Part shown: positions 1 to 64,000 of the stretch, piece after piece
Position numbering within the stretch: position 1 is the stretch's first letter
Layout of the letters: each line of letters opens with the position of its first letter
Origin: a virus
Length of the DNA stretch: 64,000 nucleotides
Reading direction: 5' to 3' (one strand)
Virus record (IMG/VR): IMGVR_UViG_3300028581_000011
Location: 121,249-185,248 of that record
Notes under the pieces: model-generated
What the model was told of the DNA's origin: nothing
What the model saw: only the letters and a program-made list of their open reading frames with translations
Database searches by the model: none
Position numbers and translations under genes: made by a program

Positions 1-275
1 ACGTCGGCCTCGGTGGCCGGATCGCCGCCACCGACGGTGACGTCGTTGTCGGTCGAGGTCTGGAAGAGGAAGATCGCCATGTGACCAGCCTGCACAACGT
101 CAGGCAGCCCCATCTCGTAGTCCCCGTCCGCATTCAAGTGAGCCACGCGACCGCCCCACACTTGGTCGATGGTCACAACAGACGCAAGCTTCGCCACGAA
201 GTCCACCGCTTGCTGGCTCGGCCAGCCCTTCAGCGGGTTCAGACCGTGGACAGTCATTTGGGTAGGAGTCTTCAT
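1..275 (-). CDS. Partial capsid-like or other abundant virion protein (cut by left edge)
   Basis: The reading frame starts at an ATG whose first base is 275 and runs off the left edge, so only about 91 N-terminal residues are seen, beginning MKTPTQMTVHGLNPLKGW. A strong GGAGGAA ribosome site lies 8 bases upstream. Codon use is richer in G and C at third positions than in most neighbours, as expected for a highly expressed gene. It is the last gene of a block with a candidate protease and a scaffold-like gene upstream, the usual place of a major capsid or decoration protein. I do not recognise a domain, so the capsid idea rests on position and codon use only. Confidence 0.6.
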   Translation of the reverse strand, partial: MKTPTQMTVHGLNPLKGWPSQQAVDFVAKLASVVTIDQVWGGRVAHLNADGDYEMGLPDVVQAGHMAIFLFQTSTDNDVTVGGGDPATEAD

Positions 276-318
276 ACTGCTGTTCCTCCGTGAAAAGAAA
301 TCGTCGGTGGACGAAAGG

Positions 319-765
319 TCAGCTCGTCAGACCAAGCTTAGACAGGAAAGCTTGATCAGCCGCGCTGGGAGCTCCACGCTCACCGATGTAGTTAGGGTTG
401 GTTCGACCAACAGCTGAGGCGCTCTTTTCGGGAACGCCACGGCCCTGCTGAAGCATGGCCACTTTTTGCTGCAGCTCAGTAATCTGAGCGGCGTGTGCCG
501 TACGTTCGGCTGCCAACTTTTGGCAAATACGGCGAATGACACGTAGCGTCCCAGGATGCTGGTTCAGGGTCTCTTCGGCCAGCTTCGATTCCTTCTCAGG
601 GTCGAACAACTGCACGGAGACCATCGCCTTGAGCGCCTCAGGGATGGCCGAGGTAACTTCCGCAGCTTGCTTCTCTTGTTGAGCAACAAGGTCCGAAGCC
701 GCAGCAGCAATCTTTCCCGTAGTCTCGACATAGCCGAGCACTTGGGTAGTCAATGCTTTATCCAT
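319..765 (-). CDS. Helical protein of the virion block, unknown function
   Basis: A 148-residue protein with a GGAGGATTCC ribosome site before its ATG. It is predicted to be mostly alpha-helical, with an Ala/Gln-rich middle and a coiled-coil-like segment around residues 85-107 (AAERTAHAAQITELQQKVA). It contains QEKQAAEV, one of a set of KQA motifs shared by neighbouring proteins. It sits between the scaffold-like gene and the capsid-like gene, so a role in head assembly is plausible. No family was recognised. Confidence 0.7.
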   Translation of the reverse strand: MDKALTTQVLGYVETTGKIAAAASDLVAQQEKQAAEVTSAIPEALKAMVSVQLFDPEKESKLAEETLNQHPGTLRVIRRICQKLAAERTAHAAQITELQQKVAMLQQGRGVPEKSASAVGRTNPNYIGERGAPSAADQAFLSKLGLTS

Positions 766-788
766 GGAATCCTCCGCAATATCGATGC

Positions 789-2036
789 TTACTTACCGCA
801 CAGGTCAGTAATAGACTTGAGAATGGCCTGAAACTGTTGAGCCTGTGCCGCATTCTTCGGTTGCCACTTGGGCTTAGCCGAAGCCTGCTTGTTGGCCATT
901 TGAACGAGTTTGGCAGCTGCCTTGGCCTGAACCGCAGCAGGATCAACGTTGGCCTGCGACAAGGCTTCCTGCAGCATTGCAAGCAGATCGGCTTGCTGAC
1001 CTTCACCGCCGGCCATGCCGGCAAGAGCAGCGTCGCCACCTACGTCGCCCATCGGGGGCATTCCCTCAGGGCCTGCGCCCATCGGAGGCTCTCCCATCGG
1101 AGGAGCGCCACCACCGCCGGCCCCGCCAGCGCCCTGCAGAAGCTGCAGCAGGAGCTCAGGAGGGATCTCGTCGCCGCCACCGGCCATTCCCGCAGGAGCA
1201 GCGCCTGGCATGTCGCCCATCGGGGCTTCCGCCGCAGGATCTTCCGTCATCGAAGGCTCAGACGACTCGGTCTCTTCCTTCGGAGGCTTCGGATCCTCTT
1301 CTTCGGAGTCTTCACACTCCTCGGCCTGCTTCTGCGCTTGTGCGAAAAAAGCATCGTAGTAGTCTGCCAGCTTGGTAGCAGCTTCGTCGGCTATCAAGAT
1401 GGTGTCGCGCAGAGACGTGACAACACCAGCCACTTCGGCTTGCTTGTCATTGGCCGCAGCACCAACAACGGCTTGAGCCAAGGCGGCACCGGCCTGAGAA
1501 GCAGCCTTGGAAGGCTGAGCCGGCTTCTGAGCTTCCTTGTTCGAGGAGTCAAACGCCACAGCCAGCTTCGCAAGGATGCTTGTCCCCTGCGCATTGGCCT
1601 GATTGATAAGCGTTCGAAGCTCAGCAAACTTCTTCCCGTCTAACGAACTGTTGTCGGTACGGGCGGGGTGGCTGGATCCGGGATCGTCCTTCTCGGATTT
1701 GGCCGAGGAGGTTTCGTTGCTCGGATCTTCGCCAGTGGCCGCAACGGTAGCTCCGATATTCATCTGGAACTGATCCTGCGTACCAGGCGTGTTTTCCTTG
1801 GCGTTGTTGACGCCAATGGGTTGATCATCCTTGTTGTCCTTTTCGTTCTCCGAAGAACGAGCACCTTCTTGCGCAGGTGCAGTTCCATCATCGACGTTCT
1901 TGGACGGATGGGTCGTAGCGCCGCCAATGTTAGCGGGCTCACTGTTTGCCGAAGCCGACTTCTCCGGATTAACTTGCTGCAGCAAAGCAGCAATGCTGTT
2001 CCGAAGACTGGCTTGCTTATTGAACAAAGTAGTCAT
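789..2036 (-). CDS. Low-complexity scaffold-like protein
   Basis: A 415-residue protein. The N-terminal third is polar and Asn/Ser/Asp-rich. The middle is helical and Ala-rich. Then come an acidic stretch (about residues 225-265), a Gly/Pro/Met-rich tract with repeated PMG and AGMAGG units (about 265-345), and a helical C-terminus. Three KQA motifs are present (FNKQASLR, NDKQAEVA, ANKQASAK). It follows the candidate capsid protease and precedes the capsid-like gene, which is the usual place of a scaffolding protein. The composition fits a scaffold or internal head protein, but no family was recognised. The start is ATG with GGAG nine bases upstream. Confidence 0.7.
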   Translation of the reverse strand: MTTLFNKQASLRNSIAALLQQVNPEKSASANSEPANIGGATTHPSKNVDDGTAPAQEGARSSENEKDNKDDQPIGVNNAKENTPGTQDQFQMNIGATVAATGEDPSNETSSAKSEKDDPGSSHPARTDNSSLDGKKFAELRTLINQANAQGTSILAKLAVAFDSSNKEAQKPAQPSKAASQAGAALAQAVVGAAANDKQAEVAGVVTSLRDTILIADEAATKLADYYDAFFAQAQKQAEECEDSEEEDPKPPKEETESSEPSMTEDPAAEAPMGDMPGAAPAGMAGGGDEIPPELLLQLLQGAGGAGGGGAPPMGEPPMGAGPEGMPPMGDVGGDAALAGMAGGEGQQADLLAMLQEALSQANVDPAAVQAKAAAKLVQMANKQASAKPKWQPKNAAQAQQFQAILKSITDLCGK

Positions 2037-2081
2037 CCTTGAAATCTCCGTAGGATGATGAATGTGCTGTCTCGCAAAGTG

Positions 2082-3605
2082 TTACGCGACAACCTTATTT
2101 TGCAGGACTACACATTCAAGTGTCAACGGTAATAGTTCTTCGGGCGTAGCCATACTGGCCAGGGCAGACAACTGATACAGGGCATACTGCTCTGCAATCT
2201 TCTGCGCCAACTCTCCACATGCCCCTGATTTGATCAACGTACTTTTGGAGCGCAAACGTGTTTCTGCGTCCTTATACAAGGCAGCTCGTTGCGCACGATC
2301 TACGATTGAAGACAGCTCAAGCGAATGATCTCGGGTGAACTTATCAGCCCAGCTGCGCCGTTGTGCTGAGACCGGACCAACAGTAACGGCAAACGCACTT
2401 GAGGCAATCTTCGTGTAAACCACTGGATCCGAAGCCAGTCGGCCAAAAACACCAGGCAGTTCGTCTTCCGACAGCGATAAAAGCTGTGCTGTCTTTTCAC
2501 GGTTATCTCCGGTTAACAACCGGACAAAATCGCGGAACGGCAAAAGTACTCTCCGGCTAGCCATGGCTGCTAGCTTCAAGTTTACCTCACCGGTATCCAG
2601 CGGTCCCAATTCTCGAATCTCTATCGGGCGCTGCTTACTCTCAGCTAGACCCAGGGCAAGAGCCTTGTGTCGTTCCGTCGTGTTTCCTTCCATAGCCGTC
2701 TCAAGCTGCGCCAGTTTGTGCAGCAAGACAGCCTGCTTCTGCGATGCCTTCTGATCGTTAAGGCGCAGTATTGTTCCGTAGCCGTTCTGATTGGCGTATA
2801 TCTCGGCCAGTTCGGCACCACCGATAACATGACCAGCGCTGGCTGCCTTTGTCATGTAGTCGGCTTTAGCACCCCAGGCACTAGGATCGGCAGGACGCCC
2901 GACCTTGGATATATCGAACCATCCGGGATTGGGATTGTCCACAAATTGCTGCAGACCGTCCCATGCCAATTTGGTGAGTCCGTCACGGCAGCCAAACATA
3001 CGTCGGCCAGTTTCCGGACTGATGCACGTATCTTCAGTGCAGTACTCACTTCGATTGGCTGCCTTGTTATGGCAGTTTTGGCAGACATCGTAGTCGATTG
3101 TAGTGGCCATGCTCCACGGCAGGGCGTCACCACGGTTCAAGGCATGCAGGTCGTCGTCAGGCATCACAAGACCGCCGTTACGTTCGGCAGCTTCCTTGGT
3201 GCCATTGCCGACAACTAGCAGCTCAATCCTGCGCATTGGCTCGTTGTATGCGGATGCAGCAACCTTGCCATAGCTCTTGTCAGGATCTTTGTTTTTGTGA
3301 TTTCGGTAGTAACGGGCCTTAGTAACAAAGCGACCATGATGCTCACGGCAATCAGCTTCCTTGAAGCCATCGCCATTGCGATTAGATCCAAAGCCCTCGG
3401 TGGCACAGACAGCGATCAAATGTATAGGAATGTCGCCACGGGCAATCTTGACGTTCTCAAGTGCCTTCGTCAGGGCATGATCAGCGCGCTTTAAGAATAC
3501 GGCGCGGTCATGATTGGCAAGGCCACCGCTGGCCATCTTTACCAGTTGAGCGGGTTCTTCCGTCAACCTATCCCATGAGCCTACGCCTACAATTTTGTGC
3601 ATCAT
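2082..3605 (-). CDS. Candidate prohead (capsid maturation) protease
   Basis: A 507-residue protein. Residues about 60-130 read like the U35/herpesvirus-type prohead protease fold of large phages: a core strand, an NRNGDGF element, then an FVTKARYYRNHKN element (the NHK position matching the family's conserved histidine) followed by a YGKV strand. Next comes WSMATTIDYDVCQNC with a second Cys pair, resembling a Cys-containing segment I associate with such proteases in large phages. The C-terminal half is helical and of unknown role; it could be a processed domain. The start overlaps the stop of the upstream gene as ATGA. The family call is from memory of motifs, not from a search. Confidence 0.5.
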   Translation of the reverse strand: MMHKIVGVGSWDRLTEEPAQLVKMASGGLANHDRAVFLKRADHALTKALENVKIARGDIPIHLIAVCATEGFGSNRNGDGFKEADCREHHGRFVTKARYYRNHKNKDPDKSYGKVAASAYNEPMRRIELLVVGNGTKEAAERNGGLVMPDDDLHALNRGDALPWSMATTIDYDVCQNCHNKAANRSEYCTEDTCISPETGRRMFGCRDGLTKLAWDGLQQFVDNPNPGWFDISKVGRPADPSAWGAKADYMTKAASAGHVIGGAELAEIYANQNGYGTILRLNDQKASQKQAVLLHKLAQLETAMEGNTTERHKALALGLAESKQRPIEIRELGPLDTGEVNLKLAAMASRRVLLPFRDFVRLLTGDNREKTAQLLSLSEDELPGVFGRLASDPVVYTKIASSAFAVTVGPVSAQRRSWADKFTRDHSLELSSIVDRAQRAALYKDAETRLRSKSTLIKSGACGELAQKIAEQYALYQLSALASMATPEELLPLTLECVVLQNKVVA

Positions 3606-4837
3606 TTCGGTTGTACCTTATCCTTAAATCGCTGCGCAAAATTAGACGAACCGCCCCATATCGCCGGCAAAACGAGACCAAGCAAGCTGGGCAATTTCTT
3701 TACCATGCCGGCACGCCCGACCCTAGACAGGCCACGTACCTGGGAATTCGAAAGGGTCGGCATATATTTGTTGGGCAGTGAGGGATCGTGCTGATCGGCC
3801 ACGGCAGACAGCTGCGCCCTTAGTCGCGTAAACCACGAGGCATTCGTTAGTTCTTGCTTGAGCAATGCCTGAGCTTCGGTTGCCAGTCGTTGTTCTTCTA
3901 CTAGCGACTTGATCCTATCATTAACGTGCTTCACGTTATCAGAGACAGTCTTACCCATACTGTGATAATCTGCCAAGATCTTAGGATCATTCACTTTGGC
4001 ATCTTGCAGCTTCTTTATCAGGCCGTTGGTGTCCTTGTGCAGGGTCGAAAAAAGGCCTTCGTTTGTACTTGCTGCCGCTAGATCACTGGCAATTTCGGCA
4101 GACGACCGCAGGGGTATGCCTTCTGTAGGGTTAAACACGTCGAAACGATGTGTAGGCTGTGTTAACCAAGACTTGCCAAATTCAAAAGGCTTTTCGGCAG
4201 TACCTGTTATAACATTTGAAATATTACTTGGGTTGAATCTGCGAATCATCTCGGCCAAACCAAACAAGCCTGCACCGATTGGCATTTTTCTAGCCACATC
4301 GCCCACCAACGTAGGCTGTGCTTGTGCTGCCTCCTGGCTACGTCTAGTCAGCTCGTCAACCGCTGGATTGCCTGTGGTGGCATTTGGAGCCGCAGCAGGT
4401 GCAGCCGGTGTTACAGGTGCTGCTGGAGCTGCCGGGCCGCTAGAGGCAGCAGGAGCCGATGCTGACTCCTCAAGCTTCCTCTTGATAACCTCGTTCCAGT
4501 CCTTGCCTGTAGGCGTGCCAGGAAGCCCTTGGTAGGCCTTATACGCCAAACCAGCGCCACCACCAAGCAATCCACCGGACAGCGCCCCAGTCAGCATGGA
4601 CTTGGGCATATTACGTTCTTCCTCGTCGCCCGCCAGGCCGGTGAGTCCACCAAGCAACGCCCCGCCACCAGCGCCCAGCAAAGCGCCGGCAATAGGCGTA
4701 TGGTTTGTGGCAAACTCTTTGAGCTGTTCTATAGCATCAGCCTGCTTCTCTGCCCGTAAGGCTTGGGCCGTAGATGCAATAGCCGCCAACTTGCGTGCCG
4801 CGTCTTGAACGCTGCCTTCAAACAAAGATTGAATCAT
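3602..4837 (-). CDS. Glycine-zipper membrane protein of the virion block
   Basis: A 411-residue protein. I place the start at the ATG at 4837 (MIQSLFEGSV), which has GAGG about 10 bases upstream, rather than at an upstream GTG with no spaced ribosome site. Residues about 45-75 are a glycine zipper (GALLGAGGGALLGGLTGLAG), followed by a second small-residue segment (LSGGLLGGGAGLAYKAY), so it probably inserts in a membrane. A Pro/Ala linker (about 120-150) leads to a long helical C-terminus. It contains AEKQADAI. Several neighbours share this zipper-plus-linker plan, and proteins of this kind in tailed phages are often ejected with DNA. That role is inference. Confidence 0.7.
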   Translation of the reverse strand: MIQSLFEGSVQDAARKLAAIASTAQALRAEKQADAIEQLKEFATNHTPIAGALLGAGGGALLGGLTGLAGDEEERNMPKSMLTGALSGGLLGGGAGLAYKAYQGLPGTPTGKDWNEVIKRKLEESASAPAASSGPAAPAAPVTPAAPAAAPNATTGNPAVDELTRRSQEAAQAQPTLVGDVARKMPIGAGLFGLAEMIRRFNPSNISNVITGTAEKPFEFGKSWLTQPTHRFDVFNPTEGIPLRSSAEIASDLAAASTNEGLFSTLHKDTNGLIKKLQDAKVNDPKILADYHSMGKTVSDNVKHVNDRIKSLVEEQRLATEAQALLKQELTNASWFTRLRAQLSAVADQHDPSLPNKYMPTLSNSQVRGLSRVGRAGMVKKLPSLLGLVLPAIWGGSSNFAQRFKDKVQPK

Positions 4838-6182
4838 CGTGCAGTACCTCGGCACCCTTGGTTCTATCTAGCCCGATGGCTTCCGTCTGCCGCATCGTTT
4901 TCTCGATGTTGGCAATCTGCTCAGCCTCAAACGGCGCGACAGCGCCTTGTGTCAGCCGCTGACGTAACAAAGGTCGCATAATAGCTGGCTGGCTCGATAC
5001 GTGCTGGCCCAGCTGAGCGATCTCGTTGTAGGCCGACAACACTTCATCAGGCTCGTGGCTGCTGATAACTTCATCGTTGTCCAGAAAGTCCTGCAACATG
5101 GCTCGCGCATAGATCTGGCGTATCTCATTCTGATCGCCAGGAGTCGCAAGCTCGTCTGCAATAGACGAAGACATTTCACCAGGAGTCTTATCAGCGCCAG
5201 TCTGTCGGCCCCAGTTAGCTACGCCCGCCGTCATACCGCCCATCAGAGCCGGAAAAAAGTTCGCTTCTTTCATCGTCGAAGAGTCCTGAAAGACAGACGA
5301 GCATATCTCGGCGTGTGATGGGCTCAACACAAAAGGGCGCAATTCGTCCTCCGCTACGTTGAACATAGCCATCTTGCAGTGTCGCTTTTCGGCTTCGGCC
5401 TTGTTGACGGCCTGGGCGCACTTGATCACATTGTGAATCAAGTTGTACGGCTCTTGTGTTTCAGCCACAGCAGTCAGCCTTGGCTTGAATGCAGCCTTAC
5501 GCAACTCAAGATATTCGTTGCTCGCGTAGGCAATATCCATAGCTAGCTTGGCTGGAGGGCCAAACAACTGACAGGCATAGTATTCAACTTCCGGTGTCTG
5601 AAGCCGGGCTATAGACGACTTTCGGAAGTAGTCATTCATCTCTTTTACCGACTCTCGGAAGTTATCGGTAAACCTGGCGGCAACAGAGCTCGCGTATTCG
5701 TAAGCCTGCTTGGCCTTCGTAATGGCCTTCATCGGCTGCTTCTTTGCCGCCGGCTTCTTATTGGCGCAGGCTGCTTCCTTCTCAGTAAGCAACGACGGCA
5801 GCTTGGTTGACCATACGCCTGTTGAAGACTCAGGCCACGGATCAGGCGGTCGATCATACTCATCGGACACAGACAGAGCCGGCTCAGCTGAGGCGATCTT
5901 TTCCGGGTACAGTCTGGCCATGATGTTCTCGATACGAGCAATCGGGAACTCGGCCAATTTCTCAAGAACACCGGTGTTCTGTTCACGCTGATACGCAGAC
6001 CGGCCGACGTTGAAGGATCGAACAAGCAGTGGAATGTACGTGGAAGGTAGCCTGTGATCGGTGGCCACCTTAACAATGGCGTCATCAGGCGACACACCGT
6101 CGTCTGTGATAGACGCCATGCATTCTCGCACAGCTCCAACTAGCCGATCTTCAGCGGCCTTATCAAAGGGGGCAACCGCCAT
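4818..6182 (-). CDS. Virion-block protein of unknown function
   Basis: A 454-residue protein. The ATG at 6182 (MAVAPFDKAAEDRL) has a perfect AAGGAG six bases upstream and lies directly after the previous gene's stop, so it is preferred to a frame-open start at 6215. The protein is mostly helical, with a Lys/Ala/Pro linker (about residues 140-160, KPAAKKQP) and no membrane segment or recognisable motif. EKLAEF and PEKIASAEP resemble the K-x-A motifs of its neighbours. The end overlaps the next gene by about 20 bases. Confidence 0.65.
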   Translation of the reverse strand: MAVAPFDKAAEDRLVGAVRECMASITDDGVSPDDAIVKVATDHRLPSTYIPLLVRSFNVGRSAYQREQNTGVLEKLAEFPIARIENIMARLYPEKIASAEPALSVSDEYDRPPDPWPESSTGVWSTKLPSLLTEKEAACANKKPAAKKQPMKAITKAKQAYEYASSVAARFTDNFRESVKEMNDYFRKSSIARLQTPEVEYYACQLFGPPAKLAMDIAYASNEYLELRKAAFKPRLTAVAETQEPYNLIHNVIKCAQAVNKAEAEKRHCKMAMFNVAEDELRPFVLSPSHAEICSSVFQDSSTMKEANFFPALMGGMTAGVANWGRQTGADKTPGEMSSSIADELATPGDQNEIRQIYARAMLQDFLDNDEVISSHEPDEVLSAYNEIAQLGQHVSSQPAIMRPLLRQRLTQGAVAPFEAEQIANIEKTMRQTEAIGLDRTKGAEVLHDDSIFV

Positions 6183-6183
6183 G

Positions 6184-7134
6184 TCACGCTCCTTGCTTAA
6201 CGAATATCTCGGCACCGGGCATCGGCTCTAGCGTAATAGTCTGATCATTACTGATCAGCAGCGTTTCTTCGGCCCGCAACTCAGCAGCCGTTTCGGCAAA
6301 TGGCTGCAGCGACTTGATCTGATTCTTCAGCGCTTCCTGACCGATCAACCACGGCAATGTGGTTAGGGACGCATGAACATTGGCACCCAGGTTCTGCCGT
6401 TGTGTATCGACGTGACCAATACGATCATCATAGGCCTGTTTGAGCCGCGCTGTAATGTCAAACAACTGCATCACATTCAGACGGTTCACCTGAAACACAC
6501 GGGCGGCTATAGTCGATTTCCTAAGGAGGTAACGTTCCCAACAACGAAACATCCAGTCGTGGACCTGATGCTGCGTTGTTGGGAGTCCTTCGTGTGTGCC
6601 GGCAAAAATGATTGCGTCGAGTACAACAGGCCCGCCAAAATAGCCAAACAGCTTATACAGCATTCCAGCGTAAGCGACGTCACTTTCAGTCGGCGCTTGG
6701 TGAATGGCAAAGTCACGAAGCACCGTGGTGAAGATGTAGTCTTTGAACGGCAGCCTGTCTCTAACATTGAAATATAGCTTCTCATACCAGTCCACGGAGG
6801 CTAGCGGCAGGCCGCTGTAGCTGTAAATTGAGTAATCATCCTGACCAGCCAAGATACGGGCCTGTAACACCTCACGCTTCAGCACATCCGGCCCAAAATG
6901 CATGTTGTATGCTAGGGCTATCGGAATGAAGCGACCCAGTACAGCGTCCTGTGCCTCAGCCGTAGCTGCGTCCCTGTACTGCTTGAGGAATCGGTTGTAT
7001 TGCCGTATAGAATCGTCGTCGCCACGGCGAGAAGGATTACCACGAGGCGAACGCTCTACCAGCTGGGCAACACGCTGATGCCGCCAGGAAGGGTTGCGAA
7101 ACGGGTTCAGTTGTTGGAATTCTGAAGTGAGCAT
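6184..7134 (-). CDS. Virion-block protein of unknown function, start at palindrome
   Basis: A 316-residue protein with an Arg/Pro/Asn-rich N-terminus (about residues 1-45) and a helical, aromatic-rich body. No family was recognised. The ATG at 7134 has no Shine-Dalgarno sequence. Instead the 16-bp palindrome TAATTAGCGCTAATTA ends five bases upstream of it. Expression may therefore be controlled by whatever binds that site or by coupling to the gene before it. The order of neighbours suggests a structural role. Confidence 0.65.
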   Translation of the reverse strand: MLTSEFQQLNPFRNPSWRHQRVAQLVERSPRGNPSRRGDDDSIRQYNRFLKQYRDAATAEAQDAVLGRFIPIALAYNMHFGPDVLKREVLQARILAGQDDYSIYSYSGLPLASVDWYEKLYFNVRDRLPFKDYIFTTVLRDFAIHQAPTESDVAYAGMLYKLFGYFGGPVVLDAIIFAGTHEGLPTTQHQVHDWMFRCWERYLLRKSTIAARVFQVNRLNVMQLFDITARLKQAYDDRIGHVDTQRQNLGANVHASLTTLPWLIGQEALKNQIKSLQPFAETAAELRAEETLLISNDQTITLEPMPGAEIFVKQGA

Positions 7135-7139
7135 AGATG

Positions 7140-7155
7140 TAATTAGCGCTAATTA
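7140..7155. repeat. Palindrome copy 1 (TAATTAGCGCTAATTA)
   Basis: Perfect 16-bp palindrome in the 24-base gap between two genes, immediately upstream of the ATG at 7134. Outside it, AGAT on the left and ATCT on the right are also complementary after one mismatched pair, so the dyad covers about 26 bp. The same 16-mer occurs at 30311, 44154 and 53128. It has no loop, so a DNA-binding dimer is more likely than an RNA hairpin. Confidence 0.9.
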
Positions 7156-7158
7156 AAT

Positions 7159-7590
7159 CTACATGCCAGATTCGGTAAGAATCGTGTATCCGATGTGGAA
7201 TGTAGCGGCGCTAACAGACTCCAATTCGATGTAAAGGGCTCCGGTCTGCCGAATGGTTACCGGACTTCGTTCGTCCATGTTCTCGTAGGCCCTGTCCAGC
7301 CCAAGGTCGGTGACGACCGTAGCTCCAGCGGCGGCAACGCCGTTATGCACAACGTGCACGTCAGGGTGGTGCAGGCTGATGAGGTCATCCGGATTGTCAC
7401 TATCTTCAGAAATAGACGAACAGGCGTCTTCTCTGTCGAAAATAGAGAACGTGAAACCCTCGGCCGTACCGTCAATCTGCTTAATAATGAAGCGGTTGAT
7501 GACACCGCGAATCGGTGCGCGAACAGCGAAGCACGATTTGATACCGGCCTCTACCTCCACGCTTGTTACGTAGCTGATGGGCAGACCCAT
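7159..7590 (-). CDS. Small beta-rich protein of the virion block
   Basis: A 143-residue protein with alternating hydrophobic and polar residues suggesting a beta-sandwich, no membrane segment and no recognised motif. The AAGGTGACAC before the ATG is a fair ribosome site. It lies between the large 831-residue protein and the palindrome-controlled gene and may be a head or neck component. This is position-based only. Confidence 0.65.
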   Translation of the reverse strand: MGLPISYVTSVEVEAGIKSCFAVRAPIRGVINRFIIKQIDGTAEGFTFSIFDREDACSSISEDSDNPDDLISLHHPDVHVVHNGVAAAGATVVTDLGLDRAYENMDERSPVTIRQTGALYIELESVSAATFHIGYTILTESGM

Positions 7591-7601
7591 GTGTCACCTT
7601 T

Positions 7602-10097
7602 CTATATCGAAGCAACGTCTTCAAGACTGGGTGCGGTCATCGAGCTGCCTAGCAGCGGCGATGCGTCCTTCTCTTGCAGATAAAGCGTGGTATCGCCAAG
7701 CGATTCGAACGAGTTGCGCAAGGTATCTTCCAGCTCAGGCAGGTCTGCCTTGCCGTACTGATCCATGAACTCTTCGTTGTGCCAGTAGAACATGAAAAGG
7801 ATACGGCCAAGCCTGTCCAACGCCTTGAGCAAGTCAGGGATGAACTTTTTGACCAACGAATCCTTATGCACAGCCTTTACAAGGCCGGAGATCATGGACG
7901 TATCCATAACCTCTTTCTGGCCGGTCTGCGCTGCCTGCATAGCAGACTGCATAGCATACGGATCAGGTAGAGCTTCGGGGCTCTGGTCGTATACCGACGG
8001 ATCTGTATTTCCGGCTGAGAAGGCATCTACCGGCAGCAATTCCTGCTGTGGCATGATCGACGGCGCATAGTTGCTGGCCTGACTTACGTCGTACACCGGC
8101 GCAGGAAAGGACGGGGCAACCATGCCAGGGTCTTGGGCGTACTTGATGAAGACCGTTGCAGACAGGCCATGAATGGCGGCCTTTTCTGCCTTGGCCATCA
8201 GCGCCCGTGCAGCCTTCTCACGCAAGCCGTGACGCCAGATCAGGTCAAACAACGTGGCTTTCTTCGTCTTGCGCACGCTGTCGTTAATGACGGCCTCAGA
8301 GCCCAGAACGCTTACCCTGAGCATCGGGAAAAGAGACTTGGCAGCATCTTTGATAAGTGTGCTGCTTCCAAGCTCAAATCCAGATTTGTACTGCAGCTTC
8401 AGTTCAATGTCGGGCAAACCAGACAAGATGAACGGCGCATTCTTACTCTCCCACGAGCTGCCGTATGGACCTGACATCGAAGTGCCCGGTTCATGGTCTG
8501 CGCCAGACTTGGAGATGCGCAGAACCTTGGAGTCCTCTGGGACATACAACGTGTCTCCTAGAACCCTGAAGGACGACCCGCGATGCTCGTTGAATATAAC
8601 GTGCTTACGGCCATAGGAGCATTCACCCACCGGGTAAGAACTGTCCATGGATTTGGGCGTCCATGACGGTTGAGGCTCGCCATAGTCCTGCCAATCAACA
8701 ACGCATGTATTGCCGTTCGGCTTGTCGTCGATACGGAACGGACAAGTAGCGTCACCATTCTTGGTTACGACTATATATCTGTGGTCGTAGCCTGCCGTGA
8801 GCTCGGCAGACGACAGACCTTCGTACCATTTGCCAAAGTCCTTGTCGTCGTCCTTGGCAGCTTCTCCGGTGCGCACGAAAATGTTGTTACGGTGCGTGTT
8901 CTTCCAATCGCGTGGATCCAGCTGGACAACAACAGACAAAGGCTTGTGTCCGCCGGCAGCCATTGGCTGGGAGGCAACAAAGCAGCGCTTGAAGACGCCA
9001 GGCTGCATCAACACGTCGTACAATCCGGTCTTATCCGGGTTTGTAAGCTGTATCGGACTGGTGGTTTCGTAGGCGGTGGAAACTTCGTCAGCCGCACGCT
9101 TGTCCTGAACGATATAGCCGTTGCGTACGATACGCTCACGGTCTGCATCGTTCAACCATTGCGGGCAGTAGTCTAGCGTTGACGAATCGTACGTCAGAAT
9201 GCGCAGCTTAGTCTCGGCACTCTTCTGTCCGAAAATGCCTTCCAGCTCGTCGCTGTCAGGCAGATCGCCAAATACGCTATCATCGGCGGCAGACTTGTTA
9301 TCGACGGCGTTAAGCAGCGTCTCCAGCGCTGTTTTAATGAGGTCAGGGCCGTAATGCGTGTCAAGCATATGCTTGACAGCTGGGTACTTTTTGTAGGCCG
9401 CATATGCCAGCTTGCAGAACTCAATGTCCTGAGCCAACACACACGGCAACGACAGCCGGTCATCCAAACCGGCATACTTAGCAAGTTTCCACGGGTCATC
9501 GACGGTCAGGCTGCCGTACACAGGCAGGAAGTCCAAAGACCAATCGCGGAAATGCTTCGGAAGTTCTTCTGAGAACTTACCAAACGGCGGCGTCGAAAGA
9601 CGAGTGAGGTCCGGTTGGCGAACGCCAAGCTGCTGCGCAGACCTTGAATCGCCTTCACCAAGAATGTGCGGACGCTGCGCCAGAATGTAATTGATCCAGT
9701 TTTCCTTCAGCGGCACGAACTGGTCTTTGCCCTTGAGATACAACAGCTCGTGGCCCTTCATGTCGCCATTCATGAACATGACAGGCGCATAGGCCCACTG
9801 CTCACCGATCTTGAATCCGAAGATACCAACAGCCTTGGTGGAATCTTCGTTACGATCAACAAGCTGGAAGCCTATAAGGAAGTCAAGCAGACGAGGGGCC
9901 TTATCACGAATGTGCGTATAGGCCAGGCTTGCAAAGGCCTGCTCGAATGACTGTTCCTGATCTCCACCAAGCGATGCCGCCTTGGCCAGACCTGCGGCCA
10001 CTGCGACTAATGTCTCACGTTGACGCTTAGCTTCCGCAGCGAGCTTCACGTTACGAAAACGATAAGATAGCTGTCGGTTGAAAGCAGGGGCAACCAT
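7602..10097 (-). CDS. Large virion-type protein (portal candidate)
   Basis: A protein of about 831 residues from the ATG at 10097 (MVAPAFNRQLSYRFRN); a TTG at 10115 in the same frame is an alternative and neither has a strong ribosome site. Residues about 85-140 contain VGIFGFKIGEQWAYAP and FMNGDMKGHELLYLKGKD, a distinctive block that I associate with large-phage structural proteins but cannot name. The C-terminal 150 residues include a Pro/Gln-rich linker and a helical end. Size and place at the head of the capsid block would suit a portal or a large head protein. A structure prediction could test this. Confidence 0.7.
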   Translation of the reverse strand: MVAPAFNRQLSYRFRNVKLAAEAKRQRETLVAVAAGLAKAASLGGDQEQSFEQAFASLAYTHIRDKAPRLLDFLIGFQLVDRNEDSTKAVGIFGFKIGEQWAYAPVMFMNGDMKGHELLYLKGKDQFVPLKENWINYILAQRPHILGEGDSRSAQQLGVRQPDLTRLSTPPFGKFSEELPKHFRDWSLDFLPVYGSLTVDDPWKLAKYAGLDDRLSLPCVLAQDIEFCKLAYAAYKKYPAVKHMLDTHYGPDLIKTALETLLNAVDNKSAADDSVFGDLPDSDELEGIFGQKSAETKLRILTYDSSTLDYCPQWLNDADRERIVRNGYIVQDKRAADEVSTAYETTSPIQLTNPDKTGLYDVLMQPGVFKRCFVASQPMAAGGHKPLSVVVQLDPRDWKNTHRNNIFVRTGEAAKDDDKDFGKWYEGLSSAELTAGYDHRYIVVTKNGDATCPFRIDDKPNGNTCVVDWQDYGEPQPSWTPKSMDSSYPVGECSYGRKHVIFNEHRGSSFRVLGDTLYVPEDSKVLRISKSGADHEPGTSMSGPYGSSWESKNAPFILSGLPDIELKLQYKSGFELGSSTLIKDAAKSLFPMLRVSVLGSEAVINDSVRKTKKATLFDLIWRHGLREKAARALMAKAEKAAIHGLSATVFIKYAQDPGMVAPSFPAPVYDVSQASNYAPSIMPQQELLPVDAFSAGNTDPSVYDQSPEALPDPYAMQSAMQAAQTGQKEVMDTSMISGLVKAVHKDSLVKKFIPDLLKALDRLGRILFMFYWHNEEFMDQYGKADLPELEDTLRNSFESLGDTTLYLQEKDASPLLGSSMTAPSLEDVASI

Positions 10098-10245
10098 GGC
10101 GTCGTCCGTGAACAAAGGTGATGAAACGTCCGTGCTGTATTGCGCAGTGTACAGTTTACGGCTTCAGTTGTTCTGCAAGTGCTGTCCCGATCATGACTAC
10201 GGAACAGCCCCTTACTAAAATTCTATTCGCTTTTCGACGAAGCTG

Positions 10246-13200
10246 CTACCCAATTCGGCCGATGGGCTTCGGCGCCTCGGGCAACTTTGGCTTAGCAGCA
10301 ACCTGTGTAGCAGGCGCCGTAGTAGGTGCAGACATAGGCTTCGGTGCAGCAGGAGCCACCCAACCTTGTGGGGCTGTCTGGGCAAATCTGGCCTGAAAAT
10401 CTGTATCCGGATTGGCCTTCAGAAACTCCTGCGTAGGCATATGTTGCTGCAACTTGTTGTCGTAATACCAGCTATCGTCTGGAGCTGTGTTGTAGAAACC
10501 TTGCAGCGCTTCTCGTGAATATGGTGTTCCACGCTGCTGTTGCACATGCTGTAACTGTGCTTGCCCTTGCTGCACGCCCCTAGCTGCCCCAACGGCATTT
10601 CCAACCTCTTTGCTAGCTGCGTACGCCTCTCCAGGCAAATTGATCAAGGAGCGTATGGGCTTCATATTGGCGTTTATCGCTGCGCCTGCGTAGCTGAGCA
10701 AACCATTAGTTGGATCCTTGAAACCTAGAATAGTATTGTCTGGTGTCACATCATTCATAAACTTCTTGTGATCGCTCCAGCCAAATCCTGTTTCTCTCTT
10801 GCCGCCGAGCATCTCCGGTAACAAACCAACACCGTCGACAAGTTCCAACGCACCATTTATAGGCGTAGCCCATAAACTAGCCGTGCCACCAATTCTTTTA
10901 GCAGCGGCTTGTCCAAGTAAGCCCATGCCAGTTGAGGCTGCCGCCGATGGAGCAACAGCCGCAGTCACAGGCAGAATGTAATCAGTGAAGCCCGGCTTAG
11001 GCGGTGGCACAGTAGGAGGCGGCACAGGAGCAACGGATTGCTCAGCTGGCGACTGTGGTGCATCGGACTGCTCGTTTATAGGTTGCCTTGGTTGCACAGG
11101 TTGTGGCTGCGCAGGTGCGGGCTGAGGCTGTACGGGGGCTGGCTGTGCCACTGGCTGAGCAGCAGGTTGTGCGGGTGCCGGCGGCTGTACAGGTGCTGCA
11201 GGTTGCGTAGTGTCAGGTGTTAACGGCTCTGTCGGCGTAGCCGGATTACCGCTAAACAGCATATCTTGAGCTGCAGACGGGTTCATCATGGCCATGAATA
11301 GCATCTGGCCTAGTGGTCCCATCTTCTCTAGCAAAGGCAACAGCATCGGCATAATGCCGGCCATTGAGAAGCCCTGGCCGTCATTTTGTTCCGGCATCAA
11401 CTCTGCAGCAGTCTTTGGTGCAGCCAGTTCCGCAGGTGTGTAATCTCTTGGCGTTCGTACCTTGCCCTTGCCGATTTGACCTGTGGCCAGCGCAGGTACA
11501 AAGCTAGTGCCCATAGGATCGCTGATAGCACCTCGTTGCGCACCCTCAAGTACGCTGCCCTTCAGACCGCTGCCAAACATGCGTGTAAGCCAGTCTGGAT
11601 CATGCTGCAAATTAGCCATGCCGCGAATCATCTCTGGTTCAAACGGCGGCGGATCGGCATGAACGTCGATGTTCTCCACGCCAAACTTCTTCAGCTGTTT
11701 GACAACACTTGGTCGTATCTTGGTGCCAATCGAATAATGCAGATATGGGCGTTCTAGATACTTACCAACTGCTCGTGCGGTTGGCAAACTATCGTAGCCA
11801 TCTCGTGGCCGATACTTCTTCTCAACAACGTCATAAGGCACAACGTCATCAGGAGCCAAGTCGTCGAGTTCGTCAGTCAGTCTGACGTGATTTATGAGAC
11901 CCTTGGCCAACAGCTCTATGTTTCGACGATGCCCGCCGATACGGGCATTGGCATAGGCCTTCCTGAAGGCATCAAGAAAGTAACGTCTGCCTTCACCAAC
12001 ACCTTTATGCTCTGTAATGACAGCTGGGTTGGGCTCACCCTCGCTAAGCATGTCACCGGCTTCTATGTTATCGCCAGGCTTAACGACAGGTTCGAAGCCT
12101 TCGCCTACATAGTGCTTGGTGCCATCGACGGATATGTACTTACCACCGGCTGGTGCAGGGTCGATGGACTCAACATGACCATCAACAGTGGCATGTACAG
12201 CGCCGCCTTTGAAGGTCTTAGGAACCTGCACAAGCTGATTGATCCAATCAAAACCGGAGATAGCTGCAGAGCCACCAGCACCAGCTACACCGCCCGTATG
12301 CTTGCTCGAATTAGACACAATCAGACCATTGGCAAGTACGAAAAGGTGATCTTCGTGTGCCACTTCTAGGTCATGTGTATACTGATGACCGATAGCAATC
12401 TGCTCTTTCCTGTACAGTCTGTTACGCGACGCAGTAGGTCTAGGTCTCCATGTGGCCAAACAAGCTACCAGCGTGTGTCTCTTAACACCGTACAACGGGA
12501 TATTAGCGGCAAACTTTAGCAGGCTGTCACGAAATGTGATTACGAAGCTGTAAAGAACGTGCTTTCGCTTATCCGCCCCGCTAGGTTTTGGTATAGAGGC
12601 ATATATGCCAAAACGCCATTCCAGCAGCTCTTTGACCTGCTCTACAAGTCTTAGTGATGTTGATCCGAATGAGATATGTACGGCCCCTCCTTTTGCTTTA
12701 TTTTGCTCGGATACGTACACAGACCCATCTGTCACCATCAGTCCGGCTATCAGCTCTGCCACAGACGCATTGTTCCAGCTGTAAGCCTCGTGAGGTATGA
12801 TCTTTTCGTAGGCATATTTACCTGCCATTCCGTACCGCACCAGCATTTGCATTGCTGGATTTCTATACGATCCGTTAAATCGACCAGTTGTGGCATCCTG
12901 AGCTGTACGTGCTTGGTCAATCTGACTTACTCGATAATAGCCTCGCTGACCGGCCAATAGGGTAGTCTTCAAGTTCAGCGCGGATAGGCGTGGCGCTATA
13001 TCGGTAATTAACATCGGATCAAAACACGACAAGTGAAAACCGTTCACACTGTTCGTGTAGCATCCATCACCTAATCCTAGCCCCATCAAAAGCGCAAATG
13101 GTTCTTCTCTTAGTCCGGCCGCTGTGAATCCGGCAGGCCGCAAACCAGCAAAACGACCCTTGCCGGCCTTCTGGCCTACTGGATAAATACCTTCAATTGT

Positions 13201-15660
13201 GTCTGTAGCACTGAACGGATATGTACTCAATGACGCCAGTATCTTGTGGTCTAACGTGGATTCAAGGGTGATTCGCTGCCTGGCTAGACCAACTTGAAAC
13301 GCCGTCTGATGACAATTTCGCAGGCCGTTGTCAAAGCAACGCAACACCTGGACAGGGAAGGTATTTCCGTGACGGTCAGCGCCTAGTACCCAGTCGCCTG
13401 GACGTATCTGCTCGATTGGTCTGACACTCCAGTCGGCCATACGTACCAACGTACCACGCACAAGACAAATTTGTGCCTGGGTAAGCGGTTCAGACAACGC
13501 CTGTGATGCCGTTAATGCTGGATTCTCACCGATATTAGGCAGTCTTCCGAATTCACGGATGCCTACGTCACGCGCATAAACGCTGCCATCACCAGGCCCA
13601 TTAACCATTGGGCTGCGCACAAGGATGTCGTCTATGCCTTTGTGACGAAGATCAGCCAGTATCTTGGGCGTCAGGATGGTGTTGCGAGGATAACCGCCGG
13701 CAGGTGCAGACAACAATGCACCTTCGTTATCACCATCGTCTGTGCGTGACGGCAATCCAACCAACGTTTCTGGATCTTTATCTGCGTCTAGTGACGTGAC
13801 GATAGCTCGGTGAACAATCTGACTGAGCTGCTTAGACAAGAACCCAGCGTCCCTAGTGGAATTGGAGACTATGAGCCCATTGGCCAGAACAAACAAATGA
13901 TCAGGGCAGGCAACTTCAAGATCAAACGTTTCACAAAGGCCCATTGATTGCTTGTCAATGATCTTAAATCCGTATTGATCCCCATCAGCACGGCGCGACT
14001 GGTATAGCCTGGCTTTCTGAAGTCTCCGGGCCTTCACACCAAACAATGGAACACGCGCAGCAAAACGACTAACTGACAAAGGGTGATTGATCGTCAGTCG
14101 CCACTGGTCGTGTGTTGCGTTAGGTCCGCATTTCTCCACAGGAACGAAGTTTAAGGACGACGTCCATATTCCAAGCCGCAGCTCCAACAGACGCTGCACG
14201 CCTAGAAGTAACTGCTTGGACGTCGATCGAATGTAGATCGAACAGCCATTTTTTCTAGTTTCGACACCGCCGTCAGTCAAAAAGATACCAGCCAGTAAAT
14301 TGCCAATGGCTGCATCGTCCCAGCCCCACACCGCACCTGGCAACGTCTTTTCATGGGCATAATACTCGCCAAGACATTCTCGCAGCCAACGCTTTGACGG
14401 GTTCAAATGTCCTTTGGCAAAACAATTACGGTTGTTCTTCCGAATGACAACTCGTTTCGTCTTATCTATCTCAACTAACGCGGCGCTGTAACTACCGACC
14501 ATGGGCTGGAAGCGCAAGTTGAATACGCCGATACGCTGATTTATTAGCTGTAACAACTCATCATCTGCACAAGACAACGTGTAGCAACCGTGACATTTTG
14601 GCGTCATACATCCGTCACCTAGCATCAGCCCGGCCAGCAACGCATGCGGCTCGGGTCGGCCTATTCCGGCAGCTCCTTGAGCTGGATAGGCCGAGAATGT
14701 ATTTTTGCGAGGGTTCTTTTGTACGCGTGCCCGCCACATAGGCAACGCTGTTGGTTCGTATACGGATCTGTGGGCATAGGTTGAACCTGGCCTGCCATCC
14801 TTGATCTGAGCCAGTACCTTGTGGTCTTCGGTTGCACCTAGCTCTCGAATGGAATCATCCTGTCGACAGCCGCCCTTCCTAAATCGATAGCGAAAACACT
14901 CTCGATGCCCATTAGCGTATACAGCGGTTACCTGCACCGGGAACATATTGCCACATGTATCGGCGCCCATCACCCAATCACCAACACGAATCTTCTTTAT
15001 AGGCTTCTCACTGTAGTCAGCCATCAGCACAAGCGTGCCGCCAACTAGACACATTTTGAGATCGATTAGGCCCTTCCTAGTACCATACGATCCAGCCCAG
15101 TATTCGGCGGGTGAATAACCCTGCGAATAACTGTGTCTGATGGGCACTGGAATGACACGGTCACGATGATCGGTAAACAGCAACTCGCTACCACGCAACG
15201 CAGCCAATCCAAAAGCATTACCACGAGAACCAGATCGGATTTGTCGGGCCAACGGGTTGTCTTCTTGCAGGCTTTCTTCGAGCACATCTTTAGACATGCG
15301 CTCGCCAATCTTGCCTGTCATCTTGACCAGCTGCTTGTCGCGCTCGTCGTCACTCAGGCTGTCATCGCTAAGAATTCGAGTAAGTCCGTCAAGCAACGTT
15401 TTCTTATGCTGCGTGGCTACCTTAGCCTCTGTCAGATGCCGTAGACCAAATGAATCGCCGCCAGAGCTAAACGATATGTGCTTGCCGATCTGCAACAGAC
15501 GATGGGATATATCCCTGTACTTCTCTGGATATTTCTGTGCAATCGTGCGCAGCAGTTTGCTCATTGCAGCCTTATCAATGACAGCGTTATAGTCCCGTAG
15601 CTCTTCAGGGAGCACGGAGTTCACCATCAACGAGCCTATCGTCGTCTGCAACCTGGCCAT
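10246..15660 (-). CDS. RNA polymerase beta-prime, C-terminal half, with two inteins and a long tail
   Basis: The 1804-residue precursor would give about 1021 residues after splicing. Before intein 3 it has the block ending SGSRGNAFGLAALRG and then GTRKGLIDLKM, the start of the beta-prime bridge helix. STRDAGFLSKQL after the intein completes the helix. SEPLTQAQI before intein 4 and SSKHTGG after it form the trigger-loop helix; the catalytic His is kept while the usual Met-Arg is Ile-Ser. The beta-prime C-terminal region follows to about residue 1400. The last 400 residues are a Pro/Gln/Ala-rich linker (about 1470-1560) plus a domain of unknown role not found in cellular enzymes. The start ATG has AGGAAG upstream. 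It pairs with the fusion protein at 17058-23651 to make a complete active centre. Its place in a structural block hints that the enzyme may be packaged, which is inference. Confidence 0.92.
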   Translation of the reverse strand: MARLQTTIGSLMVNSVLPEELRDYNAVIDKAAMSKLLRTIAQKYPEKYRDISHRLLQIGKHISFSSGGDSFGLRHLTEAKVATQHKKTLLDGLTRILSDDSLSDDERDKQLVKMTGKIGERMSKDVLEESLQEDNPLARQIRSGSRGNAFGLAALRGSELLFTDHRDRVIPVPIRHSYSQGYSPAEYWAGSYGTRKGLIDLKMCLVGGTLVLMADYSEKPIKKIRVGDWVMGADTCGNMFPVQVTAVYANGHRECFRYRFRKGGCRQDDSIRELGATEDHKVLAQIKDGRPGSTYAHRSVYEPTALPMWRARVQKNPRKNTFSAYPAQGAAGIGRPEPHALLAGLMLGDGCMTPKCHGCYTLSCADDELLQLINQRIGVFNLRFQPMVGSYSAALVEIDKTKRVVIRKNNRNCFAKGHLNPSKRWLRECLGEYYAHEKTLPGAVWGWDDAAIGNLLAGIFLTDGGVETRKNGCSIYIRSTSKQLLLGVQRLLELRLGIWTSSLNFVPVEKCGPNATHDQWRLTINHPLSVSRFAARVPLFGVKARRLQKARLYQSRRADGDQYGFKIIDKQSMGLCETFDLEVACPDHLFVLANGLIVSNSTRDAGFLSKQLSQIVHRAIVTSLDADKDPETLVGLPSRTDDGDNEGALLSAPAGGYPRNTILTPKILADLRHKGIDDILVRSPMVNGPGDGSVYARDVGIREFGRLPNIGENPALTASQALSEPLTQAQICLVRGTLVRMADWSVRPIEQIRPGDWVLGADRHGNTFPVQVLRCFDNGLRNCHQTAFQVGLARQRITLESTLDHKILASLSTYPFSATDTIEGIYPVGQKAGKGRFAGLRPAGFTAAGLREEPFALLMGLGLGDGCYTNSVNGFHLSCFDPMLITDIAPRLSALNLKTTLLAGQRGYYRVSQIDQARTAQDATTGRFNGSYRNPAMQMLVRYGMAGKYAYEKIIPHEAYSWNNASVAELIAGLMVTDGSVYVSEQNKAKGGAVHISFGSTSLRLVEQVKELLEWRFGIYASIPKPSGADKRKHVLYSFVITFRDSLLKFAANIPLYGVKRHTLVACLATWRPRPTASRNRLYRKEQIAIGHQYTHDLEVAHEDHLFVLANGLIVSNSSKHTGGVAGAGGSAAISGFDWINQLVQVPKTFKGGAVHATVDGHVESIDPAPAGGKYISVDGTKHYVGEGFEPVVKPGDNIEAGDMLSEGEPNPAVITEHKGVGEGRRYFLDAFRKAYANARIGGHRRNIELLAKGLINHVRLTDELDDLAPDDVVPYDVVEKKYRPRDGYDSLPTARAVGKYLERPYLHYSIGTKIRPSVVKQLKKFGVENIDVHADPPPFEPEMIRGMANLQHDPDWLTRMFGSGLKGSVLEGAQRGAISDPMGTSFVPALATGQIGKGKVRTPRDYTPAELAAPKTAAELMPEQNDGQGFSMAGIMPMLLPLLEKMGPLGQMLFMAMMNPSAAQDMLFSGNPATPTEPLTPDTTQPAAPVQPPAPAQPAAQPVAQPAPVQPQPAPAQPQPVQPRQPINEQSDAPQSPAEQSVAPVPPPTVPPPKPGFTDYILPVTAAVAPSAAASTGMGLLGQAAAKRIGGTASLWATPINGALELVDGVGLLPEMLGGKRETGFGWSDHKKFMNDVTPDNTILGFKDPTNGLLSYAGAAINANMKPIRSLINLPGEAYAASKEVGNAVGAARGVQQGQAQLQHVQQQRGTPYSREALQGFYNTAPDDSWYYDNKLQQHMPTQEFLKANPDTDFQARFAQTAPQGWVAPAAPKPMSAPTTAPATQVAAKPKLPEAPKPIGRIG
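12310..13467 (-). other. Intein 4 (in the beta-prime trigger loop)
   Basis: 386 residues in frame (precursor 732-1117). It starts with Cys (CLVRGTLVRMADWS) and ends HLFVLANGLIVSN before Ser, a standard splice junction of the Hint family with Cys+1, penultimate Ser, terminal Asn and Ser as the first extein residue. Two LAGLIDADG-type helices are present (LLMGLGLGDGC and ELIAGLMVTDGS), so a homing endonuclease domain is retained. It splits the trigger-loop helix just before the position of the E. coli beta-prime Arg933 equivalent. It is clearly related to intein 3. Confidence 0.92.
13861..15051 (-). other. Intein 3 (in the beta-prime bridge helix)
   Basis: 397 residues in frame (precursor 204-600). 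It begins CLVGGTLVLMADYS and ends HLFVLANGLIVSN before Ser. LAGLIDADG-type helices LLAGLMLGDGC and NLLAGIFLTDGG are both complete with the acidic residues of the endonuclease active site. It interrupts the bridge helix after GLIDLKM. Its first block and last 13 residues nearly match intein 4, so the two probably share a recent ancestor. Confidence 0.92.
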
Positions 15661-15661
15661 C

Positions 15662-15955
15662 TTACTTCCTGTGTGTGCGTAGGCAGAATTCCACTCGTGC
15701 CAACTCGTAGTCTGTAAGACTGGCTTCTATGAATGCTTGCTCTTCTTTTGTCACAGGGCCTACGACAACCTTTTCGTTCTGTCGTAAGCTTTCACGGATC
15801 GTGGCTACATCGTTTACCAATTCGGCAACATTCAAGCTTGTAGCAACCTCGGTGACTTGCCCAGGCGCAGGCACAATACTAGCGTTGAGCCAACGCGCAT
15901 AACGGCTAGCCCGCTGCGTTGTTTCTACGTCTTGCGAAGGTAGATGATTCATCAC
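15662..15955 (-). CDS. Small protein between RNA polymerase genes
   Basis: A 97-residue soluble protein with helical prediction and no recognised motif. The first two codons are both ATG (15955 or 15952) and overlap the stop of the upstream gene. It lies between the beta/beta-prime-N and beta-prime-C genes and ends two bases before the latter starts, so it is co-transcribed and could be an RNA polymerase accessory subunit. There is no sequence evidence for that beyond position. Confidence 0.65.
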   Translation of the reverse strand: MMNHLPSQDVETTQRASRYARWLNASIVPAPGQVTEVATSLNVAELVNDVATIRESLRQNEKVVVGPVTKEEQAFIEASLTDYELARVEFCLRTHRK

Positions 15956-16212
15956 AACACCTTGGGCAGATCTTCAGCGGGTCTTAGCTTGTTTGTAACG
16001 TCATCGACTATGACAAACTTGTTGAACCCTAGCCGGTCCAGAACACGATTGAAGTCTTCATCAGTAGCTCTGGATATGAAGACTTCACCGTCTACAAGTT
16101 CACAGGCCACGGCCAGAGGCACGCCTGCGTTATCTTCCAACACGACCATTCTCATGCCGTCACGTAGTAACGGCGACTTATCGCCCAGGCCTCTAAGCGC
16201 CTTTAGCCGCAC
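15952..16212 (-). CDS. Small protein between RNA polymerase genes
   Basis: An 86-residue protein that starts at a GTG at 16212 with AGGAGG seven bases upstream, inside the end of the previous gene (20-base overlap). The sequence has several short beta strands (MVVLEDNAGVPLAVACEL, EVFISRA, FVIVDDV). No family was recognised. Overlaps on both sides mean tight translational coupling with the RNA polymerase genes. Confidence 0.65.
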   Translation of the reverse strand: MRLKALRGLGDKSPLLRDGMRMVVLEDNAGVPLAVACELVDGEVFISRATDEDFNRVLDRLGFNKFVIVDDVTNKLRPAEDLPKVL

Positions 16213-16975
16213 GATTGGCCTCCTCGATGATTCGAGCCAATGCAGCTGCCTTGTCGGAGATACCTAGTGCGGTATTGCCGATGGACTGTCCAGGACTCCT
16301 GACACGAGCTATGGCCAATTTACTTGCACCCTGTTTTCCTGCCATGGCCAACTCCGGTGAAGCCGGTTGTATAGCCTCGATAGGTTTGATCGCCGATTCG
16401 GCCTGTGCACTCTCCCCGCCACCACCGGAGTCTCCTCCGGACGCATCTTCAGCACCAGCCTCGCGATCTTCAGGTCGCAGCAACATATCAGGAGGAACCT
16501 GCAAGCCCATTGTGTTGAAGATCGTCACCATCATCTTCTTGAGCTGATAGATTTCCTCGCCAGGATCAATCTTGGTAGGCTTCTTAGCCCCAGACGCTCC
16601 GTCCGAGCCCTTAGCGCCACCAGCCCCACCCATGGCTTCCTGTATGATCTGGCGAACACGTTCCTCAGTAAGGCCCGCAGCAGCCCCTGCAGGGGCACCA
16701 GACGGCGCTGGAGGCATTCCACCCATGGAAGGGTCCATCGGGGCGCCAGCAGCCATTGCCGGGTCCATAGGAGGCATTCCGCCCATCATAGACGGGTCCA
16801 TCGGCGGCATCCCGCCCATCATGGCTGGGTCCATAGGCATTCCTGGAGGTGCTCCACCGGCCATAGCCGGATCGGCAGGCATTCCACCAGCGGCCATGGC
16901 AGGATCAACAAATGCCGCTTTGTTATGCAGCTCTTTGACCAGTGTCAGCAGCGCCGGGTTGAAGATTGTGTTCAT
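16193..16975 (-). CDS. Protein with Met/Pro/Gly-rich repeats between RNA polymerase genes
   Basis: A 260-residue protein. Residues about 23-92 hold at least six imperfect repeats of the type DPAMMGGMPPM, which are flexible and low-complexity. The rest is a helical segment with RVRQIIQEAM and YQLKKMMVTIFNTMG, a Gly/Ser/Asp-rich linker, and a C-terminal helical part. A similar Met/Pro/Gly tract is seen in the scaffold-like protein at 789-2036, so the two may share a role in the virion. No known family was recognised. Confidence 0.65.
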   Translation of the reverse strand: MNTIFNPALLTLVKELHNKAAFVDPAMAAGGMPADPAMAGGAPPGMPMDPAMMGGMPPMDPSMMGGMPPMDPAMAAGAPMDPSMGGMPPAPSGAPAGAAAGLTEERVRQIIQEAMGGAGGAKGSDGASGAKKPTKIDPGEEIYQLKKMMVTIFNTMGLQVPPDMLLRPEDREAGAEDASGGDSGGGGESAQAESAIKPIEAIQPASPELAMAGKQGASKLAIARVRSPGQSIGNTALGISDKAAALARIIEEANRAAKGA

Positions 16976-17057
16976 GCGTTGAATCCCTGTAACTAATTAA
17001 GGTAGGACAGCCTGTAGTATAGCTCGTATAACCATCGCTAACTACGTCGGCACAGCA

Positions 17058-20000
17058 TCACTGGTCTATCTCAACTACAGCATTAGCAGGCAGATCGCCA
17101 CGTAGGTAGGCTGCGATTGCGTCCTGTTGCGACCGCATGTAATGCACTCTGGACTTACCCTTGGCTCGGCTAGTGCCTGCATACAGGCCACCTAGAAATT
17201 CAGTTGTGGGTGCGTGTACGGGCGTCTTGAAATCTGCAGGGCTTAGCAAATTACGGCTGGGCAACATGCGTTCAACAGCGTCTCGCTTCGCCTCTTCTGA
17301 CACCGGCACATGAAACTGCATGGCGTCACCGTCGAAGTCAGCATTGAAGCCTTTGACGATGAGCGGACTAATCTGCATCGTTTTACCTTTAGTCAGCTGT
17401 GGCCAGAATGCCATGATGCCAAAGCGATGCAGCACCGGTGCGCGATTTATGATGACAGGCCGATTAGCCATTTCGGCCAGCATTTCTTTCTTGGCCGTGG
17501 GCGTTCGTTCCTTGGCCTGTCGTGCAGCTTCTACAATGTTAAGCCCCTTGCGGTGCAACCTACGCACAATGAAGTTCTTATAGATGTCCCAAGCTCGATC
17601 CTCAGGGATGGCTACTTGATCCATATCCAAGTCAGGATTTGGACTAATGACAGCGCGACCTACAAGATCCACGGTGGTGCTTATGAGTCGGCGCTGTACA
17701 GTGTTGCCCGAGAAGAACGGTTTGCCGTTCCTCCGTACATAGACAATGCCATTAGGCACACTGACACAGTGAACCTGCCCAACATAATTCACAACCTTGT
17801 GACTTTTCTTACCTTCAGCAACGACAAACTTGCTGTCGGAAAGATTTATTCGGCAAAGTGGCTGACAGACCTCGTCTCGCGCCGGCATCCAACGAAGACG
17901 AGCAGTCACACCCAGCTTGCACGCGATTTCCTGTATATCGCCGGCAAGAGCCTCGCTGATCGTATGCGCATTCTGATGACGGGACAACAACTGGCCACAA
18001 TTCTTGTGCGTTACGCCTCCACCGTTTTGCCTTGGACTGTATCGTCGCGTTCCATCTCCGTCGAGATAAGCAAGAAAGAACGCTTTCAAAAAAGGTGCAT
18101 CCCAGTCACGAATCTTAGCTGACAACTTTTTGGTTTTTGAGCCAGTTCGAACATTCGTTGTCAGCCACTTCGCCAGGTCTTTCGACCGGATTGACCATTG
18201 CCACACCCAAGTCTTGCCCTTACTACTTGCACGAAAGTATTTACCAACAGAAAACTTGATGCCAAGCGATTGTACAAGTCGAGCTATTTCCTTGCACTTC
18301 ACCTCATGCTTGACTGCTTGACACAGTTGTATGCAGTCACGTTTACGATCGCCTAGCCAACCCTCTGCTGCCCACCAGCCGACAAATGCCGCAAAGTCTT
18401 GTAGCCTGCATGATTTGCTCAAGAAACTAGGACGACGACGATGACCACGCCACGTCGAGGCAGCTGTACGAAACCATTTGCGGTTGCCGTTGGCGGCAGT
18501 CATATACGCACGCTCAATTTGCCAGCCAGCCTCCATGTCATCGGCGCTATCCACATCTCCGCGACGATAACGTATCCAATTACGGTGATTAGGCGTTACG
18601 ACAGAATCCAAGCCGCGAGAGGTACCAAACCAGAACAACTCACCATCATAGTCCCAGTGGAATACTCCTTTCGTCATCTGCCATTCAAACGCGCCTGTGT
18701 CCGGGTTCAATGTTCCTACCTGGGTATCGTCAGTAAGCTCCGGGAATTTCACCCAGCCGTCTTTTGTCAAAATTTCTGTATCGTCGTCATAGCAGCCAAA
18801 CTTTGGACTTGAGCCAAACACACGGGACAATATGCCCTTCACTCGTTTCTGTTGCAGCTTGGGGTGAACAGGGTCGCCAAGACCTGTGATAGCCTTGAAC
18901 GTGTTGTACACAGCTAACCGCTCATCACCGACGTCTGACACTTTGCCTTGAAGCTCTTTCAGATTATCAACAGCGTCGAAGGCATCTTTGTACAAATAGT
19001 TGACGTCTGACACAAGCGGTAGATTGGAGTCCTGCATCACACTGATCGGACGAAACATAGGCGGCAAAACAGGTATCTTGGATATCATCCAATCACCTGG
19101 ATGTATGCCGAGCTCCTTGGCCGACTTCAAATATCCGAGTTTACGGATCGCTGTGTCTCTAGCAGTCTTCTTGCTGCCGTGTATCTGCGCTCGTGCTAAC
19201 TCAATCTCGTGATCCAGATTGAGCTTCTGCAATGCCGTCTGAATAGCCTTAGGTCCCTTGCCAGTCGGCAACGAGTCCTTACCAGCCAAAACATCAAGGA
19301 ACTTTTGTTCCGTGAGTCCGAGAATACGGCGTATTGGCTCCTCCATCACTGGCGAAGGCATTACCTCAGGCAACCGTATAAAAGACCAACGATTGCCGTC
19401 AGTACCACCTGTCAACGACGGGTCAAACAAACCGCCAGGAACCGGCTTTAGCGCACCTTCACGATCAAGCTGCATAGTCTTGGCCGTCTTCAACTCACGG
19501 GTGCCGGCCATTACGTCTACATCTTTATCGGTCAGAGCCATTAGCTGCAGCTTAGACCCTGTGGGCACAACATTGATTCCAGCGCCCTTCAGCTCACTGA
19601 CAAACTTTTGCCACACCATCGGCACCTTAGTAGCCGTGGGTGTGTGACCTTGCATGAGCTTGAGCCAGAAGTCTTCGTTACGTTGTCCACGAATCTGCAT
19701 AGCGTCTTGCAGCACACCAACAGACCCGTGGCTCAACAGAGCACTGGTGTCCATGAGACTGATCCGCTTACTTCCAGTCTCCCCTCCTTTAGAGGGACTG
19801 CCTTCAGATGTGTAGCCGCCAGTGCCTCGACCTTGGCTCTTAGACTCTGCAGTATGTGCAAGCTTCATGATGAAGCGATTGCCAACAAGCACGTCCTTGA
19901 TCTTACGCCCCGTCTCAGGGTCGATGATGTCTTCGGTATCCTTCATACCGTGCTTGGCCAACTCGTCCATCGCGTACTTGACCATGTCCTGGTCTGTTTC

Positions 20001-23000
20001 AAAATCGATGGGCTTATATGGCTTGCCGGTTATGGCAGCTATCTTGCCTAGCGCAGCCTCTACAACCTGCGCTGGATTTCCACGTGTAATCACGCCCAGA
20101 GGATTAGCCAACACTTCCAGCGGTCGTCCCTGGCTGTCATGCGGCATTTTCTCATCAGGGATGATTCCGGAGATTATGCCCTTATCGCCATATCTGCCAC
20201 TGTTACCACACCATACTGGTTTGCCATTACGTCTAACATACAGTACATGATTTTTAGGCAGGCTCACACAGTACACCTGCCCATTAAAATGAACCCATTG
20301 CTCCTTCTGTCCTAACTGCTTACTACAATGGCCGTGATTGATCTCAGGCTGGTTTTTGCTGCGATAAATTGACACCCAATAGCGTTTGCGGAACCTGTAT
20401 CGACGACCCTTTATGACACCAATTCTACTAGGTTGAAAATCAATATTGGCACTCATACCTAGATGCAAGGCTAATCGTTGAACATCATCTGCCAGTCGTC
20501 GAGACGTGGTGTGATACGCATGTGATGTACCTGTGCAAGAACCATCACCCCACATAAGCCAATCGTACAGTACTTGAAGCGTAGCCCTATCCCAGTTGAA
20601 AACGCTTAATGGGATAAACTTTTGCCAACACTTACCAAACTGACGTAGATGCTGATACCACTGCAGACTGTAAACGCGAATCTTAGTCTTTCGGCTGTGT
20701 TCGCTAAATTTGACACCCATCTGGCGTAACGCACATAGCAGATGTTTGCGACCTGGTTGTTTAATTTGCGTGATATCGAAGCCACAACCATGCCGGCCAG
20801 AATTGAATGTATTGCCTTCAGACAGGAACGCGCCGAGAACAGCTGCGTAAGTCTTCACTGGTACCTTCAATGCCGGGATGACCCTTTTACCGCGACCGCT
20901 CTGACCTGCTTTAACAGTTACAGCCGCTAGCGTCACGAATTTAGGACTACGCCCGATCCATTCGCCGTCACGCTTCAACCGATATCGCTTACCGTACAGA
21001 TGTCTAGCTTCAATTAACGAATAATGCTTACTGTTTCTCGGTTGTGCGTAAAGACTGTGATTGTCAGTGACACACAAACTGACCTGCGTTGTTTCCAAGG
21101 AGTACATAGGCCCGGTGTACGAAAACTGCTGTATTGCCGCCGGTAACAAATACTCTATCTGATTATCGGCTGTAAGTGACGCACAGCGATCACGCGGGGT
21201 TATCGACGAAATCAATTTCCACCCTGTGGCTGTTAGGCACTCCGTATCAGGGCTGTAGCACAGCTTGTCCCCGACTTCGGTGCTAGCTATCGATTTGACA
21301 ACTACAGTGACACCCTTGTCGTTTCGTACGACGTCAGTCACCTCGCCAGGAGAATGGTGGTTCCACAACACACTGGCGTCAGTGAAAGACTTGGCACCCT
21401 TCTTATGCACACGACCATAACTCGGCGTGCGCTCTTGTGCCGCAACTATCAGCGGGTCATCTTCGCTGACGATAGAGCCGGGTCGAACAATGCCGTCGTC
21501 ATCCAGTTGGCCAAGTTGCTTGCGGTCGAACTTCGTTGCAAACAACGAGACAAATGCCTTCTTCCCGACCTTATGAGAATCGCTGGGCTCAAACTTGTGT
21601 TGATACATATGTTCGCTGTCGAGACGCTTGGCAAAGCTCTCTGACACAACATAAGCATCTTCGAAGTTCAATCCACCGAATGGTACGTAGGCAATACGGG
21701 CGTTCTTACCTAACGCCAAAGCACCTGTCTTGTCCGTGGAATTTGTACGTACTAGCAAATCACCCGGCTTGAATACATCACCAGGCTTAACCGTGGCAAA
21801 CTGGTGATGATAGCTCTTACGATTGTTCGGATAATTGTTGTACAGCGGGAAGGTCTGCTTATTGCCATCTTCGTACTGCACTGTCAGTGCGTCAGCTGTG
21901 GCGTCTAGCACACGACCAGCTTTGTCAGAGAATACCGTACCGAGCTTACGAGCATACTCTTCCTCGTAGCTAGCGCCCGGCTTATCCGGCATACCTGACT
22001 GAACCCACGGAGCCTCAGGATCAACAAGATTGAGGGCCTGCGTAATGAACCTGGAGCCCATGACAGTGCGCTGGCCCTTAACCATGCTCTTGAGCGGCAC
22101 TAGATTGCCTAATGGCGACATGGCTTGTTCGAAATGCGGTACGACATAGTCGACATCGCTCTTCTTCACCCACTGCATACGCCCGTTACGCATGGCAACG
22201 ACGCGAGGCAGCTGCGTGTTCATCTCACCTGGAAATGCTATCGTGGAGTTGGCAATGTCTTGTGGCGATCTGTAGACCTGTTTGCCAGTCTTGATGTCGA
22301 CGAATGGTGAGTACAGCTTGCCGCCAGGGCCTTTGCGCGAAGCTCGTGCAAAGTACACATCCACACCGCTACGATAAGACTCAGGAGTACGCAGCGGATC
22401 GACAAAGTTCAGATGCGACGGCTGCACCGTTCGGGCATCTTCTGGCACAGCGTCCATGCTGGACAGACCACCCTCACCCATACGAGTAAGCTTCCATAGC
22501 TTATCGTATATCTCGGCGGAATTAACTTCTTCCAGGTTCTGACCAAGACCAGAGTTCAGCAGCGCTGATTCAAGCTGCTTTCCCAAGGCATTAGCAGGAA
22601 TAGCCGACAAGCCATTCTTGAATGTGGCCCTGTACAGCAGCTTTCTACGCATACCGCCGTAGTCTTTGGCAAGACGCTCAGCAAAGATGTCTTCAGGAGA
22701 ATGCACAGTCTGGAAGGCTAGATGATCACGGTCATCCACTTCCTGCTTACCTTGTGAGATAGCAAGCAGTTTCTTCGTAGTATCCAAAATGGCCGGCAAT
22801 GTCAGTCGATCATACGGCTTTCCGAGCGTAGCTTTTGTGACCTCAGGATCAAGCCGCATGTCTGATAGCGACTTGGCTAGCATCTCACGACGCATGTTGT
22901 CGTCGGCATCAGCTGGAACCCTAGACACAAAACGCTGTACCAGTTTGTGAAGCGCTACCGTCTTATCCGCACCGCTGTTGGCAGCGAGAATATCAGGGCC

Positions 23001-23651
23001 CCACGCTTCATTAAGCATCTTGTCGTCGGCACCCATGGCCCGTAGCAACGGAATCATGGGAATCTTGGCCTGTCCTACGCGGGCGTAAAAGACACCCTTG
23101 GCAGGATCAAGAAAGTAACGATGTGCACGACCTTCACCCGGCAACACGTTAACGTGTGCTTCTATCTCGTTGTTCTCTTTGACACGAGTGAATATACCGG
23201 GTCGCAACCGAAGCTGGCTGGTAAGCGTGTACTCGTTACCACGGAAGATGAATGTGCCTCGTTGTGTCATGTGAGGCACACGAGCTATAGTCATCTTTCG
23301 TTGTTCGACAACTTGATTGTCGGCGGCATTGATGAGTCGCCACGTTCCTCGCAAACGCCTATCCAACGTACCGTTGGTAAGTACGGCCTTCTTCTCTTCA
23401 GCCGGCGTACGTTCCTCGGGGTCAGCGTAATGTACGTCAGCCAGCTGCAAGCTGTAGCGATTGTTAGACAGCGGCTTGAGCTTCTGTGCCGCATCCAAGA
23501 CATTGGCATAAATGCCACGCCGTGTCTGCGCAGGATTACCAAACTCAGCCAGCGTAGTCTCATCAGGCTCTACAAATGCCGGTGGAGCAATCGGCGGCAA
23601 TTCGTCGGCCTGCTTGTCGCACAGAAAAGCATCGTCACTGAAGACACTCAT
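17058..23651 (-). CDS. RNA polymerase beta fused to beta-prime N-terminal half, with two inteins
   Basis: The 2197-residue precursor would give about 1480 residues after splicing. Beta features run from the N-terminus (RGTFIFRGNEYTLTSQL, the fork/lobe region) to the catalytic lysine block VGDKL/SGRYGDKGI split by intein 1. The beta C-terminus (about residues 1270-1420) runs straight into beta-prime, with PVLPPMFRPI and the region before switch 2, where intein 2 sits. The beta-prime active-site triad NADFDGD is at 2103-2109. The protein stops about 80 residues later, well before the bridge helix, which is on the gene at 10246-15660. Multisubunit polymerases with split subunits are known in phiKZ-like phages, but this exact split and fusion is unfamiliar to me. 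It would transcribe phage genes independently of the host enzyme. A modest ribosome site (AGGA, nine bases) precedes ATG. Confidence 0.93.
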   Translation of the reverse strand: MSVFSDDAFLCDKQADELPPIAPPAFVEPDETTLAEFGNPAQTRRGIYANVLDAAQKLKPLSNNRYSLQLADVHYADPEERTPAEEKKAVLTNGTLDRRLRGTWRLINAADNQVVEQRKMTIARVPHMTQRGTFIFRGNEYTLTSQLRLRPGIFTRVKENNEIEAHVNVLPGEGRAHRYFLDPAKGVFYARVGQAKIPMIPLLRAMGADDKMLNEAWGPDILAANSGADKTVALHKLVQRFVSRVPADADDNMRREMLAKSLSDMRLDPEVTKATLGKPYDRLTLPAILDTTKKLLAISQGKQEVDDRDHLAFQTVHSPEDIFAERLAKDYGGMRRKLLYRATFKNGLSAIPANALGKQLESALLNSGLGQNLEEVNSAEIYDKLWKLTRMGEGGLSSMDAVPEDARTVQPSHLNFVDPLRTPESYRSGVDVYFARASRKGPGGKLYSPFVDIKTGKQVYRSPQDIANSTIAFPGEMNTQLPRVVAMRNGRMQWVKKSDVDYVVPHFEQAMSPLGNLVPLKSMVKGQRTVMGSRFITQALNLVDPEAPWVQSGMPDKPGASYEEEYARKLGTVFSDKAGRVLDATADALTVQYEDGNKQTFPLYNNYPNNRKSYHHQFATVKPGDVFKPGDLLVRTNSTDKTGALALGKNARIAYVPFGGLNFEDAYVVSESFAKRLDSEHMYQHKFEPSDSHKVGKKAFVSLFATKFDRKQLGQLDDDGIVRPGSIVSEDDPLIVAAQERTPSYGRVHKKGAKSFTDASVLWNHHSPGEVTDVVRNDKGVTVVVKSIASTEVGDKLCYSPDTECLTATGWKLISSITPRDRCASLTADNQIEYLLPAAIQQFSYTGPMYSLETTQVSLCVTDNHSLYAQPRNSKHYSLIEARHLYGKRYRLKRDGEWIGRSPKFVTLAAVTVKAGQSGRGKRVIPALKVPVKTYAAVLGAFLSEGNTFNSGRHGCGFDITQIKQPGRKHLLCALRQMGVKFSEHSRKTKIRVYSLQWYQHLRQFGKCWQKFIPLSVFNWDRATLQVLYDWLMWGDGSCTGTSHAYHTTSRRLADDVQRLALHLGMSANIDFQPSRIGVIKGRRYRFRKRYWVSIYRSKNQPEINHGHCSKQLGQKEQWVHFNGQVYCVSLPKNHVLYVRRNGKPVWCGNSGRYGDKGIISGIIPDEKMPHDSQGRPLEVLANPLGVITRGNPAQVVEAALGKIAAITGKPYKPIDFETDQDMVKYAMDELAKHGMKDTEDIIDPETGRKIKDVLVGNRFIMKLAHTAESKSQGRGTGGYTSEGSPSKGGETGSKRISLMDTSALLSHGSVGVLQDAMQIRGQRNEDFWLKLMQGHTPTATKVPMVWQKFVSELKGAGINVVPTGSKLQLMALTDKDVDVMAGTRELKTAKTMQLDREGALKPVPGGLFDPSLTGGTDGNRWSFIRLPEVMPSPVMEEPIRRILGLTEQKFLDVLAGKDSLPTGKGPKAIQTALQKLNLDHEIELARAQIHGSKKTARDTAIRKLGYLKSAKELGIHPGDWMISKIPVLPPMFRPISVMQDSNLPLVSDVNYLYKDAFDAVDNLKELQGKVSDVGDERLAVYNTFKAITGLGDPVHPKLQQKRVKGILSRVFGSSPKFGCYDDDTEILTKDGWVKFPELTDDTQVGTLNPDTGAFEWQMTKGVFHWDYDGELFWFGTSRGLDSVVTPNHRNWIRYRRGDVDSADDMEAGWQIERAYMTAANGNRKWFRTAASTWRGHRRRPSFLSKSCRLQDFAAFVGWWAAEGWLGDRKRDCIQLCQAVKHEVKCKEIARLVQSLGIKFSVGKYFRASSKGKTWVWQWSIRSKDLAKWLTTNVRTGSKTKKLSAKIRDWDAPFLKAFFLAYLDGDGTRRYSPRQNGGGVTHKNCGQLLSRHQNAHTISEALAGDIQEIACKLGVTARLRWMPARDEVCQPLCRINLSDSKFVVAEGKKSHKVVNYVGQVHCVSVPNGIVYVRRNGKPFFSGNTVQRRLISTTVDLVGRAVISPNPDLDMDQVAIPEDRAWDIYKNFIVRRLHRKGLNIVEAARQAKERTPTAKKEMLAEMANRPVIINRAPVLHRFGIMAFWPQLTKGKTMQISPLIVKGFNADFDGDAMQFHVPVSEEAKRDAVERMLPSRNLLSPADFKTPVHAPTTEFLGGLYAGTSRAKGKSRVHYMRSQQDAIAAYLRGDLPANAVVEIDQ
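17703..18794 (-). other. Intein 2 (at beta-prime switch 2)
   Basis: 364 residues in frame (precursor 1620-1983). It starts CYDDDTEILTKDGWVKF and ends VHCVSVPNGIVYVRRNGKPFFSGN before Thr. The penultimate residue is Gly rather than His, a variant found in some inteins. LAGLIDADG-like helices FAAFVGWWAAEGWLG and FLKAFFLAYLDGDGTR are present. The flanks SSPKFG and TVQRRLIS join to give a normal beta-prime sequence leading into DLVGRAVIS. Confidence 0.9.
20202..21260 (-). other. Intein 1 (between the two catalytic lysines of beta)
   Basis: 353 residues in frame (precursor 798-1150). It starts CYSPDTECLTATGWKLI and ends VYCVSLPKNHVLYVRRNGKPVWCGN before Ser. LAGLIDADG-like helices YAAVLGAFLSEGN and LYDWLMWGDGSCTG are present. 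The exteins VGDKL and SGRYGDKG rejoin to the highly conserved beta motif carrying both catalytic lysines (E. coli Lys1065 and Lys1073 equivalents). Its C-terminal block resembles that of intein 2 (YVRRNGKP in both). Confidence 0.92.
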
Positions 23652-23653
23652 TG

Positions 23654-24475
23654 TCAGACATCCTGGGCTGTAACGTCTTCATCACTGTTATCGACGTCAA
23701 CCGGACGGGCGAACACAGGCACCGGACGGATTTGCGCCTGTGCATTCTCATACTTCTTGACAGCCTTGCGCAGTAGCTCGCTGGGGCTACGCTTTTTGGT
23801 GACGTCGTACATCATTTTGGCTACGACGAGTGCAGGAAGCATGGCCACAGAGCCGTACATACCTGCAGCCTGTCCAAGTGTGTGCCCCCAGGAGGACGCC
23901 TGCTTCTCATTGCTACTGATCAGATCGAACAAGTCTTCCAGAGCCGTGGACAACTCAGCAGTTTTGCCAGGCACTCCACGCAAGGTGCGTTCGTAGTCCT
24001 GCTCAGCATCGGTTAGATCTGTTTGCAGATCGGCTTTATGCCGCTTGCCTAACAACCAATCGATCAGTTTCCAACCGCCATATGTGGCTGCCGTGGTACC
24101 GCCGATCATTGCCGGTGCGGCCCAAGGAATACCGCTTGTATCCTCGGCGTAATGTCCGGCAAACCATTTCTTGAGAGGGTCGGTAAACGTATCAGGCGTC
24201 GGCACGGGGTTGGCCCGTTTCTGTAGCGGCTTTCGCTTAACAGGAATGTCCATGACTATAGGCTTTGGAACCTTGAGGCTTGGCGGCGAGATGTTACTGT
24301 GAGCCATGTTGTACAGCCCCAGCAAACCTCGTGAGCCGGCACCAACGCCAAGACCCATCGTCATAAGTGCCGCCAGCTGCTTGAAGGCTGTATTACGCAG
24401 CATCTCAGCGTTTGCTGACTGCAATACTTCGCTAGGCACTTTGCTAAGGTCCAATCCGTCTGCTTCGTTAGCCAT
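23654..24475 (-). CDS. Membrane protein next to RNA polymerase, unknown function
   Basis: A 273-residue protein with two or three likely membrane segments: AALMTMGLGVGAGSRGLLGLY (about 34-55), a small-residue segment around 118-136, and YGSVAMLPALVVAKMMY (about 205-222). A Lys/Pro linker (about 65-92) separates the first two. It contains NEKQASSW. It overlaps the gene before by eight bases and ends two bases before the RNA polymerase start, so it belongs to that operon. The plan matches the other glycine-rich membrane proteins of the window. Confidence 0.65.
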   Translation of the reverse strand: MANEADGLDLSKVPSEVLQSANAEMLRNTAFKQLAALMTMGLGVGAGSRGLLGLYNMAHSNISPPSLKVPKPIVMDIPVKRKPLQKRANPVPTPDTFTDPLKKWFAGHYAEDTSGIPWAAPAMIGGTTAATYGGWKLIDWLLGKRHKADLQTDLTDAEQDYERTLRGVPGKTAELSTALEDLFDLISSNEKQASSWGHTLGQAAGMYGSVAMLPALVVAKMMYDVTKKRSPSELLRKAVKKYENAQAQIRPVPVFARPVDVDNSDEDVTAQDV

Positions 24476-24869
24476 GTTTCGCTCCTGTTGTCGCCGGATT
24501 CAATTCTGGTGGTAAACGATGTTTGGCCAATTCTCGTTGAGGTACAGACCACACAACGTAAACCAGTATCGTCACACTACCATCCGGCCGTTTGACCCAC
24601 TTTTCCTGCATCCTGTAGATCACGTACCACTGATTCACAGAACGGTCTACGATTTCACGCAACTTATCACGCTGCGCAGGGTCGCCCATGTCGAAGATAT
24701 CGATATCTGCATCATGGACTACCTCCGTGTACTTTTGGTATTCGTCGTCACGCAGTAGAACTGGTGCGCCCCTAAACGGCAGACCATCAACAGCCGTTCT
24801 ACCAAAATGCAAAGGTCCTCTTTCATTGTCCGACGAAGTGTTCTTGTCACGATACTTGAGAAATGACAT
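24468..24869 (-). CDS. Small soluble protein, unknown function
   Basis: A 133-residue protein with no membrane segment. The middle is acidic (VVHDADIDIFDMGDP) and the second half has beta strands with WVKRPDGSVTILVYVVW. The start overlaps the previous stop as ATGA, indicating translational coupling. No family was recognised. It lies between two membrane proteins upstream of the RNA polymerase genes. Confidence 0.6.
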   Translation of the reverse strand: MSFLKYRDKNTSSDNERGPLHFGRTAVDGLPFRGAPVLLRDDEYQKYTEVVHDADIDIFDMGDPAQRDKLREIVDRSVNQWYVIYRMQEKWVKRPDGSVTILVYVVWSVPQRELAKHRLPPELNPATTGAKHG

Positions 24870-25804
24870 CAGGTAACTGTCCGGCCACGCTGTGGCGTTG
24901 TTTGTTTACGCTGCTGTGCCTGTCTCCGTTGGCTCGCTTGTGCAGCTGCAATTCGAAGTTCTTCGATCCGTCGTCGAACACGGACGTCTTCCAAATCTTC
25001 GTCGCCAAGATTCGTAAACTTGGCCAAGCCATAACCGCCAAGAGCACCAGCGCTTAACGGGGCGGCAAAAGCACTCACCAAACCCAAGGAGCCAAGCGTC
25101 TTGATTGCCGATGAAGACAAGTCTAGGCCAGTGCCAATAACCTTGTCTGCAGTGCCCTTTAGAAAGTCGTAGCCGGGTATCCATTCGGATATGTCAGCCT
25201 GCTTATTCACGCGCTGCTGTTCGGCCGATTCCTTTTCCTTGAGGTACTTGGAGTTGACCACCCAAGGTAGCGCAGCGTTAACAGTGGCCATATCAACTAG
25301 CGCCGGCATATTGCGACGGATATTGGGGTGATGTAGAAAGTCGGCACCCCGCGCACCCTCGGGCAAGTACGTCATGGCATCTTCCAATCGATTGTTCCAG
25401 TGATTGGAAAGATAGCGACCCAGCAAACCTCCGCCAACACCGCCTACTCCAGCGCCGATGCCAGTGCCCAGGCCAGGATTATCCACCGCATAGCCTGACC
25501 CGGAGCCGATGAGCCCGCCCCCCAAGGCCCCTATCAGGCTCCCCAGCACGGTGTCGATGTTGGGATTACGCATGTACTGCGCAATTGGCGCCGCAGAGCT
25601 GGTTCGTGGGAACCACTGTGACTTGCCAGCATCAATGTCACGACGATCACGCTCGGTGAGTTCGCGAGGAGCAGCCTGCTTTTCCAAGCTTACTTGCCCC
25701 AGGAGCAGTGCGTGCTTGACGTATGCGGTTGTCTCGTCGATAGTCATGCCGAGACTAGCGCAATGCGCAAGCATGGCTACTTTGAATGCTTCCTTGTCGG
25801 TCAT
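24869..25804 (-). CDS. Glycine-zipper membrane protein, unknown function
   Basis: A 311-residue protein with AAGGAG before its ATG. Residues about 83-130 form a long glycine zipper (LIGALGGGLIGSGSGYAV and IGAGVGGVGGGLLGRYL), and a second small-residue hydrophobic segment lies near 240-262. The C-terminus is basic and Gln/Arg-rich. Two KQA motifs occur (LEKQAAPR and VNKQADIS). It shares this architecture with the proteins at 3602, 23654, 26780 and 43502. Insertion in a membrane is likely; the role is unknown. Confidence 0.7.
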   Translation of the reverse strand: MTDKEAFKVAMLAHCASLGMTIDETTAYVKHALLLGQVSLEKQAAPRELTERDRRDIDAGKSQWFPRTSSAAPIAQYMRNPNIDTVLGSLIGALGGGLIGSGSGYAVDNPGLGTGIGAGVGGVGGGLLGRYLSNHWNNRLEDAMTYLPEGARGADFLHHPNIRRNMPALVDMATVNAALPWVVNSKYLKEKESAEQQRVNKQADISEWIPGYDFLKGTADKVIGTGLDLSSSAIKTLGSLGLVSAFAAPLSAGALGGYGLAKFTNLGDEDLEDVRVRRRIEELRIAAAQASQRRQAQQRKQTTPQRGRTVT

Positions 25805-25814
25805 CGCTGGCTCC

Positions 25815-26246
25815 TTACCAACTACGCACTAGTTCATCAAAATGTGTTGTGTCTACGATATGGACACCGGACGAACCTTGGGCCTGTCGAACACGATGTC
25901 GTGCAGCACGATTGGCATGAGAGACAATAGCGTCGAACTCCTGCGACTGTTCTCGTGCATTACGGATAACAAGCTCCATGTCACAGACGAACTGCTGGAG
26001 CTTCATGCGCTCATTGGCGTAACCGCCGTCAGAGCTGTTAGTCACCATTTCGCTCAAAGCGATAGCACGCTTGGCGGCATCCTGCCAGAACATAGAGCCA
26101 TACTTGCCCTTGCCCTCGTCAAAATAACAAACGACACCACCCTCAGCCCAGAACGTCATCGGCTTGCCCGCACCCCACAACGGGTACAGCTTAGCCATTG
26201 TTCCACTAGCCAATACGCGTGTAGGACGATACATCGATTGAGCCAT
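25815..26246 (-). CDS. Small protein, unknown function
   Basis: A 143-residue protein with GGGGAA eight bases before ATG. The N-terminal half has beta strands with many aromatic residues (LYPLWGAGKPMTFWAEG, VVCYFDEGKGKYGSMFW). The C-terminal half is helical (about 75-125). No signal peptide and no known motif was recognised. It sits in a run of structural-type genes. Confidence 0.6.
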   Translation of the reverse strand: MAQSMYRPTRVLASGTMAKLYPLWGAGKPMTFWAEGGVVCYFDEGKGKYGSMFWQDAAKRAIALSEMVTNSSDGGYANERMKLQQFVCDMELVIRNAREQSQEFDAIVSHANRAARHRVRQAQGSSGVHIVDTTHFDELVRSW

Positions 26247-26258
26247 AACATGTTCCCC

Positions 26259-26783
26259 TCAAAAATATTCCCTAAGAAGTCCGTGCCGTCCTGTGGCGGC
26301 TGCAGTGGGTGGCATGTCAACCGGCGTAGGCTGAAATTGAATATTCCAGCACCAATCCGGTAGTGTCACACCCTGATCATCCGCCATCTGACGTAGTTGC
26401 AAAAGTCTATGTGGCGTTAACGGGTTCTGATGCTGCCTAATGTACGTTGTAAGCAGCTCATCTGCAGTAGTCTTTGACAACACATTCTGATGCGACAGCG
26501 TAAGTAGCAGGCTGACTAGAGCGTTAGTCGGTTGCGTTACATACACTTGCTGTGCCGCATCCCAGCGAACAGTGTACGGCCCAAGACGAATAACCTGATC
26601 CGGCGACGGGCCTAACGTTTGTTCAGTGGGTTGTTGTCGAATTAGCGCCGTAGTGATACGCACAGAACGTCTACGCGCCACAGACTCTCCGTTGGTTCTC
26701 CCCCACCAATCTGAAACCAATTGCCGATAACGCCTATCGGATGATTCCAGTTGCGGTGATATTCCGAAGAGACTGTTATTCAT
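26259..26783 (-). CDS. Small protein, unknown function
   Basis: A 174-residue, mostly helical protein with an Arg/Gln-rich middle. The ATG overlaps the previous gene's stop as ATGA. PSDQ-like and QPTNALVSLLLTL segments are visible but none match a family I know. It is co-transcribed with the membrane protein before it. Confidence 0.6.
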   Translation of the reverse strand: MNNSLFGISPQLESSDRRYRQLVSDWWGRTNGESVARRRSVRITTALIRQQPTEQTLGPSPDQVIRLGPYTVRWDAAQQVYVTQPTNALVSLLLTLSHQNVLSKTTADELLTTYIRQHQNPLTPHRLLQLRQMADDQGVTLPDWCWNIQFQPTPVDMPPTAAATGRHGLLREYF

Positions 26784-27916
26784 CGCGTAAACGCCATCGG
26801 AGTCAGGGCATTTATAACGCCAGCCACAACGCCCGTGGTCTTCAGTATGTCCTGTGCTTTCTGCGGTAGTCCGAATATTGATCCTAGCGCTTTACCAAAT
26901 AGAGCACCGGCTACATAGCCAGTACCCATGCCAGCCGTCAAACGACCTAGGTCGCCCATTGTCACCATTGACGACCGCTGAGGGTCTTGCTCCCTGGATT
27001 CGGCTAAGAATGCCGCTGTATCCACTAAGGACATAGCTGCATTTCTCGTTGCCGGATTAACAGCGAACGCTACGTTAGGATCATAATACAATGTATCACG
27101 AAGCGCGGGAACCGGGATAGGCGGTGGAAACATGCCACCGGCCCCTGTATCGTCATTGTCCCAGGCAGCGGCCTTAGTATCTGGAAGATCTTCTTCAAAC
27201 TCCCAGGTAGGATCAATTCTTGCCGGTTTGTCAGGAACGATGGGCCAGCCGGATGTAAGCGGCTTATTGTGCTTGCTGTTCACCCAGCCCCACACAGCGC
27301 CAGGAGCGGCACCAGTCAGTCCACCCAGAACAGCGCCTGTGGCGGCTAGTCGCTTCTTATTCCAGCCAGGGAGAACGGAGCCCATCAAATAGCCGCCGCC
27401 ATAGCCTAGACCGGCACCAAGCAAACCTGACGTTAGCATGGCTGTCAGAGGACTTGGATCGCCTGGTACGAAGTCAGCGATACGACCCGGCAGATGATTG
27501 GTAAGCTGCCCTAGCGTGTTGACAAACGTGCTGTACGCCGTTTTTTCGCTGAGGGCTATGTTGATGGCCGGTCGCAGATGGATCTGAAAACTATCCTGCG
27601 GAAGCGAAGAACTATCGCCGTGGATAGTAAGGACATCGGTCAGTCCATGATCTTCAGCCAGCTTGTACAGCACATTGTGCCACTTTGCCTGCACATCAAC
27701 AGGCATGTCGACGTGGTGCAGCAGAAGTGCTTCCTTTTCGGGACTTACCGATACCGACCTGTAACCAGCAACGTCTAAGTCGGCTACATCCTGCTGCAGC
27801 TGCTCGGCCAGCTTATTGTATTGACGCCAGTTCTCCTCGGCGGCTTTTACAATACCCTGTGCGGCCTCGTATTCAGACAGACCCTGACACAGGTAGAACA
27901 AGTTTGCGTAGTTCAT
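26780..27916 (-). CDS. Glycine-rich membrane protein, unknown function
   Basis: A 378-residue protein with AAAGGA upstream of its ATG. The first 135 residues look soluble and helical/beta. Residues about 155-205 contain glycine-rich hydrophobic segments (LLGAGLGYGGGYLMGSVL and AATGAVLGGLTGAAPGAVWGW). A Pro-rich stretch (GGMFPPPIPVPA) and a further small-residue segment near the C-terminus (GYVAGALFGKALGSIFGL) follow. It is another member of the zipper-plus-linker set. Its N-terminus overlaps the glycosyltransferase gene by about 40 bases. Confidence 0.65.
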   Translation of the reverse strand: MNYANLFYLCQGLSEYEAAQGIVKAAEENWRQYNKLAEQLQQDVADLDVAGYRSVSVSPEKEALLLHHVDMPVDVQAKWHNVLYKLAEDHGLTDVLTIHGDSSSLPQDSFQIHLRPAINIALSEKTAYSTFVNTLGQLTNHLPGRIADFVPGDPSPLTAMLTSGLLGAGLGYGGGYLMGSVLPGWNKKRLAATGAVLGGLTGAAPGAVWGWVNSKHNKPLTSGWPIVPDKPARIDPTWEFEEDLPDTKAAAWDNDDTGAGGMFPPPIPVPALRDTLYYDPNVAFAVNPATRNAAMSLVDTAAFLAESREQDPQRSSMVTMGDLGRLTAGMGTGYVAGALFGKALGSIFGLPQKAQDILKTTGVVAGVINALTPMAFTR

Positions 27917-28625
27917 CGCTGTCTAGTCCTTTGTGATAGCTACGGGTATTACGGCCCACCAACGGATCCCACAAAGAACCAAAGTCGATCAGCCAAGCTT
28001 TGTTTTTCCAGGCTGGGTACAGTCTGTGCAAAATGATTTCAGCTGGCATCGATGCCGACAACGACACAACCACAGGGCCGTCGAGGCTGTTGAGCTTGTC
28101 AGCTATATCCATTGTCAGTGACGACAGCGCTAGGTAGCAATCCCTGACCGGCACCTCGATAAAAGCTGCATAGCCAAAATACCTGTCGATATCTCGTAAG
28201 TAAGCCGGTCCAACCATGATCACAGGCAGCTGACGTAAGGCAGATATCAGAGGCAGCAATCGATTGTGGCCGCTTGCATGATGAAATATGTCGGCCTTGC
28301 ACCAAGCCGTCGGTAAGTTATGCGTGGTCGTAATCTGACTGATCCATTCACCACACAATCGAAGAGCAAGGTTCTGCATACCGAGCAAATAGTCATACTC
28401 GTCGCGCGACTGTCCGCAGTCCTTCAGAACATCTAGCAAGTCACGACCCATGTCGGGGAAATGCTGATGCTTATCGCAATTGCGAGACGGAGCACTACCC
28501 GGCGTTAGGTACTTCCTTACAGCCGCCCACTCACCGTCACCCCATCGAGAAAACGAGAAAGGCTGTTTTTCATTGAGCTTATCGACCAACGATTGATAGG
28601 TTACGTCTTCAGTAATGGCAAGCAT
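27873..28625 (-). CDS. GT-D-type glycosyltransferase
   Basis: A 250-residue cytoplasmic protein. SFSRWGDGEWAAVRKY near residues 24-38 matches the RYGDGE-type motif of GT-D-fold (DUF1792-like) glycosyltransferases, with the Asp-Gly-Glu expected to hold the metal and nucleotide sugar. The following LRLCGEWISQITTTHNLP and PVIMVGPAYLRDI segments fit that fold. It may add sugars to a phage glycan, to DNA or to a host structure; RmlA, RmlB and an RmlD-like protein in the same window could supply a dTDP sugar. AAGGA precedes the ATG. The call rests on motif memory; substrate unknown. Confidence 0.55.
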   Translation of the reverse strand: MLAITEDVTYQSLVDKLNEKQPFSFSRWGDGEWAAVRKYLTPGSAPSRNCDKHQHFPDMGRDLLDVLKDCGQSRDEYDYLLGMQNLALRLCGEWISQITTTHNLPTAWCKADIFHHASGHNRLLPLISALRQLPVIMVGPAYLRDIDRYFGYAAFIEVPVRDCYLALSSLTMDIADKLNSLDGPVVVSLSASMPAEIILHRLYPAWKNKAWLIDFGSLWDPLVGRNTRSYHKGLDSDELRKLVLPVSGSV

Positions 28626-28701
28626 GTTTTTTCCTTTTGAACAGTAAGCTGCCCGCTCTGTCGAGAAAAACAGACAAAGGTCGCTCTGTGTGTTTCACAG
28701 A

Positions 28702-31506
28702 TTAGCCTTCGTGAAAAGCAATTAGGGCGGGGGCACGTAAGGCCCCTGACGGTAGTTGCTGCTGGGCTCTTACCTTGGCAACTCGACCAAGATACAGATC
28801 AGAGGCATTGAACAGATCCTTACGAAGATCGTCAGAAATGCCTGTGCCAACCTCGCCAACTTCCGGCCCGTCAGGTGTGAGTGAGTATCCGAACCCACCC
28901 GCACCGACGTTAGTGTACTTGCCCTTGCCTGGGAATATTCGTTTTACGTAGACATCATGGTCTTCCGTAAACTTGCTTTTCATCGGCTTGCCTGTGGGCG
29001 GATGTATGACAACACCCTCACTGGTCAGCGGATGCTTACCAGCTCTGATGGTTTCCCACAGGGCCTTAGCTGACTCAGCATCTGTAGCCTCATCGGCCAC
29101 ATGAAATTGCTCAGGCAGATGCTTGGCGACATCACGTAGCATCTGCATTCGCTCGCTGTAAGGCACATCATCAGGGTGAATAGGACGGCTTCCCAGCTGC
29201 TGCACATCGTACAGCATGCTACGAAGCTTGATGTTCCTTTCCTTCTGTGCTTTCAATGAATTAGCAAGTGTGGCATTCAGAATACCACCTAACTCTTGGG
29301 GCGGGATGACACTATCTCTCTCAACGCCGTCTCCACTGTGTACGGCAGCTTGATCAGCAGCCCCATCGCCAGCTGGCGAAGCTCCGATTCGCTGAGCGAG
29401 GCTATCACCGCCTGTTCCTTCAGCCTCAGCGTTGGACGACACTGCCCGTTCTTGCAATTTCCGCAAGCCATATAACTCCCCCTTCAAAATAGACCCAACC
29501 AATTCTTTAGGTATGTTCAGGCCCTGATGCTTTTTACCAAACATCCGTTCGGTATGAACAATTGGACGGCCAGTGGTCTTGCTGGTTCTGTACGACAGAA
29601 CTTCCACACCATCCCGCACCAGTCTGATAAGAGAAGACGCACCATCTAGCTTAGGCTGGACACTACTGCCCGGCTGCAGCTTATCAAGCACGTCGTTCAT
29701 CTGCTCTGCCGGTATACGCTTGTAGTGCACCTTCTCGTACGGCAGCGGCTGCTTTGGCGTTGTATTCAGTAGCAGCCAGTCTTTCTCACGGCCACGCCCT
29801 GTGCGTATCATTGTGAAACGCTCAGGATAGCGTTCGTCAGCTGTACTGAAGTCGAGACGACCCGGCTGCACACCTGTGAGCAGTATCTGTCCCTTGCGCT
29901 GCGTCTTTACAGTGCCAGCGCCGTAGCCTTTTAAGGTGCCTTGGAAGTCTTTGTAGCCGTGGGCGTGTAAGGGCTGCTGTACGGCAAGATGCTTAGCGCC
30001 AGGGGCCGGTAGGCCCTTTCTAGCGGCCCAGCTGTACAGGCCCAGCGAAGGGCCGCCTATGCGTATATCCGAGTGCAGGCCAGCTCTCTGTGCGGCATGC
30101 TCTTGAACTACGAAGTCAAACAGCTCACCAGGGGTAAGCTTTGACAGGTCACCAAAATTAGCCCTGTCAGGAATACCCATACCAGGAGCGGCAGTCTTCA
30201 GCCAGCTTGCGGCCTTTTCATCTAAGCCAATCTCGTCACCGTATAGAGTGACACCGTACAGCTCGCAACCAATTTTGGCTGAAAATTCGCTGTCGTCAGA
30301 CTCAAAGATGTAATTAGCGCTAATTACATCTTCTGCCTCTTTTGAGTCAGGCCATGGTTCGCCACATCGATTGCAACAGTCATCATCACCACGTTCCAAG
30401 AATGCATCGCAGTTCGGGCAGCATTCATCAGCAGCCTGTTTACCTAGCAGATGTCGAGCCATCTGCAGGACCTGCTCCTGGTCCGCAAGCGTATAGCCTC
30501 TGTTTTTGTAGGACGCTAGCGCACGTCTGTTAATCTGCCACAACTTTGGTAACGATAGTAACTCAGGTAGGGGCGCACGCAATCCCATAGCGATATTACG
30601 TCGCACAGCGCGCAAAGCCGACAACGATGGCCACGTATTAAGCAACATCGAGTTATCAGCTGGCACATCGTGCAACCCGCTATTCGAAAAGCCACTAACG
30701 ACGACAGGCTGTGTTTGCTGAGCAAGCCATTGCTGATACTTGCTTGCAACACTTTTTTCAAACTCCTCTTCCTGGCCTGGTGCCCAGTTATAGTCGGTCA
30801 AATTGGCACCTGCCGGAATACCCATGTCGCGCATCACTTCGCCTGAGAAGTCGTCCAGGTCTTTAGCTACAACACCCTGATGCTCGTCTGCGATCCGATT
30901 TAACGTTGTGGTCTTGCCGGCACCGGAGGCACCTGCGATACGAAGTATGGGTTTTTCAGCTGCGGCCTTACTGACTTCGTTCTCGTTCAATACGTTGGCT
31001 TTTCGTATGCCAATCGTGCAATGGAATTCAAACTCGCCGTCGTGTGGTTTGCTGGACAGTCCGTAAGACCGGCGCAACTGCTGCAGCTCAGGACTCTTTA
31101 CCTCGATAAACCATACCCTAGACACGCCTGACCATCCGTGCGGAACAACAGTCTTAACACGGCCTAGCGTGTATCGAAAGCTTCCACCACGTTCTGTGAG
31201 CTTATCGGGTCCACCGATCTTCTCGATGTCAGCCTTGGAGAATACGGATATGTGTGCTGTGAGCTTGCCGTTGTCATCAACAGGCAATTCGACGCCCGGT
31301 TCATCCAAGGCATCGAAGCATCCGCGCACAATGGCGTTTGGCACGGCTAGAAGGCCCCAACCAGACTGACTGACATACAGTCTTCCGGCCAAGGCATGCG
31401 CTGCCACAGGCTTAGCGGCCTCCTTCACGACACTGGCCACTATATCCTGATAAACCTGCTGCGAAATCTGCGGATAGACTAGACTCACAGCGCGCCTCTC
31501 AGTCAT
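28702..31506 (-). CDS. Multidomain nucleic-acid end-healing and ligase protein
   Basis: A 934-residue protein with what I read as five modules. (1) Residues about 1-175: 2H phosphoesterase with TAHISVF (H85-x-S87) and FHCTIGI (H162-x-T164). (2) About 185-345: P-loop kinase with GASGAGKT (192-199) and KDLDDF. (3) A zinc knuckle, CCPNC at 362-366 and CCNRC at 377-381. (4) About 465-545: LigD-type 3' phosphoesterase with H470, LHSDIRI (H478, D480, R482) and a later His before a Tyr-Gly-x-Gly-Thr-Val-like segment. (5) About 590-934: ATP-dependent ligase with KLDG (619-622), a motif III-like ELYG and SEGVVIHPP, then a KSK-type motif V. End repair followed by sealing is the likely role, on DNA or RNA. 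The start overlaps the previous stop. A 28-bp perfect palindrome sits inside the gene. Confidence 0.75.
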   Translation of the reverse strand: MTERRAVSLVYPQISQQVYQDIVASVVKEAAKPVAAHALAGRLYVSQSGWGLLAVPNAIVRGCFDALDEPGVELPVDDNGKLTAHISVFSKADIEKIGGPDKLTERGGSFRYTLGRVKTVVPHGWSGVSRVWFIEVKSPELQQLRRSYGLSSKPHDGEFEFHCTIGIRKANVLNENEVSKAAAEKPILRIAGASGAGKTTTLNRIADEHQGVVAKDLDDFSGEVMRDMGIPAGANLTDYNWAPGQEEEFEKSVASKYQQWLAQQTQPVVVSGFSNSGLHDVPADNSMLLNTWPSLSALRAVRRNIAMGLRAPLPELLSLPKLWQINRRALASYKNRGYTLADQEQVLQMARHLLGKQAADECCPNCDAFLERGDDDCCNRCGEPWPDSKEAEDVISANYIFESDDSEFSAKIGCELYGVTLYGDEIGLDEKAASWLKTAAPGMGIPDRANFGDLSKLTPGELFDFVVQEHAAQRAGLHSDIRIGGPSLGLYSWAARKGLPAPGAKHLAVQQPLHAHGYKDFQGTLKGYGAGTVKTQRKGQILLTGVQPGRLDFSTADERYPERFTMIRTGRGREKDWLLLNTTPKQPLPYEKVHYKRIPAEQMNDVLDKLQPGSSVQPKLDGASSLIRLVRDGVEVLSYRTSKTTGRPIVHTERMFGKKHQGLNIPKELVGSILKGELYGLRKLQERAVSSNAEAEGTGGDSLAQRIGASPAGDGAADQAAVHSGDGVERDSVIPPQELGGILNATLANSLKAQKERNIKLRSMLYDVQQLGSRPIHPDDVPYSERMQMLRDVAKHLPEQFHVADEATDAESAKALWETIRAGKHPLTSEGVVIHPPTGKPMKSKFTEDHDVYVKRIFPGKGKYTNVGAGGFGYSLTPDGPEVGEVGTGISDDLRKDLFNASDLYLGRVAKVRAQQQLPSGALRAPALIAFHEG
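30305..30332. repeat. Palindrome copy 2, extended to 28 bp, inside a coding region
   Basis: Perfect palindrome of 28 bp centred on the same TAATTAGCGCTAATTA (30311-30326), with AAGATG on the left and CATCTT on the right. It lies in the ligase fusion gene and encodes part of DVISANYIF. Conserving a perfect 28-bp dyad inside a coding sequence is unlikely by chance, so a DNA-binding role is inferred. Confidence 0.9.
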
Positions 31507-32107
31507 TCAGGCTTAATCGCGATAATGCGCGCTGCTGAGAACTACTCGGAGGCGCAGGATTTATAGGATGGCTGTGGCTATCGCCAGGCTGCACAGGCAT
31601 GGAATCAATAACCGGTGCAGGTAACGGCGCAGGCTTGGCGGCATCTGATCTGTAAAAGAAGGCAACAGAGTACCAACCAGTGCCATCGCGTATGGCCCGT
31701 ACTGTTGCATCGATACCAACTAACTCACCACTCTTAGTCCTAGCCGTACATGTAATGTGTTTGACCTTCTTGTATGAATCCATATCTTGCACACGTTCGA
31801 TGGCTTGTCGATGCTTACAAGCCACATTCGGATCCATCATGAAGTCAGGTGCAGATCCAATAACTTCCTTAGCTGACCAGCCAAATAGATCTTCTGCGCC
31901 TTTATTCCATTCGACGATCAACCCATCAGGATCAAGCATCGCGAATGGATATGTGCTGTCGTACAGCATCTGAAAGTATGCTGACGATCTAGTCTGCGCA
32001 GATGTGACTATGAACTGTTGCGTAACGCCGTAGGCGATCAATATGCAACATAGCAGCCACGAGATCACGGAAGACACTATTACCCCGTAACTACGTGCCC
32101 TAGTCAT
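31499..32107 (-). CDS. Membrane-anchored PAS-domain protein
   Basis: A 202-residue protein. The ATG at 32107 has AGGAGG six bases upstream and is preferred to upstream starts. One membrane segment at about residues 6-24 (VIVSSVISWLLCCILIAYGV) is followed by a PAS domain (about 38-155): FAMLDPDGLIVEWNKGAEDLFGW then a TRAKSGELVGIDATVR-like region, matching the PAS core. There is no kinase or cyclase output domain, and the C-terminus is Pro/Ser-rich. A sensor or adapter at the membrane is plausible, perhaps for timing lysis, as a holin-like gene lies directly upstream and overlaps it. Ligand and partner unknown. Confidence 0.75.
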   Translation of the reverse strand: MTRARSYGVIVSSVISWLLCCILIAYGVTQQFIVTSAQTRSSAYFQMLYDSTYPFAMLDPDGLIVEWNKGAEDLFGWSAKEVIGSAPDFMMDPNVACKHRQAIERVQDMDSYKKVKHITCTARTKSGELVGIDATVRAIRDGTGWYSVAFFYRSDAAKPAPLPAPVIDSMPVQPGDSHSHPINPAPPSSSQQRALSRLSLND

Positions 32108-32450
32108 CGGCATCCTCCTTGACTTTTTTACGTTTCCATCCGCCTCGCGGCGCAATGCTTATGTCTATTCCACCGTTCTGAATGACACTGAGCACAAAGT
32201 CTAGTATCGGTGTACCGCCCAGGCTAAGCAATAGTAACAGCCCGAGCAGTAATTGAACATTGGACGTAAGGTATTCCCGCCCAACAAGCCCGCAAGCCAA
32301 CCCTGATAAGCCTGAGTTCAGTAACACGCTAACCAGTGTGCGGATAGAGAGCGACCTTTTAGATCGCAAAACAGAAGCTAACCCGGCAAAAGCAGTGACA
32401 CCGAATATTAAGGCTAGTAGTTGGAACTGTGTCAGCGATTCCAGCTGCAT
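32100..32450 (-). CDS. Holin-like small membrane protein
   Basis: A 116-residue protein with three likely membrane segments (about 7-27, 42-60, 66-90) and a highly charged C-terminal tail (GGWKRKKVKEDADD). Size, topology and the basic/acidic tail fit a class I or LydA-like holin, which would time pore formation for lysis. It overlaps the PAS protein's start. No endolysin is recognised in the window, so the call is tentative. Confidence 0.45.
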   Translation of the reverse strand: MQLESLTQFQLLALIFGVTAFAGLASVLRSKRSLSIRTLVSVLLNSGLSGLACGLVGREYLTSNVQLLLGLLLLLSLGGTPILDFVLSVIQNGGIDISIAPRGGWKRKKVKEDADD

Positions 32451-32630
32451 AGTGGCCTCCCTGCGGCTGACACATGGCGGCGCCGGTGCAGCTTACATGG
32501 TGTTTCGATTGGCGTCGCTACGTGTGGTGTGGTCAGGCACAGCGCAGTTTTGTAGCACTAGCAGGGGATGCTGCGTCCTGTCACTTTTAATATAGCACCA
32601 ACATGTGTAGTGGTCTATTCGGGTGTCCCC

Positions 32631-33563
32631 TCAGTCCATCTCGACAGTTGCCGTGTTGTCATCAGGCTGCATGGTGCCAGCTAGCCACTTTCGCAAGCCG
32701 GCTGTCCAAGAGCCGATAGCCGGGCCGTGTAGCGACGTATATCGTTCCGTGTTCAGCGCCGTGTAGCGTGGTATGGGATGCTTGCTATGGAAGGCATTTG
32801 CCGACTGTCGTTGTAGCTTGTTAGAGCAGCCGAGATGCCTTGCCATCATGTCGGCCACAGCATACCAACAGCACAGCTCCTCACCAGCAATATGATATAT
32901 GCCGGGGTCAATAGCGCTGCCCTGATCAACAAACCACAGCAGCGCATTGACGAAGTGCGGGATAAACGTGAGACTTGTAACCACGTCGTCAAATACCGTG
33001 ACAGTCGGTTGTGCCGTCGACTTCAAGGCCGTGTACAACAGGCGAACTGAATTCAGCCTGTATTGTTCGGAGAGTCCGAAGAGAGTTGACGTACGTATGA
33101 TGTAGTATGGTGCGTCGTGTGCGTCACGCATTCGGCGTAACAGTGTGTGCTCTGCCATCGCCTTGCTTATGCCGAAGGCATCGACAGGCCCCACAGGATC
33201 AGCTTCCCAGTAAGGAACCTTGCGGCGTAGATCCAATCCAAAAACATGGCTCGTCGACATCTGGTAAAAGGGGATGTCCCGACGAGCCGCAACGTACGCT
33301 AGATTGTCCACAGCAACTACATTTGTCTCCCACGCATCATTGGTCATCACTTGGTCTGTCGGCGGTGTCAGCAATCCAGCGCAGTTGATGATTGCATCTG
33401 GTCTTACTGCAGCCACCCAACGCCTTACTCGCGTCAAATCTCTGATGTCCAACGCTTCCCGTGTCTTTGGTATGGCCTGTTCACCTAGAGAAAGAACAAG
33501 TGCCTGACCTAACTGTCCCGCTGCTCCGAGAACCAAATATCGTCCACGAGTACCGGCTGTCAT
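32631..33563 (-). CDS. dTDP-4-dehydrorhamnose reductase-like protein (RmlD family)
   Basis: A 310-residue short-chain dehydrogenase of the extended type. GAAGQLG near the N-terminus is the NAD(P)-binding turn and the sequence follows RmlD through SNYVF-like SHVFGLD and RTSTLFG segments. The catalytic YxxxK is changed: residues read FGISKAMAEH, with Phe replacing the Tyr, so it may be a weak or altered enzyme. RmlA and RmlB in the same window supply the upstream pathway steps; no RmlC is visible. GGAGATAG precedes the ATG. A sigma70-type promoter is upstream at 33639-33666. Confidence 0.7.
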   Translation of the reverse strand: MTAGTRGRYLVLGAAGQLGQALVLSLGEQAIPKTREALDIRDLTRVRRWVAAVRPDAIINCAGLLTPPTDQVMTNDAWETNVVAVDNLAYVAARRDIPFYQMSTSHVFGLDLRRKVPYWEADPVGPVDAFGISKAMAEHTLLRRMRDAHDAPYYIIRTSTLFGLSEQYRLNSVRLLYTALKSTAQPTVTVFDDVVTSLTFIPHFVNALLWFVDQGSAIDPGIYHIAGEELCCWYAVADMMARHLGCSNKLQRQSANAFHSKHPIPRYTALNTERYTSLHGPAIGSWTAGLRKWLAGTMQPDDNTATVEMD

Positions 33564-33638
33564 AAACTATCTCCAAATAGGTACTTACAGCCGCATCCAT
33601 GCCTTTTGTGCTGCCCTGCAGAGCTAAATGCTCTGAAT

Positions 33639-33666
33639 ACTATACCAGCTTGGGGCCTGCTATCAA
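33639..33666 (-). promoter_or_regulatory. Sigma70-type promoter upstream of the RmlD-like gene
   Basis: On the minus strand a TTGATA (33661-33666) and a TATAGT (33639-33644) are separated by 16 bases. This is a near-consensus promoter reading into 32631-33563, about 75 bases from its ATG. It implies that the host polymerase can transcribe this gene. Confidence 0.6.
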
Positions 33667-33741
33667 GTGGAACAAGCAGAGCCAATAGGCGTATATATGA
33701 AAAGTTGATAATTTGCGTAGGCTGCTGAATCTCTGATAGCT

Positions 33742-33776
33742 AAAAAAGAGGGGCACTGGCTTTCGCCAGCCCCCTC
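33742..33776 (-). terminator. Rho-independent terminator after csrA
   Basis: A G+C-rich hairpin (GAGGGG ... CCCCTC with an inner CTGGC/GCCAG) is followed on the minus strand by six T. It ends the csrA transcript; the next gene has its own promoter. Confidence 0.9.
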
Positions 33777-33800
33777 AACACGTAACAACTCAGCCGTACG

Positions 33801-33980
33801 TCATTGGACGTCGGCCTCAGGCGCTACGTTGATCGCCTGCAATTCTTCCCGAAGGATACGCACGTCGTTGGGCGCTGAAATCCCTAGACGCACCTTCCCT
33901 CCTTGCACGCTCACCACCTTGATGACGATGTTGTCACCAATCAGAATCCCTTCATTAGCTCCGCGTGTCAGCACCAGCAT
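33801..33980 (-). CDS. csrA: CsrA-like translational regulator
   Basis: A 59-residue protein, short but complete: MLVLTRGANEGILIGDN, then VKVV-type strands and KVRLGISAPNDVRILREEL. This matches the CsrA family from start to the RNA-binding core, including the N-terminal MLVLTR and the VRLGISAP/REE segment. CsrA dimers bind GGA in leader RNAs and change translation or decay. A phage copy could redirect host carbon, motility or virulence control, or regulate phage mRNAs, many of which have GGA in their ribosome sites. AAGGAGG precedes ATG by five bases. A terminator follows. Confidence 0.95.
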   Translation of the reverse strand: MLVLTRGANEGILIGDNIVIKVVSVQGGKVRLGISAPNDVRILREELQAINVAPEADVQ

Positions 33981-33990
33981 TTTCGCCTCC

Positions 33991-34296
33991 TTACGTTATG
34001 GCTGTTTCGGGATACAGCCAGTTTCCAGTTAACCAGGCTCGTTCGAACTCAATCGCTTGTGCATAGCGCACGAACGGTCGCCCGGCTTCGTCCCGCTGAG
34101 TCACGGGACCTCCAACGGTTCTCAAGTCCACTTCCCACAACGCACCAGTGTCAGAGTTCAACACTGGCATGATCAGAGTTCGTAGCGCGACCACGTCAAC
34201 CCGCTGTTCAGGTTGTATGGCGCGCGACAACAAATCAGAAAGGCCATCGTCATAGATGGCCCGAATACCCTGCGGCGTGATGACTAGCTTGGCCAC
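33991..34296 (-). CDS. Small protein upstream of csrA, unknown function
   Basis: A 101-residue protein starting at a GTG at 34296 that overlaps the stop of the upstream gene. Mixed alpha/beta with a Trp-rich end (AWLTGNWLYPE). It lies ten bases before csrA and is co-transcribed with it. No family was recognised. Confidence 0.6.
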   Translation of the reverse strand: MAKLVITPQGIRAIYDDGLSDLLSRAIQPEQRVDVVALRTLIMPVLNSDTGALWEVDLRTVGGPVTQRDEAGRPFVRYAQAIEFERAWLTGNWLYPETAIT

Positions 34297-34691
34297 TAGC
34301 CGCCGTAGCTCATCTTCGTCTGGTTATAGTCGCTCTTCCACTGCCAGTTGTCCTTAACGTAGCAGCGGAATTGGTCATCATCGAGCTCGATGATTTCATT
34401 GCAGGCCATCTTCAACATGTCGATTGCCTCTTCGTACTCTCGGGCGTAGCACTGTGGCGTACGAATGCTGAAGTACGTCGTCGGCGGCCAGTGAGAACCG
34501 GCGCGCAATGATTGATCGTCATGATCCAAGATCTTCTGCATTTCGTCGTGACGTTGCATAAACGCCGCCTGGGCTGCCTTGGCGTATTTCTGCAACGTTT
34601 CTTCGAAGTCGGCAATATGCTTTGCCAGGTTGGCCTGCACAATCGCCAACAGATCGTCCTTCTTAACCTGAATCACTAAGTCGCTGCGCAT
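34296..34691 (-). CDS. Helical small protein, unknown function
   Basis: A 131-residue, mostly helical protein with an early coiled-coil-like stretch (about 10-55) and a Cys/aromatic-containing end. It overlaps the genes on either side by 1-16 bases, so it is part of the Ycf46-like operon. No known domain was recognised. Confidence 0.6.
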   Translation of the reverse strand: MRSDLVIQVKKDDLLAIVQANLAKHIADFEETLQKYAKAAQAAFMQRHDEMQKILDHDDQSLRAGSHWPPTTYFSIRTPQCYAREYEEAIDMLKMACNEIIELDDDQFRCYVKDNWQWKSDYNQTKMSYGG

Positions 34692-35842
34692 GTCACCTCC
34701 TGCATGTACTCACGAAGGATTTGCCGTTTTACCGCCGGACGCGGCACGGCCAGAACTGCCAAGTTGTCGATCAACTGCTGTGCACCTGAGAGTGTCCGGT
34801 GTCTCAGTGAATCCTCGTCACGTAGTCGCTGCGCCAGATCCATATCCGGCCCAACAACTTGTTCAATGGCGTCATAAGCCTCTGCCAATTCACCCTGACC
34901 AAGACCGACGGCGTCTAACAGCTCGCGGCCCTCGCGAATAACATCATGGATGTTACTCACCACGGTGTCACGAAACACCTTGGGCTTATCATCCTGCAGA
35001 ACCCGAGTTGCGTACTCTTCAGATGACAGACGAACAGTCGAACGTGTGCCATCGCTATTAACCACTGTCAGGTAGCGATAGTGACTTGTTCTTCGCTCAT
35101 GTACCACCTCGAACTGGCCGTCCAGCAATTTCCTAGCCGATAGACGTTCAGCCAAATGGCCTAGATGCTCAGCTAATGTGCGAGCAATCCGTTGCTCCTC
35201 GTGCTGCACTACCATCTCTAATCGACGCTTCTGCTCTTCCAGCTGCCGTTTGGCTGTGGCTGGATCCAGACGCATTAGATAGCTGGGTACATCGGCGGTG
35301 CTGCCGTACGTCCATGTAATGGCAGCTCGTTCGACCGGATCGAACATGTAGTCAGCCTCTTTGTAGAGACGTGACCCTAATGTTTTGCGCCGTTCTGTTC
35401 GTATCGCTGGCATGACGTCACGCAGCTCGACCAGCGTCCTCTCAAACGGTATGACCAGCGCTGTCATGCCTTCGTCGTACTGCTTGTGTTTGCCCATAGG
35501 CAGCAGTCGTCGACCTGCCTCTGGATACCATAGTGTCATACCCAGATGAAATGCCTGAATAGCCGACCGTGCGGCCATGACAGATGCGATCTTCGGGTGC
35601 TTTGAGTCGAGCAGCTGCTTCGCAAAGATTATCGACTCAGCAGATGCGTCGAAAAGCTTAGCGACCTGCGCACGCTGTGCTGCCGTGACTTGGCGCTGGC
35701 CGGGCAAGAAGCTGCGAGACAGCTTGACTGTCTCATACTGCTGTGACAACCGCTCAGCAGTGATCTGAATTCGCGCCTGATCGAACTTAAGCTCTAGCTG
35801 TTCCTTAGCTGGTTTCTTTTTGCTGCGGCTCTTAACCGGCAC
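34676..35842 (-). CDS. Helical partner protein of the Ycf46-like ATPase operon
   Basis: A 388-residue protein. The GTG at 35842 has AGGAGG seven bases upstream and overlaps the AAA ATPase gene's stop by 11 bases, so it is preferred to a start at 35953. Mostly helical with Lys/Gln-rich coiled-coil-like stretches (for example about 220-250, RRLEMVVQHEEQRIART). No catalytic motif was seen. Its tight coupling to the ATPase suggests a structural or substrate partner. No family recognised. Confidence 0.65.
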   Translation of the reverse strand: MPVKSRSKKKPAKEQLELKFDQARIQITAERLSQQYETVKLSRSFLPGQRQVTAAQRAQVAKLFDASAESIIFAKQLLDSKHPKIASVMAARSAIQAFHLGMTLWYPEAGRRLLPMGKHKQYDEGMTALVIPFERTLVELRDVMPAIRTERRKTLGSRLYKEADYMFDPVERAAITWTYGSTADVPSYLMRLDPATAKRQLEEQKRRLEMVVQHEEQRIARTLAEHLGHLAERLSARKLLDGQFEVVHERRTSHYRYLTVVNSDGTRSTVRLSSEEYATRVLQDDKPKVFRDTVVSNIHDVIREGRELLDAVGLGQGELAEAYDAIEQVVGPDMDLAQRLRDEDSLRHRTLSGAQQLIDNLAVLAVPRPAVKRQILREYMQEVTCAAT

Positions 35843-37421
35843 GGGCCCGCCTCCTATGTGACCCAAGTACTTCATTGAGATGAGCTTCATGTCTATCTGC
35901 GTAGTACTTGCCGGAATATTCAGCGGCAAGGCACTGTCCAGAAGCCCACTCACGTAATCGTGTCAGCTGGTCATGGTAACGATCAACGATCCTCGGCTGC
36001 ATATCACCAAACTCTGCCACAGATACACCGGTTAACTTGGCTACGTGGCAGCAGTTTTCAATTTCAGCTCCAGTCCACTCTGCGTCATTTGGCAGCTGTA
36101 TCTTAACTGCCTCTTCGACAGTCTTGGCATGCTTGTAGTTCATTAGATGCAGATTCCATATCTCCCGCTTCGCGGCAGTGCCAGGAAGATCGAGAAAGAA
36201 TACTGCGTCTACACGGCCTGGACGACTAAACTCCACAGGCATAGAAGACATATCGTTGCATGTAGCGATGAAGTAGATATCGCTCTCATGGTCGTTAAGC
36301 CACTTCAGTATCTCGCCAAACAATCGTGCGGCGACGCCTGAGTCTGTTGACGCAGATGCCTGACCGCCGGCAAGACTTTTCTCGACTTCGTCGCAGAACA
36401 ATATGGCTGGTGCCATCTTGTCCGCTATCTGTAACGCTTGTCGTACCTGACGCTCTGTCTGGCCAACAAGCGAGCCCATCATCGCACCAACGTCCAACAC
36501 CAGTGTAGGACGCCCGGTCTCGTTACCAAGCGCCTTAGCGAATAGCGACTTACCGACGCCGGAAAGACCTAACAACAGTAAGCCTTTGGCTTTTCTATCG
36601 TCTGTATCCCTGGGTGTCAGGCACGTCTTGCTAAACTGCTTGAGAAAATTCAAGCCACCAATCTTCGAGAACGATTCCTTGCCCTTATAGACTGACAGAC
36701 CAGGAACGCCCTTCTTCAACTCAGCTGCCTTTTCGTCCCACAAAATACCTGGCTGCACCGTGCGTGCTCGTTTTAGCGACAGCGCAATTGCGCCTTCGGC
36801 CTGGAAACGGCTCAGACCGGCCATTGAAGCTAGTGCGGCTTTGGTGACATTGTTGTCCGAAGGCAACTCAGAAGGCTCACAAACAGCCGTCATGATTTCA
36901 TGCAGCTGTGCACTGTCTGGCAGCTCATGCTCGATAACGCTGACTATGTCCTTGATCTCAGGCGGTATGGCCAGCACAGCCGACAAAATGATGACGTACT
37001 GCCTACGGACGGCCTTACCCTCCATTATCTGATGGTAGAGCATCTGATAATGAAGTGGCTGCGGCAGAACGCCATGGGCGTTATGTAGCACCATGATTGC
37101 CGGGCGCTCGTACTTTACGTCCTTCGGATCTGTGCCGCGCACAACGTTCATATCCTGCAACACAGCAATGGCCTGCTGCAGCCTGGTATCAGGCGGTGTT
37201 CCTGGTCGATTGCCAGCAGGCATAAGCACAGCCTTGCCGTATTTGTCGTCCAGAACACGTGTGCCACGTTCGGCATCCCAGATGCCAAAGAACCATTTGC
37301 GGCGAATACACAGCTGCTGGATATCGTCTATGGCTGCAGCTTGTTCGCCTGCATTCGATACAACATAAAGGCCAGTGAAGCCTGTGATGACTCGTTCTTC
37401 GATAGAGTCTTGAAAGGTCAC
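35832..37421 (-). CDS. Ycf46-type AAA+ ATPase
   Basis: A 529-residue protein. The N-terminal ~240 residues resemble the poorly conserved Ycf46 N-domain. FSKIGGLNFLKQF leads into the AAA core with Walker A GLSGVGKS (285-292) and Walker B LFCDEVEK (341-348), then an IYFIATCND sensor segment and SRPGRVD arginine-finger region. Ycf46 proteins are AAA ATPases known from plastids and cyanobacteria and also found in phages. Here it lies next to DUF1257/Ycf35-like and DUF2997-like genes, a set I recall co-occurring. A GTG start at 37421 has AGAGGTGG upstream. Protein remodelling is the inferred role; the substrate is unknown. Confidence 0.8.
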   Translation of the reverse strand: MTFQDSIEERVITGFTGLYVVSNAGEQAAAIDDIQQLCIRRKWFFGIWDAERGTRVLDDKYGKAVLMPAGNRPGTPPDTRLQQAIAVLQDMNVVRGTDPKDVKYERPAIMVLHNAHGVLPQPLHYQMLYHQIMEGKAVRRQYVIILSAVLAIPPEIKDIVSVIEHELPDSAQLHEIMTAVCEPSELPSDNNVTKAALASMAGLSRFQAEGAIALSLKRARTVQPGILWDEKAAELKKGVPGLSVYKGKESFSKIGGLNFLKQFSKTCLTPRDTDDRKAKGLLLLGLSGVGKSLFAKALGNETGRPTLVLDVGAMMGSLVGQTERQVRQALQIADKMAPAILFCDEVEKSLAGGQASASTDSGVAARLFGEILKWLNDHESDIYFIATCNDMSSMPVEFSRPGRVDAVFFLDLPGTAAKREIWNLHLMNYKHAKTVEEAVKIQLPNDAEWTGAEIENCCHVAKLTGVSVAEFGDMQPRIVDRYHDQLTRLREWASGQCLAAEYSGKYYADRHEAHLNEVLGSHRRRARAG

Positions 37422-37603
37422 TGAACCACCTCTGACGCTATGCCCACGTCAAACTGTTCGGGTTTTGGATCCGACCTGATAATGGTCAATCCAAGTTTGC
37501 TGCATATCTCGCGCAGCTTGTCTTCACAGGCTGGGCCTCGAAAGCCGTCGGTCTCCAGCAACGCACCGTTGGGCGTGATCTTGATCTTGATGCGTTCTGT
37601 CAT
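37418..37603 (-). CDS. DUF2997-like small protein
   Basis: A 61-residue protein with IKIKITPNGALLETDGFRG and a PACEDKLREI segment, matching the DUF2997 pattern (short beta hairpin, E-x-x-GF-x-G and a Cys). The start overlaps the previous stop as ATGA. It lies directly before the Ycf46-like ATPase. Confidence 0.6.
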   Translation of the reverse strand: MTERIKIKITPNGALLETDGFRGPACEDKLREICSKLGLTIIRSDPKPEQFDVGIASEVVQ

Positions 37604-37947
37604 GGTGTTGTCGTTTCCGAAAGTGTCAGCTCCAGTTCAATGGAGCCATCGAGACGAACAACCTGCAGCTGATCAATGGGCCGCAAGCTAAGCTGAGACA
37701 AAAGCTCTAGCTGATACTCCATGGCGAATTGATCAAGATCACGCTGCTGCGTAACGCTGCGACGGCGCTGGAAGTCTGAGTCCAGCTGATTACCAGTGCG
37801 CAGATCAATAGACATCTGTGTGCCGGAAGGCAACACAACATACGCATACGGGTCGGTACCTGTTACGGTACAACCCAGACGATCACACGTTTTTTGCAAG
37901 ATATCGCGACTGCGTATATCTCGCTTAATCTGTACCACTGTGCTCAT
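37600..37947 (-). CDS. DUF1257 (Ycf35-like) protein
   Basis: A 115-residue protein. The ATG at 37947 has GGGAGGA upstream and is preferred to an earlier open-frame start at 37974. QIKRDIRSRDILQKTCDRLGC resembles the start of Ycf35/DUF1257 proteins; later beta strands fit as well. It is coupled to the DUF2997-like and Ycf46-like genes and probably acts with them. Match is by pattern, not by search. Confidence 0.5.
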   Translation of the reverse strand: MSTVVQIKRDIRSRDILQKTCDRLGCTVTGTDPYAYVVLPSGTQMSIDLRTGNQLDSDFQRRRSVTQQRDLDQFAMEYQLELLSQLSLRPIDQLQVVRLDGSIELELTLSETTTP

Positions 37948-37959
37948 ACTTCCTCCCAT

Positions 37960-38001
37960 AAATAGACAAACCACCGGCCGTAGTGTTAGTACGGCCGGTG
38001 G
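37960..38001 (-). terminator. Hairpin terminator
   Basis: Perfect 12-bp stem, CCACCGGCCGTA (37971-37982) and TACGGCCGGTGG (37990-38001), with a 7-base loop. On the minus strand it is followed by TTTGTCTATTT, so it probably ends transcription of the gene at 38017-38385. Confidence 0.75.
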
Positions 38002-38016
38002 CTATGAACGATCAGA

Positions 38017-38385
38017 CTAGCTGCGCAACTGGGCCTCCAGCAACGACACTAGTCCACGCGCCATCGAAAGGATAGTCTGCATCCTTTCGACCTTCTCAAT
38101 TTGTTGCACTCCATCGCGAAGCTTCTTGGCCAGAAGCTCGGCGTTCGATTCTTTTGCCGGCTTCGACCTCTTGACGGCTACCTTGCCGTTCACAGCCTTC
38201 TTCAGCTGCCGAAGCGTTCGCTTGTTGCGACGCAGCTTGTGCCGGGCGCTGTGCACGTCCTTACGCACAATCGCCTTGTGTCCTGCGGTGTGAAGAGAAT
38301 CCAAGATCTCATCGATCGAGGCGTCCGGCGCCTGCAACAGAGCGGCCGTGACAATCGCTGCGCGAGACGGTTTCGAACGTACCAT
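38017..38385 (-). CDS. Basic small protein, unknown function
   Basis: A 122-residue, Lys/Arg-rich protein with a helix-turn-helix-like N-terminal half (SRAAIVTAALLQAPDASIDEILDSLHTAG) and a basic linker (about 60-75). The C-terminus is helical. AAGGAG is six bases before its ATG (38385). DNA or RNA binding is a reasonable guess from charge and the helical start. A terminator follows directly. Confidence 0.6.
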   Translation of the reverse strand: MVRSKPSRAAIVTAALLQAPDASIDEILDSLHTAGHKAIVRKDVHSARHKLRRNKRTLRQLKKAVNGKVAVKRSKPAKESNAELLAKKLRDGVQQIEKVERMQTILSMARGLVSLLEAQLRS

Positions 38386-38464
38386 TAAACACTCCTTCAC
38401 GTGAGAAACAAAAAGCTAGCATCCTAGCAAAATAATCACAGCACATCATGCGCTGCGAACATAA

Positions 38465-38962
38465 CTACTCACGACCGGTGCGTGGATCAAAATCAATGTC
38501 GACCCAGGCACCAAACCCACGAGCATCCCACTTCATAAACCGACGCTGTATCTCTTTTGTTTGCGTCTTGTATTGTGAGCGCGGGAACTGCTCTTTGAGC
38601 TGGTCGATAGCGTCGCCTTCCCACAGTACCACCTCTTCGCCACCATTAACCCGCTCTATAAACCTGTAAGCGGGTCGGGCTCCGTGAATGGATAAGTAGG
38701 AATGCAACAGTTTCCGGTCAAAAGACCACTTGAGTGCAAATGGACCTTTGTGACCGTGACCTTGTACGTAGTAGATTAGATCCCCAGGCTTAGGGCGTCT
38801 ACTAGTGTCAGAAAGACCAACGTACAAGGCTTGCTCGTGTTCGATAACACAATGGCACCCATGGAAGAACACATCGTCATTATCGTCACGAGCAATAAAG
38901 CCAAATGGGTTCTCGTCCACACGGGAGAAGAACTTTACTACGCCTGGCTTAATGCGCCCCAC
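38465..38962 (-). CDS. Cold-shock-like nucleic-acid-binding protein
   Basis: A 165-residue protein. The GTG at 38962 has GGAGG five bases upstream and fits better than the ATG at 38974. Residues 1-70 read like a cold-shock domain: GVVKFFSRVDENPFGFIARDDNDDVFFHG, with the FGFI and VFFH RNP-like motifs, then a PGDLIYYVQG strand. The C-terminal 90 residues are an extension of unknown role with a charged helical part. It probably binds single-stranded RNA or DNA. Confidence 0.75.
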   Translation of the reverse strand: MGRIKPGVVKFFSRVDENPFGFIARDDNDDVFFHGCHCVIEHEQALYVGLSDTSRRPKPGDLIYYVQGHGHKGPFALKWSFDRKLLHSYLSIHGARPAYRFIERVNGGEEVVLWEGDAIDQLKEQFPRSQYKTQTKEIQRRFMKWDARGFGAWVDIDFDPRTGRE

Positions 38963-39340
38963 GAGTTCCTCCATACCTAAAGGCTACCAAGTAATTATGC
39001 CCCTAATAGCCACAAGTATTCAATGAGCTAAGGCAACAAGACAACTGCACCAGGACCGTGTCGAGAATAAATCTCAGTCGCGTCAACGACAAACACAGTG
39101 ATCAATTGTGAATGTCTGCTGGTTCAGGTCGATCGTTCGCTAAAGGTCCTCCGGAAAGGTGAAAAGCACCCACAGTTGTCCGAAACCGATAAGGAGGCAA
39201 AATCCGGCGGTTTAACACCAGGTCATCCTGGCGTTGGCGCTAACAGTTCGTGTATCAAGGCCTCACTGTTAGCCACGTGTTGCCTATGCTTCGTCAAACA
39301 TGATCGTCGTAATCAGAAGCATAGCTCATTGACATAAAGG
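38963..39340. other. Non-coding region of about 380 bp
   Basis: No convincing gene is seen. A short plus-strand frame has no ribosome site. It contains an inverted repeat GCTAACAGT (39239-39247) and ACTGTTAGC (39265-39273) with a 17-base loop, and a smaller CCAGG/CCTGG hairpin just before it. It may hold a promoter or structured RNA for the cold-shock-like gene downstream on the minus strand. Confidence 0.6.
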
Positions 39341-39604
39341 CTATTGAAGAATCACGTTATGGATGTTGTCTGTGTACTGAATGCTGACTTTCATTCCGTG
39401 TATTTCATCTAACCCTAAAACACCGAGTCGCCACAACGTCTGGGCAGTCTCACTGTCGAAGTGCTGGCTACCCAGCAGCAATAGGTTATAAGCCGTGTCG
39501 ACATACAACGTGACATACTCCGGTCGACGACGATGAAGGCTAACAAAACTCTTCTCAGCCTCGACCAAGTCTGTCAAAGCCATACGACCCGCGTCAATAG
39601 ACAT
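39341..39604 (-). CDS. Small helical protein, unknown function
   Basis: An 87-residue protein with GGAGATCAGTC before its ATG. It is mostly helical with a beta strand at the C-terminus (MKVSIQYTDNIHNVIL). No motif recognised. Confidence 0.6.
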   Translation of the reverse strand: MSIDAGRMALTDLVEAEKSFVSLHRRRPEYVTLYVDTAYNLLLLGSQHFDSETAQTLWRLGVLGLDEIHGMKVSIQYTDNIHNVILQ

Positions 39605-39662
39605 GACTGATCTCCGTGATAGTTATACACTTTACCTGGATGGCGACACTGCTACAAGTACA

Positions 39663-40010
39663 TTACCAGTACGGTACGCCAGTCCCATCCAGGGCCCTAC
39701 GAAGCGCTATTCCATGAACCATACGCCACAAAGCAACAACGGCAAGACGAATGTTCAGCGGTCGTTGCTTAAACTCCTCGGGTGTGGTGCCTAGCCACCG
39801 AGTAAGTCGGCAAAAGTCGTCAAGCGACAATAGCCCAATCATGGTGCTTCGTATGAATGCTTTATGCATGCTGTCAAACATGTCAGGAGTCGCATCGGTT
39901 CGTTTGGCAATAAGTTCAAGTTCAATGTCTAGGCCGTTCATCACGCTGTGTGCGGCCTGCTTTATCGTCTCTTCTACGTCTATTCGTGGTAGCCAGGTAG
40001 ACATAGTCAT
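39663..40010 (-). CDS. Small helical protein, unknown function
   Basis: A 115-residue protein. I place the start at the ATG at 40010, which overlaps the upstream stop as ATGA; an earlier open-frame start at 40106 would overlap the previous gene by 100 bases. It is helical and has no recognised motif. Confidence 0.6.
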   Translation of the reverse strand: MTMSTWLPRIDVEETIKQAAHSVMNGLDIELELIAKRTDATPDMFDSMHKAFIRSTMIGLLSLDDFCRLTRWLGTTPEEFKQRPLNIRLAVVALWRMVHGIALRRALDGTGVPYW

Positions 40011-40528
40011 ACCAACTGTCGAGTTAGTGTGCTGCGTGGGGCAGACGACCTGTGTGCCTGATTTACGAGTGCGGTGATATTTGTCATCATGTTGCCATGA
40101 TTGCATGCTGCTGGCAGCTCCTGCGGACCAATAACACTGCAGCCCGCTCGACTATATAGTTGCGCAGCAGTTGTGGCTGCCGCAGATGTGCTCATTATCT
40201 CGGGCCAGTAGTCTAAGTCATTCGCACTTTTGACAAACAATACAAATAGTTGTTGTTCTAGCGTGACCTCGGCTACAGCCTTCAACAAGCTTCTTGGATC
40301 AGCATACCATGTGGCATTGCTCAGTTGTATACGTACGCCGCCGCCGAGGCAACCAGCAACAGTGCCAAGCGGCTTTCTGAACATGCTGGTTGCCTCGGTG
40401 AGAGCAGCTACTGTTATCTGCGGAACGTCAGTAGCATTAAGCTGGTAGAACAGCACCTGTGTGTTTAACCTAGGGCAGTCCTCCAGCCTCGCAAGGAAAC
40501 TACGACGTCGGCTGAGTGGTGGTTTCAT
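40007..40528 (-). CDS. Small protein, unknown function
   Basis: A 173-residue mixed alpha/beta protein with a glycine-rich turn (AGCLGGGVRIQLS). It overlaps both neighbours and is part of a run of accessory genes 39341-43375. No known family was recognised. Confidence 0.6.
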   Translation of the reverse strand: MKPPLSRRRSFLARLEDCPRLNTQVLFYQLNATDVPQITVAALTEATSMFRKPLGTVAGCLGGGVRIQLSNATWYADPRSLLKAVAEVTLEQQLFVLFVKSANDLDYWPEIMSTSAAATTAAQLYSRAGCSVIGPQELPAACNHGNMMTNITALVNQAHRSSAPRSTLTRQLV

Positions 40529-41216
40529 CAGTTTCTTGCTTCTGCGCTTGCTGCGTAAGCTCAGTCATCCATGAATTCAACGTAGCGTTACTTGCGTCAA
40601 GTTCACGCTTCTTGTGCAGCCGAAACTCGAGATCCGTCATCCACAGATACAACGTGTCTCGAATAACACGTGGAAATTGAGCCAGCCAATCATCCGGCGA
40701 CTGCGTGCCAAACAACACAGGTTCAACCTGCAGCGGCTTGGCCCCCAATATGGCCCGCCAGTAGCCTACGTTGTTGTTGTTACGGCCCTTGAGTCGATCT
40801 TTCGAATGAATCATGGAAACGCCGTAGTAGCGCTGGTCGTTCAACGTGAAGGCCAGCAACAGCCCTGCACGAACATCGCCGCCGAGGTTGTTTACCCCGG
40901 CACGTTCGTTGATCTTGTCATAAAGGAACAGGCGCTTGCTGTGCAACTGAGCAACTCTACGAACGTGCGCCACGGCGTACTTGCAGAATTGCTCGTAGTC
41001 AAGCCTTGACGAGATTCGACGCAGCACCGAATCGTCTAGTGGACAGGGCTCACAGCCATGCAGCTTGAGATAGTTGTCCCATAGCTCGATCTTCTCTTTG
41101 GCAAGGGTTGTCAGTCCTGCCTCAACGGCCTGCGTGACAAGCAGACGCATGTCGTAAGTCATCGTACGATGACCATACTCCAGCCCGTTTCGCTTCTTAC
41201 ACTTGCGTGAGGACAC
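40500..41216 (-). CDS. Protein of unknown function
   Basis: A 238-residue protein from a GTG at 41216, which has AAGGAG seven bases upstream. Basic N-terminus, helical middle, then VRAGLLLAFTLNDQRYYGVSM and a Gln/Thr-rich tail. No domain recognised. Overlaps on both sides by 20-30 bases suggest coupling in one transcript. Confidence 0.6.
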   Translation of the reverse strand: MSSRKCKKRNGLEYGHRTMTYDMRLLVTQAVEAGLTTLAKEKIELWDNYLKLHGCEPCPLDDSVLRRISSRLDYEQFCKYAVAHVRRVAQLHSKRLFLYDKINERAGVNNLGGDVRAGLLLAFTLNDQRYYGVSMIHSKDRLKGRNNNNVGYWRAILGAKPLQVEPVLFGTQSPDDWLAQFPRVIRDTLYLWMTDLEFRLHKKRELDASNATLNSWMTELTQQAQKQETDETTTQPTS

Positions 41217-41694
41217 CGCTATTCTCCTTTTTCCATTGGTCTATCCAGTTGTTCAGAATCTCTTCGAGACGCAACCACGAGCAGCCCTGCCCGGTAATCA
41301 GTACGCCACCGCCCGAACAACCCTGGGCGATGTTGGCGTTGCATACAGCCCACGTGAATGCCTGGCACTTAAGTGGCCGCCACGTGAACAGAAACAGCTG
41401 TATCAGAAGTGCCACCTGTTCCGGGTTGCCGTCCTTGTCAAAAAGGCGCAGGAAACGCGAGTTACCTTTGCTGTACAGCTGCCACTGGAAGTCCACTATG
41501 GGCGACATATCGCTATGCATAAGAAAGCGCGGACCAGTCTTAGCCGGCATGATGTCCGTGTCGGCTATGTCTGAGCTGGCGACCTCAACACCGTTGGGCA
41601 GTATGGATACATCTTCAAGCTGAGACATCAACCAGCGCTCTTCGTCCGTATTGATGTCGTCAATTACTGTGCTGAACTCAACGTACGTTGTCAT
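41197..41694 (-). CDS. Protein of unknown function
   Basis: A 165-residue protein. It contains CSGGGVLITGQGCSW, a small Gly/Cys turn, and a helical C-terminus. The start overlaps no strong ribosome site. Not recognised. Confidence 0.55.
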   Translation of the reverse strand: MTTYVEFSTVIDDINTDEERWLMSQLEDVSILPNGVEVASSDIADTDIMPAKTGPRFLMHSDMSPIVDFQWQLYSKGNSRFLRLFDKDGNPEQVALLIQLFLFTWRPLKCQAFTWAVCNANIAQGCSGGGVLITGQGCSWLRLEEILNNWIDQWKKENSGVLTQV

Positions 41695-41697
41695 GAT

Positions 41698-42309
41698 TTA
41701 CGACACCCAGTCTAGATGTTGTTGGATCGTACCCAGTGTAGTGGGGCTGATTGTAGGCCACGGTGCAGCTGTATACTCTACGCAATAAGCCGGTTTGCCG
41801 TTGATGCGTAAGAATGCATCGCTGCCGCTGTCGGCATCTTCTCTGCTGTCCAGCCACACAAGTTGCAGACCTGGAACATTGGACGCTACGAACACGATAT
41901 TGCCCTCATCGCACACTACGATGGCTCGCGGTGGCTGAACAACAACAGGATCTGCGCGCTTATCAATACGGTCGAGATACCGCTTTAGACTAGCTGCTTT
42001 TTCATACAGCTGCGCGGACTCGACTACATCTCTAGTGCCACCACCGCTACATACTTCGATAGTTGTGAGCCAATCAGTAAGTACTGTTCGTAGCTCATTA
42101 CCGCGCTCGTCATACACAAGTCTGTCAGACAGCTGTGCAAGCTGCTTGTTACTTGTTGGTCTACACACGGCAAAGTAGCTTGGAAAGTTCTCCACTAGCT
42201 CTGCTGGAATCGTGTCCTTATCAACAGACTTGTAGTACGTCTGTCGAAGAAGCTGCAAGGCCGACAGGATTGTGGCCAACTCATCGTAGGTAACGGTTAC
42301 TATCGGCAT
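41698..42309 (-). CDS. Protein of unknown function
   Basis: A 203-residue protein with a helical N-terminus and a C-terminal half rich in beta strands (AIVVCDEGNIVFVASNVPGLQLVW). No motif recognised and no ribosome site obvious at the ATG. It lies four bases before the next gene and probably is translated by coupling. Confidence 0.55.
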   Translation of the reverse strand: MPIVTVTYDELATILSALQLLRQTYYKSVDKDTIPAELVENFPSYFAVCRPTSNKQLAQLSDRLVYDERGNELRTVLTDWLTTIEVCSGGGTRDVVESAQLYEKAASLKRYLDRIDKRADPVVVQPPRAIVVCDEGNIVFVASNVPGLQLVWLDSREDADSGSDAFLRINGKPAYCVEYTAAPWPTISPTTLGTIQQHLDWVS

Positions 42310-42316
42310 TTGTTGT

Positions 42317-43375
42317 TTAGTCTATGTCACACACCACGGCAGGTAGTTTCTCTGTGACAACACAGCGGAACAGAGGGATAGCTGCATGATATTCGCCAAC
42401 TGTCTCTAGCATGCTGGCCAAGATGCCAACGTGCATTGTCAGTTCGCGTTTCGTATTGTCAGTCACGTATGTGTAGTCGACTTGTGCGATGTGTGGCTCG
42501 AACCGACCAGCCAGTCGAGGCGAGTTTGGCGGCTGCAAGTACAGCTTCGACATCCAGCCTCCGACAACTTGGTCGGAGCCTGAGCCGCATCGCTCCGTGT
42601 AGAACATGTCTCGCCAAAAGCCACTGGCTACAGCCTGGACCTCGGCAGCTTCAGCTATCTCCTGAGCTAACTGTGTCAGAACCATATTGATAGTTTCGAC
42701 AGACTTCAGCACAGCCTGATCCAGCTTCTGCACAAGTAACGCTGTTACAGCTTGCCAGGCCAGTGCCAAGCGACCGTAGTCATCGGCCGTACCCAGCACT
42801 AGCACTGCAGGAAAGCCACAGGCACAAAGCATGTAGTCGTAGTATGGCGATACCATGTCCATAAACGACGCGTAGCAAGCCATTCTGGAGGCGTCGTTGG
42901 TTGTAGAGAATTCCGGTAGAAACAGATCCACACGTGTTGGCACACAATCCGACAGCATCGGGATAAATTCAGCTGGCTGCAGTATCGGGTTCAGTGTGTT
43001 GACTACGAGTGTCTTTTTGTCAGGAGACGTTGTGAACAGGCTGCGAAAGCTCTCAGGATCATTCTTGATCTGAACAGCCAGCTCACACAGCAAGCCCTGC
43101 CATATGACATCCGGTGTGATGACAGGCACCAGATGCTGCGCCCAGCAGTACTCAAGATAGGCTAGATAGCCTCGATGATGGCCTGTTGCAGTTCCAATGT
43201 TGTCGTGAATGACAAAGATGCTTTGTGTGGCCTGCCGCGACATGTCGCGGCCGTACGCAGCATCGGACGTCGACTTATACGACACCACCCTGTCCGTGAA
43301 GTGTGACAGAAACCTACTATGATCAGCCTGTGCTACTTCGTTGTATTTGAGGGAAGAATCAAGCGAGATGAGCAT
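42317..43375 (-). CDS. DUF4419-like protein
   Basis: A 352-residue protein. YCWAQHLVPVITPDVIWQGLL, CGFPAVLVLGTADDYGRL and WRDMFYTERCGSGSDQVVGGW match the main conserved blocks of DUF4419, a family known mostly from fungi and with scattered bacterial and phage members. The role of DUF4419 is not known. No membrane segment is seen. The call is from memory of the motifs. Confidence 0.6.
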   Translation of the reverse strand: MLISLDSSLKYNEVAQADHSRFLSHFTDRVVSYKSTSDAAYGRDMSRQATQSIFVIHDNIGTATGHHRGYLAYLEYCWAQHLVPVITPDVIWQGLLCELAVQIKNDPESFRSLFTTSPDKKTLVVNTLNPILQPAEFIPMLSDCVPTRVDLFLPEFSTTNDASRMACYASFMDMVSPYYDYMLCACGFPAVLVLGTADDYGRLALAWQAVTALLVQKLDQAVLKSVETINMVLTQLAQEIAEAAEVQAVASGFWRDMFYTERCGSGSDQVVGGWMSKLYLQPPNSPRLAGRFEPHIAQVDYTYVTDNTKRELTMHVGILASMLETVGEYHAAIPLFRCVVTEKLPAVVCDID

Positions 43376-43453
43376 ATTGCTGCCTATACGCGATGCGTAA
43401 TCAGGGAATAGCGGTGAACGAACAAAGCTACAAGATGTGCTAGGACGTAACAG

Positions 43454-43477
43454 AAAAAGCCGACCATAGATCGGCTT
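43454..43477 (-). terminator. Rho-independent terminator
   Basis: AGCCGA (minus strand) and TCGGCT form a stem with a seven-base loop followed by TTTTT. It sits just after the stop of the gene at 43502-43831. Confidence 0.75.
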
Positions 43478-43501
43478 CTACGTCCTTGTCAGAATTGGCT
43501 A

Positions 43502-43831
43502 CTAATTGCCCAGTGCACCCAGGCCACCGCCCAGAAGTGCGCCTGCAGCTGCGCCATAAGCAGAGCCATAGCTGGGGTTCTCAATGAACGGTTCAGCGTA
43601 ATCGCCTAGGCCGTGCTTAGCTGCCAACATGGCCAACCACGGGGCAGCCAAATAGCCTGCTGTGCCGCCTATGAGACCGCCTTTAGCAGTACGACGAATC
43701 TTTCGATTCTTTCGTCTCTTCTCGTCAGTATCAGACAACGAAGCAATGGCTTCTTGGATGTCGAAGGCCCGCTTGACGGTGCCCGAGGCTGCACGCTGAC
43801 CGAGTTCGGCGGCTGTCATAAGAATACTCAC
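43502..43831 (-). CDS. Glycine-zipper small membrane protein
   Basis: A 109-residue protein. An N-terminal soluble helix (about 1-40), a basic patch (KRRKNRKIRR), then glycine-rich hydrophobic segments (GGLIGGTAGYLAAPWLAMLAA and YGAAAGALLGGGLGALG). It shares the zipper plan of the larger proteins at 3602, 24869 and 26780. The start may instead be ATG at 43819. A terminator follows. Confidence 0.65.
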   Translation of the reverse strand: MSILMTAAELGQRAASGTVKRAFDIQEAIASLSDTDEKRRKNRKIRRTAKGGLIGGTAGYLAAPWLAMLAAKHGLGDYAEPFIENPSYGSAYGAAAGALLGGGLGALGN

Positions 43832-43881
43832 TGAGGTTCTACATCCATCTTAGACGGCTATAGGCCGCCGGTCCATACAGG

Positions 43882-44133
43882 TCAATCAAGACCAGATTCT
43901 TCAGCAAGCCACGGGGGTAGCTTTAGCCCCAGCACAAGCTCGCCCTCTCGAATATCGGTGGCCTCCGTGTCGCCACCATTCTTGTAGCAAATGCCCCTAA
44001 GTTGACTTTTCGGCAACCACGTAAGGTGGTCGGACTCATTGAGCGGATAATTGTCGCTTAGCCCTATAGCCTTGTCTGTCTGACGTGCCAGATAGACTCT
44101 GACTTGCACCCAGGTAAAATTGGCCTTAGCCAC
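43882..44133 (-). CDS. Small protein with a WLPKSQ motif
   Basis: An 83-residue protein from a GTG at 44133 with GAGG upstream; an earlier in-frame GTG at 44142 is less well placed. The segment YLARQTDKAIGL followed by TWLPKSQL matches a small protein type I have seen in phages, with no known function. A palindrome copy lies upstream at 44154-44169. Confidence 0.55.
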   Translation of the reverse strand: MAKANFTWVQVRVYLARQTDKAIGLSDNYPLNESDHLTWLPKSQLRGICYKNGGDTEATDIREGELVLGLKLPPWLAEESGLD

Positions 44134-44153
44134 AGTGAACACCTCGTTGAATT

Positions 44154-44169
44154 TAATTAGCGCTAATTA
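44154..44169. repeat. Palindrome copy 3 (TAATTAGCGCTAATTA)
   Basis: Perfect 16-bp copy between the tRNA-Met terminator and the gene at 43882-44133, about 20 bases upstream of its GTG. Here a ribosome site lies between palindrome and start, unlike copies 1 and 4. Confidence 0.9.
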
Positions 44170-44180
44170 CGTTCGCCAAC

Positions 44181-44225
44181 AAAAATGACCATGACAGGTG
44201 CTCCGTCCTTGGCCCGTCATGGTCA
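44181..44225 (-). terminator. Strong terminator after tRNA-Met
   Basis: A 13-bp stem (TGACCATGACGGG with CCTGTCATGGTCA, one G-T pair) is followed on the minus strand by TTTTT. It ends the tRNA-containing transcript. Confidence 0.9.
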
Positions 44226-44259
44226 ACGTATCCGTACTATTTGGCAGGTCGGCTGCAGG

Positions 44260-44332
44260 TGGCCGTGACCGGACTTGAACCGATAACCTTGAGATTATGA
44301 ATCTCACGAGCTGCCAATTGCTCCACACGGCG
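44260..44332 (-). tRNA. tRNA-Met (anticodon CAT)
   Basis: 73 bases form a full cloverleaf. D stem GAGC/GCTC, anticodon stem TGAGA/TCTCA with loop TTCATAA, T arm ATCGG-TTCAAGT-CCGGT, acceptor GCCGTG pairing with CACGGC. The first pair is a C:C mismatch, as at position 1 of initiator tRNAs (usually C:A), but the three G:C pairs of the initiator anticodon stem are absent, so it is more likely an elongator Met or an Ile2 (lysidine) tRNA. The CCA end is not encoded in full (CCT). Confidence 0.9.
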
Positions 44333-44335
44333 ACA

Positions 44336-44617
44336 TCAGGTCCTGTCTATCTTACGATATACAGGGCCCGTATCCTGTTTATACACGTTGCAACGATGAT
44401 TCTGCAAGCGCTGCAGCGCCTCATCACGCGACTTCTCGTCGACATACCACTTGTGCAGTCGCCACTTACGAAGCTGCACAAAACAGCTAGCCGGATTGCA
44501 GACCTCTATGCCGAATGGCTTTAGGCCACTCTTGGCTGCCTTCTTACGCCAGGTCCTGTCATCGTACGTATCAATTGCCTTGCCATCGGCTCGGTGATAG
44601 GGACGACTACGTGCCAT
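44336..44617 (-). CDS. Small basic protein between the tRNA genes
   Basis: A 93-residue, Lys/Arg/Trp-rich protein (for example LRKWRLHKWYVDEKSRDEALQRLQNH) that ends four bases before the tRNA-Met. No family recognised. RNA or DNA binding is possible from charge. Confidence 0.6.
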   Translation of the reverse strand: MARSRPYHRADGKAIDTYDDRTWRKKAAKSGLKPFGIEVCNPASCFVQLRKWRLHKWYVDEKSRDEALQRLQNHRCNVYKQDTGPVYRKIDRT

Positions 44618-44648
44618 AGCAGCTCTCCAATGGACTATGAAAAGCCAG

Positions 44649-44719
44649 TACTCTGCACGGGTTCGAACCCGTATGTTCGGCGTTACAGGCCGATGTCCTG
44701 CCTATTGAACGAGCAGAGT
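44649..44719 (-). tRNA. tRNA-Tyr (anticodon GTA)
   Basis: Acceptor ACTCTGC/GCAGAGT, D stem GTTC/GGAC, anticodon stem TCGGC/GCCGA with loop CTGTAAC (GTA). The T arm ACGGG-TTCGAA-CCCGT has a six-base loop instead of seven and the variable loop is four bases (class I), unlike bacterial tRNA-Tyr which has a long variable arm. The 3' CCA is not encoded. It may be a degenerate or unusual tRNA. Confidence 0.75.
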
Positions 44720-44755
44720 TACCATGCGTTACGTTCAGAACACGAACACAGGAGA

Positions 44756-44944
44756 TTACACGACGCGATTGATTCGGTGCTGGAAGGTGATCGTGGCACC
44801 CTGCACCGTGGGACCGCCTTCGCAGGCGGCGATGTCGAACGTGACCTGTGCCCCGTTGCCGTTGAGCACTTCCTTGCCTGCGTGATCAGCGGCCAGCTTC
44901 ACGAGCGCCGTCTTGATGTCCGCAGCGTCCAACGTCACCACCAC
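44756..44944 (-). CDS. Small beta-rich protein with high G+C codon use
   Basis: About 62 residues from a GTG at 44944 with AAGG near it; the frame is open to 44989 but no better start is seen. Codons end mostly in G or C, like the Ubl gene at 57584 and the capsid-like gene at 1-275. The sequence (VTLDAADIKTALVKLAADHAG and ATITFQHRINRVV) suggests an alternating alpha/beta fold. Unknown function; possibly highly expressed. Confidence 0.55.
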   Translation of the reverse strand: MVVTLDAADIKTALVKLAADHAGKEVLNGNGAQVTFDIAACEGGPTVQGATITFQHRINRVV

Positions 44945-45007
44945 CGTTGCCTTAGCCCTAGTAAACACTCCTTGAAAAAGATGAAACAACGGAAACGGGA
45001 AAACACA

Positions 45008-46318
45008 TCAATCCAACGTTTGGATCTTATCGCCGGTCCAACGCAGATCATTAACTTCGTGCTCTTCAGCCGTCGGACCTCGACCGAATACGACACACGG
45101 AACACCCAGCCTGTCTGCAATCAATTTAGGCAAGTCGCTAACATGGACGACTGCCAGGTGTGGTTCTTGCATAGCTACTTCCTCGCACAACGCCGACAAC
45201 CGTACGAGGTTACCATCACGATGTAGATGAACCTTACCCGGCTGTCTGTACTGGTAGCACACCGACGTGGTATCAGTACGAAATTGATCCAGGCAATTGA
45301 CGGCGACACCGTGCAACTGTCCGTCGAGAATCCATTTGGAGTAACGTAGCAGTGGCAAGTCCAGCCAGCCGCAACGTAACTTACCTTGCCACGGATTCTC
45401 GACATTGCAAGGATCACTCATGCTGTCACTAAGCTCTGCACTGTAAGATGGCAAAGGCCCATCGCCGTGTCGGGTTGTGTAACATCTTGTCACACCGATT
45501 ACAGAATATAGCGTGCCAGGCTTCATTGCTATCATCGAAAGTGCCCTGGCAGGCGTAACGTCCGACCACGTCGTATGCGGATGAAAGCCATAACGCTCAT
45601 CCAGCAACAGTCCCTGAGAACCCTCGAATATGACGGTGCTACAATTTGGAAGACCGGGCTGTTGTCTTAGCTTGCATGCTATCGGCCACAGACGATGCAA
45701 TACGGCATCGGCAGGTTCATCCAATTGCTCACGCCATTCCCGCACAGGCGTCGGAAGACTTCCGGTTGCGGGCAGCACCTGCCTGGCCAACTCCAGACAT
45801 CTGAGTCGTATGCCTTCAATTGACGTCAACAGCCAGTCTCGATTTTTCGGCCGATCAAACTGTGTCAGACACAGTTTAAGACCGTCGAGCTCAAGTCTTC
45901 TGGCTTCGCCGACGCCCATCCCACATGATCCGTGACGGACTGCTCGTCGTGATTCGATAATTCGATTCAGCGACCTGTGGTATGGCAGTATGATGCCACA
46001 ATTCGGGTCGACAGACAGCATGCTGAACGGGTCTGCGATTTTGAGGGATTCGAGATGCCTAGCCTCCTCCTGCATAGCGCCCAGGTCCAGCCACATGCCG
46101 CTAGCCAGGTGCGTGTGGATGCCGTCCAACGTGCACGAACCAAACTGTGAGAAGACATGTGAGCTACCGTCGCTGAGTTGTACTCGATGCCCTGCCTGAG
46201 GACCACCGCTGAAGCGCACAACAAGATCAGCTCCGATCCTACGGCCTATCGACTGAGTGACAACGCCTTTTCCCTCATCACCAAAGCCCAGGCCAATAAC
46301 GACTACAGCACGCAACAT
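45008..46318 (-). CDS. Adenylosuccinate synthetase (PurA-like)
   Basis: A 436-residue protein. The ATG at 46318 has AAGGA eight bases upstream; the frame extends upstream into a terminator hairpin, so a longer start is unlikely. GFGDEGKG is the P-loop with the catalytic Asp of PurA retained, and GGPQAGH is the GGxNAGH-like segment with its catalytic His. The IMP loop is different (HGSCGMGVGEARR instead of TTGRGIGPAYE). It would convert IMP and Asp to adenylosuccinate in purine synthesis, or a related substrate. Phage PurZ enzymes for dZ-DNA are said to lack this Asp; here it is kept, so ordinary PurA chemistry is more likely. Confidence 0.8.
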   Translation of the reverse strand: MLRAVVVIGLGFGDEGKGVVTQSIGRRIGADLVVRFSGGPQAGHRVQLSDGSSHVFSQFGSCTLDGIHTHLASGMWLDLGAMQEEARHLESLKIADPFSMLSVDPNCGIILPYHRSLNRIIESRRAVRHGSCGMGVGEARRLELDGLKLCLTQFDRPKNRDWLLTSIEGIRLRCLELARQVLPATGSLPTPVREWREQLDEPADAVLHRLWPIACKLRQQPGLPNCSTVIFEGSQGLLLDERYGFHPHTTWSDVTPARALSMIAMKPGTLYSVIGVTRCYTTRHGDGPLPSYSAELSDSMSDPCNVENPWQGKLRCGWLDLPLLRYSKWILDGQLHGVAVNCLDQFRTDTTSVCYQYRQPGKVHLHRDGNLVRLSALCEEVAMQEPHLAVVHVSDLPKLIADRLGVPCVVFGRGPTAEEHEVNDLRWTGDKIQTLD

Positions 46319-46340
46319 AATGTTATCCTTGTTAAGGCGC

Positions 46341-46385
46341 ATAGAAGAAACGAGCTGGTCCGCCCTGCGTAGAACGGACCAGCTC
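46341..46385 (-). terminator. Hairpin terminator
   Basis: An 11-bp perfect stem (GAGCTGGTCCG / CGGACCAGCTC at 46352-46362 and 46375-46385), 12-base loop, then GTTTCTTCT on the minus strand. It lies after the gene at 46407-47738. Confidence 0.75.
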
Positions 46386-46406
46386 ATATTACGACAGACT
46401 GCCTAT

Positions 46407-47738
46407 CTACACCGGTGGCGTTGCCACAGCGTACAGCTGCTGTAGCGACAAACCAGGATACGCCGACGGGAACGACGGCGGATCAATCAGATGCGTATGA
46501 CCAGGCAGCGTCAAAGCGTGTGGCGGCGGCGGTTCCTGACCATAGTAGTTCAGGTACATGACCCTGTGCACGTGCGACAGGAACAATTTGCCAACCCACC
46601 GCATGGCTCGGCGGTTGATATGTCCCAGAGGCAACATGCACGGCCCGCAACCGGGCGTACCAACCTCCAACGTAGGTTCGGTTATGCCGCTAGCCACGTC
46701 AGCACGGTACTTAGCGGCAGCCTCCAAGCTGACGCATCCCGTGTACCACTTGTAGGCGTCCGTGCTCACACCATAATCCTTATCACGCAGCTGTTTGGCA
46801 GCTTCAGCTACGTACCTTCCGGCAAGGTTGTTCGCCCACTCGTATTCCTTACGAGAGTAGTAGAACTTGCCGTAGAAGTCCGAATCCCGATGCGCGTTCT
46901 TGATGAAGCTCGGGACAGCCTTGCCGAGGACCAGCGTCTTGGCAAAGAGGCTGTAGGGCCTCAACGAAAAGACGCTGATGAGGTGCTCCTTCGTCAGCTT
47001 CTTCGGATACTTTCCGCCGCGCTGCCAGGCGATCAATCGACGGATGTTCTCTTCCTTGCGATTGGTTTGCCTGCACAGCTCAGTGAGCACCGCATCCTTA
47101 TCGCCGCCGACAGCCTCGATAACGTTGGTCACAAGCTTAGTGGCTTTGACCTTACCGAGATGAACGACATTCGGATTGCAACCGGCAAATGTGTAGAAGT
47201 TTCCACACGTCGGCGCACATCGAACATCGAACGTAGCCAAGGTTCCGGCAGCGATCTTGGGGCCGATTCCGGTCCAGCTCATGAGACAACGACTGACAGT
47301 GTACTGCTTGGCGAACTCATGCAGCACATGTGTCAGGTCGTTCTCCATTCGCTTCAAGTTGTCGTGGTACCACGAGTGTGGTGCCGACGGCCGATCAGTC
47401 TTCTTGTACTGATTGATCTGATGGCCGATGCCAACGCGCATCTTCTGGTGGCCGTAAAGCCAGCGAACCAGACTCTGCGCCTGAAAGTGAGGCAGCAGTC
47501 GTCCAAAAGATCGCATCTGCTTGGACAACTTTTGCATCAGCTCGACATCGGCCGACATCTCGTCTTCAACGAAGAACTGTGTCGGATCTTCCGCCGCCAG
47601 TGCGTCGTTGACCGGCGGAACAGGCTCAGCTGCTTTTTCGACGGAAGCGTTCACAGCGGATTGCAAGGCCTCAGAGATGGTGTCGGTCTCTACCAACTTG
47701 GCCGGAATGACTTTTTGCATTTTCGCTTTGCGTGCCAT
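46407..47738 (-). CDS. IS110/IS116-like helix-hairpin-helix protein (not a transposon)
   Basis: A 443-residue protein. CLMSWTGIGPKIAAGTLATFDV followed by FYTFAGCNP matches the C-terminal helix-hairpin-helix (PF02371) domain of IS110-family transposases. LGHINRRAMRWVGKLFLSHVHRVMY is a block seen in related free-standing proteins. The N-terminal RuvC/DEDD nuclease part of IS110 is not apparent and no element ends are seen, so it is not an insertion sequence. It could bind branched DNA. A long helical N-terminus (about 1-150) precedes. Confidence 0.6.
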   Translation of the reverse strand: MARKAKMQKVIPAKLVETDTISEALQSAVNASVEKAAEPVPPVNDALAAEDPTQFFVEDEMSADVELMQKLSKQMRSFGRLLPHFQAQSLVRWLYGHQKMRVGIGHQINQYKKTDRPSAPHSWYHDNLKRMENDLTHVLHEFAKQYTVSRCLMSWTGIGPKIAAGTLATFDVRCAPTCGNFYTFAGCNPNVVHLGKVKATKLVTNVIEAVGGDKDAVLTELCRQTNRKEENIRRLIAWQRGGKYPKKLTKEHLISVFSLRPYSLFAKTLVLGKAVPSFIKNAHRDSDFYGKFYYSRKEYEWANNLAGRYVAEAAKQLRDKDYGVSTDAYKWYTGCVSLEAAAKYRADVASGITEPTLEVGTPGCGPCMLPLGHINRRAMRWVGKLFLSHVHRVMYLNYYGQEPPPPHALTLPGHTHLIDPPSFPSAYPGLSLQQLYAVATPPV

Positions 47739-47777
47739 GATGTTGTCTGTCCTTTGGTTTTGGCTTCCTAGTTGATG

Positions 47778-48791
47778 CTACAAACGCACAACACCTGAGC
47801 CGCCCAAGTTGGCGACCGGTAGACCTACTGCAGTGCCGGTGACAGGTCGACTGACCGGTACTAGTGCTTTCGATACGCCTTGTGCACGATTCTGTGTCAA
47901 TCCACTGTCAGCCAGGTAGTCCACGACGGACGACGTATCGAGCTGACCTTCGGCGACACTGATCTGCATGGCAATGACTTCCGACACGTTCTGTACATCT
48001 TCAAGACGGATCACTTGCTCACCTAGCAAGGCCCGCCAACGGTTCTCCAACCACGCCTCACGATAGTAGCTGGTGAGGTTTGGAATGATGAACCACACGT
48101 CGTACTGCTTCTTGGCCTCAGCGACAATCTCTTCGACAGAGATGTTGGCCTCCAGCGTTTCGCCCATAACCTCTTGCACGACACGACGATCAACCTCGGG
48201 CCAAGGCATTTCGTCGCCAATCAGGAACATGTAGCCGCGCTTGTCGCGCTTCTCAAAGCAGTCGATGGAGGTGTGACGGGCCATGAAGTACAACGCAAGT
48301 TCGTAGTCCTCCATGCGTTGTCCCCAACCGCCACCTTCCAACCAGATGTTGGTGAGGTCGCCTTCCATCTCGACGCCCGACTCGAACTGACCAACCTGCA
48401 GTGGTGCCTTGTCACCGCCGAACATGTTGGGATCGATACTGCTGTGGATGTCACCGATAGCGCCGAACATCACTTGCGGGTGAGGTACAAAGCCCTTGCG
48501 CATGAGCAGGCCCATCAGCGATGGCAGGCTCTTTTGCAACAGACTGGGCACAGTTCCCATGGAACCGGTGACGTCGAAGAAGACCGAGATAGCCAGAGAC
48601 TCGGGATGCGCAACCGAGTCCCTCGACTCGCGAAGGTTGACGCCTCGCGGGTCCAAGTTCTGATGCACCTTCTGCAAGCTTGGCGGGGCCGACTGCATCA
48701 CAGCCGAATACGCAAATGTCGGCTGGCCGGTAGCCTTACGGGTTGCTTGCACATTGGCGTAGTGCATATCACTCCAGTTTGAGCCACCCAT
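47778..48791 (-). CDS. VWA-domain protein
   Basis: A 337-residue protein. FFDVTGSMG at residues 71-79 is the MIDAS metal site (D-x-T/S-x-S) of a von Willebrand A domain, with LVLPLSEF-like and FLIGDEMPW segments later as the other metal and core strands. AGGAG precedes ATG. It is next to RyR and J-domain/pseudokinase genes. VWA domains bind partners; here they may assemble a stress-type complex. The substrate is unknown. Confidence 0.8.
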   Translation of the reverse strand: MGGSNWSDMHYANVQATRKATGQPTFAYSAVMQSAPPSLQKVHQNLDPRGVNLRESRDSVAHPESLAISVFFDVTGSMGTVPSLLQKSLPSLMGLLMRKGFVPHPQVMFGAIGDIHSSIDPNMFGGDKAPLQVGQFESGVEMEGDLTNIWLEGGGWGQRMEDYELALYFMARHTSIDCFEKRDKRGYMFLIGDEMPWPEVDRRVVQEVMGETLEANISVEEIVAEAKKQYDVWFIIPNLTSYYREAWLENRWRALLGEQVIRLEDVQNVSEVIAMQISVAEGQLDTSSVVDYLADSGLTQNRAQGVSKALVPVSRPVTGTAVGLPVANLGGSGVVRL

Positions 48792-48848
48792 TGTATAACT
48801 CCTGTGTTGCGGATAGTAGAAACAACCGACGTGCAGCTACAAACGCCA

Positions 48849-49211
48849 CTAGAGCACGAGCATGGCCCGAACGATAGCGCCGAACAGGATGTCCTTGCGA
48901 CGCTGCTCCACAGGCAGTTCTTCGTACGGCATCATGCACGGATGCGTCTTCTTCTCGCTGTCCTTCACTGTACCGTGAACCCAGCCATCGGCTGTCTTAA
49001 ATGCCAGCCACGATTCGTGAGCGGCGCTGGGGGGCGCGGCAGGATTGTTGATGATGAACGACACGCCGTTCACAGCACTCTGCTGAATATTGGCCGGAGC
49101 CTCATCCCACGAAACTTGGCTGTTATCGCCAAGCGTGTGGCAGTAGGCGCGATTGGCCTCGTGGCAGATCCTGGCAATAGCCGCAACCGGAACACCTTCA
49201 ATACGACCCAT
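48849..49211 (-). CDS. RyR-domain protein
   Basis: A 120-residue protein that is almost entirely one RyR domain: IARICHEANRAYCHTLGD, APPSAAHESWLAFKTADGW, VKDSEKKTHPCMMPYEEL and LPVEQRRKDILFGAIVRAM align with the family. RyR domains outside animals are thought to be ligand or nucleotide sensors. AGGAG precedes ATG. Confidence 0.85.
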   Translation of the reverse strand: MGRIEGVPVAAIARICHEANRAYCHTLGDNSQVSWDEAPANIQQSAVNGVSFIINNPAAPPSAAHESWLAFKTADGWVHGTVKDSEKKTHPCMMPYEELPVEQRRKDILFGAIVRAMLVL

Positions 49212-49245
49212 AACTCACTCTCCTGTAGAAAAGGGAAACGAAAAT

Positions 49246-49587
49246 TCACACAGAGCCGCCAACTACCTCATCTGCAATATTCCTTCTCGATCTAGTCTGT
49301 CTGGCAGTTACAACACGACAAATCACACCGTCTGTCAGTGAGTTAGCCAATATGTGTCTATGGCCGTCCAATAGCCGTAGACCTTGTTCCGTTATGACTC
49401 GTAGATGCGCCGTGAGATCGGGTAGGTTATCAAACATCCTGCAAGTCGGAGTCCTACGCACGAATACATCGTAGCCATCGCGCACAACCATAGCACCCTT
49501 AGGTGTTAGTTTTCCTTGCTCATAACGTTTTATGATTGGTGGGCGTATTAGACTTCTCTGTTCGACAACCCATATTGAAGAGCTCAT
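49246..49587 (-). CDS. Small basic protein, unknown function
   Basis: A 113-residue protein with GGAG before its ATG. Mixed alpha/beta with Arg-rich end (VVTARQTRSRRNIADEV). It lies between RyR and J-domain/pseudokinase genes. Not recognised. Confidence 0.55.
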   Translation of the reverse strand: MSSSIWVVEQRSLIRPPIIKRYEQGKLTPKGAMVVRDGYDVFVRRTPTCRMFDNLPDLTAHLRVITEQGLRLLDGHRHILANSLTDGVICRVVTARQTRSRRNIADEVVGGSV

Positions 49588-49590
49588 GGC

Positions 49591-50628
49591 TTACATCTCC
49601 AACGCCAGATACTTTTTGGGCCCGAACACAGATTCGAGCACTGTGTAGTACTCGTCACATAAGGCCCAGGCTGATTGAGGACGCATGGCTGGTTGAGTGA
49701 ACAGGCAGCTCATCCAGAATCTGATAAGCGTCGGCGGCACCTGAGATCCAAAAGATATCGGTGGCTTACCGTCCCAGCCCGATAACCAAGCAATGGTGGC
49801 GATGGCTAGATATATGTCTAGCGCCGGACTCGCAGGCTGAGCCAGAGATAACTCTGGCAACGGATACCAGGGTTTGAAGGCAGCAGGCACAGTGACTAGA
49901 GGCTTACCTATAGACACCGAATGCGTCCAACCCAGCAAGATAGCGCCATGATTCTCTGCATGGAACATGATGTGCGGCGGCAATACAGCGCCGTGTGCCA
50001 AGCCCTGTTTGTGCACATAGCCTAACCCCTGCAATAGACGACCACACATCCAAGCCAAATGTCTGGCGTCAAGCACAGGGTGTTTGTCCTTGATAGCCGC
50101 TGCCGAATAGAATCCGTCGCGAGCTTTGAAGACACTGACGCGACGCTGCACATTGTTATCGTCCTTGATGAGAAAATCGGCCACCGGCTGCGGAAAGCAC
50201 TGCAGATAGAAGCCAGATGCGTTCTCAGCCAGCAAGGACTTAATGGTCTGCATCTCCTGCTGCAGCATGTCGTTGCCGTCCTTTGTCACCGACATTTTGA
50301 CGACAACAGGAATGGTGCTGCCGTCTGCCTGCGAGCAATCTGCTGCATACACGTCAGAAACATCACCACGCCCGAGTCTTGTCTTCAACGTGTAGGTAGC
50401 GCCTTTGGCGCGAAGGACTGGTTCTGGTTCACCGGCACTCAGTTGTTGCCAGTATGCTTGCAGTATCGTAAAGATACGTGTTGCATATTCCTTATCCTGC
50501 TCTTCCTGAAACCGGTCAGGATGGCAAAGCAGGCTGAATTCGCGATAGGTCTTATCTGGTTGATCACCAAATAAGACCTTGGCGCTAACAGCGCTGTTCA
50601 GTAGTGCCTCTAGTTCTAATATTGTCAT
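49591..50628 (-). CDS. J-domain fused to a pseudokinase-like protein
   Basis: A 345-residue protein. Residues about 1-65 are a J domain with YREFSLLCHPDRF, including the His-Pro-Asp of the DnaK-binding loop. Residues about 75-330 follow a protein kinase fold: LGRGDVSDVYAADC (glycine loop) and VVVKMS (the Lys). The catalytic HRD is HGAVLPPHIM and the DFG position reads LGWTHS, so it is a pseudokinase. It may bring DnaK to a target or bind ATP without catalysis. It lies next to RyR and VWA genes. Confidence 0.7.
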   Translation of the reverse strand: MTILELEALLNSAVSAKVLFGDQPDKTYREFSLLCHPDRFQEEQDKEYATRIFTILQAYWQQLSAGEPEPVLRAKGATYTLKTRLGRGDVSDVYAADCSQADGSTIPVVVKMSVTKDGNDMLQQEMQTIKSLLAENASGFYLQCFPQPVADFLIKDDNNVQRRVSVFKARDGFYSAAAIKDKHPVLDARHLAWMCGRLLQGLGYVHKQGLAHGAVLPPHIMFHAENHGAILLGWTHSVSIGKPLVTVPAAFKPWYPLPELSLAQPASPALDIYLAIATIAWLSGWDGKPPISFGSQVPPTLIRFWMSCLFTQPAMRPQSAWALCDEYYTVLESVFGPKKYLALEM

Positions 50629-50635
50629 TCCTTGC

Positions 50636-51154
50636 TCAATTGGCAGAAAAGGGTTGGACTGATTTAACGGAAAAGCTTGTGTTGTCGTCTAGGCCAGCGC
50701 ACAGCAGCTTGCCAAACGCATTAGCCAGTTCTGTACCCTGGACATGGCCGGTGCCACAGATGAAGACACCGTAGGGTCTGTTACGGAAATTAGCTTCGAT
50801 ATCGACTGGCTCTGTTGTGGCTTCGGACAACATCATCGATACCTTGTCCATTGGGCAACGCTCTCTGTTCAAAACCACCAACAGAGCGAGAGGCGGGTTC
50901 AATTCTACGTCCAGCTGTTCTTGCGACAGGCGAATAACCTGCATGAATGGACGACCTGCCTCGTCGTACAAGTCTGTGTCATCAGGGAACAACTCAGACT
51001 CGACCTCAATCATCTTGCGCACAGCCTTGACGTTATGCAAAAGCATACAGTACAAGGTCTGGTCACATACGAGTTGCAAAACATGCTCCCGCAAGACATC
51101 AATGTCGTTACAGGAGACGCAACGAACAACACCACTGAGTTCGAACCAGCGCAT
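50636..51154 (-). CDS. Protein of unknown function
   Basis: A 172-residue protein, mostly helical with acidic middle (EVESELFPDDTDLYDEAG) and a beta C-terminus. It overlaps the RmlA start. No domain recognised. Confidence 0.55.
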   Translation of the reverse strand: MRWFELSGVVRCVSCNDIDVLREHVLQLVCDQTLYCMLLHNVKAVRKMIEVESELFPDDTDLYDEAGRPFMQVIRLSQEQLDVELNPPLALLVVLNRERCPMDKVSMMLSEATTEPVDIEANFRNRPYGVFICGTGHVQGTELANAFGKLLCAGLDDNTSFSVKSVQPFSAN

Positions 51155-52041
51155 TACTTAGTCCCCATATCGAACAAGACCTTGCGAAGGTAGTCTGTAT
51201 AGCTGCAACGACGAGTGCTTATTAGGCTCTGAATGGCCTGCTTGTTAATCCAGCCCAGTCTGAAGGCTATCTCCTCAACACAACCAATCAATAGCCCTTG
51301 GCGTTGCTGCACTGTTTGTACGAACGTACTTGCTTGTAGCAGTGCATCCGCTGTGCCTGTATCGAACCACGCCGAACCTCGGCCAAGTGGCTCAACTCGC
51401 AATGCTCCGTCATGCATGTAGGACTTGTTAAGGTCTGTGATCTCTAGCTCATTACGTGCCGATGGTACAAGCTTTTCGGCACGCGATGTTGCAGTGTTGT
51501 CGTAGAAATACAAACCCGTCACTGCCAAAAACGACTTCGGTAAGATGGGCTTTTCTTCAATAGAGATCGGCCAGCCCTTAGCATCTAACTCGACAACTCC
51601 GTAGCGTTGCGGGTCTTGCACTGGTTGTGACAAAACCACAGCGCCGTCTACGCAGAATGCGATGTTACGTAGACGACGCTGTAGCCCTTGCCCGTAAAAG
51701 ATGTTGTCGCCAAGTATCAACGCAACGCGGCTGTTGTTGATGAACTCCTTGCCGATGATCAACGCCTGCGCAATTCCAGCTGGCTGCGCTTGTACTGCGT
51801 AGCTGATGTTGAGGCCAAACTGAGCGCCAGTATCCAACAGTAGTTGAAAGGAAACGCTATCACGAGGTGTGCTGATAATCAGGATGTCCCGTATGCCGGC
51901 CAACATCAAGGTAGACAGCGGATAGTAGATGAGCGGCTTGTCGTACACTGGCAACAACTGCTTGCTCACCACCTCTGTCATAGGCCACAGTCGCGTCCCT
52001 GCTCCGCCCGCCAGAATGATGCCCTTTGTTGTCATTGCCAC
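51154..52041 (-). CDS. rmlA: Glucose-1-phosphate thymidylyltransferase
   Basis: A 295-residue protein. GIILAGGAGTRLWPMTEVVSKQLLPVYDKP is the complete RmlA N-terminal nucleotide-binding motif, and LGDNIFYGQGLQ and FDTGTADALLQA follow. It makes dTDP-glucose from glucose-1-phosphate and dTTP, the first step to dTDP-rhamnose. It overlaps the gene after. Start is GTG at 52041 with GGGAG upstream; an ATG two codons on is possible. The family is about 290 residues long. Confidence 0.93.
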   Translation of the reverse strand: MAMTTKGIILAGGAGTRLWPMTEVVSKQLLPVYDKPLIYYPLSTLMLAGIRDILIISTPRDSVSFQLLLDTGAQFGLNISYAVQAQPAGIAQALIIGKEFINNSRVALILGDNIFYGQGLQRRLRNIAFCVDGAVVLSQPVQDPQRYGVVELDAKGWPISIEEKPILPKSFLAVTGLYFYDNTATSRAEKLVPSARNELEITDLNKSYMHDGALRVEPLGRGSAWFDTGTADALLQASTFVQTVQQRQGLLIGCVEEIAFRLGWINKQAIQSLISTRRCSYTDYLRKVLFDMGTK

Positions 52042-52052
52042 TGTTTTGCTCC

Positions 52053-53126
52053 CTACGTTGAAGTACTAAGCCCTAATCTACGTCCGTCGTACTGCTGTCT
52101 GGCAGCTTTCACCCAGTCCTTATTGTCCGCATACCACTCCAGGGTTGTTATGAGGCCGATGCCGTGCGGTATGCTGTTGTTCCATCCTAGCTCGTACATT
52201 GCAGCACTGTTCATCGAGTATTCAAAGTCGTGACCGGGTCTGTCCTCCACAAAGGTAAGCAGATTCTTGTGCGGAGTTCCGAACCAGTCGCGCCTATCTA
52301 GCAGCTTGCATATGTCATTAAGCAAGCTGTAATTTGTCCTGTTGTACTGTGCGCCGATGTTGTAGTGTGTGCCTGGAACACCTTTCTCCAGCAATAGCTG
52401 TAATGCTGTGCAGTGGTCATAGACATGCAGCCATTCGCGTCGTTGTAGGCCGGAGCCGTACACAGGTATTTTCTTGTTCTCCAGGCCATTACAAATCGCC
52501 ATCGGTATCAGCTTCTCCGGAAACTGATACGGGCCATAAGTATTGGCTCCGTGCGTAACGATTGTCGGCAGCCCGTACGTCTTGAAAAAGGCATCTGCCA
52601 GATGATCACCAGCAGCCTTAGAGGCCGAGTATGGCGATCCCGTGTGGTAGATGTCTCGTGACTCCGCTGGTGGCAAGGTATACCTGCTACCAAAGACCTC
52701 GTCTGTAGATACCTGAACAAACCTGAACTCAGGCAGTTCCTTACTGTATCGTTGCCAGTACCGTTTGACCTCCGTCAGCAGAGCTGCCAGATCAACAACG
52801 TTTGTTTCGATAAACGGCGACATGTCATCAATCGATCTGTCGACATGCGTCTCTGCTGCAAAGTTGATGACAGCCGTTGGCCTATAGGTGTCAAAGATCG
52901 TTTCTACTAACGTCTGCTTACCGATAGTGCCCTTTACAACGTGCAGTCTAGCGTCTGCACTAAGCCGTTGCACCGTGATCGGATTACAGGCATAGGTCAT
53001 TGCGTCTAACACAACGACTCTGTGCGAGTCGTCGTGACGACTCAACCAGTACTGGATGAAGTTCGAGCCTATGAAGCCCAAGCCTCCAGTCACGAATAGC
53101 GTTTTGGCTTTACTAGGTTCGGACAT
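52053..53126 (-). CDS. rmlB: dTDP-glucose 4,6-dehydratase
   Basis: A 357-residue extended short-chain dehydrogenase with GGLGFIGSNFI for NAD, ETHVDRSI, VSTDEVFG and YSASKAAGDHL (catalytic Tyr and Lys intact). It makes dTDP-4-keto-6-deoxyglucose from the RmlA product. A later Tyr-Gly-Pro-Tyr and HVYDHC fit the family. The ATG has no Shine-Dalgarno sequence; the palindrome ends one base before it. Confidence 0.93.
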   Translation of the reverse strand: MSEPSKAKTLFVTGGLGFIGSNFIQYWLSRHDDSHRVVVLDAMTYACNPITVQRLSADARLHVVKGTIGKQTLVETIFDTYRPTAVINFAAETHVDRSIDDMSPFIETNVVDLAALLTEVKRYWQRYSKELPEFRFVQVSTDEVFGSRYTLPPAESRDIYHTGSPYSASKAAGDHLADAFFKTYGLPTIVTHGANTYGPYQFPEKLIPMAICNGLENKKIPVYGSGLQRREWLHVYDHCTALQLLLEKGVPGTHYNIGAQYNRTNYSLLNDICKLLDRRDWFGTPHKNLLTFVEDRPGHDFEYSMNSAAMYELGWNNSIPHGIGLITTLEWYADNKDWVKAARQQYDGRRLGLSTST

Positions 53127-53144
53127 GTAATTAGCGCTAATTAC
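53127..53144. repeat. Palindrome copy 4 (18 bp)
   Basis: TAATTAGCGCTAATTA (53128-53143) with an extra G/C pair makes a perfect 18-bp dyad. It overlaps the stop of the upstream gene and ends one base before the rmlB ATG, in the position of a Shine-Dalgarno sequence. Confidence 0.9.
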
Positions 53145-53803
53145 GTTTTGTATTGGACGTGGTTATCTGACGGCAACAGATCGGCCAGTTCTTCTGCGCA
53201 CTGGTCAAGCCACAGATCCTCAGGCGTTTCGGGTTCGATTGACAATCGACCCTGTTCGAAGTGGTCATCGTCGTTACGCTGTATAGCCATCGCTACAGCT
53301 TCCTCGACCTCATCAGCCGAGAACATATAGAACAGCCAGTCGATTTGCTCTTCTATTGTCATAGCGCTTAGGCTGTCAACAAACTGCTGACAAAGTTCAT
53401 CAGCTGCCAGATCGATGTCATCCTGGCAGACGCCAAGTCTGATCATCTCGGCGATCATCGTGTTTCGGATGTTTGTGTTTTCATCATCCGTAACGTCAGG
53501 AGACTGCTCCTCGTCCTCGATGACATCTTCGTCCTCGACAACGACATCTCCGGACACTGCAGACGGCATAGTCAGACGCGAGGCCAAATCTTGTGCGTAT
53601 TTGGCCAACCAGCCGTTTGTGAAGACAGTTGGTGCCTCGGCTGTTTCTGAGGCCTCGGTCATCACCAGCTGCTCAACACGACCAGCTGGAAGCCAATCAC
53701 GCATAAGAGCGTACAAGAACATAACCAACGGACGTTTGTCTTTGACGGAACCCGACCGAGAACGCAGCGCAGACAGCTCGACTTGTACCTGCTTAGAATC
53801 CAT
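53141..53803 (-). CDS. Acidic protein of unknown function
   Basis: A 220-residue, very acidic protein (SGDVVVEDEDVIEDEEQSPD and a DLWLDQCAEELADLL end). AAGGA precedes ATG. Mostly helical with no recognised domain. It is next to rmlB. Confidence 0.6.
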   Translation of the reverse strand: MDSKQVQVELSALRSRSGSVKDKRPLVMFLYALMRDWLPAGRVEQLVMTEASETAEAPTVFTNGWLAKYAQDLASRLTMPSAVSGDVVVEDEDVIEDEEQSPDVTDDENTNIRNTMIAEMIRLGVCQDDIDLAADELCQQFVDSLSAMTIEEQIDWLFYMFSADEVEEAVAMAIQRNDDDHFEQGRLSIEPETPEDLWLDQCAEELADLLPSDNHVQYKT

Positions 53804-53831
53804 ATCAATTCCTTCTGTGCAATAGTTGATA

Positions 53832-53876
53832 GAAAAACCAAGGGCCGCAGCTCATTGATAGAACTGCGGCCCTTGG
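53832..53876 (-). terminator. Strong terminator of the ubiquitin-like operon
   Basis: Perfect 13-bp stem (CCAAGGGCCGCAG / CTGCGGCCCTTGG) with 13-base loop, then TTTTT on the minus strand. It lies just after the E1 gene. Confidence 0.95.
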
Positions 53877-53895
53877 ATACACGCCGTAACAGCTA

Positions 53896-54648
53896 CTAGT
53901 GCGCAGAAGACGCCAATGCCGGTTCGGTATCGTCGTCCGTGTCTTCATCATCATTGTCGTTCTCGACGGGGCCTTCGCCCAAGCTGTCGTCCAACAACGT
54001 CATAAGCAGGTCGGGACTCAGCGGAATGTCACGCAAGTAGCGCGTGAGCTGATGTACCATCATGCTGGCAGTGATGTTGGCCGCGTAGATGGTGCTACGC
54101 GCCGTGCAACGACCCTGCTCAGCCTCTTCAGCCGCGAACAGCGTTGACTCATAGCGCGTGCGATCCATCGGCGTGCTGGTCAGCACGCGCAACGTTTCGC
54201 CGAGCATACGGCCATCGATCATGGTGACATTGAACTGCTTGCAGCTCTCGTGCAGAAGTTCACGAATCTCAATGCTGTCCACACACGTAAACATGACGTG
54301 GATGGGCTTCTTGTTCGTACGAGCATTGAGAAGCAATACGTCACTGAAGCGGCCATCAACAGTGGCCACAGACAGCGAAGGATCCAAAGCTATCATATCG
54401 GAGGCCGTGGCTACAACCTTCTTCTGCTGCAGCTGATCGTACCGATAGCCCTGCGTTGTCACATTGGTTTCCTCGACAATGTCGAAGTCCACCAACATGA
54501 CGTTAGAAGCGCCGATAGCCGCCAGCTGCAATGCAACTGAGCGACCGACAGCGCCAACGCCAACTATCATGATGTTCGTCTCAAGCAGCTTGTCATGCGG
54601 CACGAGCCCGGCTTGACGCTCAAAACGATCTTTTGCCTTTGTCGTCAT
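53896..54648 (-). CDS. E1-like (ThiF-family) activating enzyme
   Basis: A 250-residue protein of the ThiF/MoeB/E1 type. RFERQ near residue 8, GVGAVG (30-35) in the nucleotide-binding fold, LVDFDIVEETNVTTQGY with the ATP-binding acidic and Asn residues, VDS (123-125) and a candidate catalytic Cys in GRCTARS (C181) are present. The C-terminal 35 residues are acidic and low complexity. It would adenylate the C-terminus of the Ubl encoded at 57584-57871 and pass it to the E2. GAGGGA precedes ATG. It is the last gene of the operon and is followed by a terminator. Confidence 0.88.
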   Translation of the reverse strand: MTTKAKDRFERQAGLVPHDKLLETNIMIVGVGAVGRSVALQLAAIGASNVMLVDFDIVEETNVTTQGYRYDQLQQKKVVATASDMIALDPSLSVATVDGRFSDVLLLNARTNKKPIHVMFTCVDSIEIRELLHESCKQFNVTMIDGRMLGETLRVLTSTPMDRTRYESTLFAAEEAEQGRCTARSTIYAANITASMMVHQLTRYLRDIPLSPDLLMTLLDDSLGEGPVENDNDDEDTDDDTEPALASSAH

Positions 54649-54681
54649 CAGAAATCCCTCATTCCTTAGGGGTTGTACAAG

Positions 54682-56052
54682 TTAGTCAATGGCCAGCGTT
54701 GCGGCACGGTCAAGTGCTTCGTTCATCTGCACATCTTCAACAACGGCAATGTCGTCAGGCTTTGGTGCCTCTACGTCTGCCGGTGCAACCTTGTCGTCAA
54801 ACTGCTTGGTGTTCCAAATACCGTACATGGCCAACCAAGCTTCGGAAGTTCTAGACGGCACTTGCATGCCGTGTATGCGTGCCCACTCCTCGATGGCGCT
54901 GAGTTCGTAAGCACTGAGCCCAAGGCTCCACGCTCCGCGATTACCCGGCCACAGTGCCGGCTTTGTCTCATTACCGGTCACACGTGCGGAAGGCTGGTTT
55001 CGCCAGTCACTGACGAGACCTGATGAGCCGGACGTAGGCTGACCGGTAACGAAATTCATAGCCGGTGTGGTCGAGGGAATTGCACTAACAGCGGCATGAG
55101 CCGATACGGGAGTAGGCGGGATAATTGCGTGGCCCGTATAGCCGGACACCATTGGTTCGGCAGCCCGTGAACGTGCAGCCTCTGCCCAGGCGTCATGTCC
55201 ATGAGCCGTCTGCGAGCTGTAGGACGACTGATAGCCATAGTTGCCTTGGTTAACGCTATGATCGTGATAGTGCCGTGTGTAGTACGAAGACATACCGTCA
55301 GTGCTGTAATTCGTTGGATACTGCACTACCGACGCGCACTTCGTAACACAGCGAGTGTACTCTGCCTGCCACGCGGCAACATCCTGGCTGCCACCAGTGG
55401 CCGACCAGTCAACCGACACAGGCAGCTCCGTAGAGAAGCCAGGGCCGACGTTGAAGCGCAATCGCGCATACGTTTCATGGCCACGACCGACAACCATCAT
55501 GACGCCCCAGTGACACGGCCCGAGACATTCAAGGAACGTAGTCTCATCCGTGCCACTCGGAGTCACGCCACTGCCTGGATGCGTATGGATCCAGATACGG
55601 CCACAACGCTCAGGGCCAATGCCCTCAGCCCCGCAGTCGAGAAGATAGTCGGCCACGGCGTCATCATCAAACTTGGTCGAAGCCATGCTGACTCGCTGCT
55701 TGACCAGTCGTACCTCGCGGATCAACAACAACTGTGTAGCATCCGAAATACCCCACATGCCGACTTCGTCAGATGACGAGTGAAGCATGTGTAGCAACTT
55801 GGCCCAAGCGCTAGGTGCAAAACGCAAACCGGCCAACTTCGGCCAGTCATTACTAGTGCCCATAGGCATATAGGTGCTTGATGCAGCTGCGATAGACGGG
55901 CCTGCAAAACCCGTCACAGTTCGAGGCTGAACAAGCGGCCCGTTGTTGGTTTGCCGGATGTTTGTGACCTTATTGATGATGCCGTCCTCTTTGGTTTTGT
56001 TGTTTCGCACTCTGACTGTCGCATCGCTAAACCGCGTCTTCTTCCTTGACAT
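54682..56052 (-). CDS. JAB/JAMM metallopeptidase of the ubiquitin-like operon
   Basis: A 456-residue protein from the ATG at 56052 (AGAGG upstream); an ATG at 56094 overlapping the E2 stop is also possible. E96 (in DEVGMWG) and the HTHPGSGVTPSGTDETTF segment (His156, His158, Ser166, Asp169) form the JAMM zinc site. In ubiquitin-like systems such peptidases mature the Ubl or remove it from targets. The region before the domain is Ser/Ala-rich and the 220 residues after it are low complexity (Ala/Pro/Ser/Tyr) of unknown role. It probably trims the Ubl C-terminus. Confidence 0.85.
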   Translation of the reverse strand: MSRKKTRFSDATVRVRNNKTKEDGIINKVTNIRQTNNGPLVQPRTVTGFAGPSIAAASSTYMPMGTSNDWPKLAGLRFAPSAWAKLLHMLHSSSDEVGMWGISDATQLLLIREVRLVKQRVSMASTKFDDDAVADYLLDCGAEGIGPERCGRIWIHTHPGSGVTPSGTDETTFLECLGPCHWGVMMVVGRGHETYARLRFNVGPGFSTELPVSVDWSATGGSQDVAAWQAEYTRCVTKCASVVQYPTNYSTDGMSSYYTRHYHDHSVNQGNYGYQSSYSSQTAHGHDAWAEAARSRAAEPMVSGYTGHAIIPPTPVSAHAAVSAIPSTTPAMNFVTGQPTSGSSGLVSDWRNQPSARVTGNETKPALWPGNRGAWSLGLSAYELSAIEEWARIHGMQVPSRTSEAWLAMYGIWNTKQFDDKVAPADVEAPKPDDIAVVEDVQMNEALDRAATLAID

Positions 56053-56090
56053 AGCCATCCTCTGCAGGAGATTGAGTAATACCTTGAACA

Positions 56091-57464
56091 TCATACGCTC
56101 GCGGTTGAAGCTACTGCTGTCGGCAAGCAGTCAGGGCAGAAATAGAATCCCTCGTGCAATACCAGGTCAGATCTTAATCGTGATGCTTCGCAAGCAGCAC
56201 AGATCATCATGCCACGCGGCGCTGCGGGCTGAGTGGTACCACGCATCCGATCAGTAACAGGCGCTGTGGCGATAGTTGGTGCAACGGGCACCGCAGGTGT
56301 CGGATAACCAATTGGCCGTAGTACCGGTGTCGGTGATGCCGGTGGAAGGATTTGCCACGTAACCTCGGACGCAGGGGCTGGCGTGGCTGGGACAGGTATT
56401 ACGCTGGCAACCTGAGCAATCTGTGCTTCACGAGCTGCTCTTCGTGCAGCAGCCTCTGCTTGCAACACCCTGTAGCAAGACGGGCACTTGCATCCACTAC
56501 GCGTGACGATGACATCAGCACGAGCCACAGCACAGCCACACTTAGAGCAAGTGTGTATACAGCCTTGGCAATATCGATGCCCATCAACTTCTCGCAAGCC
56601 AGCTGCGGCATGAGTGGCGCAGAATACTTTGTTGCAGTTTTCACCTTCACAGCGAACAGCACAGCCGCCACAAAGATGGGTGCTGCACGTTACGCAACGA
56701 CTATGCTCAGCCGGTACACGTCCACGGCAACCGGAACAACGCTCACCAAGCCACTGATCCAAGTTGCGATATGCCTGACCACGGGCGTAGGTGTGCAACA
56801 CAGTGTCGGCTATTTCGACGATATCACCAAAGCGCAGCTCAGACGCGGCGCCGTTGAATGCCGTCAGGCCTTCGCCAAAACACAGACGATTGTGATTAAC
56901 GTGCGGGTGTATGAGTCCATGCGACTCCACAGGCCAACGATCCTCGTCAGAAGTGTAGATGGACACATGTCCTCCAGGTGTAACTACAATCCACAGTTCG
57001 CCCATGACGTACTTCTCGCTAGCCACGGTAAACGAGATTTCGTCTGTTCGAACTGCTATGCCTTTCATAGGCACGTTCCAAAATACGCGATTAGGCCTAG
57101 CTGAACGTAAGGCCAGCAGATCGTGAACTATGTCGACGCACGTAGCCTGAAACGTGCTACTGGTTTGTTGTTTGATAAATGGATTGCCACCACGCCACGT
57201 GGACACATGGCTGATGACATTCGGCAACTTGTCAAGCAGCGCCTTCATGACGACAGGCACATCGCCGCTTGGATTACGTCGGCCAAATCGGCCAAGAATG
57301 CTTCGTGCCTCGGCGCCCAGCCGAGTGAGCTTTAGCAACGCTATTACGTCGTTAGTCTGCAATTTGAACTGACGACAACCGGCAGCCACCGCGCGCGTTG
57401 CAAATCGTACGATCAATGATTCGGTAAGCGGCACATAATCCGTGGGCCGCACATAGTCACTCAT
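56091..57464 (-). CDS. E2-like conjugating enzyme fused to zinc-finger domains
   Basis: A 457-residue protein. Residues about 125-230 look like the E2 core: FWNVPMKGIAV, GELWIVVTPGGHVSIY, and GLIHPHVNHNRLCFGEG with a His-Pro motif and Cys195 as the likely thioester cysteine. Residues about 243-330 have many Cys pairs (CSGC, CVTC, CGGC, CSKC, CPSC), a RING- or treble-clef-like zinc cluster, and a further LIM/ribbon-like pair of Cys at the C-terminus (CAAC, CPDC). Such a fusion could give E2 and E3-like function in one chain. AAGGAG precedes ATG. The JAMM gene start overlaps its stop. Confidence 0.75.
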   Translation of the reverse strand: MSDYVRPTDYVPLTESLIVRFATRAVAAGCRQFKLQTNDVIALLKLTRLGAEARSILGRFGRRNPSGDVPVVMKALLDKLPNVISHVSTWRGGNPFIKQQTSSTFQATCVDIVHDLLALRSARPNRVFWNVPMKGIAVRTDEISFTVASEKYVMGELWIVVTPGGHVSIYTSDEDRWPVESHGLIHPHVNHNRLCFGEGLTAFNGAASELRFGDIVEIADTVLHTYARGQAYRNLDQWLGERCSGCRGRVPAEHSRCVTCSTHLCGGCAVRCEGENCNKVFCATHAAAGLREVDGHRYCQGCIHTCSKCGCAVARADVIVTRSGCKCPSCYRVLQAEAAARRAAREAQIAQVASVIPVPATPAPASEVTWQILPPASPTPVLRPIGYPTPAVPVAPTIATAPVTDRMRGTTQPAAPRGMMICAACEASRLRSDLVLHEGFYFCPDCLPTAVASTASV

Positions 57465-57494
57465 CAGTTGACTCCTTTTTATTGCACAAACACA

Positions 57495-57530
57495 AACACC
57501 CTGGGTGGCAAAATTACCACCCAGGGTGTT
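57495..57530. terminator. Hairpin between Ubl and E2 genes
   Basis: A 14-bp perfect stem (AACACCCTGGGTGG / CCACCCAGGGTGTT) with an eight-base loop. On the minus strand it is followed by TGTGTTTG. It may end most transcripts after Ubl, leaving less E2, JAMM and E1. It could also work on the plus strand (TTTTTA follows). Confidence 0.8.
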
Positions 57531-57583
57531 TTTAGGTTAGATCAACAGGTCCGCAAAATGCGGACTGGTCTTACGACCCTGGC

Positions 57584-57871
57584 TTAGCAGGCGCCTTCGA
57601 CCTTCGTCGGGGTAATGCTGATACGGTCGCCGTTCTGCAACACGAAGCCGGCTTCGATCGGGTTTTCGGGGCCACCGAAGGTGACCTCGGCGCGACGGAT
57701 CCGCTTCATGTAGTTGGCGGGGATCTGTCGGTCGCCGATCTGGGTGGCGAAGAAGGTGGCGATGGTCGTGCCTTCGGGGATGGAAATCCAGTTGGCATAG
57801 CCTTCGCCGCCGTTGTTGACGAACAGGACGCGGATGGCCGGGGTGGAAGCGCTGTTGATGTCGTTGGACAT
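57584..57871 (-). CDS. Ubiquitin-like (beta-grasp) modifier
   Basis: A 95-residue protein. After a polar start, IRVLFVNNGGEGYANWISIPEG is a beta hairpin, then a helix (TIATFFATQI) and strands ending in LQNGDRISITPTKVEGAC. This is the order and shape of ThiS/MoaD/ubiquitin-like proteins. The C-terminus is Gly-Ala-Cys; cleavage after Gly93 by the JAMM peptidase would expose a terminal Gly. GAGAGG is nine bases before ATG. Codon use is G+C-rich, so it may be the most expressed gene of the operon. Confidence 0.8.
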   Translation of the reverse strand: MSNDINSASTPAIRVLFVNNGGEGYANWISIPEGTTIATFFATQIGDRQIPANYMKRIRRAEVTFGGPENPIEAGFVLQNGDRISITPTKVEGAC

Positions 57872-58194
57872 GAGTCAAAACCTCTCATAGTAAGCAGTAA
57901 TGTTTCCTCATCCACAGCAACCTTGCTGCAGACAGCTACAAACGTGTCGCGGGGGTGCTTGTCGAGCACCTCCTCTCATGGCAAGTACACTCACGATGCA
58001 TCGTACTGGCGGCACATTACATAGGTCACGCAAGCTGAACGACTAACCGCAAGAACAGCTCAGACCTTCCATACACATACATCCATGTAGAAACATTACT
58101 AAGAGGCGGGCATGAGCCCAACCATAACACACATGCTTAGACCTGATGACAGTCTTGGCATAAATGGCAAAACGCAGGTGGTAACCTGTGTAAG
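57872..58194. other. Non-coding region upstream of the Ubl operon
   Basis: 323 bp with no convincing gene. It has a small GGTGCT/AGCACC hairpin with AGGAGG beside it (57961-57977) and other weak inverted repeats. A frame from a GTG at 57969 runs into the Ubl gene in another frame and looks like a shadow. It should hold the operon promoter; I see no clear sigma70 site, so the phage polymerase may be used. Confidence 0.55.
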
Positions 58195-58674
58195 TCACTG
58201 ATCGTAGACAACAACGGGACTTGCCTTTATGGCCAAGACAACGAACGGACAGAACTTTCTAGCTGTTTCAAAATCTCGTACTTCGTGTGAGATACGACAG
58301 CCTACTGGCGTATCACCAACACCACTTGCATGCTCGGCGACTATTCGACCGGAGCAGTTCCAACAGTCTGGCAAGGCATCAGGCATATACAGCTCCTTCG
58401 TTGTACTGTCTGCAAAAGCCAACAACGTGGCGGCCTTAATGCCCGCTGCCAAACTTTTTATGTAGCGTTCCAATCGTAGTGCGTCCCTGTGAGACATGCT
58501 ACGGCTGGCAACAAGTAGATGGACCGGTCGCCTACTGCGTGTGTATTTGGCGCCGTGTCCAGAATTGTGTGTCATAACTCGCGCAGAGACATCCGTACTG
58601 ATTCCACAGTAGCGTGTACCGTCACTGCAGACTAGTAGATATACGCGCCATCGTTTATCGATGGGGCAGTTCAA
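58195..58674 (-). CDS. GIY-YIG nuclease-like protein
   Basis: A 159-residue protein starting at TTG (58674). VYLLVCSDGTRYCGIS, R32, HNSGHGAKYTRSRRPV and the helix with Glu69 match the YhbQ/UPF0213-type GIY-YIG domain, with the first motif as VYL. The C-terminal half has CWNC and a later Cys and may bind zinc. It may cut branched or damaged DNA. Confidence 0.8.
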   Translation of the reverse strand: MNCPIDKRWRVYLLVCSDGTRYCGISTDVSARVMTHNSGHGAKYTRSRRPVHLLVASRSMSHRDALRLERYIKSLAAGIKAATLLAFADSTTKELYMPDALPDCWNCSGRIVAEHASGVGDTPVGCRISHEVRDFETARKFCPFVVLAIKASPVVVYDQ

Positions 58675-59533
58675 CTTTGTCTGATTGCCTTGGCATGAGT
58701 TCGCCTCTCAGCACTATCTGAAGATCAGGCAATGTGAAGTCGTTAGATGTCAACTCATGCGTTGTTTCGTTGTCTTCATAGCTGTCGCCGGGGATAGTCC
58801 TTTGCGCTATGATTCGAAAATAAAAGGTGTAAATCGAATGCAGTTTATCTCGGTTGAGTCTTACGCGGGCTAAAATCTGATGATTGTAGACTTCCTCTTG
58901 GTATTGCCGCAAATCATTAGCGTGAATACCAAACGTATCAATAACGTTGACACCAGGTGGCAACGCCATGGTGTAGCCGTCTAGCAAGCGTTCGTGCCAG
59001 CTGTTGCCAGACATGAAGCCTTCGTCTTCAAATTCATCCAGCTGATTGGACAGACCTCTTATCAGCCTGGATGGTATGAACGTAATCTGCAAGTCCTCAA
59101 GGTTGTCGAAAACGATTGAGTCCGGCAACTCACACGTCATGTCTTTGTGCGCAGCTATGGCCAATGCCTGGGCTGTAGCACGAAACGCGCTAAATTTGGC
59201 GATAGCGTTGCTGGTCACAGGCAGCACGGCAAACATATCGCTGCGGACGTCGAACATAACGACAGGCTGGCCGTGTATCGAGTTGGCTACTTGGAACGTG
59301 GGCACGTCTTCGTCAGGACGTGCGAGTCGAGCATTGTAGCGCAAGCCAGTACTGTGCCCACAATAAGGGCATACAAGTCGGACTGCGGCTGAATAACCAT
59401 CAAATGTAAACGCCGCGTCGTAAGCCTTGCAAAGGGTGGTAAAACACAGGTTACACGAAAAGATGGTGTCCGCTAACAGAAAATCGTTGGGATCTTCCAT
59501 ATCTGAGAAAGCAATCACAATCTTATTCGACAT
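58655..59533 (-). CDS. Zinc-ribbon-containing protein, unknown function
   Basis: A 292-residue protein. FSCNLCFTTLC and LVCPYCGHSTG near the N-terminus form a CxxC ... CxxC zinc ribbon. The rest is alpha/beta. It overlaps genes on both sides by 11-20 bases. No function recognised. Confidence 0.6.
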   Translation of the reverse strand: MSNKIVIAFSDMEDPNDFLLADTIFSCNLCFTTLCKAYDAAFTFDGYSAAVRLVCPYCGHSTGLRYNARLARPDEDVPTFQVANSIHGQPVVMFDVRSDMFAVLPVTSNAIAKFSAFRATAQALAIAAHKDMTCELPDSIVFDNLEDLQITFIPSRLIRGLSNQLDEFEDEGFMSGNSWHERLLDGYTMALPPGVNVIDTFGIHANDLRQYQEEVYNHQILARVRLNRDKLHSIYTFYFRIIAQRTIPGDSYEDNETTHELTSNDFTLPDLQIVLRGELMPRQSDKVELPHR

Positions 59534-60089
59534 AGTATGACCCGCCCACGTGTTGTAGTTTTGCTGTATCCTTTAGTGCAGACAACCACAGTTCATGGTC
59601 GCTGCCCCAAGCCGGATCCACTAGATCCAGTTCCTCTTCGCCAAACAGATGGCATCGAACATGGTGGCAATTGCCCAACACATTGGCAACGTCACCATGC
59701 CGCTCTAGCCGGAAGTACCGCAGGACTTTCCAGTTGCTTACGAACAACCGAATACATGCAAACACTTCGCGCAACGTAGGCGAGAATATCAACGGTGTTG
59801 AGAAGCCGTGAAAGGTCATGATGCGCGTGCTGTTAAGCCCGAACGGATAGACCTTTATCAGCCGCCCGAGTTTCGGATTGCTTGTATAGTCACAGTCAGG
59901 ACTAATGCCTTGTGAGTTGACAAGACACAGTCTTGAGCGACCCTGACCTTTTATGTGCACAGGAAGCAGCGGATATATGGCCTCCTGTAAAACACGCGTC
60001 TGTGCATCGTTCAGCGTTGGCACTAACTTCAGTTTGCACCTGTCGCTGAACGATATGTTTGTTTGCTGATCTACCGTTGGTTGTAGCAT
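59523..60089 (-). CDS. Protein of unknown function
   Basis: A 188-residue mixed protein, with NSQGISPDCDYTSNP and several beta strands. It overlaps the upstream stop as ATG. Not recognised. Confidence 0.55.
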   Translation of the reverse strand: MLQPTVDQQTNISFSDRCKLKLVPTLNDAQTRVLQEAIYPLLPVHIKGQGRSRLCLVNSQGISPDCDYTSNPKLGRLIKVYPFGLNSTRIMTFHGFSTPLIFSPTLREVFACIRLFVSNWKVLRYFRLERHGDVANVLGNCHHVRCHLFGEEELDLVDPAWGSDHELWLSALKDTAKLQHVGGSYYVE

Positions 60090-61144
60090 CAGAGAAGTAC
60101 AGGCCGAGTCAACGGGATTTTCAGAATCTTGACAGGCTCAGAACGACGCCAGCGATTCCAAGCCACGATGCACAGCCGAAACAGCATCTCATCTGACATC
60201 AGTCGAGCCGATTGCTTGAGCATAGCCGACTTGTTGTTGCGAGGATTGAATGTTCGTTCCAGCAGCTTACGTAGCTGGTAACGAGCATCTGAACGATCCG
60301 TTACGCCAATACCCTCGGCCACTGGTCGCCAGAAGTCGTCTACGACGTCAGGAGCCTTGGCAAATGTGGCAAACATAGCCGCTGATACAGGCATCCTGTC
60401 AAAAGCGCGACTCTCTTTGGATAAGTCCTGTCCGAGACGACCCACGGCATTGAATAGGTCGGAATATTGCGATTCAACCTGCGCAGTGCCTTGTTCAGGG
60501 GTAAGCCGATAGCGAATGTCCTCCTGAGGGTACATCCACAATCGAAATGCCGAGTACAGCTTAACCAGCCGGTTGATAGCAATACCTTCCGCACACGGCT
60601 GGCCTATAAGAATGTTCTTTGCACGCTGGGACAAGGTGCGCGGCTTGCAAGCGTCGTACGTATTGTACAGCTGTCGAAGCTGTTCTTCTTTCTGTACACG
60701 ATACACGACTTCACGAACACGTGCTGCAAAGCCCTCAGGCATATAAGCCACGGCCCAACACGTATGCTGTCCGTTGGTCTTGTAGCAAGTAGAACCAAGC
60801 CATGCCTTGGCAATGATGACGTTAGTCCAGTTGAACTCGTCGCGCTTCATCTTGTCCAGCAAGTCCTGCACATGTGCCGTGCTAACAGCTCGTTCGCCAG
60901 GCAAGATAGGCAGATCGATGTACTCGGCTGCCTTCTTCATATCGAGCCGTACGTGCTGGTCCGAGACTATCTCGTACTCAAGCGGAGTTGCAGGGCCGGT
61001 CATGATCGGCTCTGTGCGCACGGACGGTATCTTCTGATTGTTGTTCTGCAGATTGAGCTGCTCAGCCGTGTGTGTCGTCCTGGCTGTAACAGGTATCACT
61101 GTGCTGAGAATAGCTGCGCGTCTGGATGTGTTTCGTTTGGCCAC
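60089..61144 (-). CDS. ParB-like N-terminal domain protein
   Basis: A 351-residue protein from a GTG with GAGGG upstream. VSTAHVQDLLDKMKRDEFNW and then KTNGQHTCWAVAYM follow the ParB/Srx-type fold, in which NGQH replaces the usual GxHR nucleotide-binding motif. The C-terminal 200 residues are helical. Roles in this family range from partition to regulation and nuclease or nucleotide binding; it has no partner ParA in the window. Confidence 0.6.
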   Translation of the reverse strand: MAKRNTSRRAAILSTVIPVTARTTHTAEQLNLQNNNQKIPSVRTEPIMTGPATPLEYEIVSDQHVRLDMKKAAEYIDLPILPGERAVSTAHVQDLLDKMKRDEFNWTNVIIAKAWLGSTCYKTNGQHTCWAVAYMPEGFAARVREVVYRVQKEEQLRQLYNTYDACKPRTLSQRAKNILIGQPCAEGIAINRLVKLYSAFRLWMYPQEDIRYRLTPEQGTAQVESQYSDLFNAVGRLGQDLSKESRAFDRMPVSAAMFATFAKAPDVVDDFWRPVAEGIGVTDRSDARYQLRKLLERTFNPRNNKSAMLKQSARLMSDEMLFRLCIVAWNRWRRSEPVKILKIPLTRPVLL

Positions 61145-61223
61145 TGTAATAGCCCTCGTTAATGCCCTAGTTTAGATATCGAAGCTTGACGTAGTGTTCA
61201 TGTGAAAGTCGACGTACCCTGTG

Positions 61224-61688
61224 CTATACGGCCAATTCTTCAAGATCAAAGTCAAGCTTCAGCGCAGGAATGATGTCGTAGCAAATAGCACGCAACGTAT
61301 GAATGAACAGTGCTGGGTCACGTGTCGTTGCAAACTCTTGCAAATACGAGACACCTGATGCCTGGGCCTGTACGCAAGAGCGGCCAAGACGTTTTCGCAC
61401 CGGGCAGGCGGTGCAGTACGGCAGATCCTGACACAGCGTACACCATCGGCATATGCCGGAGCCCATCGGGCTAAACGTACTGTTCTTGTCCCGAAGACAA
61501 AACGTTGAACCGTAGCTGTACACTGCTGCTGAACACACAGAGGCTGTAAACTTGACATCATGCTTTTCAAGGTTTACAGGCAGAAAGCCCAGCCATTTTA
61601 TCAGGGAGGCCTCTGCCGCGTGTTCTCGGCCGTTACGATTACCCGGCGTAGTGCCCATGAATGTCTGTCGCCACGTTGGTATCGACAT
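61224..61688 (-). CDS. Cysteine-rich small protein
   Basis: A 154-residue protein from ATG at 61688 (AAGGA upstream). CRWCTLCQDLPYCTACPVRKRLGRSC has seven Cys in 26 residues, spaced like an iron-sulfur or zinc cluster. No wider family recognised. It overlaps the next gene upstream. Confidence 0.55.
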   Translation of the reverse strand: MSIPTWRQTFMGTTPGNRNGREHAAEASLIKWLGFLPVNLEKHDVKFTASVCSAAVYSYGSTFCLRDKNSTFSPMGSGICRWCTLCQDLPYCTACPVRKRLGRSCVQAQASGVSYLQEFATTRDPALFIHTLRAICYDIIPALKLDFDLEELAV

Positions 61689-61698
61689 GTTTTCGTCC

Positions 61699-62112
61699 TT
61701 AATCCTGCTCGTCCGCACGAGCTAAGTAGTCCTTAACAGCCTTGCGCCATGTGCGCCAAGCAAAATGCGATACGGCGGGTATTTCTTCAGGCGGTAGACA
61801 AAACAGATTCTCTAGTACTGCCTTACACTGCTGCACTGTGCCTCGCTCAGAAACAGCCTGCACCAGGTAGGCAATCAGCTGGACACTGTTCTTTGCCGGT
61901 AGTACTAGACCACAGCTCTCGCAGCTGAACTGGTAAATCTTGTCTGAAGTAATCACAGGGCCATATCCAGTCAATAATGGATTGCCCTCCATGCGAGGCC
62001 AAGAACAGCTGTTCAGCAGGCTGTAGGACTCTATCGCATCCTCCGGTGTGCACTTTAGCCAGTGATAATTGCACACCGCGCAACGATGGATATCAGTAAG
62101 CGGTAAGGCCAT
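61699..62112 (-). CDS. Small protein with Cys pairs
   Basis: A 137-residue protein. RCAVCNYHWLKC and SCESCGLVL are two Cys pairs that could form a zinc ribbon. The C-terminus is helical. GGAG precedes ATG. Unknown function. Confidence 0.55.
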   Translation of the reverse strand: MALPLTDIHRCAVCNYHWLKCTPEDAIESYSLLNSCSWPRMEGNPLLTGYGPVITSDKIYQFSCESCGLVLPAKNSVQLIAYLVQAVSERGTVQQCKAVLENLFCLPPEEIPAVSHFAWRTWRKAVKDYLARADEQD

Positions 62113-62194
62113 ATGACCTGTGCTCCGTGCGCATCGGCAACTTTAGACCGTCTTCAAAGATTGCACGGCCTTTCGACACTCGTTTATCCTTCAC
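62093..62194 (-). CDS. Possible 33-residue small gene
   Basis: A short frame from a GTG with AAGGA seven bases upstream, VKDKRVSKGRAIFEDGLKLP. It overlaps the start of the next gene. Length and start codon make it uncertain. Confidence 0.3.
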   Translation of the reverse strand: MKDKRVSKGRAIFEDGLKLPMRTEHRSYGLTAY

Positions 62195-62235
62195 TCGTGT
62201 ATCCTTTCTGTGTGGTTTGTGAGACACACAGCCGA

Positions 62236-62901
62236 TTACAGCTGCGGTATGACGTTACGTTGTAAAAACTCTCGATTCGTCTCTAACCAGTCCCTTTGGA
62301 GGTCTTCGCCAACGATCCTATGGCCTGCCATGAACCACAGCTTCATGAAGTCTAGGAAGTGAACCCACGACCTATACGGTGCAGTACGGATAGCGCCTCC
62401 GGAATAACAGACGTACGAACGTGTCATTAGATACGCGTAGAAACCGTGGCACCTTCTACTGTCATCCTCACACGGCAGTTCAAAACTAAGCCGCAACATG
62501 TCCATCAACGCATCTGCCGTCAGTTCTGTGTAAAAAAGTTTCCAGTACTGTGTTAGCAGTGCTTGCACAGGTCGATGTACGACATACTTCAGATCGTATA
62601 TTGAAGCGCCGGAACGCCGGTTAGCCGTAAAGCAAATTGCGGCAGGCCGCAACAGCTCTAGAGGGTAGTCGTCGTCAAAGCTAAACTTAGCATTGCCGTG
62701 CGAATCAAGGCTTTTAAGAATAATGGAGTGCCCATTGATACAAATCTTTTTCGAAGCTGCCTCAACCGTCTCTATGCCTAAGTTTGGAAAACGCTCGGCA
62801 AGCCACTCAGGCACATCCTTCATGCGGCTGGCTCGGCAATACGTCTCGCTGAGCGCAACTTCGTCGTACAAATTCAGCTGCTGAACATCAGCCACCGACA
62901 T
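62236..62901 (-). CDS. Protein of unknown function
   Basis: A 221-residue protein with AGGAGG upstream of ATG. Aromatic-rich, with WLAERFPNLGIETVEAASKK near the start and LDFMKLWFMAGHR near the end. Not recognised. Confidence 0.55.
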   Translation of the reverse strand: MSVADVQQLNLYDEVALSETYCRASRMKDVPEWLAERFPNLGIETVEAASKKICINGHSIILKSLDSHGNAKFSFDDDYPLELLRPAAICFTANRRSGASIYDLKYVVHRPVQALLTQYWKLFYTELTADALMDMLRLSFELPCEDDSRRCHGFYAYLMTRSYVCYSGGAIRTAPYRSWVHFLDFMKLWFMAGHRIVGEDLQRDWLETNREFLQRNVIPQL

Positions 62902-63199
62902 CGGACACCTCCTCTATCGCAGCCATGCAGTGTTCCTTGTGCTGGCCGATATGTGACAGCTCCATTAGAAGCTCTGCAAAGCTCATCTGTGTGAGAAGGA
63001 ATTTCAGCTGCACCGGAAGGCCATGCCGCTCCAGTGATTCAGCAGCCTTAATCACGTCGCCGTCTGTTATCAGATTGTCGCTAGTGTTTTCGGCATTAGC
63101 CGCAACCACGTCCAATTGCTCAAGTACTAGCGGAGACAAATCGGCGGCAGTGAGCCCCATTGCGTCCACACAGACTTGAATCGTGTCATCGTGAGACAT
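62888..63199 (-). CDS. Small helical protein
   Basis: A 103-residue protein from ATG at 63199 (GAGGG eight bases upstream). It is helical, and ends overlapping the next gene. The longer frame to 63355 would overlap the upstream gene. Not recognised. Confidence 0.55.
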   Translation of the reverse strand: MSHDDTIQVCVDAMGLTAADLSPLVLEQLDVVAANAENTSDNLITDGDVIKAAESLERHGLPVQLKFLLTQMSFAELLMELSHIGQHKEHCMAAIEEVSDVGG

Positions 63200-63269
63200 A
63201 GCATGGCCCTCACTGGCTCTGATAGCCGTGTTGGAGTTAGCCGGGCTGTAATGATTTGACGACGAAAGA

Positions 63270-63731
63270 CTACGATCTACGACCGCGAATCTCTGCCGCT
63301 TCATCCAGATTCCTGCGAATAACAGATGAAGCTTCAGAGACTGTGGCCGGACCACAAGCGTCGAAGAGAGGAATCAGGGCGGGCTCTAACAAGCGCACCG
63401 AGTCCAGAGGGCGTCGTTTCCTACGACGGGCGCAATACAGAATCATTCCAAGCCAATAGCGAATTGTAGTGCCTGTGCCTACAGCGTGCTTAACATCGGC
63501 TAGAGCCTTCAAGAGATCGTTAAGACTGTCGCTGGTGATTGGCTCTTTGTCTTCAGCCATCTCTGTGTACGGGTCGAATGGCACAAACGTGCTACCACAA
63601 TAGAACGTGAACTCCAGTGTTCCGGCCGGGCCAACATTCCAGTCCAGATCACCCTGCATATTGGCTGATGCTGTTACCAGCAGCAGGTCATTGACAAAGT
63701 CGCTATCAGTGCGGGTCTTGCGAATTGTCAT
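63270..63731 (-). CDS. Small protein, unknown function
   Basis: A 153-residue protein with AGGAC before its ATG. Mixed fold with Arg-rich middle (YCARRRKRRPLDS). It overlaps the gene before by 26 bases. Not recognised. Confidence 0.55.
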   Translation of the reverse strand: MTIRKTRTDSDFVNDLLLVTASANMQGDLDWNVGPAGTLEFTFYCGSTFVPFDPYTEMAEDKEPITSDSLNDLLKALADVKHAVGTGTTIRYWLGMILYCARRRKRRPLDSVRLLEPALIPLFDACGPATVSEASSVIRRNLDEAAEIRGRRS

Positions 63732-64000
63732 CTTCGTTGTCCTCAGCGGCTGGTGTGATTAGGCCGCACAATACGGCCTTGTTGTAGATGTCATCCTTGT
63801 AACGTTCGAGACAGAACTCAAAGCTCAACTCGTCATCTGTATCAAGTTCAGACGACCACACCGGGAAGTCATCGATGTGGATTGCTGCCTCGAATCTGGA
63901 CAGATGGACTGTGACCATTGGAATGGCGCCTCGATAGGCGTTACGATCCAGCCAACTCTGCAGCATGTGCGCGATGGCGGCCATATGCTTGCTGTCAGCC
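63706..64000 (-). CDS. Partial small protein at right edge
   Basis: The frame is open to the right edge with no stop. ATG at 63984 has no ribosome site, so the true start may lie outside the window. At least 92 residues are seen, with acidic C-terminus (AAEDNEDDNSQDPH). Unknown function. Confidence 0.5.
   Translation of the reverse strand, partial: ADSKHMAAIAHMLQSWLDRNAYRGAIPMVTVHLSRFEAAIHIDDFPVWSSELDTDDELSFEFCLERYKDDIYNKAVLCGLITPAAEDNEDDNSQDPH

Follow-up and report, generated by a model that had tools for sequence, protein, structure and literature searches.

Four putative LAGLIDADG inteins in the active centre of a phage multisubunit RNA polymerase

Inteins of multisubunit RNA polymerases have been described from the second-largest subunits (RPA2, RPB2 and RPC2) of eukaryotes and NCLDV, at six sites and with one intein per gene, and the same paper names archaeal examples, Mja rPol A′ and A″ and Nph rPol A″ (PMC1635734). 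In haloarchaea, the essential enzyme encoded by mcm has inteins at four sites lying close together, each with its own endonuclease (PMC10643990). Amongst phages, the mReC phages of the Caudovirales encode β and β′ subunits near the cellular enzymes (Weinheimer and Aylward 2020, PMC7481178), whilst Salmonella phage Arash carries in its virions an enzyme with β fused to part of β′ (PMC10585845); neither of these two texts mentions inteins. Here we describe a phage polymerase of similar layout whose active centre, as read from its sequence, very probably harbours four full-length LAGLIDADG inteins, predicted both to splice and to home.

The locus comes from an IMG/VR record of 185,248 bases, possibly incomplete. 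The window, by which we mean the whole stretch analysed, is 64,000 nt long and corresponds to bases 121,249-185,248 of that record. The polymerase is encoded on the minus strand as follows:

17058-23651, minus strand: gene A, RNA polymerase β fused to the N-terminal half of β′ (ORF, Pfam, extein alignments)
17325-17345, minus strand: NADFDGD, the catalytic Mg2+-binding motif, within the final gene A extein
16193-16975, minus strand: ORF of 260 aa separating genes A and B
10246-15660, minus strand: gene B, C-terminal half of β′ plus a Pro-rich tail (ORF, extein alignments)
10246-11463, minus strand: tail of gene B, ~400 aa, past the β′ homology, with a Pro-rich linker

Both frames are open throughout, and removal of the inserts described below shortens the gene A precursor from 2197 to 1480 aa and that of gene B from 1804 to 1021 aa. 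Pfam identifies β and β′ domains in gene A, and LAGLIDADG domains in both genes. The split in β′ falls just past the DFDGD domain; a β-β′ fusion running through DFDGD together with a separate gene for the β′ C-terminus, the arrangement that marks the Arash type, is found here as it is in Arash, Vibrio phage D69 and ~80 IMG/VR loci. End to end, spliced gene A is 33% identical to Arash gp206 and 32% identical to D69 VPHD69_0261, and for spliced gene B the identities with the β′ C-terminal proteins of Arash (gp216) and D69 come to 26% and 27%. Profiles of the phage alignments matched cellular β (E ~1e-108) and β′ (E ~1e-69) in the PDB, and the spliced exteins retain the two active-site lysines, NADFDGD and the trigger-loop His. 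The Pro-rich tail of gene B is missing from Arash and D69; long tails are present in two related loci, L113 and L085 (L numbers denote loci of relatives). A second polymerase of the gene A/B type was not found in the possibly incomplete 185-kb record, nor was sigma factor region 2. Elsewhere in the window are an adenylosuccinate synthetase-like gene (45008-46387; PHROG name 2-aminooxy adenylosuccinate synthetase), which possibly hints at modified adenine in the genome, and a transposase-like ORF (46407-47738; PHROG, E 2.8e-13).

The four inserts, designated I1 to I4, are listed with their junctions and E. coli equivalents, the latter mapped via a profile:

20202-21260, minus strand: I1, 353 aa, in β between the two active-site lysines; GDKL/SGRYGDKG, E. 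coli M1066/A1067
17703-18794, minus strand: I2, 364 aa, at the N-terminal end of β′ switch 2; SPKFG/TVQRR, E. coli G336/R337
13861-15051, minus strand: I3, 397 aa, in the β′ bridge helix; DLKM/STRDAG, E. coli L788/K789
12310-13467, minus strand: I4, 386 aa, in the β′ trigger helix; TQAQI/SSKHTGG, E. coli M932/R933

From what is known of bacterial RNA polymerase, these positions are the lysine block, switch 2, the bridge helix and the trigger helix, in agreement with a preliminary description of this DNA that had placed four in-frame inteins in these elements. All four inserts are in frame and intein-free homologues are contiguous at each site, with Arash, D69 and ~70 IMG/VR populations uninterrupted at all four. 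That description had proposed aligning the exteins to β and β′; once freed of inserts they align unbroken across the joins with Arash gp206/gp216, D69 and cellular β and β′. Its reading of a Cys start and an Asn end before Ser or Thr is borne out by the codons at all four junctions: each intein opens with TGC or TGT (Cys), and the terminal Asn is followed by AGT, ACT, TCC or TCG (+1 Ser, Thr, Ser and Ser). Likewise, the LAGLIDADG-like motifs it reported in all four are present, with LAGLIDADG_3 above the Pfam cut-off in 4/4 inteins and each intein holding two motifs, both with the acidic catalytic residue kept. Besides the Ser/Thr at +1, Cys1, TxxH in block B and the terminal Asn are invariant in both of the intein families described below. 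The penultimate His, which is usual though not obligatory, is missing from all four, with Gly in its place in I1/I2 and Ser in I3/I4; Gly-Asn ends are known from inteins elsewhere (PMC1635734). I2 is without the usual block F His (VPNG instead of VPNH), and the N-terminal intein model scores below its cut-off on it. When the whole 185-kb record, possibly incomplete, was searched with both family profiles, with LAGLIDADG_3 and with the intein models for the N- and C-terminus, nothing intein-like turned up outside genes A and B.

I3 and I4 share 37% identity (E 1e-60) and I1 and I2 share 25% (E 5e-22). Only short stretches match between the pairs, which we judge to be two distantly related intein families. 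The I3/I4 profile matches the solved inteins PI-SceI, PI-MtuI and DnaE inteins, and the I1/I2 profile matches PI-PkoII and V-ATPase inteins. Class 3 inteins are marked by a Cys at block F position 4, a block B Trp and a Thr at G:5, with no N-terminal nucleophile. One of these marks, the Cys at block F position 4 (VYC/VHC), is invariant in I1/I2. However, we rejected a class 3 assignment as both begin with Cys1, I1 lacks the block B Trp, and G:5 is Cys or Ser.

The expected course of events is that splicing would follow translation, through an acyl shift at Cys1, transfer to the Ser/Thr at +1 and cyclisation of Asn, and that excision would restore the β-β′N and β′C chains, which would then assemble. 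Each endonuclease would cut the intein-free alleles of co-infecting phages, with repair copying the intein in. Catalytic sites make good refuges for such elements, as their DNA is a conserved target and imprecise deletion kills the enzyme.

In a census of 97 populations (97% identity clusters, sampled with a bias towards the query's relatives), at least one intein was present in 20, and the enzyme family as a whole has at least 18 intein sites. Numbered by extein residue, those in gene A are 397, 405, 424, 535, 612, 797 (I1), 837, 916, 940, 957, 1066, 1266 (I2) and 1392, and those in gene B are 199, 203 (I3), 211, 325 and 334 (I4). The bridge helix accordingly has sites 199, 203 and 211 among relatives, and the trigger helix has 325, 334 and approximately three more; a scan of viral contigs for the I3/I4 family showed sites beyond the numbered ones in both helices. 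Nine inteins occur in the single polymerase of L113 (IMGVR_UViG_3300022723_000184; also L195 and L196), at gene A sites 424, 535, 612, 797, 837 and 916 and gene B sites 199, 325 and 334. To our knowledge, nine inteins in one enzyme is above earlier records. With several sites per helix, the rule of one intein per catalytic element that the preliminary description had drawn does not hold, and the pattern in the window is a chance occupancy of a larger set of sites. That inteins lie at these places is itself not chance, for other phages, in independent contigs, have inteins at the I1, I3 and I4 sites; no other intein was found at the I2 site among relatives.

Several relatives carry inserts of other kinds or at other places. 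NADFDGD, intein-free in the window, is interrupted in L192, where a 513-aa intein (L192:7541-9079, site 1392) sits immediately behind DYDGD, the motif with which β′ binds the catalytic metal. Natural split inteins lie near gene A residue 940 (L063:12700-13800 and L064:12600-15200), the N-intein ending one ORF and the C-intein opening the next, up to ~2 kb apart; another is probable in L116 near 8855, where the ORFs overlap. Mini-inteins occur in the bridge or trigger helix of L116 (14294-14794), L215, L220, L223 and L226 and, since they measure only 126-167 aa, have no room for an endonuclease. Finally, L056, L058, L076 and L082 carry insertions of 300-430 aa at gene A residues ~245-275, in the β lobe region, that are not intein-like.

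At most sites, the inteins found there are one another's closest kin. The partner of I4 is the trigger-helix intein of L113 (98/97), and I3 falls with the bridge-helix inteins of L113 and L149 (100/100). I1 breaks this pattern. The other five inteins at site 797 make up one close-knit clade (55-65% identity; 100/100), and I1 is only ~27% identical to them; therefore, this site has probably been invaded twice. In the scan of viral contigs, 29/29 strong matches belonged to a phage RNA polymerase and lay in its bridge or its trigger helix, as judged from the flanking exteins, though the scan favours members of its own family because the search patterns were drawn from it. The I3/I4 lineage looks specialised, being found almost only in these two helices; it has probably spread among their sites, whilst a second lineage, I1/I2, colonised β and switch 2. 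Local conservation, computed on intein-free sequences (71 for gene A, 77 for gene B), averaged the 83rd percentile at the window's four sites (p 0.008) and the 81st percentile at the 18 family sites, with 0/20,000 random draws as high. The I3 site is only median (50th percentile).

Outside the window, five populations of relatives carry at the I1 site an intein that differs from I1, and in each the frame stops five residues into the C-extein (SGRYG-stop). Coordinates are those of the first-named locus:

5550-6620: hairpin-stop intein locus L113 (population L113/L195), stop TAG
6563-7620: hairpin-stop intein locus L115 (population L115/L085/L084), stop TGA
7564-8640: hairpin-stop intein locus L122 (population L122/L081), stop TGA
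7579-8630: hairpin-stop intein locus L149, stop TAA
2228-3290: hairpin-stop intein locus L192, stop TAA

The polymerase frame picks up at GATAA(A/G)GG, 5, 6, 7, 7 or 9 bases past the stop, and downstream it runs on without a stop for at least 675 codons, with pN < pS. Across the five populations the intein end and extein start are nearly invariant in nucleotides (GGACAAAACGTACTGGTC...GGCCGGTACGG), whereas the rest of the site-797 intein has the same codon in only ~40-45% of shared residues. This segment forms a 12-bp hairpin directly before the stop, fully paired in 5/5 with one compensatory pair; the covariation is weak, eleven of the pairs being constant. The hairpin folds better than most synonymous recodings of its peptide, of which only 12, 1, 27, 0 and 6 per 2000 reached as low a value in the five loci, and better than shuffled sequences (z scores of -3.8 to -5.6 in the four loci tested). 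I1 itself has neither the hairpin nor the stop.

Judging from these sequences, expression of the polymerase in the five populations seems to need recoding. Our leading guess is a hairpin-assisted ribosomal bypass, which resembles that of T4 gene 60; a split gene or a repair scar is possible. We would go only tentatively further, to a reading that we hold doubtful: that the intein and the bypass signal travel as one mobile unit, in which case the ribosome would have to jump and the protein to splice before the polymerase is active. Other explanations were tried and set aside. A group I intron found no Rfam match in six loci, the inserts being inteins plus a stop; for rescue by a second polymerase copy, no N-terminal part was found in the L081 and L085 records; simple reinitiation lacks a start codon common to all five at the resuming frame; and a matched-codon hop as in T4 gene 60 has matching Gly codons in only 3/5. 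Searching bacterial genomes for the hairpin pattern gave 15 matches, mostly in high-GC actinobacteria and 0 with the flanking block, which we took as chance.

In Arash both orthologues rank among the virion's most abundant proteins, with 3516 and 1210 spectra (PMC10585845), and the gene that comes next after the polymerase, in an order common to both phages, corresponds to an Arash structural protein. By homology to Arash, whose orthologue is 33% identical, the phage probably packages the mature enzyme in its virions, and splicing would take place late in infection, ahead of packaging. Because the Arash orthologues are abundant in virions, the incoming enzyme would probably have been spliced before packaging, and the enzyme that starts an infection may thus have been spliced in the previous host. 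This bears on the earlier statement that the phage could not transcribe with the enzyme until all four inteins had spliced out. In part it stands: judging from position, unspliced inserts would very likely block an active enzyme, as a chain that still held its inteins would scarcely be able to build the catalytic centre, and an equivalent argument has been made for RPB2 inteins (Goodwin 2006, PMC1635734). It is nevertheless too strong, given the pre-packaging splicing suggested by the Arash virion enzyme and a host polymerase that may serve some phage genes.

One might also see the inteins as selected regulators, whose conditional splicing turns the polymerase on late, for packaging. All four are placed where activity must be blocked, the orthologue is a virion protein in Arash, and conditional splicing is proposed for other inteins (PMC7360933). 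However, most relatives are intein-free (20/97 sampled populations have one), site occupancy varies freely among them, and the endonucleases look intact, as those of selfish elements would; we consider regulation unlikely. Somewhat less likely still is that some inteins are decaying remnants, no longer splicing or homing, in a gene that is inactive or partly functional. The non-canonical penultimate residues would fit such decay, as would the block F and N-terminal shortcomings of I2. Against this, the frames are open, Gly-Asn ends are seen in other inteins (PMC1635734), and all four keep Cys1, TxxH, Asn, the +1 Ser/Thr and both LAGLIDADG acids, whilst the exteins retain DFDGD, the two lysines and the trigger-loop His. 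The metagenomic origin of the record raises the thought of assembly artefacts or chimeras, to which we give almost no credence, for the junctions are precise and in frame and homologous inteins occupy the I1, I3 and I4 sites in independent contigs. Full-length inteins that splice and home are thus the reading we prefer.

In summary, the novelty lies in the number and context of the inteins and not in a new kind of element. The active centre of phage RNA polymerase is a very dense intein refuge, with several sites per catalytic helix, and the family offers natural material for studying site choice by selfish elements and the splicing load that one essential protein tolerates. It also bears on whether a virion polymerase must be spliced in order to be packaged. 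As in the eukaryotic and NCLDV second-largest subunits, the inteins of the window occupy several non-allelic, conserved sites of the active cleft, with LAGLIDADG endonucleases and some Gly-Asn ends; in contrast to those genes, four occur at once, in β and β′ and including the bridge and trigger helices, in a tailed phage (PMC1635734). The archaeal A′ and A″ inteins are alike in lying in the largest subunit, and I3 matches the A″ subunit model PRK14898 weakly (E 0.0012). The mReC phages are alike in being Caudovirales with β and β′ near the cellular enzymes, whilst Arash has the same fusion and split. Haloarchaeal mcm resembles the phage polymerase in having close intein sites within a single essential enzyme, every intein bringing an endonuclease of its own, but its four sites compare with at least 18 in the phage family, of which up to nine are filled in one enzyme (PMC10643990).

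Follow-up and report, generated by a model that had tools for sequence, protein, structure and literature searches.

Ubiquitin-like (Ubl) conjugation systems of bacteria are known as host defences or as plasmid cassettes of unknown purpose. The Bil (BilABCD) defence operon has four components, in the order Ubl-E2-JAMM-E1, and Bil-type systems modify phage tails. The ThiS, MoaD and CysO proteins are sulfur carriers with a C-terminal thiocarboxylate. The PRTRC cassette of the Polaromonas plasmid pPNAP01 runs ParB-E-C(Ubl)-F-B(E2)-A(JAMM)-ThiF, which amounts to Ubl-F-E2-JAMM-E1, and its Ubl ends in a glycine (AVGAKG). In BilD, the E1 of Bil, there are two adenylation domains, one inactive and one active (PMC11354881). 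In sulfur pathways, too, a JAMM and an E1 are found together with a small beta-grasp protein (PMC1779556).

The cassette described here lies in the window, the 64 kb of DNA analysed, which is the last part of a 185,248-base virus record. It probably encodes a phage-borne Ubl conjugation pathway, a reading given a probability of about three in four.

The four genes and their transcription signals

The cassette consists of four open reading frames on the minus strand, in transcription order a 95 amino acid Ubl candidate (57584..57871), a 457 amino acid E2 candidate (56091..57464), a 470 amino acid JAMM metallopeptidase (54682..56094) and a 250 amino acid E1 (53896..54648). The original prediction, made from the sequence of the window, had these genes, their order and their coordinates correct. 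The last three are tightly packed, with a 4 bp overlap between the E2 and JAMM genes and a gap of 33 bp between those for the JAMM and the E1, and there is a good ribosome site just 5' of the start of the E2 frame. The strong terminator predicted to follow the E1 gene is real; a terminator scan finds a 16-pair stem, 11 pairs of it G-C, followed by TTTTT at 53838..53876 on the minus strand, closing the operon. A second hairpin, overlooked in the original prediction, is found by terminator scan between the Ubl and E2 genes (57494..57531, minus strand; 17 pairs with a weak T tail). It is possible that this is an attenuator, which would give more Ubl mRNA than enzyme mRNA.

The E1 is certain from its sequence. 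It contains a single ThiF stretch at residues 18 to 208, matching Pfam PF00899 at 1.3e-27, and it matches a profile built from other phage E1s at 5e-36. Cys181 (codon 54106..54108, minus strand), which had been proposed as the active residue, aligns with the active-Cys column of ThiF/MoeB-type proteins and of all the phage E1s compared, and is taken as the putative catalytic residue. The only other cysteines are Cys122 and Cys136, and the CxxC...CxxC zinc pairs of the MoeB/ThiF type are absent. In the NLQRQ of the E1 core, the conserved Arg after the Asn is a Thr in the window E1, and this position is altered too in the group of crAss-like phages and PhiXhv. An alignment of phage E1s was too varied to serve for scanning.

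There is a good case from the sequence for the 470 amino acid protein as a JAMM, as had been suggested. The signature is complete, with Glu110, His170, His172, Ser180 and Asp183, the last four falling in HTHPGSGVTPSGTD at residues 170-183. The match to Prok-JAB (PF14464) is weak, at 0.0071 and below the cut-off, and that to a profile built from the JAMMs of other phages is 9e-5, as a single-target E-value. The original prediction had called for a profile search of each protein; this supports the E1, places the JAMM below the Pfam cut-off and gives no match for the E2 or Ubl candidates. Neither these two nor the JAMM has a match in a sequence search of the PDB.

It is strongly suggested that the 457 amino acid protein is an E2, on the basis of a motif, its place in the gene order and a low-confidence model. 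The protein carries HPHVNHNRLCFG at residues 186-197, reading HPHV-NHNRL-Cys195-FG, at the place of the 'HPN...C' of E2 enzymes, with Cys195 as the putative catalytic residue (codon 56880..56882, minus strand). None of 20,000 shuffled versions of the protein contained the motif, and neither did any other open frame in the window. The single-sequence model of residues 95-240 has the alpha-4beta-loop-alpha order of E2 elements at low confidence (pLDDT 41), and a fold search with it gave no significant match, E2 enzymes but also frataxins being among the weak matches. A family search, and a search with profiles of the phage relatives, matched nothing. C-terminal to the E2 domain (about residues 100-240) come eight CxxC pairs, spanning 243-330 and 422-446. 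This zinc-finger tail could possibly act as an E3; its match to the TFIIH p44 RING has an E-value of 2.5, which is at chance level.

The 95 amino acid protein has no family, BLAST or fold match. Its model has the strand order b-b-a-b-b with a pLDDT of 47, and the fold search was not significant. It is regarded as a Ubl, presumably of beta-grasp fold, because of its place 5' of the E2, its size, its codon bias and its Gly-Ala-Cys end. The Ubl occupies this position in PRTRC as well as in the phage cassettes elsewhere. Third-position G+C in this gene is 0.85, against 0.50-0.68 in the E2, JAMM and E1 genes, as would fit a highly expressed modifier. The tail reads ISITPTKVEG93-AC, and the precursor is likely to be trimmed after Gly93, judging by this sequence. 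Of the beta-grasp Ubl that had been predicted, the location stands, and the family, BLAST and fold searches give the beta-grasp fold no support.

The carrier phage and related cassettes

The record is a phage, as the original prediction had supposed, of the large tailed kind and distantly related to Salmonella phage Arash, with core proteins 25-36% identical. Identity to Arash is 32-34% for the terminase, 25% for the portal and 36% for the capsid protein. The RNA polymerase beta-like protein shows 31% identity to its counterparts in Arash and in the Vibrio phages D69, D148 and D181. This protein (2197 amino acids, window 17058-23651) has two apparent inteins, one at about 794-1150 and the other ending near 1988. 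The terminase (G000:C1:53585-57025; L010:14585-18025) has an in-frame insertion of about 1.5 kb near residue 148 that is probably an intein. Elsewhere in the window, an adenylosuccinate synthetase family protein is encoded at 45008-46387; phage genes of this type (PurZ) can serve 2-aminoadenine DNA. The product of a gene at 49591-50628, 3 kb from the cassette, matches DnaJ weakly and, further along, a protein kinase, with neither score reaching its Pfam cut-off. RmlA-, RmlB- and RmlD-like genes of a dTDP-rhamnose type pathway are present just downstream of the cassette (51154-53126) and at 32631-33563.

None of the collections searched yielded a close relative of the cassette in the window. 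In IMG/VR no close relatives were found of the window E2, JAMM, Ubl or E1, nor of its RNA polymerase or the PhiXhv E1. More distant relatives are found by tblastn with the window E1, which at 25-30% identity reaches Flavobacterium FpV phages, crAss-like phages and the jumbo phages of Xanthomonas and Erwinia. In the gene order of the window, these loci encode a small protein in which a Gly is conserved, an E2-motif protein, a JAMM (except in PhiXhv) and an E1. The order Ubl-E2-JAMM-E1 is seen in Kolpuevirus, bajarodcaudo virus, cr126_1, Dulem virus 41 and FpV4, and also in crAss001, Arash, D69, D181 and IMG/VR contigs of 172-183 kb. In crAss001 the annotation is hypothetical for both gp79 and gp78, metalloprotease-domain protein for gp77 and ThiF for gp76; with labels of this kind, 'ThiF' or 'hypothetical protein' for instance, the phage cassettes go unrecognised.

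The likeness of the crAss001 (gp79-gp76) and FpV cassettes to that of the window is in gene order and in the E1, which is 22-26% identical with the same invariant residues. Unlike in the window, the Ubl has a C-terminal extension fused after a conserved Ser-Gly, the E2 carries YMHSH...CxG and the cassettes are within the replication module, those of the crAss phages adjoining primase and uracil-DNA glycosylase genes. Compared as profiles, the Ubl and E2 of the crAss phages gave no score against those of the window. In cr106_1 (L018:105-1308) the Ubl gene is interrupted by an HNH endonuclease gene, which lies between a first part ending KIKSGKF-stop and the remainder of the extension. A plasmid of Lysinibacillus (L028:4075-8835) has JAMM and ThiF genes in a row with those for two subunits of DNA polymerase III, one of them gamma/tau, giving cassettes of this kind another tie to replication. 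By identity, the E1 closest to that of the window is in Xanthomonas phage PhiXhv and Erwinia phage Ep032, at 28%. Their E2-like protein has a Cys-rich tail as in the window, with the motif IHPHM...CLGS; unlike in the window, no JAMM is seen and the Ubl candidate already ends in Gly-Gly.

Among the phages tested, Arash and D69 are the nearest by core genes, and both have an E1 in a same-order cassette. The Arash-type phages (the gp246-gp250 region of Arash, Vibrio phages D69 and D181, and the IMG/VR contigs) have terminase, portal, capsid, RNA polymerase and cassette order in common with the window. Their E1, however, is PRTRC-like and only about 15-21% identical to that of the window, there are two extra genes between the Ubl and the E2, the E2 is without the zinc tail, and the Ubl consists of one to three units ending TGTKG. 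Within this group the JAMM matches PRTRC_A at 1.8e-21 and the E1 matches PRTRC_ThiF at 7e-15, with weak matches of the E2 to PRTRC_B (0.0057) and Prok-E2_D (0.024). No Arash-type JAMM was found in bacterial genomes.

The Ubl frame of Arash (L023:10014-10214, minus strand; 66 amino acids, ending TGTKG) is missing from the GenBank record, where gp251c is annotated over it in another frame. In D69 and D181 there are three head-to-tail units, each ending TGTKG (L024:8795-9586 and L025:10418-11206). A JAMM is present at six IMG/VR loci; each of these has a TGTKG Ubl, and at five of them an E1 was recognised from its motif. Two of the contigs have double units ending TGTKG (L039:2573-2962 and L040:2507-2947) and the others a single one. 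From their sequence, the tandem units would be a processed, polyubiquitin-like precursor. For Arash, Gp246-249 and Gp251 are given in Table 2 as proteins of purified particles. The numbering of that table disagrees with the 'structural' labels in GenBank, and 116 proteins were found in all, so the suggestion that these proteins are packaged was set aside.

The proposed pathway and its alternatives

In the proposed pathway, the JAMM would trim Ala-Cys from the Ubl precursor to expose Gly93, which the E1 would adenylate before taking the Ubl onto Cys181. The Ubl would be handed to Cys195 of the E2, the zinc-finger tail of which may help to choose or bind the substrate, and the JAMM might also take the tag off again. 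The Ubl gene would be transcribed the most, with the hairpin that follows it restraining the enzyme genes. The pathway would act during infection, tagging host or phage proteins. Recurrence in unrelated large phages, together with retention across the Arash-type phages, suggests that it most likely serves the phage during infection.

Conjugation is favoured over sulfur transfer alone because an E2 candidate adjoins the E1. As a sulfur carrier, the small protein would be charged with a thiocarboxylate by the E1 and JAMM for tRNA thiolation or a metabolite, and the 457 amino acid 'E2' would be some other protein. The best-scoring named models for the window E1 are indeed ThiF and MoeB, and the gene combination is known from sulfur pathways (PMC1779556). 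This role is nevertheless made less likely by the E2 candidate and the gene order, an E2-motif protein being present in conjugation order in every relative examined. Added to this, no sulfur or thiamine genes were found adjoining the cassette, the E1 is without the zinc pairs of MoeB and ThiF, and the tandem Ubl units of the Arash-type phages fit processing for conjugation. Sulfur transfer is therefore very unlikely. Equally improbable is that only the E1 and JAMM are what they seem and that the other two are unrelated phage genes with no conjugation. The absence of any profile backing the Ubl or E2 candidate would suit this, but the E2 motif is in the right place, the fusion to a Cys-rich tail is shared by the window phage and PhiXhv, and the gene order is repeated in independent phages.

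The cassette could also be a captured anti-phage conjugation system, tagging the tail or capsid parts of rivals or warding off host defences. This overlaps with the main reading and is unlikely, if less so than the foregoing. The tail modification of Bil-type systems and their Ubl-E2-JAMM-E1 order speak for it. Against it are the single-domain E1, which is unlike BilD, the PADLOC results, in which the window E1 matches 'E1-E2' models through its ThiF core and nothing beyond, and the location of the crAss cassettes by primase and uracil-DNA glycosylase rather than in a defence-like region. Movement of a plasmid PRTRC cassette into the phage seems quite unlikely. The pPNAP01 cassette has a matching order and the Arash-type relatives score with PRTRC models, but the window E1 reaches only 18.0 bits with the PRTRC_ThiF model, for a cut-off of 144.75, and the Ubl, E2 and JAMM match no PRTRC model. 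The gene upstream of the cassette (60089-61144) has no ParB model match, and the absence of a BLAST match to PRTRC ParB rules out a PRTRC-type ParB adjoining the cassette; no F or E gene was seen.

A phage Ubl conjugation pathway is therefore the preferred reading. A broader proposal, which is finely balanced, is that large lytic phages, crAss001 among them, have repeatedly and independently retained complete pathways of this kind, in some cases with tandem precursors resembling polyubiquitin, as a means of reprogramming host or phage proteins during infection. No Ubl pathway is mentioned in the openly searchable main texts about crAss001, about crAss-like genomes or about Arash; subscription papers may differ. 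The owner of the cassette is here a phage, in several unrelated lineages, and since crAss001 and Arash have been isolated in culture, what phages tag, and why, becomes testable.

Relation to the Bil and PRTRC cassettes

Kinship to Bil-type operons had been part of the original prediction and is not supported. The window cassette is not Bil because its 250 amino acid E1 has one ThiF domain rather than the two of BilD, and the other window proteins are without a Bil relation detectable by PADLOC.

With PRTRC the window shares the Ubl-(F)-E2-JAMM-E1 order and an E2-like stretch around the Cys, which in PRTRC is FNVWSQGKVCTG. It differs in that no ParB, E or F gene was found and in the zinc-finger tail of the window E2. 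In the E1 tree, Arash and D69 group with PRTRC (100/98), whereas the window E1 is outside PRTRC, weakly with the crAss, FpV and PhiXhv group (73/74); the test does not reject a grouping of the two (p 0.25). On this placement, the window cassette is laid out like those of its phage relatives, but its E1 may come from another source. Gene order and the Arash relatives nevertheless point to PRTRC-like cassettes as the nearest organised relatives of the window cassette.
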